Virus record (IMG/VR): IMGVR_UViG_3300017917_002573
Coordinates: 1-28,157 of that record
Length of the DNA: 28,157 bases
DNA from: a virus
Reading direction: 5' to 3' (one strand)
Part shown: piece after piece, positions 1-28,157 of the stretch
How the letters are laid out: each line of letters begins with the position of its first letter
How positions within the stretch are numbered: the first letter of the stretch is position 1
Translations under genes and position numbers: made by a program
Notes under the pieces: generated by a model
Told to the model about the DNA's origin: nothing
The model's input: only the letters and a program-made list of their open reading frames with translations
Database searches by the model: none

Positions 1-54
1 CTGTAAATCTGTCGCCTTATGGCATACGGGGTTCGATTCCCTGGACACCCACCA
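1..54 (+). tRNA. tRNA-Tyr(GUA), 5' truncated by window edge
   Basis: The window opens in the anticodon loop (CTGTAAA, anticodon GTA at 3-5). A long type II variable arm (gcc-ttat-ggc) follows, then a T arm with loop TTCGATT, the 3' acceptor strand GACACCC, discriminator A and an encoded CCA at 52-54. The 5' half lies outside the window. Confidence 0.9.
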
Positions 55-59
55 ATATT

Positions 60-136
60 GCCCCGGTGACGGAATTGGTATACGTGTTGGTCTTAGAAGC
101 CAAATTTTGAGAGTTCGAGTCTCTCCTGGGGCACCA
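60..136 (+). tRNA. tRNA-Leu(UAG) with a short variable loop
   Basis: Acceptor GCCCCGG pairs with CTGGGGC, followed by A and encoded CCA. The anticodon loop CTTAGAA gives UAG (reads CUA). The D arm with GAATTGGTA is Leu-like. The variable region is only about 5 nt (atttt), whereas bacterial tRNA-Leu normally has a long type II arm, as the second Leu tRNA at 2557 does. The amino acid rests on the anticodon and D arm. Confidence 0.88.
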
Positions 137-144
137 AGTTTCAC

Positions 145-219
145 GGTCTCAAAGTGTTCATGGACGCACGTATGCCTGTCACGCATAAAGAAGGGGATCG
201 TTACCCCTTGGGACCGCCA
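145..219 (+). tRNA. tRNA-Asp(GUC) with atypical T loop
   Basis: Acceptor GGTCTCA pairs with TGGGACC, then G and CCA. The anticodon loop is CTGTCAC (GUC). The T stem AGGGG/CCCCT closes the loop ATCGTTA (197-203), in which the normal T54 and A58 are exchanged. Confidence 0.9.
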
Positions 220-224
220 TTTAT

Positions 225-300
225 TCCCTAATAGCTCAGTTGGTAGAGCAGCAGACTGTTAATCTGTTGGTCCGTGGTTCGAGTCCACGTTGGGGAGCCA
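225..300 (+). tRNA. tRNA-Asn(GUU)
   Basis: Acceptor TCCCTAA pairs with TTGGGGA, then G and CCA. The anticodon arm has loop CTGTTAA (GUU), and the T loop is a normal TTCGAGT. Confidence 0.95.
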
Positions 301-329
301 TTTTTACCTGATCGGACAAAAGGATGCAA

Positions 330-959
330 ATGAAAAAACTAGCAATTTTTGTTTCACACCCACATTGTTCAGTGCAATCCGCTAATGGCATCATAGAAGC
401 GTTAAAGAAAAACTACGCCTTTAAAATTTTCTCGAAGCATGGGGTTGAAGAGCCGTTTTTTAACGATGTGGATGGAGTAATATTTCCAGGAGGTATAGGA
501 CAAGCCAACTCATACCATTCCCTTCTTTCGAAGAATGAACACGCCGTTAAACAACACGTATCCTCCGGCGGCAAGTACATAGGTATTTGTATGGGAGGAT
601 ACTGGGCAGGTTCTAACTACTTCAATCTACTACAGGGATGTGATGCGGTGCAATACATTAAAAGGGCCAACGCGGACACGAAAAGGCCTCATGCAAAAAA
701 CTTAGATGTCCTGTGGCAAGACAAAAAAGAAAAAATGTTTTTCTATGATGGATTTTCAGTGACGCCAGGTGATTATACTGTGTACGCTTCTTATGCAAAC
801 GGTGATCCGATGGCAGTCATACAAAACAATGTGGGCATTATTGGCTGTCATCCAGAGGCTACTGAGTATTGGTATGATAGTTACTCATGGATGCGAGGCA
901 AGTTTGTCAATAAACAGCATCTACTACTAGAATTTGTCGATACTCTGTTTAACAGTTAA
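330..959 (+). CDS. BPL_N / class I glutamine amidotransferase-like protein
   Basis: A 209-aa protein with the fold of class I glutamine amidotransferases/DJ-1, closest by motif to the biotin-protein-ligase N-terminal (BPL_N) family. Visible motifs are FPGGIGQAN (about 53-60), a nucleophile elbow GICMGGYWAG with Cys87, and GCHPEATEYWY with His174 and Glu176. Together these give a Cys-His-Glu arrangement. The length suits a single-domain enzyme, and no ligase domain follows. I chose the ATG at 330 because the one at 324 overlaps the Shine-Dalgarno AAAGGA. The gene sits between tRNA genes, so it is probably co-transcribed with them. Substrate unknown; a role in ligation or amidation is not shown. 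The fold is fairly sure, the function is not. Confidence 0.75.
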   Translation: MKKLAIFVSHPHCSVQSANGIIEALKKNYAFKIFSKHGVEEPFFNDVDGVIFPGGIGQANSYHSLLSKNEHAVKQHVSSGGKYIGICMGGYWAGSNYFNLLQGCDAVQYIKRANADTKRPHAKNLDVLWQDKKEKMFFYDGFSVTPGDYTVYASYANGDPMAVIQNNVGIIGCHPEATEYWYDSYSWMRGKFVNKQHLLLEFVDTLFNS

Positions 960-970
960 TAGTTTCGCCA

Positions 971-1004
971 GGTCAGCGGCGTATAGTAGGACAAATAGCT
1001 GACC
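971..1004 (+). other. tRNA-acceptor-like hairpin (possible tRNA remnant)
   Basis: GGTCAGC (971-977) pairs perfectly with GCTGACC (998-1004) around a 20-nt loop, followed by ACA rather than ACCA. The 7-bp stem plus discriminator-like A resembles a tRNA acceptor stem, and the loop looks like the rest of a D arm. It could equally be a processing hairpin or a weak terminator without a T run. Confidence 0.3.
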
Positions 1005-1012
1005 ACATATTT

Positions 1013-1086
1013 GGGCTGTTAGTTAAATGGGATAACGGTAGCTTTGCAAGCTTCAGTTGGGAGTTCGATTCTCCCACGGTCCACCA
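1013..1086 (+). tRNA. tRNA-Ala(UGC)
   Basis: Acceptor GGGCTGT pairs with ACGGTCC, including G-T wobbles, then A and CCA. The anticodon loop is TTTGCAA (UGC), with one T-T mismatch in the anticodon stem. The T arm is normal. Confidence 0.9.
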
Positions 1087-1091
1087 AATTT

Positions 1092-1166
1092 GGTTCAATG
1101 ACGTAGACGGATGCGTACCGGTTTCATAAGCCGAGGAGATTGGATCGTTACCAATTTGAACCACCA
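1092..1166 (+). tRNA. tRNA with CAU anticodon (elongator Met or Ile2), atypical T loop
   Basis: Acceptor GGTTCAA pairs perfectly with TTGAACC, then A and CCA. The loop TTCATAA gives CAU. The pair at position 1:72 is G-C, so this is not the initiator, which is the separate gene at 3249. Whether it is Met or lysidine-modified Ile2 cannot be decided by eye. The T loop is ATCGTTA (1144-1150), with positions 54 and 58 exchanged. Confidence 0.88.
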
Positions 1167-1169
1167 TTT

Positions 1170-1244
1170 CGGTCTTTGGTGAAACGAATATCACGTAGGG
1201 CTACGGACCCTAAGTTAGGGGTTTGATTCCTCTAGGACCGGCCA
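1170..1244 (+). tRNA. tRNA-Arg(ACG)
   Basis: Acceptor CGGTCTT pairs with AGGACCG, then G and CCA. The anticodon loop is CTACGGA (ACG, presumably read as ICG after deamination). The T loop is TTTGATT, with T in place of C56. Confidence 0.9.
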
Positions 1245-1246
1245 AC

Positions 1247-1321
1247 ACCCTTGTAGCTCAGAGGAAGAGCATCGTCTTGATAAGGCGGAGGTCGACATTT
1301 CGAAATTGTCCAAGGGTACCA
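1247..1321 (+). tRNA. tRNA-Ile(GAU)
   Basis: Acceptor ACCCTTG pairs with CAAGGGT, then A and CCA. The D stem is GCTC/GAGC and the anticodon loop TTGATAA gives GAU. The T stem has a T-T mismatch at its loop-closing pair (53:61). Confidence 0.92.
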
Positions 1322-1325
1322 AATT

Positions 1326-1399
1326 CTCTCGGTGGTGTAATGGCAGCACAGCAGTCTCCAAAACTGTTAGTTGCGGTTCGAGTCCGTGCCGGGAGGCCA
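1326..1399 (+). tRNA. tRNA-Trp(CCA)
   Basis: Acceptor CTCTCGG pairs with CCGGGAG, then G and encoded CCA. The anticodon loop is CTCCAAA. The T loop is TTCGAGT. Confidence 0.92.
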
Positions 1400-1424
1400 A
1401 ATACATAATAACAAAGGTGTTAAT

Positions 1425-1901
1425 ATGAGAAAATTAAACATTGACGAAGTAAAGTCTTATATAAGAGAACAGAGCCCAGAAACTAAGATTTATCTCGGTG
1501 CGGACTCTGAACGATTTAATATCGGTAATGCATGGTACGCAGACTACACTTTGGCAGTTGTTGTTCATATTGACGGCCGCCATGGTTGCAAAATCTTTGG
1601 TGAAGTGGTGCGTGAACGTGATTATGACCAAAGAAAAGATAAACCATCAATGAGATTGATGAATGAAGTTTATAAAGTTGCAGACTTATTTCATGAATTG
1701 TCCGATGTATTAGAAGATAGACATGTGGAAGTTCACCTAGATATTAATCCAGATGAACACTATGGTTCTTCTTGTGTGGTTCAACAAGCGATTGGTTATA
1801 TCAAAGGTACATGTAATGTTGTACCAATGGTTAAACCAAAAGCATTTGCTGCTTCATATGCGGCAGATAGATTGAAACATGTTTTAGCAATGGCTGCTTA
1901 A
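1425..1901 (+). CDS. YkuK/DUF458-type RNase H-like protein
   Basis: A 158-aa protein matching the RNase H-like family of Bacillus YkuK (DUF458, PF04308) by motif. IYLGADSE near residue 22 gives Asp27, VEVHLDINPD near 102 gives Asp106, and SYAADRL near 144 gives Asp148. These are spaced as acidic metal ligands of an RNase H fold would be. An in-frame opening extends upstream into tRNA-Trp. I start at the ATG at 1425 because AAAGGTG lies just upstream and the protein then begins before the first beta strand. It lies between tRNA-Trp and tRNA-His, so it is probably expressed from the tRNA transcript; a role in tRNA or RNA metabolism is only suggested by position. Nuclease activity has not been shown for this subfamily as far as I know. 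Confidence 0.75.
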   Translation: MRKLNIDEVKSYIREQSPETKIYLGADSERFNIGNAWYADYTLAVVVHIDGRHGCKIFGEVVRERDYDQRKDKPSMRLMNEVYKVADLFHELSDVLEDRHVEVHLDINPDEHYGSSCVVQQAIGYIKGTCNVVPMVKPKAFAASYAADRLKHVLAMAA

Positions 1902-1904
1902 TAT

Positions 1905-1979
1905 GGTGTCTATGGTGTAGTGGAAGCATCACTCTCTGTGAAAGAGTAGGTACGAGGTCGATACTCGTTAGACACCCCA
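1905..1979 (+). tRNA. tRNA-His(GUG)
   Basis: Acceptor GTGTCTA pairs with TAGACAC. An extra 5' G at 1905 (G-1) faces discriminator C at 1976, the hallmark of tRNA-His. The anticodon loop is CTGTGAA (GUG) and the CCA is encoded. The T loop is GTCGATA, with G at position 54. Confidence 0.95.
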
Positions 1980-1993
1980 AATGAGGAATAACT

Positions 1994-2233
1994 ATGAAAC
2001 CTTTTAGTAATAATGTAATCGTAAAACGATCTGAAAAAATTCTGACGACAGCTTCAGGTATTCTATTGCAGAGAACCGATGAAGCTGATTATGCAGATAT
2101 CGTTTCAATTGGACCTGATGTTGTTGATGTTGCAGTCAACGATAAAGTTCTGTTAGATTGGAACAAAGCAATAAAGATTGACAAAGAAAATTATAAAATT
2201 TCTGTTGACAATATTATCGCTGTTGTAGAATAA
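1994..2233 (+). CDS. GroES-like co-chaperonin (gp31/GroES family)
   Basis: A 79-aa protein with the GroES beta-barrel pattern. It opens with MKPFSNNVIVKR, which corresponds to GroES KPLxDRVxVKR. A mobile-loop segment TTASGILLQ (about 18-26) would contact the host GroEL rim. VSIGPDVVDVAVNDKVLLD and a C-terminal VDNIIAVVE complete the family pattern. It is shorter than host GroES (about 97 aa) because the roof region is small. T4 gp31 replaces GroES so that GroEL can fold the major capsid protein gp23, and the same job is inferred here. GAGGA at 1983-1987 serves the ATG at 1994. The gene sits between tRNA-His and tRNA-Val. Confidence 0.85.
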   Translation: MKPFSNNVIVKRSEKILTTASGILLQRTDEADYADIVSIGPDVVDVAVNDKVLLDWNKAIKIDKENYKISVDNIIAVVE

Positions 2234-2241
2234 TACTTAAT

Positions 2242-2315
2242 GCCTCCTTAGTTTAATGGTAGAACTCCGTCTTTACACGGCGGTTACGGCAGTTCGATTC
2301 TGTCAGGAGGCACCA
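2242..2315 (+). tRNA. tRNA-Val(UAC)
   Basis: Acceptor GCCTCCT pairs perfectly with AGGAGGC, then A and CCA. The anticodon loop is TTTACAC (UAC). The T loop is TTCGATT. Confidence 0.94.
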
Positions 2316-2318
2316 ATT

Positions 2319-2392
2319 GCTCTCATAGTATAAAGGCATTACACATCCTTGGTAAGGCTGAGACACAGGATCGTTACCTGTTGAGAGCACCA
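2319..2392 (+). tRNA. tRNA-Thr(GGU) with atypical T loop
   Basis: Acceptor GCTCTCA pairs with TGAGAGC, then A and CCA. The anticodon loop is TTGGTAA (GGU), with one mismatch in the stem. The T stem ACAGG/CCTGT closes loop ATCGTTA (2370-2376), the same swapped loop as in the Asp and CAU tRNAs. Confidence 0.9.
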
Positions 2393-2394
2393 AT

Positions 2395-2471
2395 GCCGCT
2401 ATGGTGAAGGTGGTCCTCACGCTGGTCTGAAGAACCAGAGAACCTAGTTCGATTCTTAGGTGGCGGCACCA
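2395..2471 (+). tRNA. tRNA-Phe(GAA)
   Basis: Acceptor GCCGCTA pairs with TGGCGGC, then A and CCA. The anticodon loop is CTGAAGA (GAA). The T arm carries one extra nucleotide, so either the stem has a bulge or the loop has 8 nt. Confidence 0.9.
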
Positions 2472-2477
2472 AACATA

Positions 2478-2552
2478 CTGGCGTTAGTATAATGGATAAT
2501 ACAGTAGCCTTCTAAGCTATCAATAGAGGTTCGATTCCTCTACGCCGGACCA
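2478..2552 (+). tRNA. tRNA-Arg(UCU)
   Basis: Acceptor CTGGCGT pairs with ACGCCGG, then A and CCA. The anticodon loop is CTTCTAA (UCU). It reads AGA, a codon favoured in AT-rich phage genes. Confidence 0.93.
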
Positions 2553-2556
2553 AAAT

Positions 2557-2639
2557 GCGACTATGGTGAAATAGGTAGACACAGGAGACTTAAAATCTCC
2601 CGCTTCGGCGTGCTGGTTCGAATCCTGCTAGTCGCACCA
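2557..2639 (+). tRNA. tRNA-Leu(UAA)
   Basis: Acceptor GCGACTA pairs perfectly with TAGTCGC, then A and CCA. The anticodon loop is CTTAAAA (UAA). A normal type II variable arm (cgc-ttcg-gcg) is present, in contrast to the Leu(UAG) gene at 60. Confidence 0.95.
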
Positions 2640-2657
2640 AATATACCAAAGTGTCTC

Positions 2658-2686
2658 TTGACATTGAAGAAGATACACTATATAAT
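2658..2686 (+). promoter_or_regulatory. Perfect consensus sigma70 promoter inside the tRNA array
   Basis: TTGACA (2658-2663) and TATAAT (2681-2686) are separated by exactly 17 nt. Both hexamers match the bacterial housekeeping consensus fully. The predicted start near 2693 falls 3 nt before tRNA-Gly(UCC), so this promoter would drive the Gly-Thr-Gly-Pro-RNA-fMet part of the array with unmodified host RNA polymerase, early in infection. Confidence 0.85.
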
Positions 2687-2695
2687 ACAAGAATT

Positions 2696-2769
2696 GCGGG
2701 GTTAGTTTAATGGTAAAACGAAAGCCTTCCAAGCTCTAGTTATCAGTTCGATTCTGATACTCCGCTCCA
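2696..2769 (+). tRNA. tRNA-Gly(UCC)
   Basis: Acceptor GCGGGGT pairs with ACTCCGC, then T and CCA. The anticodon loop is CTTCCAA (UCC). The body closely resembles tRNA-Gly(GCC) at 2857, so the two look like duplicates that diverged at the anticodon. Confidence 0.93.
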
Positions 2770-2774
2770 AATAA

Positions 2775-2850
2775 GCTCCTGAAGCATTGCTGGCGATGCG
2801 CCGGATTTGTAACCCGGAGATAATCTGTTCGATTCAGATCGGGAGCACCA
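2775..2850 (+). tRNA. tRNA-Thr(UGU)
   Basis: Acceptor GCTCCTG pairs with CGGGAGC, then A and CCA. The D stem is GCAT/ATGC and the anticodon loop TTTGTAA gives UGU. The T loop is normal, unlike that of the other Thr tRNA. Confidence 0.93.
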
Positions 2851-2856
2851 GAATTT

Positions 2857-2930
2857 GCGGGATTAGTTTATTGGTAAAACGAAACCTTGCCAAGGTTTAG
2901 TGATCAGTTCGATTCTGATATCCCGCTCCA
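2857..2930 (+). tRNA. tRNA-Gly(GCC)
   Basis: Acceptor GCGGGAT pairs perfectly with ATCCCGC, then T and CCA. The anticodon loop is TTGCCAA (GCC). Near-copy of the Gly(UCC) gene 160 bp upstream. Confidence 0.94.
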
Positions 2931-2936
2931 AGATTT

Positions 2937-3012
2937 CTCCGTATGGCGTAACCAGGTAGCGTCCGTGATTTGGGGTCATGTGGTCCAGGTTCGAATCCTG
3001 GTACGGAGACCA
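2937..3012 (+). tRNA. tRNA-Pro(UGG)
   Basis: Acceptor CTCCGTA pairs perfectly with TACGGAG, then A and CCA. The anticodon loop is TTTGGGG (UGG). The T arm CCAGG-TTCGAAT-CCTGG is perfect. Confidence 0.94.
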
Positions 3013-3248
3013 GAACGTGCCGACTAATCAACGGCTAGTGTGACCCGCACGATGAGAAGTGGCATGATAACCACGGGTGGTAGTCTTTAAACCGGAAGGC
3101 CGCTGGCAATGCGTTAACGGGACCCGTCGAGAAGTGGGTGGAAGCCGCGTGTGATGCAAAAAATGGTAGGTGTAGATTAAGTTCTACTCTAAGCCCATTG
3201 AGTTGATGCGGTATAATTACCACCGGGGTCCGTCAGAGCATTTTATTT
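3013..3248 (+). ncRNA. Candidate structured RNA of unknown class between tRNA-Pro and tRNA-fMet
   Basis: These 236 nt separate two tRNAs in an array whose other spacers are mostly 2-10 nt. No credible + strand reading frame is present. The stretch is richer in G and C than neighbouring spacers and full of complementary segments. GCCG/CGGC pair near 3019-3035. ACCC (3043-3046) pairs with GGGT (3075-3078), enclosing GTGG/CCAC (3059-3062/3071-3074). CCGC (3145-3148) pairs with GCGG (3208-3211), enclosing AATGG/CCATT (3162-3166/3195-3199) and GTAGA/TCTAC (3172-3176/3183-3187). Longer-range segments (GGTGGTA near 3076, TACCACC near 3219, GGACCC near 3120, GGGTCC near 3226) could form a pseudoknot. 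I do not recognise tmRNA, RNase P or a known riboswitch. T4 also encodes two stable RNAs of unknown function (C and D) in its tRNA cluster. Confidence 0.5.
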
Positions 3249-3323
3249 CGCGGGGTACGTCAGAGGCAGACTACCAGGCTCATAACCTGGAAGACGGAGG
3301 TTCGAGTCCTCCTCCCGCAACCA
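3249..3323 (+). tRNA. Initiator tRNA-fMet(CAU)
   Basis: The acceptor begins CGCGGGG and ends CCCGCA-ACCA, giving the C1/A72 mismatch that marks bacterial initiator tRNA. The anticodon loop is CTCATAA. The anticodon stem CCAGG/CCTGG ends in two G-C pairs where E. coli has three. The CCA is encoded. It is the last tRNA of the array, 2 bp before the stop of the converging - strand operon. Confidence 0.92.
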
Positions 3324-3325
3324 AA

Positions 3326-3610
3326 CTACTTTAAATTTTCTTCTCTACAAGACCTCTCACGGTATAACCTACCTTCAGGGGTCTGTATTTCTTTCCATTC
3401 TGTACACACAACTTGTTTCTCTACCACAACTGGAACAGGTTGTTGAGACTCTATAATTTTATAAACAACTGCGCCACCAATGATAGTTGGAATTACCCAA
3501 CCAATTCCTGGTTTCCATACGTGATGTGGATGATGAGGATGGTGTCTGTATGGTTGTGCAAAAGCAGTTATTGAAATCGTTGCAAGTAAAAGAACCAAAA
3601 ACTTTTTCAT
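3326..3610 (-). CDS. Small exported His-rich protein
   Basis: A 94-aa protein with a clear Sec signal peptide (residues 1 to about 18, cleavage after TAFA). A His/Pro cluster HHPHHPHH follows near 23-30, then a hydrophobic glycine-containing stretch GIGWVIPTIIGGAVVY (about 36-51). The polar C-terminal third has two cysteines (CTEWKEIQ and RSCREE) that could form a disulphide. It is last in the leftward operon, 9 nt after the cyclase stop, with AAGGAGT before its ATG. The His cluster could bind metal and the hydrophobic stretch could touch a membrane; neither is shown. Family not recognised. Its place after curli-type genes and its export suggest an envelope role. Confidence 0.7.
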   Translation of the reverse strand: MKKFLVLLLATISITAFAQPYRHHPHHPHHVWKPGIGWVIPTIIGGAVVYKIIESQQPVPVVVEKQVVCTEWKEIQTPEGRLYRERSCREENLK

Positions 3611-3619
3611 AATAACTCC

Positions 3620-5623
3620 TTACTTACTTGTGGCACGGTATGTTCCGTCCCAGTTGGATGGTTTACCTTCTTTTAATCGTTCAATCATATTCTCGTAATA
3701 GTGAGACAAATCAGATCCGTCTTTAATTGCCTTCTCGGCAATCTCAATAGCCTTATCCCAGTCCCCATTATAATATGAATCTAAGAACTGTTCTTGTGTA
3801 ATGGCTTGGCCTAATGTATAAATCTTCACGCCTTCCTTCTTTCCTTTAACTGCAATACAATCCAACTCCACGACAGGATACTCATCTTTGACTTGTTCTG
3901 CTGTGACTGGTCCAAGAACAATCTTGACGCCATATGGTTTACTCTGGCCCTCTAAACGTGACGCGAGGTTAACATGATCGCCAAGGCATGTATAATCAAA
4001 ACGCTGAGAAGAACCCATATTACCAACAACGACAACACCCGTATTAATACCCAGTCCCATTCCGAAAGCGGGAACTCCTTCAGCAGCAATTTCTTTATTG
4101 AAAGCATCTAAACTGTCCATCATTTCTATTGCTGTTTTTACCGCCATCTTTGCATGATTGGGTTCGTCGAGGGGTGCATTCCAGAATGCCATCTGTGCAT
4201 CACCGATATATTTATCTAAAGTTCCGTTATTTTCAATAATCTTTGCAGTCATGGCCGTCATATAACGGTTCATGATTTTCGTTAAACCTTGTACGTCTTT
4301 TCCATAGTGTTCAGAGATGGTAGTAAAACCGCGAACATCGGTAAACATAATGGAGAGTTCACGGGATTCACCGCCAAGTCGGAGTAACTCAGGATTTCTT
4401 TGTAACTTTTCAACCAAGGCTGGAGATAGATATGTTCCGAATTGTTTCTTGATTTGGAGCTTCTGGCGCAACTCGACAAGGAACTTGACAACGTATCCGT
4501 GGAAGCTAACAAGCCCAATGGCAAGAATTGGGAACACAGCATCAAGTAGATAATTTGATTGAAGAAAGAGTTGTACACCTCCATAATAGGTAGCGAATCC
4601 CAGACCGAGCGCGAAGACGTATCCATGTGTGAACCTTGTTATGAAGATAAGAGACAATATAGAAATAACAAAAATGAATATCAGTTCCGCACCTGTTGCC
4701 CAATCTGGTCTACTGATGTTAGAACCTGATGTTACAGTATCCAATACACTTGCTTGCAGATGGTGAGGAAATACTTCACCTTTGGCCGTTGCAACTGGAT
4801 TGTTTAAGCCTTTGCCTGTGATGCCAACGATAACAATCTTACCACCAAAATCTTTAGGCAATTCAGATAAAGAAAACTCTTGCGGTTTGGACGACCAATC
4901 AACCCAAATTCTACCCACGTTATCAGTTACGATTTTGCCAAACTTTGGAATGCGTAGTGCTTCAATAGAACCTTCATTTACTTTGACCTGAAAACTCGGA
5001 TCGCCAGCTGCAACACGAAGAGTCTCCATCGACATACTAGGATATAACAATTCATTCGTGCGAACAACCATCGGTATTCTACGAGTAACACCGTCAATTT
5101 CAGGTAAAACATTAACGACGCCAATACCAGCAGCCGCATCATTTAATACTTTGATGTTTGGTTGTATTGTGCCATAATTGATGCCAACATCACCTTCACC
5201 AATAATAGAAACACCTGGCCTAAAAGGTTCATAGTCTCTATCAGACTTTTCACCTGTTGCTACATGCGGAAGAACTACAGGATATTTTTTTAGGACAGCA
5301 GAAAGCGCACCATCGCCACCGAAGCGATCAGGCTCAGGCATGTAAACATTAAACACAACCAGCCCAGCATTACGAGAATAGAGATCAGCAATAATGGAGG
5401 CATATTCTCTACGAGGGAATGGGAACTGTCCTTTTTGTCGAATAGTTTCGTCATCTATATTTACCACGGCGACTTGTTGGCTCTCCGTGCTTTCTTTTGA
5501 AGTGATGAGTTGGTCAAAATAACGCAATCGCACCGACTCAACGAACGCTGGATCTTGTACTCTAACAACAAGAAGAAGTACAAGTGTCAGTAAGGCCATC
5601 CAGGGAGATAGTAATTTTTTCAT
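3620..5623 (-). CDS. CHASE2-domain class III adenylate cyclase
   Basis: A 667-aa membrane enzyme expected to make cAMP from ATP. Order of parts: an N-terminal membrane anchor (about 5-22), a periplasmic CHASE2 sensor domain (about 25-305), three membrane helices (about 313-331, 334-354, 359-380), a short linker and a cytoplasmic class III cyclase domain (about 415-605). Catalytic residues look complete: metal ligands Asp429 (MFTDVRGF) and Asp475 (KYIGDAQ), purine-selecting Lys471 and Thr545 (YTCLGD), and transition-state Asn552 and Arg556 (NLASRLEG). Lys with Thr indicates a class IIIb adenylate rather than guanylate cyclase. The C-terminal 60 residues may form a helical hairpin. It overlaps the FecR gene by 4 bp (ATGA), implying translational coupling. 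CHASE2 cyclases often neighbour FecR-domain genes in bacteria, but one in a phage is unusual. Confidence 0.9.
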   Translation of the reverse strand: MKKLLSPWMALLTLVLLLVVRVQDPAFVESVRLRYFDQLITSKESTESQQVAVVNIDDETIRQKGQFPFPRREYASIIADLYSRNAGLVVFNVYMPEPDRFGGDGALSAVLKKYPVVLPHVATGEKSDRDYEPFRPGVSIIGEGDVGINYGTIQPNIKVLNDAAAGIGVVNVLPEIDGVTRRIPMVVRTNELLYPSMSMETLRVAAGDPSFQVKVNEGSIEALRIPKFGKIVTDNVGRIWVDWSSKPQEFSLSELPKDFGGKIVIVGITGKGLNNPVATAKGEVFPHHLQASVLDTVTSGSNISRPDWATGAELIFIFVISILSLIFITRFTHGYVFALGLGFATYYGGVQLFLQSNYLLDAVFPILAIGLVSFHGYVVKFLVELRQKLQIKKQFGTYLSPALVEKLQRNPELLRLGGESRELSIMFTDVRGFTTISEHYGKDVQGLTKIMNRYMTAMTAKIIENNGTLDKYIGDAQMAFWNAPLDEPNHAKMAVKTAIEMMDSLDAFNKEIAAEGVPAFGMGLGINTGVVVVGNMGSSQRFDYTCLGDHVNLASRLEGQSKPYGVKIVLGPVTAEQVKDEYPVVELDCIAVKGKKEGVKIYTLGQAITQEQFLDSYYNGDWDKAIEIAEKAIKDGSDLSHYYENMIERLKEGKPSNWDGTYRATSK

Positions 5624-6651
5624 CTTGATATCTGCTTAATAAAAATTTTGTTCGTTGTTGCGTCTTGATTTTTTATATACAATGTGACGCTATCTTGTAT
5701 CAATGTAATATCATAACCTCTATCTTTATTTATTTGTATGGTCGCCATGTCTTTTACTCGACGCTCTATGTACCAATATGTATTTCTATCAATGATATAG
5801 AGTTGTGTTGTTGGATTATATCCAATTGGAAAAGAACTTACATCGAAAATATTTTCCAAGGCATTAGACAAATAATTCGTATCCAGATCATTAATGTTCA
5901 ATTCATTAAATTTAAGTTCATCTTTGAATACGGCCTCATTTAGTGGATTATAATCAAGCGCATTAAATGATAATATGTCCATGCCCTTGTTGTTTTCTTC
6001 CACTAAAGCTTTTACGATTTCTTTTGGTGGTTTGACAATCAGCATATTGTCTATCATTGATTCGGTTAGATTCAATATTGCAGGTGCCAATGGTTTTGCT
6101 TCAGCCATTGATGTGTATGTTGCTTGAAATGCCCGATTGAGTGTCACTGAACCCATTGCAGTACGGACTTCAATTTCACCAACTGTGCCGTCTTGATTTG
6201 GTAACAAAATAATAGTAGAAGAACCTATTTCATCTACCGTCATAGTAAATGCGGTACCACGGACTGCGACAGTAGCAGTCGGTGTCTTTATGTCAACATT
6301 CTTATTGTTTTCTTTTGCGACATTACCTGAAGCATATCGTACGGTGCCGAGAGCTACTTTCATAGCCAGTTTACCTGCACCCTTAGACTTCGGGTCATAG
6401 ACAAAATCATCTATGATAAGTTTAGAGTGCTCGGTAACTCGTACTTTGGTATCATCATCAAATGTGATACCGACAACACCTTTGGCAGTAACAATATTAT
6501 CCATAGACTCGACACCAACATTCAATTTGGTGTCGAGCTTGGATTTATTACGAACTATCTCACTACTACCCTTCTCTTCAGTGACTTTGCCTATAGCGGC
6601 AAAAGAATTAATGCTGAACGATAGTAGTAGAAGTGTTATTACCCGTAACAT
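5620..6651 (-). CDS. FecR-domain periplasmic protein
   Basis: A 343-aa exported protein. It has a signal peptide (1 to about 18, ending INSFA) and a FecR domain (about 45-145). The family signature is visible in ITFDDDTKVRVTEHSKL, the ALGTVRYASG turn and TATVAVRGTAF. The remaining 200 residues are not recognised and contain Asn/Leu-rich helices and a beta-rich C-terminus. FecR domains sit in the periplasm and relay signals to membrane partners. The partner suggested by the 4-bp overlap downstream is the CHASE2 domain of the cyclase, which faces the same compartment. The start lies 44 bp inside the curlin-like gene and has no obvious Shine-Dalgarno, so it probably depends on ribosomes finishing that gene. 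There is no anti-sigma N-terminal domain, so it is not a classic FecR regulator. Confidence 0.82.
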   Translation of the reverse strand: MLRVITLLLLSFSINSFAAIGKVTEEKGSSEIVRNKSKLDTKLNVGVESMDNIVTAKGVVGITFDDDTKVRVTEHSKLIIDDFVYDPKSKGAGKLAMKVALGTVRYASGNVAKENNKNVDIKTPTATVAVRGTAFTMTVDEIGSSTIILLPNQDGTVGEIEVRTAMGSVTLNRAFQATYTSMAEAKPLAPAILNLTESMIDNMLIVKPPKEIVKALVEENNKGMDILSFNALDYNPLNEAVFKDELKFNELNINDLDTNYLSNALENIFDVSSFPIGYNPTTQLYIIDRNTYWYIERRVKDMATIQINKDRGYDITLIQDSVTLYIKNQDATTNKIFIKQISR

Positions 6652-7321
6652 TCAGATTGACAATGTTTGGAGTTGTAGTGCCGTTTTGGGTAATAGAAAC
6701 GGTGTTGTAATTACCAATGATTGTGCTGGTTATTTTATGACCAGGAGTCTGTGCTGTTCCGTTCGCTCCGTTTTGAACAGTCGTATATGTATTATGATCA
6801 CCAGTCACTGTAATATTATTGACAATATATTTACTATTCATTGTGCTGGTAACACTGTTATAACTTCCGCCGATAGTCAAGTTGTATATGTAATTGCTCG
6901 TATCAGCAGTGCTAGCCATAGTGAACGCAACTGTGTTATTGTCACCTGTTTTTGCCACGGTCATACTACCAGCGTTAGTACCGAAGTTACCTTGTGTCAA
7001 ACTAAAACTGTTGCCTGAACCAGTTTGTGTAATACTGGCCGTAGAGTCGCCGCCAATAAAATTGCCAACGATACTATTGTTCATACCATCCTGAACAATC
7101 GTCAAAGCCATGGCATTACCATCAATCAAGAATGCTGGTTGTAAAAGGCTCGCCCTATCACCGACTGCGTTACCTGATCCGGTTTGTGTAATACTTACAG
7201 TAGAGTTATCGGCATTCGTTTGATCAATATACACAGAGTTGTTGCCAGAGTTTGTTGCGAAAACACTAGCAGCGAATAATAAAGACATAATAAACGCTAA
7301 TGTGCGCATTGTCTTTTTCAT
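6608..7321 (-). CDS. Curlin-repeat (CsgA/CsgB-like) exported fibre protein
   Basis: A 237-aa protein with a signal peptide (1 to about 23, ending ASVFA). The mature part is rich in Asn, Thr, Gly, Ser and Gln, arranged in imperfect curlin-type units: VSITQTGSGN near 42, a second ASITQTGSGN near 94 and a third VSITQNG near 206. Weaker units such as NNTVAFTM and YNTVSITQ follow the same N-x-V-x-I-x-Q pattern. Curlin repeats fold as an amyloid beta-helix secreted through CsgG. Two 42-nt DNA stretches (near 7010-7051 and 7169-7210) are near-copies, showing expansion by duplication. Its place directly after CsgG and CsgF supports a fibre substrate. It is longer than E. coli CsgA (151 aa), and the repeats are more degenerate, so amyloid formation is an inference. 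Confidence 0.8.
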   Translation of the reverse strand: MKKTMRTLAFIMSLLFAASVFATNSGNNSVYIDQTNADNSTVSITQTGSGNAVGDRASLLQPAFLIDGNAMALTIVQDGMNNSIVGNFIGGDSTASITQTGSGNSFSLTQGNFGTNAGSMTVAKTGDNNTVAFTMASTADTSNYIYNLTIGGSYNSVTSTMNSKYIVNNITVTGDHNTYTTVQNGANGTAQTPGHKITSTIIGNYNTVSITQNGTTTPNIVNLNVTGNNTSTTIVQH

Positions 7322-7330
7322 CTTTTTTCC

Positions 7331-8122
7331 TTATTCTGGTCTTTTAAAAGGTTGTTTAAATTTCCAAAGTCCCTTTTCTTCACCTTGATATACAACTTCT
7401 TCGACTGCTAAATCAATAGCAGCCTTTACAGCATATATAGTCGGTTCAGTAGAGGTACTTCCTATTTCGTTTTCAAAAGAACGTGTTCCCTGATTAAAAA
7501 ACTTAAAAGTAGCAACAGATGTTGCGATGCTCAATAAAGTTTTTTGTGTGTTAACAGTCAGAATAACTTCTCCTGTTTGCACATTCACAGCTCTCAGAGA
7601 TACCGTTACAATATCTTCTTGGTATTGTGTCATTGGCCCAATACCCAAATAACGCCATCCAAAACCACCAGTTCTTTTGTTTGTATCATATGACACAATA
7701 GAACCTTCAATAATCATGCCTGCATAAAGAATTGGTCTAAGAATGTTTGGTTCTTTAACTTCATCTCTTGCTGAACGAATCAGCTGACGTTCCTTCATAA
7801 GGTTGTCCAAACCAACACGTTCGACAATCCTAAACCACTTACCATCACCAACGTCAGCAAGTGCTTTTAATAATAAAGAATCTGCACCTTGTGTAACGGC
7901 CGAACTTAATTTTGCCACAGAACCACTGTCTTTACGTTGCCCAGTTTTATCGGTAAAATTGTAAACAGCTACAACGATAGGTTGCCCAGTTTCAGGTTCC
8001 GGAAATGGTCTTTTGAATTGTGTGGGTGCGACTTTTTCGGCCTCTTGTGTGTCCCAAACCATAGGCAGTTCTGCACACGCCGTCAATAAAACCAACAGCA
8101 ATAAAGTTATTATCTTTTTCAT
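7331..8122 (-). CDS. csgG: CsgG-like curli secretion pore lipoprotein
   Basis: A 263-aa outer-membrane lipoprotein, close to E. coli CsgG (277 aa), which forms the nonameric curli secretion channel. The signal peptide ends in the lipobox LTAC with Cys16. Family motifs run along the whole length: VAVYNFTDKTGQ (about 51-62), VERVGLDNLMKERQLI (about 101-116), GSIVSYDTNKRTGG, the segment with LGIGP and QYQEDIVTVSLRAVNVQTGEV, and NTQKTLLSI. The C-terminal helices follow STEPTIYAVKAAIDLAVEE. No part of the fold appears to be missing. It overlaps csgF by one base (TAATG), and a curlin-repeat substrate gene lies 9 bp downstream. CsgE, the periplasmic gatekeeper, is not visible nearby. Confidence 0.93.
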   Translation of the reverse strand: MKKIITLLLLVLLTACAELPMVWDTQEAEKVAPTQFKRPFPEPETGQPIVVAVYNFTDKTGQRKDSGSVAKLSSAVTQGADSLLLKALADVGDGKWFRIVERVGLDNLMKERQLIRSARDEVKEPNILRPILYAGMIIEGSIVSYDTNKRTGGFGWRYLGIGPMTQYQEDIVTVSLRAVNVQTGEVILTVNTQKTLLSIATSVATFKFFNQGTRSFENEIGSTSTEPTIYAVKAAIDLAVEEVVYQGEEKGLWKFKQPFKRPE

Positions 8123-8577
8123 TAGAATTTAAACTGTGCAATAGGAATTGTAATTTGTGTTACACTTCCATCAGCTCCCACGACAGTCAGGCTAATCTCA
8201 TCACCATTCTTTGAATAAGAAATCGTGTTGCCAGAAATTACAACAGTTCCTGAGTTTTTAGGATTCTCACCGAAAAGATTATTTACCAATTGTGAAGACA
8301 GTTGAGCGTACACACGCGACTCAAAGTTATTGAGAAACTTTGCCAGATTCGTATTGCCTGCGGCCGCCGCGGCATCTTTAGCTGCTTGAAGTTTTGCGGC
8401 TTCTATGGCGTCCCTTCTTGTTTTCTCGCTATTCTCGATAGTTTGCACATGTGCAGAATAAGAAATACCGTTGAACGCGGGTGATTTAAATGTTTGAACT
8501 AGTTCAGCTTGGCTTATTTGTGTCAGAGTCATCAAAACGATAACCACCAGACTCTTCAATGTTCTTATTTTTTTCAT
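8122..8577 (-). CDS. csgF: CsgF-like curli assembly factor
   Basis: A 151-aa exported protein with signal peptide 1-24 (cleavage before ELVQTF). Mature CsgF starts with a short segment that plugs into the CsgG channel and contains a Asn-Pro-Ser-Phe-Gly-like motif; here the equivalent is KSPAFNGIS near 31. The middle NFESRVYAQLSSQLVNNLFG (about 84-103) matches the CsgF helix, and the C-terminal beta-rich part holds ISYSKNGDEISLTVVG. An Ala-rich helix (AAKLQAAKDAAAAAG) is longer than usual. CsgF couples secretion to nucleation on the cell surface. The start lies inside the upstream membrane-protein gene (74-bp overlap), with GAGGGAAC about 10 nt before the ATG. Confidence 0.85.
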   Translation of the reverse strand: MKKIRTLKSLVVIVLMTLTQISQAELVQTFKSPAFNGISYSAHVQTIENSEKTRRDAIEAAKLQAAKDAAAAAGNTNLAKFLNNFESRVYAQLSSQLVNNLFGENPKNSGTVVISGNTISYSKNGDEISLTVVGADGSVTQITIPIAQFKF

Positions 8578-8809
8578 CTTTGAGTTCCCTCAACATTAAT
8601 ACGATATTGACTTTTTGATTCAAACGAATCAAATCATTATCCAACATTCTAATACGATCAATCAAAGCTATTAGTGTACTATTTGCTTCACCTAAAACAG
8701 GTTTAATTTCTTTTGTTACCCAAGTCCAAACATAATATATAAAATATCCCATACCAGCAGCACTGACAATAGGAAATCCATATTTGTTAATCAGTTCTGC
8801 TATGTCCAT
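8504..8809 (-). CDS. Small holin-like membrane protein (BhlA/UviB/YvrJ-type), copy 2
   Basis: A 101-aa protein. MDIAELINKYGFPIVS opens it, a membrane helix follows (about 12-33), and then comes a charged coiled-coil-like region (about 40-75) and an acidic tail. The helix-plus-coil layout with an N-terminal GFPIV box recalls small BhlA/UviB/YvrJ proteins, some of which are bacteriocin or phage holin-like. It is a paralogue of the protein at 8966-9244: both start MD and reach GFPI at residue 11. That alignment and an AGAAAG upstream favour the ATG at 8809 over the TTG at 8815. Its 3' end overlaps csgF by 74 bp. It could be a holin, or a membrane partner of the curli genes it precedes; the sequence does not decide. 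Confidence 0.65.
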   Translation of the reverse strand: MDIAELINKYGFPIVSAAGMGYFIYYVWTWVTKEIKPVLGEANSTLIALIDRIRMLDNDLIRLNQKVNIVLMLRELKDEKNKNIEESGGYRFDDSDTNKPS

Positions 8810-8963
8810 CTTCAATCTTTCTAAACACTACGCGACCATTTGGTGCAACATATAACTTATATAAATCTCCTGGCAGTGCATTAATTTCTGACGCTTTTAA
8901 TTGTTCGTCCATTATAATAGTGCCATCATCCATCACTTCAAATAAGTAATCTACAAACATCAT
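8787..8963 (-). CDS. 58-aa acidic hypothetical protein
   Basis: A short frame starting with a double ATG (8963 and 8960) preceded by GGAGAG, ending at TAA (8787-8789). The protein begins MMFVDYLFEVMDDGTIIMDE and continues with LPGDLYKLYVAPNGRVVFRK, a beta-hairpin-like pattern. It fills the space between the two holin-like paralogues and overlaps the second by 23 bp, matching the compact style of the operon. No family recognised. The good ribosome site, the absence of any gap on either side and a natural codon pattern support it as real. Confidence 0.6.
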   Translation of the reverse strand: MMFVDYLFEVMDDGTIIMDEQLKASEINALPGDLYKLYVAPNGRVVFRKIEDGHSRTD

Positions 8964-8965
8964 TT

Positions 8966-9244
8966 TTAATCTCTCCGTGCATCATTTTTGCCGTCTGCTC
9001 GAGCAATCCGGTCAACGTCTGGTTTTACACCTAATGCGTTTGACACTAAGGTATCAATACGAATGACATCGTGGTTCATAGTTTTAACTCGGTTATCTAA
9101 GGCCATAATAATACCTTTAATACCGTTGACAGAACCTGTAACACCCTGTAGAATAAATTTGAGTGTTAAAAAGACGAAATATCCTGCTGCCAAAGACGAT
9201 GCAATAGGAAATCCAACTTCCGCGACCAGTTTAAAAAAGTCCAC
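8966..9244 (-). CDS. Small holin-like membrane protein (BhlA/UviB/YvrJ-type), copy 1
   Basis: A 92-aa protein that starts the leftward operon. MDFFKLVAEVGFPIASS leads into a membrane helix (about 12-34, AAGYFVFLTLKFIL). A helical segment (VNGIKGIIMALDNRVKTMNHDVIRID, about 38-63) and a charged C-terminus (DGKNDARRD) follow. It uses a GTG start at 9244 with AAAGGTGA just upstream. It aligns from end to end with the gene at 8504-8809 at the level of layout and the GFPI box, so the pair probably arose by duplication. A holin-like or membrane-scaffold role is possible; I cannot assign one. Confidence 0.65.
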   Translation of the reverse strand: MDFFKLVAEVGFPIASSLAAGYFVFLTLKFILQGVTGSVNGIKGIIMALDNRVKTMNHDVIRIDTLVSNALGVKPDVDRIARADGKNDARRD

Positions 9245-9385
9245 AATGTCACCTTTTCGTTATAATTTTAATGGCAATCATGTCGACCAGTACTTGCATT
9301 TGTATCTGGAGTCATATATAATAACAAGATTCTCATCTATTTATGCAGGGCACTCCTCTCGCATATCAACCTAAGGTTTCACATT
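9245..9385. promoter_or_regulatory. Divergent promoter region
   Basis: This 141-bp gap separates the leftward curli-type operon from the rightward replication genes. On the + strand TTGCAT (9294-9299) and TATAAT (9317-9322) are 17 nt apart, a strong sigma70-type promoter. On the - strand CATAAATA (complement of 9338-9345) differs by one base from the T4 late box TATAAATA. TCGACA/TATAAC (complement of 9281-9286 and 9259-9264, 16-nt spacer) is a second leftward candidate, but it would start inside the ribosome site of the first gene. The rightward promoter is convincing and the leftward ones are tentative. Confidence 0.6.
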
Positions 9386-9691
9386 ATGAAAATTCTTGCT
9401 CTTAAACTCGTTACCCACGAAGAAGTCCTTGGCGAAATTGAATCTGAATCAGAAACAGAATTCGTCCTTGTCAATCCTGTTGGAATCACGGTTGTCCGTG
9501 GTAAAGATGGCATGCCTAGTGTAGGTTTCTCGCCGTTTCCTTTGCACTCCGAACAAAAAACTGGTTCCACTATTGTCTTGGCCAAGAAACATATAGTATA
9601 CTCATACGTTCCTGCCGAAGACTTCGTTAACAACTATAATCAAATCTTTGGATCCGGCATCGTTCTACCTTCTAAGCAATTAATTGTTTAA
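9386..9691 (+). CDS. Conserved small phage protein, possible Sm-like barrel
   Basis: A 101-aa protein without signal or membrane segments. The first half, KLVTHEEVLGEIESESETEF followed by VLVNPVGITVVRG, reads as short alternating beta strands reminiscent of an Sm/LSm barrel. The conserved-looking FSPFPLHSE and VLAKKHIVYSYVP segments follow, and the C-terminus is NYNQIFGSGIVLP. Proteins of this look are common in T4-like marine phages, but no function is established that I know of. Its stop overlaps the polymerase start by one base (TAATG), so the two are translated together. It is the first gene after the rightward promoter. Confidence 0.6.
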   Translation: MKILALKLVTHEEVLGEIESESETEFVLVNPVGITVVRGKDGMPSVGFSPFPLHSEQKTGSTIVLAKKHIVYSYVPAEDFVNNYNQIFGSGIVLPSKQLIV

Positions 9692-12237
9692 TGTCAAATT
9701 TCTACACAAACGTACAGTGTTTTGGTAATAGTATTCTTTATCGCGGAGTAATGGGCGGTAAAAGAGTAAAACAACGAATCGATTATTCTCCTTCGTTATA
9801 CATTCCTGCCAGAAAGAATCCACAGGGAATTTACAAGTCCTTGGATGGCATCGATCTCGATAAGAAAGAATTTGAAGACCTGAGGTCTGCCAGAGATTTC
9901 GTCAAACAATTTGATGGTCTTCCTGGCGCACCAAAGATTTATGGCAATACTCGTTACGAGTATGCTTTCATCGCAGATCAACACACCGAAATGGTTGATT
10001 GGGACCAAGACCACATTCTTATCGGTATCGTCGATATCGAAGTTGGCTCAGAAAATGGATTTCCTGATCCATATGAAGCAAACGAACCAATCACGGCCAT
10101 CACCATCACATATCTAAACGGGCATACGTATGTCTATGGTTGCGGTGATTATAATAATTATTCCGACGATGTAACCTATTTCAAATGCAGAGATGAATGG
10201 ACTCTTTGCAAAAGATTTTTGGAAGATTGGCAAACAAAATGCCCAGACGTTATCACAGGTTGGAATACTAAATTCTTCGATATTCCTTATCTTGTAAATC
10301 GATTCAATCGTATTCTCGGTGAAGATCAGGCCAAGAAACTTTCACCTTGGAATTTTATTTCCGAAAGAACGACCGTCATCAATGGCCGTCAACTCAAAGC
10401 ATATGAAATTGTAGGTGTTGCATCACTTGATTATATTGAATTATATAAGTGGTATGCGCCAGGCGGAAAATCACAAGAATCATATCGATTGGATAATATT
10501 GCAAACGTCGAACTCGGTGAGGGCAAGATTTCATATGAAGAATATGAAAACTTACACCAACTTTACAAATTAAACTATCAAAAGTTTATTGAGTATAATA
10601 TCAAAGACGTACATCTGATTATCAAACTAGAAGATAAGTTGAAATTGTTGGAACTGGCTTTGACTCTGGCCTATGACACGAAATCGAACTATGAAGATGT
10701 GTTTGCGCAAACGAGAATGTGGGACTCGTTGACCTATTCCTACTTGTTGCAGAAAAATATTATTGTCCCGCCACGGGAAGTCAAAGAGAAAGATTCTGCA
10801 TTCGAAGGCGCATATGTTAAAATACCACAGGTTGGTATGCATGAATGGGTGGCATCATTTGACTTGAACTCTCTGTATCCTCATTTGATGATGCAATACA
10901 ATATCTCACCAGAGACACTCATCGAACCAGAAGACTATACTCCAGAAATGCGAGAAATCGTTTCTCAAGGCGTAAGCGTCGATAAATTGCTGTTTAAATC
11001 AGTTAATCTATCAAATTTGAGTGGTGCAACCATTACACCCAACGGTCAATTCTTTCGTACTGACATCCAAGGTTTCTTGCCTCGTATGATGGAAGAAATG
11101 TATGAAGATCGAAAGAAATTCAAAAAGATGATGTTGGTTGCAAAACAAGAATATGAAAATGAAACTGACAATACTAAAAAGTATGATATCGAAAAGCGAA
11201 TCGCAAGACTTAACAATCTACAGTTGGCAAAGAAAGTTTCTCTAAACTCCGCTTATGGTGCTTTGGGCAGTCAGTATTTCCGATTCTATGATTTGCGAAT
11301 GGCACTTGGTGTTACCTCGGCCGGCCAATTAAGTATTCGTTGGATCGAAGGTAAAATTAATGAATACATGAATAAGATTCTGGAATCTGATGCGGCCGAT
11401 TATGTAATCGCATCAGATACAGATTCAATTTATTTGCGTCTTGGTGAACTTGTCAATAAATTCATCAAAGATACCAAAGACAAGAATAAAGTTATTTCAC
11501 TCATGGATAAAATCTGTGAGGAAAAGATTCAACCTTATATCGATAGAAGTTACAAAGAACTTGCGGATTATGTTCATGCATATGCACAGAAGATGCAGAT
11601 GAAACGTGAAGGTCTTTCCGATAAAGGTGTTTGGACGGCCAAGAAACGTTACATACTTAATGTGTATAACAATGAAGGCGTACAATACAAAGAACCTCAT
11701 ATGAAAATTATGGGTCTTGAGATGATTAAATCATCAACACCATCCGCCATTCGAGAAAAGATGACAGAAACAATTAAGATTATGATGAGTGGTACAGAAT
11801 CAGATGTGCAAGATTTCATTCAACAATTCAAAGAAGATTTTAAGAAGTTGCCACCCGAAGAGATATCATTTCCTCGTGGTCTGAATGGTTTGAAGACATA
11901 TGCCGATCCTGTAACGTTGTATGGTAAGGGAACACCGATTCACGTTAAAGGTGCGATTCTATATAATCATTATCTCAAACAAATGAATCTCACCAAAAAG
12001 TATCCTTTGATACAAGAGGGTGAGAAGATTAAGTTTACCTATCTGAGAATGCCAAATCATTTCAAAGATACCGTCATTTCATATCCTGGTAGATTACCAA
12101 AAGAGTTTGAGCTTGACAAATGCATTGACTATGATTTACAATTCGAGAAAGCATTTCTTGAACCAGTCAAGGTTATTTTGGACTGCATGAATTGGTCGGT
12201 AGAGAAACGCAGTTCACTGGAAGATTTTTTTAGTTAA
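9691..12237 (+). CDS. 43: Family B replicative DNA polymerase (gp43-like)
   Basis: An 848-aa polymerase, near the length of T4 gp43 (898 aa). The 3'-5' exonuclease motifs are present: Exo I DIEVG with Asp115 and Glu117, Exo II WNTKFFDIPYL with Asp197, and Exo III YNIKDVHLI with Asp306. Polymerase motif A is DLNSLYP with Asp391, motif B KVSLNSAYG near 515-523, and motif C ASDTDSIYL with Asp576 and Asp578. Proofreading and synthesis sites therefore both look intact. The C-terminal LEDFFS resembles the short hydrophobic clamp-binding tail of T4-type polymerases. No intron or intein interrupts the gene. The one-base overlap with the upstream small gene and the 9-bp gap to uvsX fit a replication operon. 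Confidence 0.97.
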   Translation: MSNFYTNVQCFGNSILYRGVMGGKRVKQRIDYSPSLYIPARKNPQGIYKSLDGIDLDKKEFEDLRSARDFVKQFDGLPGAPKIYGNTRYEYAFIADQHTEMVDWDQDHILIGIVDIEVGSENGFPDPYEANEPITAITITYLNGHTYVYGCGDYNNYSDDVTYFKCRDEWTLCKRFLEDWQTKCPDVITGWNTKFFDIPYLVNRFNRILGEDQAKKLSPWNFISERTTVINGRQLKAYEIVGVASLDYIELYKWYAPGGKSQESYRLDNIANVELGEGKISYEEYENLHQLYKLNYQKFIEYNIKDVHLIIKLEDKLKLLELALTLAYDTKSNYEDVFAQTRMWDSLTYSYLLQKNIIVPPREVKEKDSAFEGAYVKIPQVGMHEWVASFDLNSLYPHLMMQYNISPETLIEPEDYTPEMREIVSQGVSVDKLLFKSVNLSNLSGATITPNGQFFRTDIQGFLPRMMEEMYEDRKKFKKMMLVAKQEYENETDNTKKYDIEKRIARLNNLQLAKKVSLNSAYGALGSQYFRFYDLRMALGVTSAGQLSIRWIEGKINEYMNKILESDAADYVIASDTDSIYLRLGELVNKFIKDTKDKNKVISLMDKICEEKIQPYIDRSYKELADYVHAYAQKMQMKREGLSDKGVWTAKKRYILNVYNNEGVQYKEPHMKIMGLEMIKSSTPSAIREKMTETIKIMMSGTESDVQDFIQQFKEDFKKLPPEEISFPRGLNGLKTYADPVTLYGKGTPIHVKGAILYNHYLKQMNLTKKYPLIQEGEKIKFTYLRMPNHFKDTVISYPGRLPKEFELDKCIDYDLQFEKAFLEPVKVILDCMNWSVEKRSSLEDFFS

Positions 12238-12246
12238 GGAATAAAC

Positions 12247-13293
12247 ATGAGCGTACTAGATAAAATTAAGAAGAACAGCAGCATCAAAGACTCCGCTATT
12301 CTATCCAAATCTAAATTCTTCAATGATAAGGATATGATTCCTACTCCAGTGCCCATTGTGAACGTTGCACTGTCAGGTAAATTGAATGGTGGGTTGACAC
12401 CAGGATTGACAATGTGGGCAGGCCCATCAAAACACTTTAAGACTGCATTCAGTCTATTAATGGCCAAATCTTACTTGGACAAATATGAAGATGCAGCTTT
12501 GTTATTCTATGATTCTGAATTTGGAACACCACAATCTTACTTCGATTCATTTGGTATTGATACGGACCGTGTTCTGCACACTCCAATCACCGATATTGAA
12601 CAATTGAAGTTTGACATTATGGGTCAGTTGCAAAACCTTGAACGTAATGACCGTGTCATTATTATCGTTGATTCGATTGGTAATCTTGCATCGAAGAAAG
12701 AAGTTGAAGATGCGTTAGAGGGCAAATCGGTTGCAGATATGTCTCGCGCCAAACAAATTAAATCTCTATTCCGTATGGTAACGCCTCATCTGACACTCAA
12801 GGATATTCCTATGATTGTTGTCAATCATACATACAAAGAAATTGGAATGTTTCCAAAAGATATCGTTGGTGGCGGCACCGGCAGTTATTATTCTGCCGAC
12901 AACATTTTCATCATTGGCCGTCAACAAGAAAAAGATGGCACCGAAATTACTGGTTACAACTTCATCATTAATGTGGAGAAATCACGTTATGTCAAAGAAA
13001 AATCTAAAATACCTGTGGCCGTATCTTTTGATGGTGGCATTAGCAAGTGGTCTGGCCTATTGGACCTGGCTCTTGAATCCGGACATGTGGTTAAACCATC
13101 CAATGGTTGGTATTCAAAAGTAAACGTCGAGACAGGTGAAATCGAAGACAAGAAATACCGAGAAAAAGATACCGATACAAAAGACTTTTGGGCATCTATT
13201 TTGTCGAGTCAATCTTTCTCCGACTTCATCGAAGGTAAATATCGAGTAGCATCATCCGAAATTATGCAAGACGGTTTTGAGGAAGAAGAATGA
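12247..13293 (+). CDS. uvsX: UvsX RecA-like recombinase
   Basis: A 348-aa strand-exchange protein, shorter than T4 UvsX (about 390 aa). Walker A is GPSKHFKT (59-66), very close to T4 UvsX GPSKSFKS. Walker B is RVIIIVDSIG with Asp142. VNHTY and GGGTGSYYSAD correspond to the L2/DNA-binding side. The C-terminus is strongly acidic (DGFEEEE), typical of RecA-family regulation. AAGGA lies just before the ATG. It follows the polymerase and precedes the helicase, as expected for coupled recombination-dependent replication. Confidence 0.95.
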   Translation: MSVLDKIKKNSSIKDSAILSKSKFFNDKDMIPTPVPIVNVALSGKLNGGLTPGLTMWAGPSKHFKTAFSLLMAKSYLDKYEDAALLFYDSEFGTPQSYFDSFGIDTDRVLHTPITDIEQLKFDIMGQLQNLERNDRVIIIVDSIGNLASKKEVEDALEGKSVADMSRAKQIKSLFRMVTPHLTLKDIPMIVVNHTYKEIGMFPKDIVGGGTGSYYSADNIFIIGRQQEKDGTEITGYNFIINVEKSRYVKEKSKIPVAVSFDGGISKWSGLLDLALESGHVVKPSNGWYSKVNVETGEIEDKKYREKDTDTKDFWASILSSQSFSDFIEGKYRVASSEIMQDGFEEEE

Positions 13294-13610
13294 TTGAGGG
13301 CATCGATTATTGTTTCATCTATCCTAAAGATGATGGAACTTCAGTACACATAAAATTATTGTCTGGGCCATATAAAGATACCGTATTCAAATATGGCAAA
13401 GTAAAGTTTGAAGAAAAAGACGAACAGGTCTATTTACTTTTCAGATATGATGTGTTAGAATCAACTGTGATGAAACCATCCAAAATGGAAAAAGACGAAA
13501 TGGTAAAAAATTACCTAGGCGACTTGTTGGTGGAAATTATGTCTTCAAACCTTGAACAGGATATTTTTGATGAAACTGGAACAGACAATACTCAAGAATC
13601 TAATCTATAA
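13290..13610 (+). CDS. Conserved phage protein between uvsX and gp41
   Basis: A 106-aa protein overlapping uvsX by 4 bp (ATGA) and the helicase gene by 41 bp. It starts MIEGIDYCFIYPKDDG and is beta-rich in the first half (VHIKLLSGPYKDTVFKYGKV, VYLLFRYDVL). A helix near 66-89 (MEKDEMVKNYLGDLLVEIM) and an acidic tail follow. It has no signal or membrane segment and no match that I recognise. Its position in the replication operon suggests an accessory role with UvsX or the helicase. It is not UvsY by any motif I can see. Confidence 0.7.
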   Translation: MIEGIDYCFIYPKDDGTSVHIKLLSGPYKDTVFKYGKVKFEEKDEQVYLLFRYDVLESTVMKPSKMEKDEMVKNYLGDLLVEIMSSNLEQDIFDETGTDNTQESNL

Positions 13611-14940
13611 TGAAGAGTTTCTCAGAAAAGTTTTACCTTTTCTAAAAGAAGAATATTTTACTGAAAGAACTGATAGAACAATCTTCAATGAAATTTCATC
13701 ATTCACACAAAGTTACAATGTTTCACCGACGATTGAAGCTATTACTTTGGCCGTCAAAGAGAAGAGAAATCTGTCGGATGATGAGGTGGAAAAATGCGAA
13801 ACGAATCTCAAACAGATTGAAGAATCTTCACGAGAAAGATCCGAGATTCAATGGCTTGTTGACAAAACCGAAAAGTTTTGCCAAGAGAAGGCGATATACA
13901 ATGCAGTATTGGGGTCTATTTCTATTCTCGATGGAAAAGACAAAGCACACGACAAAGGTCAGATTCCCAAGATACTATCGGATGCCCTGGCAGTAAGTTT
14001 TGATAGTTCCGTTGGCCACGATTATTTGGAAAACAGTGATGAACGATATGATTTCTATCACAGAAAAGAAGAGCGTATTCCTTTTGACCTAGAATTCTTC
14101 AACAGAATCACAAAAGGTGGTCTGCCTGCAAAAACACTGAACATTGCTTTGGCTGGTACTGGTGTAGGTAAGTCTTTGTTCATGTGTCACGTTGCTGCTG
14201 GTTGTATGGTACAAGGTAAGAATGTTTTGTACATAACTATGGAAATGGCCGAAGAGAAGATTGCTGAACGTATTGATGCAAACTTACTCAATGTGACGAT
14301 TGATGAATTGACAGAGTTACCTAAAGAATTGTATGATAAAAAGATTACAAAATTGAAGGACAAAGTTGTTGGTAAACTAATCATCAAGGAATATCCAACC
14401 GCATCGGCCTCGACAACACACTTTAGAACGTTACTCAACGAACTTAATCTCAAGAAGTCTTTTGTGCCCGATATTATCTTCATTGACTATCTCAACATTT
14501 GTTGTTCTGCTCGTATCAAAGCCGGAGCAAACGTTAATTCATATACGTATGTTAAAGCTATTGCTGAAGAGTTGCGAGGCATGGCTGTCGAGTTCGGTGT
14601 TCCCATCGTTTCAGCTACACAAACAACACGCAGTGGATATACGAGTAGTGATCCAGGATTGGAAGATACTTCAGAATCGTTTGGATTACCAGCCACAGCA
14701 GACTTGATGTTTGCGCTGATTACTTCCGAAGATTTGGAAGAACTTGGTCAAATTATGGTCAAACAGTTGAAGAATCGTTACTCCGATCCAACACATTATA
14801 AGAGATTCGTTATTGGTGTTGACAGAGCGAAGATGAAGTTGTATGATGTTGAACAGTCTGCACAAATAGATATTGTGGATTCTGGCCCAGCACCATCACA
14901 AAAACCTCAGAAAAAATCATTTGATGGATTTAAAGTATGA
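13570..14940 (+). CDS. 41: Replicative DNA helicase, DnaB-family (gp41-like)
   Basis: A 456-aa hexameric helicase of the T4 gp41/DnaB family. I start at the internal ATG at 13570: it has an upstream AGGA about 8 nt away and yields MKLEQTILKNLIYNEEFLRK, which lines up with the gp41 N-terminus. The N-terminal helical domain covers about 1-130. The RecA-like core has Walker A AGTGVGKS (195-202), the catalytic Glu in LYITMEMAEE near 225, Walker B IIFIDYL with Asp306, and VSATQTTRSGY as the sensor/DNA loop. It overlaps the upstream gene by 41 bp and the downstream gene by 4 bp. Confidence 0.95.
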   Translation: MKLEQTILKNLIYNEEFLRKVLPFLKEEYFTERTDRTIFNEISSFTQSYNVSPTIEAITLAVKEKRNLSDDEVEKCETNLKQIEESSRERSEIQWLVDKTEKFCQEKAIYNAVLGSISILDGKDKAHDKGQIPKILSDALAVSFDSSVGHDYLENSDERYDFYHRKEERIPFDLEFFNRITKGGLPAKTLNIALAGTGVGKSLFMCHVAAGCMVQGKNVLYITMEMAEEKIAERIDANLLNVTIDELTELPKELYDKKITKLKDKVVGKLIIKEYPTASASTTHFRTLLNELNLKKSFVPDIIFIDYLNICCSARIKAGANVNSYTYVKAIAEELRGMAVEFGVPIVSATQTTRSGYTSSDPGLEDTSESFGLPATADLMFALITSEDLEELGQIMVKQLKNRYSDPTHYKRFVIGVDRAKMKLYDVEQSAQIDIVDSGPAPSQKPQKKSFDGFKV

Positions 14941-16043
14941 GTTTAAGTAAAGAAGATGCATTACACTGCGCAAAGGTTTTTCATGATTACTTTTCAAACT
15001 TTCACCGCGTGGATGATTACATGCGGGATCAAAAACTGGCATCTTTGGCTGATTTGCCTTCAAGTCCTTTATTTCCTTTAGAGGATGATTTATTCTCAGA
15101 CTTCACTGTCCATCCTAACGATATGGATTTTGAGGTCTGTGAAATAGACCAGGAACAATGGGAAACACTTCTCAACATAACATCATCGCATATTAATGTC
15201 GCACCAGTTGGACGCCAAATAAGACTTGCGGTAATAGAAAAGAACACACGAAAGATTGTAGGTTTCATTCGATTGGGTTCACCGGTCATTAACTGCAAAC
15301 CAAGAAACGAAATGCTGGGTCAAGTGTTCACGCAACAACCAGAATGGGCCACAAGATTTAATAATTCTGCAATGATGGGATTTGTGATTGTTCCTGCGCA
15401 ACCTTTTGGTTATAACTATCTTGGAGGTAAACTTCTGGCAGCCATCTGTTGTTCTCATACAACACGAGAAATCATCAACCGTAAATATGGTATGAATTTA
15501 TGTTTATTTGAGACTACCAGTTTGTATGGCAGTTCAAAGCAAGTTTCTCAGTATGATGGTATGAAACCTTACATTCGTTATAAAGGTTTGACTGACAGTG
15601 ATTTTATTCCGTTGATGCACGGAAAACCTTACGAAGACCTAAGAAATTTTGTGGAAAGTAAGATCGGTACTATCGTAGATGAAGACTCTTCAAGTAAAAA
15701 ATTGAAGACTACGATGAGAATTGTGGCTTTAACCAAAGCTGCACTTAAAGGATCAACTGAAGCATCAGCATTCATGGAAACGATTGAGAATGCAAAAAGG
15801 TTGACAGAACAAAAAAGATATTATATTTCCCACTACGGATTCAAAAACTTTACCGATTACGTAAACTGTAATACCGACACGTTGGTGAAAGATGACACTT
15901 ATGATAAGTTTGAGCTTGACAATGTGGTAAAATGGTGGAAGAATAAATCATCGAATCGTTTTGAGACATTAAAAATCGAAAACAGATTGAGAACTGAATT
16001 GGAGGTTTGGACTTCAGGAAAGCCGATAGAGATTATCAGATAA
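14937..16043 (+). CDS. DUF4338 / DruA-like protein (tentative)
   Basis: A 368-aa protein linked to the helicase gene by ATGA. The central region (about 100-225) has VGFIRLGSPVINC, MMGFVIVPAQPFGYNYLGGK, REIINRKYGMNLCLFETTSL and a YDGMKPYIRYKGLTDS block. The arrangement of an Ile-Pro strand, a Asn-Leu-x-x-Lys helix, a YG...LFETT strand and a closing G-T turn resembles DUF4338, the family that includes DruA of the Druantia defence system. The C-terminal third is helical and charged. Whether it takes part in replication or in interference between phages is unknown. The family call is by pattern only. ATGA coupling and a good length argue for a real, expressed gene. Confidence 0.55.
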   Translation: MSLSKEDALHCAKVFHDYFSNFHRVDDYMRDQKLASLADLPSSPLFPLEDDLFSDFTVHPNDMDFEVCEIDQEQWETLLNITSSHINVAPVGRQIRLAVIEKNTRKIVGFIRLGSPVINCKPRNEMLGQVFTQQPEWATRFNNSAMMGFVIVPAQPFGYNYLGGKLLAAICCSHTTREIINRKYGMNLCLFETTSLYGSSKQVSQYDGMKPYIRYKGLTDSDFIPLMHGKPYEDLRNFVESKIGTIVDEDSSSKKLKTTMRIVALTKAALKGSTEASAFMETIENAKRLTEQKRYYISHYGFKNFTDYVNCNTDTLVKDDTYDKFELDNVVKWWKNKSSNRFETLKIENRLRTELEVWTSGKPIEIIR

Positions 16044-16066
16044 ATACTTTTATTTGAGGTTTTCAA

Positions 16067-17179
16067 ATGGCTTATGATTTTGTACCTAAAAGCGTCGAAG
16101 AAATTTATAAAAATAAAAAATTAGGACCTGCAGCTCTAGACGTGGTTGTTGCATATTCAGCTTTGCGCGAAATAGATATAAAAATAGAAGATCCAATTTC
16201 AATTGACGTTGAAAAAAAGATGATTAAAATTTTACCGTCTTTTGAGAAAAAAATAAATTTGGCCACGTTCAAGTCTAAAAATAAACTTAAATTAAAAATA
16301 AGTTTTGGTCGAGGCACAAGAGGAATCGCAAAATTAAGTAGTGGAAAAATGAAGCCAGGAAAAGTTGCGGATGATGAAGCCGGCAACAAAGGTATAATTT
16401 TCGAAAAAAAGTTTACAACGTATCTGGATAAATTTTATAAAAGCCAAAAAATTACAGATGTAAATTATAAAATATCAATTGAAGAAATTAATAAGAAATA
16501 CAAATTAAATAATAAAGACGTTCAAATTATTCCAGAAGGTGCCTTAAATAAACGCAGACCTTTGACTTTTGTTGGTGATAAAATTTATGTTGGAGGAAAT
16601 AATTTTAATGTGGGCGCTACTGTAACAGACATCACGCTAAAAACGATGGATGATAAAAAAAGACAAGACTATGTTTATTTGTCATTAAAATATGGAAATA
16701 AAGTAACGTTTTTTAATGCTGGTGTAGGTAAAGTTTTACCCAAATCTGAATTGGAAAAAGGTGAGATAAAAAATGAAAATGGAAAAACATTGATCGACCT
16801 TTTTGGTATTGACGCGGCCAGGTTTTGTTCCGTATTCAATATGAAAAATATGAAAATTGAACCCGAAGAAGCTTTTAAAAAAATTGATGTTAAAAAATTA
16901 CAGGATTTAATTAAAAGTGGAATTGGTTACGGTTATTATCTCGTACACATGGATAATAAAGGAAAAATACACGGAATTGAAATGACACAAAGTGAATTGG
17001 AAAAAGCCAGCAAACCGCAAAGTTGTAAAATCATATACGGCGGAGCTTCAGGACAGGCTAAACGTGTGGATATTATTGTAGATACTCCAATGTTTGTTTT
17101 GACTTTTAATTTTAGAAATAAAGCTAGAGGCGGAGTTTTTCCTAGCCATCTTATGTGTGACTATGTAATCAAACATTAA
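16067..17179 (+). CDS. Lysine-rich protein of unknown function, possible nuclease fold
   Basis: A 370-aa protein, very rich in Lys, Ile and Asn, with a noticeably more A-rich codon choice than the polymerase or UvsX. No signal or membrane segments. A central segment holds KGIIFEKKFTTYLDKF near 109-124 and, further on, TVTDITLKTMDDKKRQ followed by YVYLSLKYG (about 199-224). Glu, Asp and a (S)LK strand in this order recall PD-(D/E)xK nucleases of restriction-enzyme type, but I cannot confirm it. GAGG precedes the ATG by 8 nt. It lies at the boundary between replication genes and the glycan cassette, a place where accessory genes often insert. Confidence 0.6.
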   Translation: MAYDFVPKSVEEIYKNKKLGPAALDVVVAYSALREIDIKIEDPISIDVEKKMIKILPSFEKKINLATFKSKNKLKLKISFGRGTRGIAKLSSGKMKPGKVADDEAGNKGIIFEKKFTTYLDKFYKSQKITDVNYKISIEEINKKYKLNNKDVQIIPEGALNKRRPLTFVGDKIYVGGNNFNVGATVTDITLKTMDDKKRQDYVYLSLKYGNKVTFFNAGVGKVLPKSELEKGEIKNENGKTLIDLFGIDAARFCSVFNMKNMKIEPEEAFKKIDVKKLQDLIKSGIGYGYYLVHMDNKGKIHGIEMTQSELEKASKPQSCKIIYGGASGQAKRVDIIVDTPMFVLTFNFRNKARGGVFPSHLMCDYVIKH

Positions 17180-17196
17180 TATTGATAGGTATTATT

Positions 17197-17946
17197 ATGA
17201 CAGCATCTGTGATTTTACCAACTACTGGTGCACCAGAGTTGAGAACTGCACTTGAAAGTGTATTGAATCAAACTTATGATACAACTTGTTATGTTGTTAT
17301 CGACGGCGATAAATTTGCACCTAAGGCCAGAACCATACTCAGTGATTACTTGGGCAACAAGAATCTAAAGATATGTGAACTACCATTAAATGTTGGTGCA
17401 AATGGTTTCTATGGGCACCGCGTTTATGCCGCTTTCACACATCTTATTAACACCGACTATGTTCTTTACCTCGACCAAGATAACTGGTTTGATAAAAATC
17501 ATGTCGAGTCGTGTGTGAACACCATACAAAAAACCAATTCAGACTGGTGTTATTCTCTACGCAAAATATACAAAGAAAACGAGTTAATATGTACCGACGA
17601 CTGCGAATCATTAGGTAAATGGGAATGTTTTCAGGGTTATCCACACATAGATACAAGTTCGTATTGCCTTAAAACAAAAGTTGCTGTATTATTGGCGCAA
17701 GTGTGGCATGGTGGTTGGGGTCAAGATAGGGTTTTCTATTCAGCCCTCAAACAGTACTTACCTAAGTATGAATGTACAAGGGATTATACTTTGAACTATC
17801 GTGTTGGTGGTAATGAAGGTTCTGTCAAACCAGAGTTCTTCCTTGCTGGTAATAAAATTATGAATGACAAATATAATGGAGAATTTCCATGGAGAAAAAA
17901 AATCTCATCATCGGAGCCTTCACTGGTTACACTTACAATCAACTAA
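17197..17946 (+). CDS. Family 2 glycosyltransferase (GT-A)
   Basis: A 249-aa enzyme opening with MTASVILPTTGAPELRTALE and SVLNQTYDTTCYVVIDGD, the standard GT2 N-terminus that binds the nucleotide sugar. The metal-binding DxD is YVLYLDQDNWF (near 90-100). WHGGWGQDRVFY near 170 fits the acceptor side with its catalytic Asp. I start at the ATG at 17197 (AGG 7 nt upstream) rather than an upstream TTG. Donor and acceptor sugars cannot be told. It opens a run of nine genes that overlap or abut, so it is probably the first gene of a glycan cassette. Confidence 0.82.
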   Translation: MTASVILPTTGAPELRTALESVLNQTYDTTCYVVIDGDKFAPKARTILSDYLGNKNLKICELPLNVGANGFYGHRVYAAFTHLINTDYVLYLDQDNWFDKNHVESCVNTIQKTNSDWCYSLRKIYKENELICTDDCESLGKWECFQGYPHIDTSSYCLKTKVAVLLAQVWHGGWGQDRVFYSALKQYLPKYECTRDYTLNYRVGGNEGSVKPEFFLAGNKIMNDKYNGEFPWRKKISSSEPSLVTLTIN

Positions 17947-18773
17947 AGCCTTGGGTTGAATCCATCGACCAGTGCGGATTCAAAGGCGACAAAGTAATGG
18001 TTGTGCAGAGAGCGTCCGAGGAAACTTTGGATGAACTTACTCGACAAGGTTTTCAAGTTATAATGGCCGATGTTCAACAAAACATTCCTATTCACGTACT
18101 ACGATTCTTATACATCTATGAATTTTTGCGTAATCATGGTGAACAATATGAATATGTTGTAACTACAGATGTGAAGGATGTATATTTTCAAATTGATCCG
18201 TTCGAATGGTTGAATTTTCATCTTACTGATGGTAAAAAACTAGTTGTTGGTTCTGAAAGCATCAGATATAAAGATGAACCTTGGGGCAATGAAAATCTGA
18301 TGCAAACATATGGACCATACATTCACAGTTTGTTTAAAGATAACGAAATTTATAATGTTGGAACTCTAGGTGGAACATCTGATTATATTAAAGACCTAAC
18401 ATTCAACATTTTTACCAATGCGGTCAATAGACCTATACCAATCGTAGACCAGGCTGTTTTCAACGTCCTCATACAAACACAACCATATAAAGATGTTACA
18501 TACTTTGCAAAACAAGCTGATGGTTGGGCTTGTCAAGCAGGAACGACCGTTGATCCATCCAAAATCGAATCTTTTCGGCCGCACCTAACTGAATCTGAAC
18601 CGATTTGGCAAGACAATAAAGTTTTGACAGGCCAAGATTCGCAACATTCTCAAAAAGGAACGCCATTTTGTATCGTACATCAATATGATAGAGTTCCAGA
18701 ATGGAAAAAGTATGTGCAAGAATCTTTTAAACAAGAAGATCCAAATAATTTTTTTACGTATAGGACATTATAA
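17889..18773 (+). CDS. Probable glycosyltransferase (GT-A, GT8/GT77-like)
   Basis: A 294-aa protein overlapping the previous gene by 58 bp, with GGAGAA 5 nt before its ATG. It starts with a nucleotide-binding strand (NLIIGAFTGYTY). YEYVVTTDVKDVYFQIDPFEWL (about 94-115) gives a DxxD/DxD-type metal motif and resembles the nucleotide-sugar transferases that carry TDxxDVxF. The segment NEIYNVGTLGGTSDYI, with IPIVDQAVFNVLI after it, has the N-x-G and D-Q-x pattern seen in GT8/GT77 enzymes. The specific family is uncertain. No membrane segment, so it works in the cytoplasm. Confidence 0.7.
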   Translation: MEKKNLIIGAFTGYTYNQLKPWVESIDQCGFKGDKVMVVQRASEETLDELTRQGFQVIMADVQQNIPIHVLRFLYIYEFLRNHGEQYEYVVTTDVKDVYFQIDPFEWLNFHLTDGKKLVVGSESIRYKDEPWGNENLMQTYGPYIHSLFKDNEIYNVGTLGGTSDYIKDLTFNIFTNAVNRPIPIVDQAVFNVLIQTQPYKDVTYFAKQADGWACQAGTTVDPSKIESFRPHLTESEPIWQDNKVLTGQDSQHSQKGTPFCIVHQYDRVPEWKKYVQESFKQEDPNNFFTYRTL

Positions 18774-19345
18774 TGAGTGAATACATTACATTTAATACTA
18801 ACCAACAAGCGTTTGGCACTAAACCTGTGACAGTTTTTAAATGTTCAGGATTTGGTTTAGGTGCGATGATTAAAGATATGCAACATCCAGTTGGGTTGGA
18901 AATTGGATGTGACATTGGAGATACTACACAGTTTCTTTTGGATTCTAATCCAACACTCTATTTGTATTCAATTGATCCATATGAAAACTATATTGATTGG
19001 AACGGCCGCCCATTAAATGAACGTGAGGAAGTTTATCAATCTGCACAAAGTAGACTAAAACCATATTGGAATCGTTTCGAGTTGGTACGCAAAACATCAG
19101 ATGATGCTGTTGGTTATTTTGATGAAGGTATGTTCGATTTCATCTTCATTGATGGATTGCACACCTACGAACAACTCACAAAGGATTGTGATAATTATTA
19201 TAAGTTTCTCAAACCGGGAGGCATTTTCTCTGGTCACGATTTTACCGCAATCGAGGGGGTACACCGTGCCGCCACAGAGTTTGCTGTCAAAGTAAACAAA
19301 GAAATTCTTATCACTGAATGTGATGTTTGGTATTGGATCAAATGA
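18773..19345 (+). CDS. Class I SAM-dependent methyltransferase (Methyltransf_24-like)
   Basis: A 190-aa enzyme with a Rossmann SAM-binding start: VGLEIGCDIGDTTQFLL (about 40-56), an acidic residue at the end of strand 2 (YLYSIDPYENY), and MFDFIFIDGLHTYEQLTKD (about 119-137). LKPGGIFSGHDF then marks the Methyltransf_24 family. Members often modify sugars or act in glycan clusters, which fits its neighbours. One-base stop/start overlap (TAATG) with the upstream gene and ATGA with the downstream one. Likely product is a methylated sugar on the cassette's glycan (inference). Confidence 0.85.
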   Translation: MSEYITFNTNQQAFGTKPVTVFKCSGFGLGAMIKDMQHPVGLEIGCDIGDTTQFLLDSNPTLYLYSIDPYENYIDWNGRPLNEREEVYQSAQSRLKPYWNRFELVRKTSDDAVGYFDEGMFDFIFIDGLHTYEQLTKDCDNYYKFLKPGGIFSGHDFTAIEGVHRAATEFAVKVNKEILITECDVWYWIK

Positions 19346-20028
19346 AAAAGTGCATGATACTTTCAGGTCAATATCGAACATTCGATAAGACCAAAGAAAA
19401 CATCAAAAAATTTATTGATGCGAATGAACTGGATGTTTATTGCCATCTTTGGTCGATTAATCCAAAAGAAATCGATGATATAAAATATTCTCTATCACCT
19501 AAAGCCATTTTCTGTGAAGATTGGGAAAAATACAAAACCGAATTCGAAGATATGGAAAAAAGAGTACGGAGTGCTAATCCAAAAAATGCACCAAATGATA
19601 AAATTGCTGGTAATGCATCCATGAATTTTGGTCGCAAACGAGCATTCGATTTGATACAAGAAAAATACGACACAGTAATCTACTGTCGGTATGACATACA
19701 ATTCAATTATATTTTTCAATTTGAAAATGTTGATGTTGTGTATACACCATTGGAAGAATCTTATAATCTCATATCGGATATTTTTGCGATGATGCCCTAC
19801 GACATGGCGAAAAATTATTTTCTGTATGATGATTACGAGAGACTGCATTCGACACAATTCGAACCAGTGTTTGAGGATTATCTTCGGTTCAAGAAAGTAT
19901 ACGGTGAAGAAAATATTCGCATACATAAGTACGAAAGATATTGTCCTCATATGATGTTGTTGAGAAATTTGGTGATGACAAACACTCCCTTTTCGACGGT
20001 GAATTTACCAGTGAGTTTGCAAAGATGA
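19342..20028 (+). CDS. Glycosyltransferase-like protein, SGQ-R-F family, copy 1
   Basis: A 228-aa protein coupled to the methyltransferase by ATGA. It begins CMILSGQYRTFDKTKENIKK, followed by LDVYCHLWS, the same layout as the next gene. A probable metal or substrate motif is TVIYCRYDIQFN near 113-124, where an R-x-D takes the place of the usual DxD. RRAF-type Arg-rich helix and a C-terminal CPHMMLLRNLV helix follow. I call it glycosyltransferase-like from the fold pattern and context; activity is not shown. The in-frame region before 19342 belongs to the methyltransferase and was left out. Confidence 0.6.
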   Translation: MKKCMILSGQYRTFDKTKENIKKFIDANELDVYCHLWSINPKEIDDIKYSLSPKAIFCEDWEKYKTEFEDMEKRVRSANPKNAPNDKIAGNASMNFGRKRAFDLIQEKYDTVIYCRYDIQFNYIFQFENVDVVYTPLEESYNLISDIFAMMPYDMAKNYFLYDDYERLHSTQFEPVFEDYLRFKKVYGEENIRIHKYERYCPHMMLLRNLVMTNTPFSTVNLPVSLQR

Positions 20029-20702
20029 AGATTGCATTGTGTTTTTCTGGTCAAGCCAGATCATTTGAACAAGGTTATGAATTCTATAAAAAGAATTTGT
20101 TGGACCATTATGATGTCGATGTCTATATTCATTCATGGAAATTTGATGATGAGAGAAAACTTTTAGAACTTTATAGGCCCGTAAGTTATGAATTTCAAAC
20201 TCCTCCTCTTGGCAATTTTGATAATAGGTACACCAACACTCCCAATGCACAAAAACATCCTCCAAGATTCACATACAGGATGTTTTATTCCATGTACAAA
20301 TGCAGTAAACTCGTACAGAGACAATATGATTGGATTATTAAATCTAGAACAGATTATGCGTTGAATGTTGTAATACCGTTTGCAGAACTGGACAATTCAA
20401 AACTTTACATACCAAATTGTCGAATGGTACCAGAAAGAGATTTCGGAAACGACCAATTCGCTTTCAGTTCACAAGAAAACATGATGAAATATATGTCAAC
20501 ATTTATGAATATTGACGCATACTATAATGAAGGAAATCAGTTTATTGGTGAAAATATGATGAGTGCTAATTTACACGAACATAACCTTCATGGTGAAAAC
20601 CTTGTTTATGTTAACATGAATAATCCTTTTCCTCCCGGACCACACAACGGAACATGGCATTCATTAATACGTGAAGATTATGACAAATGGGCCAAGTCGT
20701 AG
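20025..20702 (+). CDS. Glycosyltransferase-like protein, SGQ-R-F family, copy 2
   Basis: A 225-aa protein beginning KIALCFSGQARSFEQGYEFY, then VDVYIHSWKFDDE, and an IIKSRTDYALN motif near 107-117. These correspond one by one to the motifs of the preceding gene (SGQ-R-F, DVY-H-W, R-x-D), so the two are paralogues that probably act on successive steps of one glycan. I start at the ATG at 20025, which overlaps the upstream stop (ATGA). A longer frame from 19941 runs inside the upstream gene. Family number unknown to me. Confidence 0.6.
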   Translation: MKIALCFSGQARSFEQGYEFYKKNLLDHYDVDVYIHSWKFDDERKLLELYRPVSYEFQTPPLGNFDNRYTNTPNAQKHPPRFTYRMFYSMYKCSKLVQRQYDWIIKSRTDYALNVVIPFAELDNSKLYIPNCRMVPERDFGNDQFAFSSQENMMKYMSTFMNIDAYYNEGNQFIGENMMSANLHEHNLHGENLVYVNMNNPFPPGPHNGTWHSLIREDYDKWAKS

Positions 20703-21439
20703 AATTAATTGGGCATTCTGGATGTAGTGTCTTTCTGAAAGAATATTCTCCTGGCGCACCATATGTTGAAAAGACAGGAGATATACACAGAAACATCGAA
20801 CGCATGACTGCTTTATATGATGCAGGATATCGTGTTCCGAGAATTTATGAAAAAGACGAAAGTACCATGAGAATGGAATACATCCATGGTTTGGATATTA
20901 AAACACATCTCACATATAATTCCATTAAAAATCTTTCCAAATTTATTATTGGTACATTAGAGAGTTTTGCAAAAGATTCAGTTGACAAGGATTATACAGA
21001 AGTCTACAATCAAAAACTCCAATGGCTGACCGAACAATCCGAATTACCTTTCACTAAAACAGAATTGATCGATAGACTACCAAAATTATTGCCACAGTCT
21101 ATGTACCATGGTGATATGACATTGGAGAATATCATAAGTACAAAAGATGGGTTTTGGATGATTGATCCTGTAACCATCGAATATGATTCATACATATTCG
21201 ATGTTGCAAAAATGCGGCAAGATATGGAATGTAAATGGTTTCTACGACACTCTGATATAAAAATAGACGTTAAACTAAAACATCTTCAGGATAGAATTTT
21301 AACCGCATTTCCTTTGGCCAAAAACGATTCATTGTTGGTACTAATGTTACTAAGAGTTTTTCGTCATTGCAAAAAAGATGATTTTAATTACAATTTCATA
21401 AAACAAAATATAACAAAGATATGGAAAAATATAAACTAA
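20687..21439 (+). CDS. APH/choline-kinase-fold small-molecule kinase (LicA-like)
   Basis: A 250-aa protein kinase-fold enzyme of the aminoglycoside/choline kinase group. The catalytic loop YHGDMTLENII gives His141, Asp143 and Asn148 of the Brenner motif. The metal-binding Asp is in FWMIDPV (Asp160). An N-terminal GHSGCSVFLKEYS glycine-loop-like segment with Lys18 and MRMEYIHGLDI as the hinge complete the site. The target is a small molecule or sugar alcohol rather than a protein. With a LicC/GlmU-type nucleotidyltransferase two genes downstream it suggests a LicA-LicC-like activation route. Overlaps neighbours by 16 and 19 bp. Confidence 0.72.
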   Translation: MGQVVELIGHSGCSVFLKEYSPGAPYVEKTGDIHRNIERMTALYDAGYRVPRIYEKDESTMRMEYIHGLDIKTHLTYNSIKNLSKFIIGTLESFAKDSVDKDYTEVYNQKLQWLTEQSELPFTKTELIDRLPKLLPQSMYHGDMTLENIISTKDGFWMIDPVTIEYDSYIFDVAKMRQDMECKWFLRHSDIKIDVKLKHLQDRILTAFPLAKNDSLLVLMLLRVFRHCKKDDFNYNFIKQNITKIWKNIN

Positions 21440-22182
21440 TTGTTATGTTGACTTGTCATGAAAACAAAGAATCATTAAAAGATAGTATAGAAAATATTTT
21501 GAAGTTTAATGAAAATGTTTGCATTCTAGTGAATGATGGAACAAATGAAAATCTGGAAGATTTGAATAACGAAAATGTGCACATCATCAAAAGAAAAGTG
21601 CCATTTAGTAGATTTGACACAATGGTGCCATTACACATAGAACTTAAAGATTACATGATTGAAAAAAATATCATTTCAGATTATGTGGTATTACTATCAT
21701 CAAATCAGTTATTCATAAAAAAACATCTTTATGATTTTATTAGATCATTTGATGCTTCATATTTTGAAAGAGAAATGGATTCTGGTTGTATAACACAATT
21801 GTTGAGACATGAGGCTTTTAAAAAATGTTATAATGAATTAGGAAAAGATAATTTTAAATACCAATCAAACCATGATGGTATGTTTTTCACATATGAAATT
21901 TTCAATAATATGATGAACTTTTTTGATGGTTTCCGAGGTTTAAAAATAGACTTTCATGGTGAAGAATTTTTATACGTTGCATATCTCATGAAAAATATGT
22001 CTATAGAAAAACTGGCAAAATTTGAAAAATACAACTATTGGCAACCCGAATGGAGAAGAACATTAGATCCTATTAAATTGGATGAACTAAAACGATGTAT
22101 CGAAAATAACTATTATATTATTAAAAGAGTTTCGAGAGATATCAACAATGAAGTTAGAAAATTTGTGAGAGAAATGGAGTGA
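21421..22182 (+). CDS. Probable glycosyltransferase, core-2/I-branching (GT14)-like
   Basis: A 253-aa protein that starts with a short strand and a His-Glu-Asn turn (LIVMLTCHENKESLKDSIEN), then VCILVNDGTNENLEDL. YVVLLSSNQLFIKKHLYDFI (about 89-108) resembles the LSpsD-type segment of GT14 enzymes. A C-terminal FHGEEFLYVAYLM followed by WQPEWRRTLDP provides the acidic and Trp/Arg residues expected of the acceptor site. Very A-rich coding. It overlaps the kinase gene by 19 bp. The family call is tentative; glycosyltransferase activity is mainly inferred from context. Confidence 0.5.
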   Translation: MEKYKLIVMLTCHENKESLKDSIENILKFNENVCILVNDGTNENLEDLNNENVHIIKRKVPFSRFDTMVPLHIELKDYMIEKNIISDYVVLLSSNQLFIKKHLYDFIRSFDASYFEREMDSGCITQLLRHEAFKKCYNELGKDNFKYQSNHDGMFFTYEIFNNMMNFFDGFRGLKIDFHGEEFLYVAYLMKNMSIEKLAKFEKYNYWQPEWRRTLDPIKLDELKRCIENNYYIIKRVSRDINNEVRKFVREME

Positions 22183-22184
22183 TT

Positions 22185-23216
22185 ATGGATATGCATGTTA
22201 TTGTTCCGGCTGCTGGCCGATCTAGTCGGTTTCCGGATATGAAACCAAAATACTTACTGTACGATTACAAACACGAACTGATGTTGATGAATGCATTAAA
22301 ACCTTATCTAAAATATAAGGTAATAGTTGGTATTCTAAAAGAACACGACGAGAAGTATCATGCATCGGAATTTATTCGTCACGATTTCGGTGACCAGGTC
22401 AAGATCGTAATCATTGATGAACCAACAAGTGGACCTGCCGAAACAGTTGCAGAAATCATTAAGAAAAGTAACTTATTTGATGAACCCATCTTCATTAAAG
22501 ATTGTGATAGTTTCTTTGAACACGAAGTAACCGATGGAAGTTATGTCTGTGTATCAAATATCAAAGACCACGAAGTCCTAAAAAAATTATCATCTAAAAG
22601 CTTTGTGGTATCAAACGAACAGGGAATTATTACCGACATTATAGAAAAAAATGTAGTGTCAGATACTTTCTGTGTCGGTGGTTACAAATTCGAATCCGCA
22701 CTTCTTTTCATACAGGCTTATAATAATCTTCGCGATGAACCAGTTGAATTGTTCGTTTCAAATATTATTGAAGAATGTTTAGATCATAATATTCTGTTCA
22801 CCAAGAAGAAAGTCACAAACTATACTGATGTGGGAACTGCACAAGATTGGTTTGAATACAATGATAAGCCTGTCATCTTTTGTGATATTGATGGTACTCT
22901 AATTGTAAGCCAGGCCAGGGTTGGAAATAATTCATATAGTTCAGAACCCACACCTTTACAGAAAAATGTCGATAAAATGTTGGAATGGCAAAAGAAAGGT
23001 GCTCAAATCATATTCACTACAGCTCGGTCGCCAGCGGTAGCCACAACAACTTGGAATATATTGTATAATCTTGGTTTTAGAGATTTTCAATTAATTACAG
23101 GTCTACTGAATACTCGCAGAATTTTAATTAACGATTTCAATACTGCAAACCCTTATCCTAGGGCTGAAGCTGTAAATATTCCTCGTAATGCAGATATTTT
23201 AAATTACTACCTATGA
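22185..23216 (+). CDS. Nucleotidyltransferase-HAD phosphatase fusion
   Basis: A 343-aa two-domain enzyme. Domain 1 (about 1-225) is a sugar/choline-phosphate nucleotidyltransferase: HVIVPAAGRSSRFPDMKPKYLL holds the nucleotide-binding signature and IFIKDCDSFF the metal Asp pair (106/108). Domain 2 (about 228-343) is a HAD hydrolase: IFCDIDGTLI with nucleophile Asp234 and Asp236, IIFTTARSP as motif II, and ILINDF (Asp317) as the last acidic motif. Domain 1 would form an NDP-linked precursor, and domain 2 may remove a phosphate from an intermediate. I prefer the ATG at 22185 (GGAG 6 nt upstream), although a GTG at 22179 overlaps the upstream stop. Confidence 0.8.
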   Translation: MDMHVIVPAAGRSSRFPDMKPKYLLYDYKHELMLMNALKPYLKYKVIVGILKEHDEKYHASEFIRHDFGDQVKIVIIDEPTSGPAETVAEIIKKSNLFDEPIFIKDCDSFFEHEVTDGSYVCVSNIKDHEVLKKLSSKSFVVSNEQGIITDIIEKNVVSDTFCVGGYKFESALLFIQAYNNLRDEPVELFVSNIIEECLDHNILFTKKKVTNYTDVGTAQDWFEYNDKPVIFCDIDGTLIVSQARVGNNSYSSEPTPLQKNVDKMLEWQKKGAQIIFTTARSPAVATTTWNILYNLGFRDFQLITGLLNTRRILINDFNTANPYPRAEAVNIPRNADILNYYL

Positions 23217-23908
23217 TTCCTGATAAAAATTTATTCATTGTTACGTCCGCAGTAAAACCTGTTATTGGAGTCTACTCTCACAATGATAGATACAAACAAA
23301 CAATAGAATCTTTAGTGTCCGTTCGTAAGAATGTTAAGGATGTAATAATTCTATTGGCGGATGTCTCTGTCATATCTTTAACTGAGGAAGAAAAGAAAGA
23401 ACTATCGCAGTATTGTGATATTTTCCTGGATGCGAGTAATATACCATTAGTTAGAGATATGTCGGCCGCCGGACATAAAAGTCATGCCGAAAATGCACTG
23501 TTATACAATGTATTAATGAATCTGAAATATGATATTCAATTACAGAGAATCATGCAACCTGTAAAAAGAATATTTAAATTCTCGGGCAGATCAGAACTGG
23601 ACGAAGGGTTCAATATAGAAGATTACGATAATCTATTTGGTAAATTCGTATTCAAACGAAGAATATCTACCTGGATGAATCCTGTGCAGAAAGATGCGAC
23701 ACATCTTTTGATTACCAGAATGTTCTCTTTTTGTCCGTCCCTGGTGGATGTTTATTTAGACGTAATTCGCAAAAATTTTGAAATTCTAAATTCTGTGGAT
23801 ACTGAACATGCACATTATGTTAATATACCAAAACAATATCTTGTGGAGTTTGATAGAATAGGTTGTTGGGGTTATCTGGCCGGTAATGGACAAGTCGAAA
23901 GGTATTAA
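23213..23908 (+). CDS. Unknown protein at end of glycan cassette, possibly GT-like
   Basis: A 231-aa protein joined to the fusion gene by ATGA. It starts with a strand pattern (NLFIVTSAVKPVIGVYSHND) and then VKDVIILLADVSVISL, alternating strands and helices like a nucleotide-sugar-binding fold. IFKFSGRSELDEGFN near 121-135 may hold the active site, and the C-terminal third is HYVNIPKQYLVEFDRIGCWG. No family recognised. Given eight linked glycan genes upstream, a transferase or sugar-modifying role is a fair guess. A 119-bp promoter-bearing gap follows, so this is the last gene of the cassette. Confidence 0.6.
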   Translation: MIPDKNLFIVTSAVKPVIGVYSHNDRYKQTIESLVSVRKNVKDVIILLADVSVISLTEEEKKELSQYCDIFLDASNIPLVRDMSAAGHKSHAENALLYNVLMNLKYDIQLQRIMQPVKRIFKFSGRSELDEGFNIEDYDNLFGKFVFKRRISTWMNPVQKDATHLLITRMFSFCPSLVDVYLDVIRKNFEILNSVDTEHAHYVNIPKQYLVEFDRIGCWGYLAGNGQVERY

Positions 23909-23944
23909 ATCCAACATTTTCACACTATATATCAAATCAAACAT

Positions 23945-23973
23945 TTGACTTTTTGTACCGGTTGTGTTACAAT
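23945..23973 (+). promoter_or_regulatory. sigma70-type promoter upstream of the ligase-like gene
   Basis: TTGACT (23945-23950) and TACAAT (23968-23973) are 17 nt apart, each one base from consensus. It lies in the only clear intergenic gap (23909-24027) between the glycan cassette and the downstream late-looking genes. Confidence 0.65.
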
Positions 23974-23977
23974 CCAT

Positions 23978-23985
23978 TATAAATA
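23978..23985 (+). promoter_or_regulatory. T4-type late promoter box TATAAATA
   Basis: An exact match to the T4 late promoter -10 element, which is read by host RNA polymerase carrying the phage sigma gp55 and coactivators. It starts 50 bp before the ATG at 24028 and only 5 bp after the sigma70-type -10 box, so the same genes could be read early and late. Confidence 0.7.
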
Positions 23986-24027
23986 ACTCCACGGGCAACC
24001 AAAGTGTGTTGCATTCAAAGAGGCATA

Positions 24028-25203
24028 ATGAAGTTATTCAGAAGTTTCCTAAACGAAGAGGCCGAAGAGGGCGCAAAACTTAAGCATATCACGCATGCTG
24101 AAGACCGCCCGTTACAAAATGGATCCGAAGGATTCAAACATGCATACAACGCACTCAATCAAGCCCACGAACACATTAAATCAGGTGGAAACAGTTCCGC
24201 ACTAACAATGAAATATGACGGTTCCCCGTCGATTGTTTTTGGTCATCACCCAGAAAATGGTAAATTCTTTGTTGCGTCAAAATCAGCATTCAACAAGACA
24301 CCAAAACTAAATTACACTCACGCAGACATTCTAAAGAATCACGGTCATGCGCCTGGGTTGATGGCCAAATTGCACGATTCTCTGAATCACCTTAAGAAAA
24401 TTGCGCCCAAAACTGGTGTATACCAAGGTGATTTGATGTTCTCCGGTGACGATAAGAAAGAAACCAAACATGGCGTTTCTTTCACTCCAAACACCATCAC
24501 TTATACAGCAAAAGGTGAACAGGGAGATAAGATTCGTAAAGCCAAACTTGGCGTTATCGTACATACACAGTATCATGGAAAAGATATAACTTCCATGAAG
24601 TCTGATTCTCATCCAGATTTGCACAACTTCCATCATCATCCTGATGTGTGGCACAAATCTGCAAATATGGATACCAGAAACGTTCACTATTCCGAAAAAG
24701 ATCAAGCTGCATATCAAAAACATATGAATGCAGCGAAAAAATTACATGACGAACAAGGAAAAGACATGTATCGTGCTGTCACACCACATTCTGGTGCTGG
24801 CGGTCACTTAGAACAATACATTAATCATACCGTTCGTACAGATGAAACTCCATCAGCCAAAGGTTTGCAAACTTTCATACAGAATAAAGCAACCAAAGAA
24901 TCGAGTAAGCTTAAAACGCCTGCGGCTCAAGGAAGAAAAGAATCCGAAGCCAAGGCTCACACAAAACACATCGAAACGAATAAAAAACACTACGATAACC
25001 TATTAAAGATGCATCATCATCTGCAACAAGCTAAAGATGTGCTCGTCGATGTTCTGAACCAACACACCGGTGGGCTGGAACATGATATTGATGGTAAAAA
25101 GACGGATCCTGAAGGTTTTGTTGTTAACCACGCTGGCGAACCAACAAAATTGGTGAACCGCAAAGAATTTAGTAAAGCCAATCTCTTAAAAGTACGCAAA
25201 TGA
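24028..25203 (+). CDS. Nucleotidyltransferase/ligase-fold protein (DUF6267-like)
   Basis: A 391-aa protein. It carries motifs of the covalent nucleotidyltransferase (DNA/RNA ligase) superfamily: motif I MKYDGSPSI with candidate nucleophile Lys62, a GVYQGDLMF segment near 130-138 at the motif III position, DPEGFVV (360-366) as motif IV, and KLVNRKEF near 374-381 as motif V. I recall similar cyanophage proteins under DUF6267. His is abundant throughout. The first ten residues, MKLFRSFLNE, resemble the T4 capsid-targeting sequence. The ATG at 24028 has AAAGAGG 5 nt upstream and is preferred over upstream in-frame codons. The stacked early and late promoters sit just before it. Activity on RNA or DNA is unproven. 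Confidence 0.65.
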   Translation: MKLFRSFLNEEAEEGAKLKHITHAEDRPLQNGSEGFKHAYNALNQAHEHIKSGGNSSALTMKYDGSPSIVFGHHPENGKFFVASKSAFNKTPKLNYTHADILKNHGHAPGLMAKLHDSLNHLKKIAPKTGVYQGDLMFSGDDKKETKHGVSFTPNTITYTAKGEQGDKIRKAKLGVIVHTQYHGKDITSMKSDSHPDLHNFHHHPDVWHKSANMDTRNVHYSEKDQAAYQKHMNAAKKLHDEQGKDMYRAVTPHSGAGGHLEQYINHTVRTDETPSAKGLQTFIQNKATKESSKLKTPAAQGRKESEAKAHTKHIETNKKHYDNLLKMHHHLQQAKDVLVDVLNQHTGGLEHDIDGKKTDPEGFVVNHAGEPTKLVNRKEFSKANLLKVRK

Positions 25204-27035
25204 AATCTTTTCTAGACATAATTAAAGAAGAACAACAAAAAGAAAAACATCATGTGATGGCTTTTGGTCGCATGAATCCTCCTACTACTGGGCATCTGAA
25301 ACTCATCGACAAAGTTAAAGAAGTGGCCAAGAAAGTTGGAGGATCACATAGTGTCGTCGTGTCACACTCGCAAGACTCCAAGAAAAACCCACTTTCTTCG
25401 GAACAAAAACTAAAACATCTAAAAAGATATTCACCAGGTACGCACTTTGAGGCTTCTTCAAAAGAAAAACCTACATTCCTACATCATGCCGAACAGTTAC
25501 ACAAAAAAGGTGTGACACATCTACACATGGTGGCTGGATCCGACCGCGTTAAAGAGTACCACGATAAATTGCATCAGTATAACGGTACACACAAAGGTGC
25601 TTTGTTTAATTTCAAACATATAAAAGTGCATTCGGCTGGTCATCGCGATCCTGATGCAGAAGGCACCGAGGGCATGTCAGGTAGCAAAATGCGCGAACAT
25701 GCAAAGAACAAAGATTTCTCATCTTTCCGTCAAGGTGTGCCTTCTCATGTTGCGGACCACCACGCTCGTGAACTAATGCACGATGTTCGTAAAGGTATGG
25801 GTCTACATGAGTCCGTAGACCGCGGGCTATTTAAAGCAGTTTTCGTAACTGGTGGTCCAGGTTCAGGTAAAGATATTGTCATTCGTGAGGCTATCGCACA
25901 CTCCAGAATGGTAGAAATGAATTCGGTGCAGATATTCGAGTATTTGATGGACAAACAGAAATTGGCCACCAAAACAAATGATTTACGCCGAGAAGCAATT
26001 CGTAACCGTCAGCCTCTGATTGTTAATGGTCCAGCTGACGATGTTGACCGAATTCTTACAATCAAGGAAGAACTAGAGGAACTCGGATATTCCACGACTA
26101 TGGTTTTTGTCAATACGACCGACAAAATCAGTAAAGACCGAAATGAAAAGTTAGCCAAGACAATCGTAGAATCTATTAGACACGATAAATGGAAACAATC
26201 TCAACAAAATAAAGAAGTTTATTCGCAGAAATTTGATAGGTTTATTTCTTTTGATAATAACTCATCTCTGAGTGATCTTGAAGAGGAAATTACAGATACT
26301 TATCAAAAACTAAATATGTTTATTGAAAATAGAAATTTCAATGACGTTGCAATTTCCTGGTTGCAAAACCATGGTAAATTAGATATAAATGAGTCAATTA
26401 ATTATTTCTTGAAGGAAAATCAAAATGTTCAAAAAACTTCTAAATTTATTCAAGCCGTACGAAAAACCAGCAACAGAAGCGAAAGTCGAGGCCCCACTCT
26501 CAGAACCGGTACAGGTGATCCAGCCGCCGGTCCAGGAGACATTACCCCCGACAACAGAGCCGGCGACCCCAATGATGGAGACATCAAGTGGAACGCCCCA
26601 AGAAAAAGAGGTAGTTACATCTTCAGAACCTACTCCGAAGCCAGCGGAAGCCCAACCCTCAAAGTCACCCCGCAAACGCAAGAGCCCAAGTTCAACCAAG
26701 ACAAAGAAAAAGACAAAGTAAAGAAAAAGAGATTTACAGACTCTCCGACTGTTAACCAAAGAATGAGAAATACTGCCGGTGTCGGTCCAGAGTTTGATAC
26801 CAGACAACAAGGTACTGTATATCCAATGTCTGGTCTTGGTGACGTAACATACCGAGAAGAGAAGAATTTTAGAAGTTTTAGGAACACAATGAAAGAAGCC
26901 ATCGATGATCCGGGTGCAAATGATATGGGCGTCGGTGGTGTTCTTGGTGGTGCGAGCAACAAAGAGCCGTTGGTAACTCCAATGGACAAATTTGGCCAGT
27001 CCGGTATTACTATTAAAAAGAAAAAGAAAAAATGA
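25200..27035 (+). CDS. NMNAT-like nucleotidyltransferase + P-loop kinase fusion
   Basis: A 611-aa multidomain protein coupled by ATGA. Domain 1 (about 15-200) is a cytidylyltransferase/NMN-adenylyltransferase fold: GRMNPPTTGHLKL with the TxGH site, and GMSGSKMREH near 158-167 in place of ISSTxxR. Domain 2 (about 210-385) is a P-loop kinase with Walker A GGPGSGKD (218-225). This order resembles NadR (adenylyltransferase plus nicotinamide riboside kinase), so a role in NAD salvage is possible. The C-terminal 220 residues are low-complexity then conserved-looking (PEFDTRQQGTVYPMSGLGDV) and end in a Lys run. The N-terminus MKSFLDIIKE resembles the T4 capsid-targeting sequence. A second frame overlaps it at 26425-26721. 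Confidence 0.75.
   Translation: MKSFLDIIKEEQQKEKHHVMAFGRMNPPTTGHLKLIDKVKEVAKKVGGSHSVVVSHSQDSKKNPLSSEQKLKHLKRYSPGTHFEASSKEKPTFLHHAEQLHKKGVTHLHMVAGSDRVKEYHDKLHQYNGTHKGALFNFKHIKVHSAGHRDPDAEGTEGMSGSKMREHAKNKDFSSFRQGVPSHVADHHARELMHDVRKGMGLHESVDRGLFKAVFVTGGPGSGKDIVIREAIAHSRMVEMNSVQIFEYLMDKQKLATKTNDLRREAIRNRQPLIVNGPADDVDRILTIKEELEELGYSTTMVFVNTTDKISKDRNEKLAKTIVESIRHDKWKQSQQNKEVYSQKFDRFISFDNNSSLSDLEEEITDTYQKLNMFIENRNFNDVAISWLQNHGKLDINESINYFLKENQNVQKTSKFIQAVRKTSNRSESRGPTLRTGTGDPAAGPGDITPDNRAGDPNDGDIKWNAPRKRGSYIFRTYSEASGSPTLKVTPQTQEPKFNQDKEKDKVKKKRFTDSPTVNQRMRNTAGVGPEFDTRQQGTVYPMSGLGDVTYREEKNFRSFRNTMKEAIDDPGANDMGVGGVLGGASNKEPLVTPMDKFGQSGITIKKKKKK
26425..26721 (+). CDS. Possible overprinted small protein (alternative frame)
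   Basis: A 98-aa frame lying wholly inside the previous gene in the +1 frame. It begins MFKKLLNLFKPYEKP and continues as a Pro/Thr/Glu-rich chain with a basic Lys-rich tail (STKTKKKTK). AAGGA sits about 8 nt before its ATG, a usable ribosome site. The DNA here is clearly richer in C and G than the rest of the gene. The same bias would also arise if only the long frame were coding, because C in its third positions creates Pro/Thr/Ala/Ser in this frame. Reported as a candidate only. Confidence 0.3.
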   Translation: MFKKLLNLFKPYEKPATEAKVEAPLSEPVQVIQPPVQETLPPTTEPATPMMETSSGTPQEKEVVTSSEPTPKPAEAQPSKSPRKRKSPSSTKTKKKTK

Positions 27036-27328
27036 AAACTTTCAAAGAATTCTTGCACGAATCTAGCCCCGCTTGGCAACGTAAAGCTGGTAAAAATCCA
27101 GAAGGCGGTCTGAATCGCAAAGGTATCGCTTCATATCGCCGAGAACATCCAGGTTCAAAACTTTCGATGGCAGTAACAACACCGCCATCTAAACTAAAAC
27201 CAGGAAGTAAAGCTGCCAATCGCAGAAAGTCTTTCTGTGCAAGAATGGGTGGTATGCCAGGTCCGATGAAGGACGAGAAGGGTAGACCAACTAGAAAAGC
27301 ATTGTCACTACGCAAATGGAATTGCTAA
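27032..27328 (+). CDS. Small basic phage protein (DUF6321-like)
   Basis: A 98-aa, strongly basic protein coupled to the previous gene by ATGA. It begins MKTFKEFLHESSPAWQRKAG and continues NPEGGLNRKGIASYRREHPG, SKAANRRKSFCARMGGMPG and a closing TRKALSLRKWNC. I recall this block in cyanomyophage proteins under DUF6321. The lack of membrane segments and the high Lys/Arg content suit a nucleic-acid-binding or head-internal protein. The first ten residues are the closest of the three to the T4 capsid-targeting sequence, with LHE just before the presumed cut. Function unknown. Confidence 0.7.
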   Translation: MKTFKEFLHESSPAWQRKAGKNPEGGLNRKGIASYRREHPGSKLSMAVTTPPSKLKPGSKAANRRKSFCARMGGMPGPMKDEKGRPTRKALSLRKWNC

Positions 27329-27340
27329 ACGGAGAAAAAA

Positions 27341-28042
27341 ATGATCAATCTAAAACAAAAAGATCCTGTTGCTGACGCAATCAAAGAGATTCTTCGTCAA
27401 GAAGAAAAAGACCTATCACCTAAACAGAAAAAGATTGCTAAAATGGCTGGCGATCCAGAAAAGATTGACGCAGCCGATTTAGCAGCTCTTCGCGCTGGTA
27501 AGAAACCAGTTAAAGAAGAAAATGTTGAAGAGTCTTCGAATCCATTCAGCCCAGATTATAAGAGCCAGATGCCAACAAAGCCTGGTGAGAAGGCTGGTTT
27601 CGATTCCAAGAAAACTTCTACGGGTACTGTATACTCAAGAAAACATAAGCCAGAACCAGAAGAAAAGAAAGAAGACTTTTCTTATTTCAAGGATAAACTG
27701 GCCGATGCGTTGATTGAAGAACGTGTAATCGATGAACTGATTAGTGAGGTATTGGGTAAGGATGCATCTGCTGGTGACTGGATTCACGATTTCGTGCATT
27801 CAGATAATCCTAAGTTCAAAGGTAAATCCAAAGCAATGCGTAAGAAGATGGCTTTAGCTGCTTATTACGCCAAACAACGCAATGAAGAAGTCGAAATTAC
27901 AGAAGGCAAGCATCCCGAATCTGACACCGTTCCTTTCGTAACCAATGACAGCAAACCTCTTGCAAATGCAAAAAATGTTGCTGCTAAATCATTAAAGAAA
28001 ATGAAAAGCGAAATGATGGGAAAAACAGGAACATCTGAATAA
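27341..28042 (+). CDS. Conserved hydrophilic phage protein, probably late
   Basis: A 233-aa, highly charged protein (Lys, Glu, Asp) that is mostly helical or disordered. GGAG lies 8 nt before the ATG. After an N-terminal helix (DPVADAIKEILRQEEKDL) and a long charged linker comes a compact-looking block with SAGDWIHDFVHSDN and SKAMRKKMALAAYYAKQR near 143-180. I recall similar blocks, sometimes repeated, in cyanomyophage proteins. No signal or membrane segment. Late head-associated or scaffold-like role is possible because of its neighbours and composition, but not shown. Confidence 0.6.
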   Translation: MINLKQKDPVADAIKEILRQEEKDLSPKQKKIAKMAGDPEKIDAADLAALRAGKKPVKEENVEESSNPFSPDYKSQMPTKPGEKAGFDSKKTSTGTVYSRKHKPEPEEKKEDFSYFKDKLADALIEERVIDELISEVLGKDASAGDWIHDFVHSDNPKFKGKSKAMRKKMALAAYYAKQRNEEVEITEGKHPESDTVPFVTNDSKPLANAKNVAAKSLKKMKSEMMGKTGTSE

Positions 28043-28051
28043 GGTAAAAAC

Positions 28052-28157
28052 ATGGATCCTAGAGCACAAAAAGTAAAAGCTATTGTGAAAAAGGTTGCTC
28101 CCGAATCGAAGTTCGGGACTGATCCTCGTGATCCTTGGTCACCAAAAGCTAATTTAC
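28052..28157 (+). CDS. Start of a further ORF, truncated by window edge
   Basis: An ATG at 28052 (with AAGGT about 9 nt upstream) opens a frame that runs to the window end. It reads MDPRAQKVKAIVKKVAPE, then SKFGTDPRDPWSPKANL. About 35 residues are visible, basic and Pro-containing, and no family can be named. A CCCGAA/TTCGGG hairpin (28100-28117) lies inside it. Confidence 0.55.
   Translation, partial: MDPRAQKVKAIVKKVAPESKFGTDPRDPWSPKANL

Follow-up and report, generated by a model that had tools for sequence, protein, structure and literature searches.

A curli-type secretion module with an adenylate cyclase and a T4-type late promoter motif in a T4-like water phage

Introduction

What do curli-type secretion genes do for a phage that carries them? 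This has been a puzzle since 2020, and pore, lysis, shield and 'sibling capture' ideas compete. Phage curli modules have been described in PMC7029224, PMC9004378 and PMC9599517, the last including FecR and an adenylate cyclase, and they are widespread, since a pattern scan of IMG/VR gave at least 594 confirmed CsgG contigs. Here we analysed one such module in a T4-like water phage, using a stretch of 28,157 nucleotides (IMG/VR record IMGVR_UViG_3300017917_002573, positions 1 to 28,157; the window). This kind of module has already been published in related marine phages. A previous sequence-only reading had identified a curli-type module of CsgF, CsgG and a curlin-repeat protein in a T4-like phage; the family matches and the flanking genes bear this out.

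Results and Discussion

Extent and gene content of the module

The three genes originally recognised are adjacent and nearly gapless on the minus strand of the contig, with exactly the coordinates first given: 9 bp separate curlin from CsgG, and CsgG and CsgF overlap by one base. They are only the middle of a larger unit at 3326-9244, which also holds two one-helix membrane proteins (TM1 and TM2), a FecR-domain protein and a CHASE2 adenylate cyclase, none of which had been counted as part of it. The features are as follows.

9331..9338, minus strand: late promoter motif CATAAATA, matching the T4-type NATAAATA, about 90 bp upstream of TM1
8966..9244, minus strand: TM1, 92 aa, one membrane helix by eye, GTG start, phrog_18771
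8787..8963, minus strand: 58-aa ORF (s58) between TM1 and TM2, conserved in only some relatives
8504..8815, minus strand: TM2, 103 aa, one membrane helix by eye, TTG start as listed, overlapping the CsgF start
8122..8577, minus strand: CsgF homologue, 151 aa, PF10614 (3.2e-16), signal peptide by eye
7331..8122, minus strand: CsgG homologue, 263 aa, lipoprotein, PF03783 (5.8e-52), with a PDB CsgG match
6608..7321, minus strand: curlin-repeat protein, 237 aa, predicted fibre subunit, PF07012 (9.6e-05), signal peptide by eye
5620..6651, minus strand: FecR-domain protein, 343 aa, PF04773 (2.3e-08), its start overlapping curlin by 44 bp
3620..5623, minus strand: CHASE2 and class III adenylate/guanylate cyclase, 667 aa, PF05226 (5.3e-39) and PF00211 (8.6e-21)
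3326..3610, minus strand: 94-aa small protein at the block end, signal peptide by eye, next to tRNA-Met in contig L004 too

The cyclase start overlaps the FecR stop by 4 bp, with no second curlin between them, and the 94-aa protein had no family match in the profile searches. The flanks contain the tRNA array and replication genes reported before, namely 18 tRNAs and gp43/UvsX/gp41-type genes. A phage-bacterium chimera, raised earlier as a possible artefact, was rejected because both block junctions (the gp45-associated ORF with TM1, and the block-end ORF with tRNA-Met) recur in L004; the first is also found in several other contigs. Measured against L004, dN/dS was 0.04-0.09 for csgG, curlin, fecR and cyclase, with dS near saturation. 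These values indicate purifying selection and are the same as for gp43/UvsX; together with the phage flanks they rule out bacterial contamination of the window. Nearly all of a first set of 57 related viral loci retain this gene order, as does a second set of 72.

Relation to published phage modules

That marine phages carry curli-type genes, which the sequence-only reading mentioned, is correct, and its suggestion that the linkage might be new is not. The pelagiphage HTVC008M (KC465899) shares the order CsgF-CsgG-curlin-FecR-(curlin)-cyclase with one or two small genes ahead, and Methylophilales phage Melnitz (MZ577097) has the same order. The window CsgG is 45% identical to that of HTVC008M and 44-49% identical to that of Melnitz, whose TM1 and TM2 are 65% and 54-59% identical to those of the window. 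Unlike the pelagiphage module, that of the window contains a single curlin, and no gene lies between FecR and the cyclase; a second curlin after FecR is frequent, although not universal, among the modules of PMC9599517. Two curlin-repeat proteins are annotated in the Melnitz record, whereas the accompanying paper states that csgA and csgB are absent (PMC9004378).

Wittmers et al. 2022 gave the pelagiphage order as HK-CsgF-CsgG-CsgA/B-FecR-(CsgA/B)-AC (PMC9599517). In place of histidine kinases, the leading genes of the window encode one-helix proteins of 92-103 aa with no Pfam match and no kinase or HATPase domain. Judging from their position, TM1 and TM2 are probably the genes reported there as 'HK'. 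In the literature accessible to us, we found no account of the TM1/TM2 pair without a kinase domain or of its linkage to the module in 28/28 loci, of late-motif enrichment, of lectin-type second curlins, or of a Caulobacteraceae operon lacking the pair.

A late promoter motif upstream of TM1

The T4-type late motif NATAAATA, as defined for T4-like cyanophages (PMC2984593), lies no more than 200 bp ahead of TM1 in 78 of the 126 non-redundant phage loci, against 6.9% expected; the remaining 38% of loci had no late motif there. It was never found upstream of csgG (0/130) or of early replication genes (0/37). Where TM1/TM2 lie on the opposite strand, csgF tended to have a motif of its own (19/32 loci, versus 9/69 otherwise). 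As a positive control, HTVC008M shows this motif ahead of its tail, baseplate and neck genes. Thus, the motif distribution suggests that expression of the module probably begins late, at the same stage as that of the virion genes.

The secretion pore and the missing Csg partners

The window CsgG matched PDB CsgG (3x2r, 4uv3) at E 1e-45 to 2e-44. Its lipobox, LLTAC, places the lipidated cysteine at C16, which is retained in at least 90% of relatives in the alignment. The E. coli CsgG constriction residues Y51, N55 and F56 are not retained in it, so the window pore may be altered. In CsgF, a conserved FKSPAFNG segment follows the signal peptide (by eye), and F30, P33 and G37 of the FxxPxFxG pattern are invariant in a 21-row alignment. 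This segment is the sequence equivalent of the E. coli CsgG-binding peptide and is predicted to bind CsgG.

The module has in common with the E. coli csgBAC-csgDEFG system CsgG and CsgF by profile, CsgG by PDB sequence match, and a curlin-type repeat substrate. It differs in its irregular curlin repeats and constriction residues, in the added FecR and CHASE2 cyclase, and in what is missing. As first reported, CsgE is not seen: PF10627 matched 0 of 11 phage or MAG records, and the protein is lacking both in the window and in 8 longer phage records, of which two are complete published genomes. As that reading proposed, the gate may come from the host, or the phage pore may be ungated. CsgC and CsgD were likewise not seen, and all three are missing from viral and alphaproteobacterial modules (PMC9599517). 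An ungated CsgG might admit large nutrients (PMC7029224), as the lack of CsgE in every record tested would allow. For such uptake, however, a conserved curlin substrate, a CsgF with a pore-binding segment and late timing would all be superfluous, and we regard it as highly improbable.

The curlin and its lectin-bearing relatives

The curlin match was modest, at 22.7 bits against a PF07012 cut-off of 20.7, and matches to the CsgA model NF007470 (2.8e-05) and the CsgB model (5.3e-04) fell far under the curated cut-offs. The motif [IVTLFSA].[IVTLF].Q.G occurs four times in the protein, compared with a shuffle mean of 0.22, and none of 5000 shuffles reached this count. A PDB sequence search returned a single match, the major curlin subunit 8enq (E 0.0078), and the predicted structure is a beta-solenoid with steps of about 22 residues (pLDDT 82.9). 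Foldseek found no PDB match to this model at E <= 0.001. VIA-align listed generic beta-solenoids only (SufB/D, pectinases, tailspikes) and no CsgA; this list says little, because it merely re-examines Foldseek's own matches. By its profile matches and motif count, the protein is a curlin-repeat substrate of type VIII secretion, with export predicted.

BLAST identified 49 curlin ORFs in the first locus set. Among 36 long second curlins scanned in relatives, eight carried a PA14 domain and seven an F5/8 type C domain; the window module has no such second, lectin-bearing curlin. These domains bear on two alternatives. One is a fibre coat on infected cells that blocks superinfection or grazing, superinfection defence having been put forward in PMC9599517. 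Such a coat is plausible, and a glycosyltransferase island lies at 17182-23908 of the window, but late timing falls after most of the superinfection risk and lectin-type domains suggest binding, not blocking; we think this shield decidedly unlikely. The other is that the exported fibre or lectin-curlin joins released particles and aids host contact, rather than holding cells together. Lectin-type domains and motif-based late co-expression with structural genes would suit this, but export would leave the fibre on the side of the cell and no virion is known with curlin, which makes it a distinctly improbable reading.

FecR protein and cyclase

In the structural model, the FecR protein comprises a signal peptide (by eye), a FecR domain whose Pfam match begins at residue 52, behind that peptide, a low-confidence linker and a C-terminal beta domain. 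Pfam gave no anti-sigma match, and FecI and FecA are absent from the block. The protein does not fit a FecIRA-type iron regulator, given the signal peptide in place of a cytoplasmic anti-sigma N-terminus and the lack of those partners. The C-terminal end carries a curlin-like I.I.Q motif, found in 28/28; hhalign of this tail against curlin gave E 0.015 and a probability of 3%, so the likeness is suggestive only.

The cyclase gave a best PDB adenylate cyclase match of 2.4e-34. Residues D429, K471, D475, D549 and R556 are present in 38/38 proteins, as is T/S/D at 545, and N552 in 31/38. By these residues, the class III adenylate cyclase active-site set of two metal Asp, a Lys with a Thr/Ser/Asp, an Asn and an Arg is intact in the window.

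TM1, TM2 and a possible role in lysis

TM2 is a paralogue of TM1 (same PHROG), and every one of the 28 fully flanked loci has both along with the module, which makes them a specific candidate for a missing module component. Eight of 29 family members weakly matched the holin phrog_4898 (best 1.1e-4), which leaves room for a role in lysis. CsgG could then act as a pinholin- or secretin-like pore which, with holin-like TM1/TM2, times or helps lysis (a CsgGF version is given in PMC9004378). A late promoter suits lysis genes, and the linked TM1 and TM2 are small and one-helix. CsgG-family proteins are outer-membrane lipoproteins, however, while the inner membrane is where pinholins work, and the curlin, lectin-fused second curlins, FecR and cyclase would be left unexplained. 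The argument in PMC9004378 also relies on the absence of csgA/B, yet two curlin-repeat proteins are annotated for Melnitz. Lysis is therefore an unlikely purpose.

A proposed adhesive fibre late in infection

On balance, we think it somewhat more likely than not that the module makes a phage-coded curli-type fibre late in infection, which the dying host exports and which acts as an adhesive, keeping infected cells, debris and progeny close to fresh hosts. TM1-s58-TM2-csgF-csgG-curlin-fecR-cyclase would be one phage operon, with a T4-type late promoter that drives its transcription at the same stage as the virion genes. The curlin, with its Sec signal, would be taken across the inner membrane by the Sec pathway of the host and leave through the CsgG pore, its mouth held by CsgF, to form a fibre outside the cell. 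FecR may be a periplasmic partner, not an iron regulator, and might anchor or seed the fibre through its curlin-like C-terminus; the cyclase would turn an envelope signal into cAMP; and TM1/TM2 may be phage-specific inner-membrane helpers.

The late promoter motif and the PA14 and F5/8 type C domains of relatives' second curlins favour this adhesive, end-of-infection fibre and disfavour nutrient uptake and early exclusion. Counting against it are the single, lectin-free curlin of the window, its modest profile match and lack of a Foldseek match, the differing CsgG constriction residues, the missing CsgE and the loci lacking the late motif. Melnitz-infected cultures also showed no clumping (PMC9004378). 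A more specific version, which we offer tentatively and think rather unlikely, is a phage-specific type VIII variant in which obligate inner-membrane TM1/TM2 and the curlin-tailed FecR replace CsgE/CsgB, and the cell extrudes, late in infection, a lectin-decorated amyloid that glues it to virions or to other cells.

A related operon in Caulobacteraceae

Two Caulobacteraceae bins (L061, L062) contain an operon of CsgF-CsgG-curlin-curlin-FecR-CHASE2 cyclase. It has the phage gene order in a bacterial setting, with cellular flanking genes and without TM1/TM2, and its cyclase and CsgG group with the phage clade. Close relatives of the L061 cyclase were found in only two of 149 Caulobacteraceae (G001, G002), and among 385 Alphaproteobacteria the next best score was 420 bits, versus 1554. 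An AU test did not reject the phages as one clade (cyclase p 0.56, CsgG p 0.42), and phage-to-bacterium and bacterium-to-phage transfer are therefore both compatible with these trees.

Results

The window is a contig of a T4-like phage in which a compact run of genes, on the opposite strand, separates a tRNA array from a replication block.

60–3323: 18 tRNAs
9244–3326, minus strand: curli module
9338–9331, minus strand: CATAAATA, T4-type late promoter motif, about 90 bp upstream of TM1
From 9386: replication block with gp43-, UvsX- and gp41-type genes

In transcription order the module encodes TM1 (92 aa, first gene), a 58-aa ORF, TM2 (103 aa, third gene), CsgF (Pfam, 3.2e-16), CsgG (5.8e-52), curlin (Curlin_rpt, 9.6e-05), a FecR-domain protein (2.3e-08), a CHASE2 adenylate cyclase (CHASE2, 5.3e-39; cyclase domain, 8.6e-21) and a 94-aa ORF. 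TM1 and TM2 are small membrane proteins with, by eye, one helix each. Neighbouring genes nearly touch or overlap (TM2/CsgF; curlin/FecR, 44 bp; FecR/cyclase, 4 bp). ORF positions and Pfam confirmed that CsgF, CsgG and curlin, which the sequence-only reading had placed at 6608–8577, are real, complete and correctly positioned; they are adjacent as claimed, but form only the middle part of a larger unit (3326–9244). The tRNA array also holds a GroES-like Cpn10 ORF (1994–2233) and a BPL_N/GATase-like ORF (324–959). Further along, 17182–23908 is an island of surface-sugar-type genes, with a family 2 glycosyltransferase, a methyltransferase, an APH-like phosphotransferase and one protein resembling, by eye, a nucleotidyltransferase plus HAD phosphatase.

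L004, a relative whose CsgG is 93% identical, carries this block together with both of its junctions (the gp45-associated ORF side and the tRNA-Met side). An artefact was thus ruled out, and the phage-bacterium chimera that the earlier reading had raised was not borne out. Against L004, dN/dS was 0.04–0.09 for csgG, curlin, fecR and cyclase, similar to gp43 (0.057) and UvsX (0.054), with dS near saturation. Scans of viral contigs returned 57 loci with the window CsgG as query and at least 594 confirmed loci with an alignment. The order CsgF-CsgG-curlin-FecR was retained in nearly all loci examined, while the cyclase was mostly downstream, sometimes elsewhere or on the other strand. A tmRNA gene lies near the module of one related locus (L018, 5849–6216), as in the Methylophilales phage Melnitz.

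The suggestion that this linkage might be new did not hold. In the record of Pelagibacter phage HTVC008M, CsgF, CsgG and a curlin are annotated, with two hypotheticals and a cyclase after them; the Melnitz record lists CsgF, CsgG, two curlin-repeat proteins, FecR and cyclase. CsgF/CsgG have been reported in phage, with uptake or 'sibling capture' proposed (Zaragoza-Solas et al. 2020, PMC7029224); a second study says that csgA/csgB are missing and suggests a pinholin or secretin (Buchholz et al. 2022, PMC9004378). The whole order, with curlins, FecR, a cyclase and one or two genes called 'histidine kinases', is described for podo- and myo-pelagiphages by Wittmers et al. 2022 (PMC9599517). Since these records and PMC9599517 show the same kind of module, the window carries a single-curlin version of a known type.

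T4-like cyanophages have a published late promoter, NATAAATA (PMC2984593), and the window carries this motif as CATAAATA ahead of TM1. Of 126 non-redundant phage loci, 78 had the motif no more than 200 bp before TM1, against 6.9% expected from first-order Markov shuffles. At the same distance it preceded TM2 in 2/128, csgG in 0/130, curlin in 4/187 and fecR in 1/121 cases, again over non-redundant loci, and it was found before none of 37 early replication genes. CsgF had its own motif in 19/32 loci with TM1/TM2 on the opposite strand and in 9/69 with the pair on the same strand. As a positive control, the motif preceded the tail tape measure, DNA end protector, gp48-type, gp25-type, wedge and neck genes of HTVC008M. 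Because of the enrichment before TM1 and this control, the module is predicted to be transcribed late in infection. An annotated HTVC008M outer-membrane porin (KC465899.1, 28040–28897), with TATAAATA 100 bp upstream, is possibly a second late outer-membrane gene.

TM1 and TM2 are paralogues, both in phrog_18771, and Pfam gave no significant match for any member, to a kinase or to anything else; by position they would correspond to the 'HK' genes of PMC9599517. Of 50,697 phage records, only those of HTVC008M and Melnitz contained them. A scan of viral contigs with TM1 as sole query gave 28 loci flanked by 10 kb on either side; TM2 and one or more curli-module genes were present in every one, and CsgG lay inside the flank in 24. 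The pair lies on the strand opposite to the module in 44 loci, and is therefore kept even without co-transcription. Weak matches to a holin PHROG make a role in lysis possible; the preferred reading is that TM1/TM2 form a partner of the curli module specific to phages.

By eye, the window curlin begins with a signal peptide; its repeat motif is more frequent than in shuffles. AlphaFold2 models it as a beta-solenoid whose strand spacing fits ~22-residue repeats (mean pLDDT 82.9), and Foldseek found no significant match for this model in the PDB. The window group has a single curlin, and the 168-kb relative L013 has only one curlin-repeat place; many other relatives have a second curlin between FecR and cyclase. 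Among 36 long second curlins, PA14 was present in 8, including that of HTVC008M (2.7e-06), and F5/8 type C in 7; such carbohydrate-binding-type domains argue for adhesion. In another phage curli module (L020, 10466–11221), a DNA/RNA non-specific endonuclease (PF01223, 2e-56), which by eye has a signal peptide, is encoded between FecR and cyclase; it might be an alternative cargo or act in the periplasm as an effector.

The window FecR has an N-terminal signal peptide by eye and no match to an anti-sigma domain. Its fold resembles the periplasmic part of PupR, the putative anti-sigma factor BDI_1681 and the cell-surface anchoring domain 5ix9 (61 columns, 0.9 Å; sequence E only 0.29). A curlin-like I.I.Q strand forms the C-terminal end of 28/28 aligned FecRs, and the tail matched the curlin C-terminus weakly by hhalign (E 0.015). 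FecR may tether or nucleate the fibre. The cyclase retains its catalytic residues and may report envelope state as cAMP.

Discussion

In the most likely mechanism, of which the sequence-level steps are shown here, the phage would produce a CsgG/CsgF outer-membrane pore and curlin late in infection; curlin would reach the periplasm through the host Sec system and leave through the pore as a fibre. FecR may seed or hold this fibre, the cyclase may signal envelope state via cAMP, and TM1/TM2 would help in the inner membrane. The fibre would probably attach cells, debris or progeny to new hosts. The main points against this mechanism are that no clumping was seen with Melnitz (PMC9004378) and that pore-constriction residues are altered in the window CsgG.

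Two Caulobacteraceae bins, apparently from one sample, carry a similar operon, CsgF-CsgG-curlin-curlin-FecR-cyclase, without TM1/TM2 (L061, 82.6-kb contig; L062, 32-kb contig). Its neighbours are ordinary bacterial genes, such as those for acyl-CoA dehydrogenase, amidohydrolase, glycosyltransferases and a TonB receptor plug domain. In cyclase and CsgG trees both group with the phage clade against other bacterial sequences (SH-aLRT 99–100%), and AU tests on these two proteins did not tell donor from recipient between phage and Caulobacteraceae.

Phage-type modules with TM1/TM2 also occur in bacterial MAGs of Rhodobacteraceae, Sphingobacteriales, Planctomycetes and others (L063, L064, L065, L068, L072, L081, L082, L085, L137). 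These loci, for example L063, L068, L072, L081 and L137, resemble phage contigs that were assigned to bacterial bins, a pitfall for bacterial curli surveys. OR851715.1 (1.5 kb, named Salmonella phage S.Kent 1-2-1), which carries CsgG and no annotation, may be bacterial DNA filed as a phage.

Follow-up and report, generated by a model that had tools for sequence, protein, structure and literature searches.

Capsid-targeting-like decapeptides of the T4 type begin three unrelated proteins of a phage late operon

Introduction

The internal proteins IPII and IPIII of bacteriophage T4 carry a capsid-targeting sequence (CTS), the decapeptide MKTYQEFIAE, which is processed by gp21. They are small proteins of about 10-20 kDa that are expressed late and share no other part than this tag, and, like the T4 internal proteins in general, they are basic (PMC9026906). 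According to mutagenesis of IPIII, residues 4 and 7 are the main determinants of its targeting, and residues 8 and 10 those of its processing; a variant with Asp10 is still targeted, but its processing is blocked (PMC9026906). A review of T4 put forward the CTS as a possible general means for T4-like phages to package a variety of proteins (PMC9026906). T4 also packages a large enzyme, the ADP-ribosyltransferase Alt, in its head; Alt is processed by gp21 and injected.

Enzymes have also been found in the virions of cyanophages. Homologues of nicotinamide mononucleotide adenylyltransferase (NMNAT)/cytidylyltransferase were detected in the virions of S-SM1 (PMC3037559), S-SCSM1 (PMC9602691), S-CREM2 (PMC10665884), and S-SZBM1 (PMC9146016), and an NMNAT-like protein in the S-CBWM1 virion is stated in the same group of papers (PMC3037559, PMC9602691, PMC10665884, PMC9146016). 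These proteins were published without a packaging mechanism. The authors of the S-CREM2 study pointed out that proteomes of CsCl-purified particles may contain contaminants and asked for verification of packaging (PMC10665884). Indeed, the entry route or contaminant status of the virion NMNAT, kinases, and SAM hydrolase of cyanophages has puzzled several groups. In the open literature that we searched, with subscription papers outside the search, no paper tied a CTS-like tag to cyanophage or pelagiphage cargo.

Results

We analyzed a stretch of 28,157 nucleotides of the IMG/VR virus record IMGVR_UViG_3300017917_002573 (hereafter the window). Three consecutive open reading frames (ORFs) overlap by ATGA at both gene junctions and form one operon (Table 1). 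Their products are mutually non-homologous, and the part common to them is the N-terminal decapeptide alone, as expected of a tag carried by several unrelated cargo proteins. The decapeptides end, in gene order, with LNE, IKE, and LHE, in each case at residue 10. The original prediction, made from the letters of the window, had claimed three T4-like decapeptide starts with (L/I)xE ending at one residue number and an exact late promoter upstream of them. The ORF translations confirmed the former, and the promoter was also found as described: TATAAATA lies 50 nt ahead of the operon and occurs once in the window when both strands are counted. Furthermore, it was found 40-69 nt 5' of the same gene in 87 of 109 related loci, compared with 3% of random 300-nt stretches used as the control. 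The start of the first ORF, rather than an in-frame GTG at 24004, was backed by 88 aligned distinct relatives.

Table 1. Coordinates of the promoter, tags, and cargo genes in the window.
Feature	Position	Strand	Length	Remarks
T4-type late promoter TATAAATA	23978..23985	+		sole copy in window; kept upstream of relatives' homologous gene
Capsid-targeting-like tag MKLFRSFLNE	24028..24057	+		88 distinct relatives; model residues 1-16 pLDDT <50
Tagged cargo 1, DUF6267 / phrog_455, predicted RNA-ligase-fold nucleotidyltransferase	24028..25203	+	391 aa	
Capsid-targeting-like tag MKSFLDIIKE	25200..25229	+		73 distinct relatives
Tagged cargo 2, NMNAT/cytidylyltransferase-like, P-loop kinase-like, disordered basic tail	25200..27035	+	611 aa	
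Capsid-targeting-like tag MKTFKEFLHE	27032..27061	+		sequence
Tagged cargo 3, DUF6321 basic protein	27032..27328	+	98 aa	PF19846

Subsequently, the conservation of the tag was compared with the determinants known from T4. Among 88 distinct N-termini of the family of cargo 1 (the ligase family), M1 and E10 were invariant, F4 was present in 86, and F/Y at position 7 and L/I at position 8 were present in all 88. The entropies were 0.18, 0.57, and 0.51 bits at residues 4, 7, and 8, respectively, and 1.8-2.8 bits at the other variable positions. When the alignment was extended down to 27% identity, M1 and E10 remained invariant and F4 nearly so, nothing else was conserved before residue 20, and the linker after E10 varied in length. 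The natural conservation in this family falls on the same four positions (4, 7, 8, and 10) as the determinants of T4 IPIII. A short helix was predicted at residues 4-8, within the low-pLDDT stretch of the model. In the family of cargo 2 (the NMNAT family; 73 distinct relatives), F4 was invariant and E10 was found in 69, and position 7 was mostly L, I, or V, with F less frequent. The codons at the conserved columns of the tag differed synonymously among relatives; therefore, selection acts on the protein. These N-termini have the features of a T4-type CTS, namely about ten residues with aromatic or hydrophobic residues at positions 4 and 7 (L/I/V at 7 in the NMNAT family) and, at the level of the motif, (L/I)xE ending at residue 10. 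They share the aromatic residue 4, the hydrophobic residues 7/8, and E10 with the tag of IPII and IPIII, but the window tags have F instead of Y at position 4.

The (L/I)xE specificity of the protease seems to be kept in the relatives, because their gp23, gp22, and gp21 bear such sites. The gp23 site of T4, FLTE↓A, aligned near LNE, LAE, or LTE of the relatives, and in one long relative (G001) gp22 starts with MGKFNLSE↓A and gp21 has IKE, ITE, and LTE near its N-terminus. The chief loose end of the cleavage reading is the residue following E10. Of 314 tagged proteins, 132 have E and 45 have K there, whereas the T4 examples have A. This difference would suit a decapeptide that directs cargo to the prohead core and yet stays on the protein, like that of T4 IPIII with Asp10. 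We consider a retained tag unlikely, since E10 was invariant in the 88 distinct ligase N-termini, positions 8 and 10 were as conserved as positions 4 and 7, and gp23 and gp22 of the relatives retain their (L/I)xE sites. If the tag were not cleaved, the strict E10 would be left unexplained, because residues 8 and 10 serve processing and a tag with Asp10 still targets (PMC9026906).

Next to the conservation of the tag, its distribution among relatives was examined with the motif M..[FY]..[FYLIVM][LIVMF].E at the protein start. The 314 distinct tagged proteins came from 232 loci and were clustered into 31 groups by a coverage rule, which was used instead of single-linkage clustering because the latter fused families via shared small domains. 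Roughly 20 of the 31 groups are credible distinct families, and at least two, a glycosyltransferase fragment and a group starting with MFRYEVVLKE, are likely false positives. Four long relatives carried 3-4 tagged genes per genome, in one cluster each, when 0.06-0.19 were expected. The window is a 28-kb fragment, and its own gp21 was therefore inferred from close relatives: among 31 long operon-bearing contigs, the 18 with gp21 were also the 18 with gp23, and the closest long relative, G001, was one of them. Two contigs (G009 and G011; 107 and 115 kb) contain DUF6321 and no gp21, and a scan in full found none of their 231 genes to be tagged. Five gp21-negative contigs of 53-101 kb with other tagged genes (L028, L189, L123, L140, and L107) look like fragments of T4-like phages; hence gene absence in them is not evidence and was not counted. 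Separately, the tagged protein adjoining the ligase gene of Melnitz was compared with the protein at 16067 of the window as a candidate relative, and the two were unrelated.

We then compared the tag with the published virion proteomes of the cyanophages. The virion NMNAT homologues of all four phages that were checked start with the tag: MKKFSAFLNE in S-SM1, MKSFLQFLKE in S-SCSM1, MKNFSSFLTE in S-CREM2, and the one residue shorter MRFRQFIIE in S-SZBM1. In S-CREM2, the strictly tagged proteins are the SAM lyase (PF23780; MKDFDSFLEE), a kinase-like protein (VKRFDAFLTE), the NMNAT, and gp136 (MQTFSMFFSE). All four were in the published virion list (p = 0.0014, with n = 4 proteins and alternative starts allowed; 2 of 2 and p = 0.04 with the gene caller's best start only). 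When S-CREM2 and S-SCSM1 were pooled, 5 of 6 tagged proteins were detected versus 91 of 518 (18%) untagged proteins (p = 0.001). In S-SCSM1 alone, the association of tag and virion was not significant (p = 0.31), and the strictly tagged ORF30 was missing from the mass spectrometry detections. In S-SZBM1 and S-SCSM1, the ligase homologue has no tag, and it was absent from the published virion lists. These tagged virion enzymes suggest that the phages inject an enzyme kit alongside the DNA. The contamination raised by the S-CREM2 authors (PMC10665884), together with the predicted helix, would also fit a shared start that is a docking helix, assembling the enzymes in the cell or on a tail or baseplate part, with virion detection due to co-purification. 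Such docking is very unlikely in our judgment, considering that virion proteomes were enriched in tagged proteins, that the untagged ligase homologues were not in the lists, and that the tag, which has the length and register of the T4 CTS, tracks phages with gp21 and gp23.

Of the 34 genes called in the window, 3 begin with the motif; shuffled N-termini gave an expectation of 0.01 such genes and internal positions one of 0.02. The corresponding Poisson probability of about 1e-6 is optimistic, because the motif was framed after the window sequences had been seen, but the tests of conservation, distribution, and virion content are independent of this figure. The same motif picked 3 of 272 called genes of T4, two with the known CTS MKTYQEFIAE and gene 61.1, and Alt was not among these matches. 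Although the motif is short and made of common residues, a similarity arising by chance, by common descent of one gene, or from a nucleotide-level translation-start signal is hardly credible, given that the tagged proteins come from unrelated families, that 3-4 genes per genome are tagged versus 0.01-0.2 expected, that the tag codons vary synonymously, and that the motif is absent from G009 and G011.

The cargo proteins were examined individually. Cargo 1 matched PF19782 (DUF6267) at 7e-97 and also phrog_455. Its AlphaFold model had a mean pLDDT of 89.8 and was ordered from about residue 20. VIA-align of the model gave a Z of 9.3 with Naegleria RNA ligase and 8.0 with T4 Rnl2, and all 50 matches listed were ligases. 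The sequence contains KYDG (62-65), YQGD (132-135), PEGFVV (361-366), and TKLVNR (373-378); in the family, K62, D64, E362, and G363 were invariant and G65, K374, and V376 nearly so. KYDG, PEGFVV, and TKLVNR would be the nucleotidyltransferase motifs I, IV, and V, respectively, with a long helical insertion between them. The protein thus combines a KxDG motif I and downstream motifs with a ligase fold, which is characteristic of RNA-ligase-like proteins. It is like the ATP-dependent RNA ligases (Naegleria RNA ligase and T4 Rnl2) in fold (Z 8-9) and in motifs including KYDG, but it is only 10-13% identical to them, has the large helical insertion, and has no sequence match to a PDB ligase. A Foldseek search with the model gave weak matches only (best E 0.015), and when the family profiles of cargoes 1 and 2 were searched against PDB sequences, no ligase, NMNAT, or kinase was matched. 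On the basis of the model, cargo 1 is predicted to be an RNA-ligase-fold nucleotidyltransferase with a putative ligase activity.

Cargo 2 consists of an NMNAT/cytidylyltransferase-like domain (about 17-205), a P-loop kinase-like domain (about 210-395), and the tail. It matched PF01467 (CTP_transf_like) at 2.6e-6 and 28.1 bits, above the Pfam cut-off of 21, as well as phrog_3041 (6e-66), phrog_395 (1.6e-44), and TIGR00125. GRMNPPTTGH and MSGxKMR were conserved in the family, and Foldseek found NadD-type adenylyltransferases and thymidylate, adenylate, and polynucleotide kinases. The order of nucleotidyltransferase and P-loop kinase is that of NadR (NMN adenylyltransferase and ribosylnicotinamide kinase), with a weak match to the NadR family TIGR01526; however, its 17 bits are far under the family cut-off of 341, and its enzymatic function is putative. 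The cyanophage virion NMNAT-like proteins (S-SM1, S-SCSM1, S-SZBM1, S-CREM2, and S-CBWM1) belong to phrog_395/phrog_3041 as cargo 2 does, and relative to them, cargo 2 has a longer basic tail and, in addition, the P-loop kinase-like domain.

Cargo 3 matched PF19846 (DUF6321) at 9.6e-24. In T4-like phages, the DUF6321 domain was found behind varied tagged N-terminal segments, whereas it was untagged in contigs with neither gp21 nor gp23 and in Eistla, a podovirus without gp21. The pI values of the mature forms of the three cargoes were 9.4, 9.5, and 11.5, the last being that of the DUF6321 protein. The original prediction had guessed a ligase fold, an NMNAT-like/kinase protein, and a small basic protein for the three genes. 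The first was borne out by VIA-align of the predicted structure and the second by the Pfam, phrog, TIGR00125, and Foldseek matches, and the third agrees with the length and pI of cargo 3.

Discussion

Taken together, these findings indicate that the three decapeptides are very probably CTSs of the T4 type on cargo proteins that would be released by gp21 and delivered with the DNA. The capsid-targeting function proposed in the original prediction is supported by the conservation pattern, the co-occurrence of the protease, the late promoter, and the virion proteomics of homologues; the further tagged starts and the gp21-like protease that it advised seeking were both found in the relatives.

We infer the following course. 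The operon would be transcribed late from the gp55-type promoter, and the amphipathic start, with its hydrophobic residues 4 and 7, would bind the scaffolding core of the prohead and carry the protein into it. Cleavage behind (L/I)xE at residue 10 by the gp21 protease would release the cargo as the head matures, and the freed basic proteins may remain associated with the DNA in the head and accompany it into the next host. The ligase-fold protein, the NMNAT/kinase, and the DNA-binding-like DUF6321 protein could plausibly form an early-acting kit for RNA repair, or kindred nucleotidyl-transfer chemistry, and for NAD metabolism upon entry; more speculatively, the cargo might counter host defences based on tRNA cleavage or NAD depletion.

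The locus resembles the IPII/IPIII system in its late expression, basic cargo, gp21 (here in relatives), and unrelated cargoes that share the tag alone. In contrast to those small proteins, its cargo includes large multidomain enzymes of 42.6 and 67.9 kDa in the mature form, a property in which it resembles Alt. The principle of the tag is that of T4. The novelty lies in its use on large enzymes, which aquatic T4-like phages encode in a conserved cargo operon, and in a rule at the sequence level that explains why several otherwise puzzling enzymes are found with virions.

More broadly, we lean towards the view that T4-like phages of open water (Kyanoviridae and freshwater relatives) use a general head-loading code, in which a ten-residue tag moves between unrelated genes and recruits whole enzymes (RNA-ligase-like, NMNAT/kinase, SAM lyase, protein-kinase-like, and others) as pre-made, injected kits for counter-defence and takeover. 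If this is true, the tag would make it possible to read from the genome of any such phage which proteins it injects. For the puzzling virion enzymes of cyanophages, the tag offers a mechanism and a sequence test, and it allows a prediction of which proteins abundant aquatic T4-like phages inject, among them enzymes that could act before phage gene expression. Beyond the strict rule, two further proteins of S-CREM2 were detected in the virion, gp13, which starts with MKDLHSFLTE, and a protein annotated as Cas9, which has LRFASFMAEA near its start.

Tag-like starts and capsid-arm-like segments in other phage proteins

Application of the strict rule (M..[FY]..[FYLIVM][LIVMF].E at the protein start) to T4 returned only gene 61.1 beyond the two proteins beginning with MKTYQEFIAE. 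Its start suggests that the gene 61.1 product may be an unrecognised internal protein. One group of relatives carries a ligase gene in two pieces. The N-terminal piece, of 146-148 aa, carries the tag and ends in ...HHD*, and the remainder lies in a different frame, starting at an overlapping ATG (MTKKVSF...). Such short tagged N-terminal ligase proteins numbered 14 distinct sequences among the relatives.

A segment of the N-terminal arm of the capsid protein gp23 was found to be nearly copied in S-CREM2 gp160 and S-SCSM1 ORF97, each compared with the gp23 of its own phage (GFTGAAAPEGPVAGYDPLM vs GFTGAAAPGGPNAGFDPVM). The scores against gp23 were 95 and 83, respectively, with maxima of 51 and 49 after shuffling. 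The segment is possibly a capsid-arm mimic or a second mode of shell attachment. S-CREM2 gp12 has a tag-like LRFASFMAEA at residues 17-26. Because a Pfam search of this protein gave no match at an E threshold of 0.01, its Cas9 annotation looks unsafe.

Features in the window (bare coordinates) and in related loci (L-numbers)
Feature	Position	Strand	Remark
T4 gene 61.1	L326:18966-19130	minus	54 aa, start MKTFKEFIKED
Split ligase gene	L255:6661-8000		likewise in L116, L124, L166
S-CREM2 gp160	L324:28342-29235		small virion-detected protein, cargo cluster
S-SCSM1 ORF97	L320:43121-43306		small virion-detected protein, cargo cluster
S-CREM2 gp12	L325:7704-10313	minus	virion protein, annotated Cas9
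Minus-strand genes	3326-9244	minus	upstream of replication genes
DruA (Druantia) domain protein	14937-16043		PF14236 match, 4.6e-10
Glycosyltransferase-like, methyltransferase-like, nucleotidyltransferase/HAD-like gene block	17182-23908

Surroundings of the cargo operon

The window has the glycosyltransferase-like block in between its replication genes and its cargo operon. The gp41 gene of cyanophages and pelagiphages is followed at a short distance by the cargo genes. The gene with the DruA-domain match is immediately behind the gp41-like helicase gene. From their translations, the minus-strand genes read like those for a CHASE2/adenylate-cyclase membrane protein and FecR-like, curlin-repeat, CsgG-like, and CsgF-like proteins; these candidates are an unusual set in a phage.
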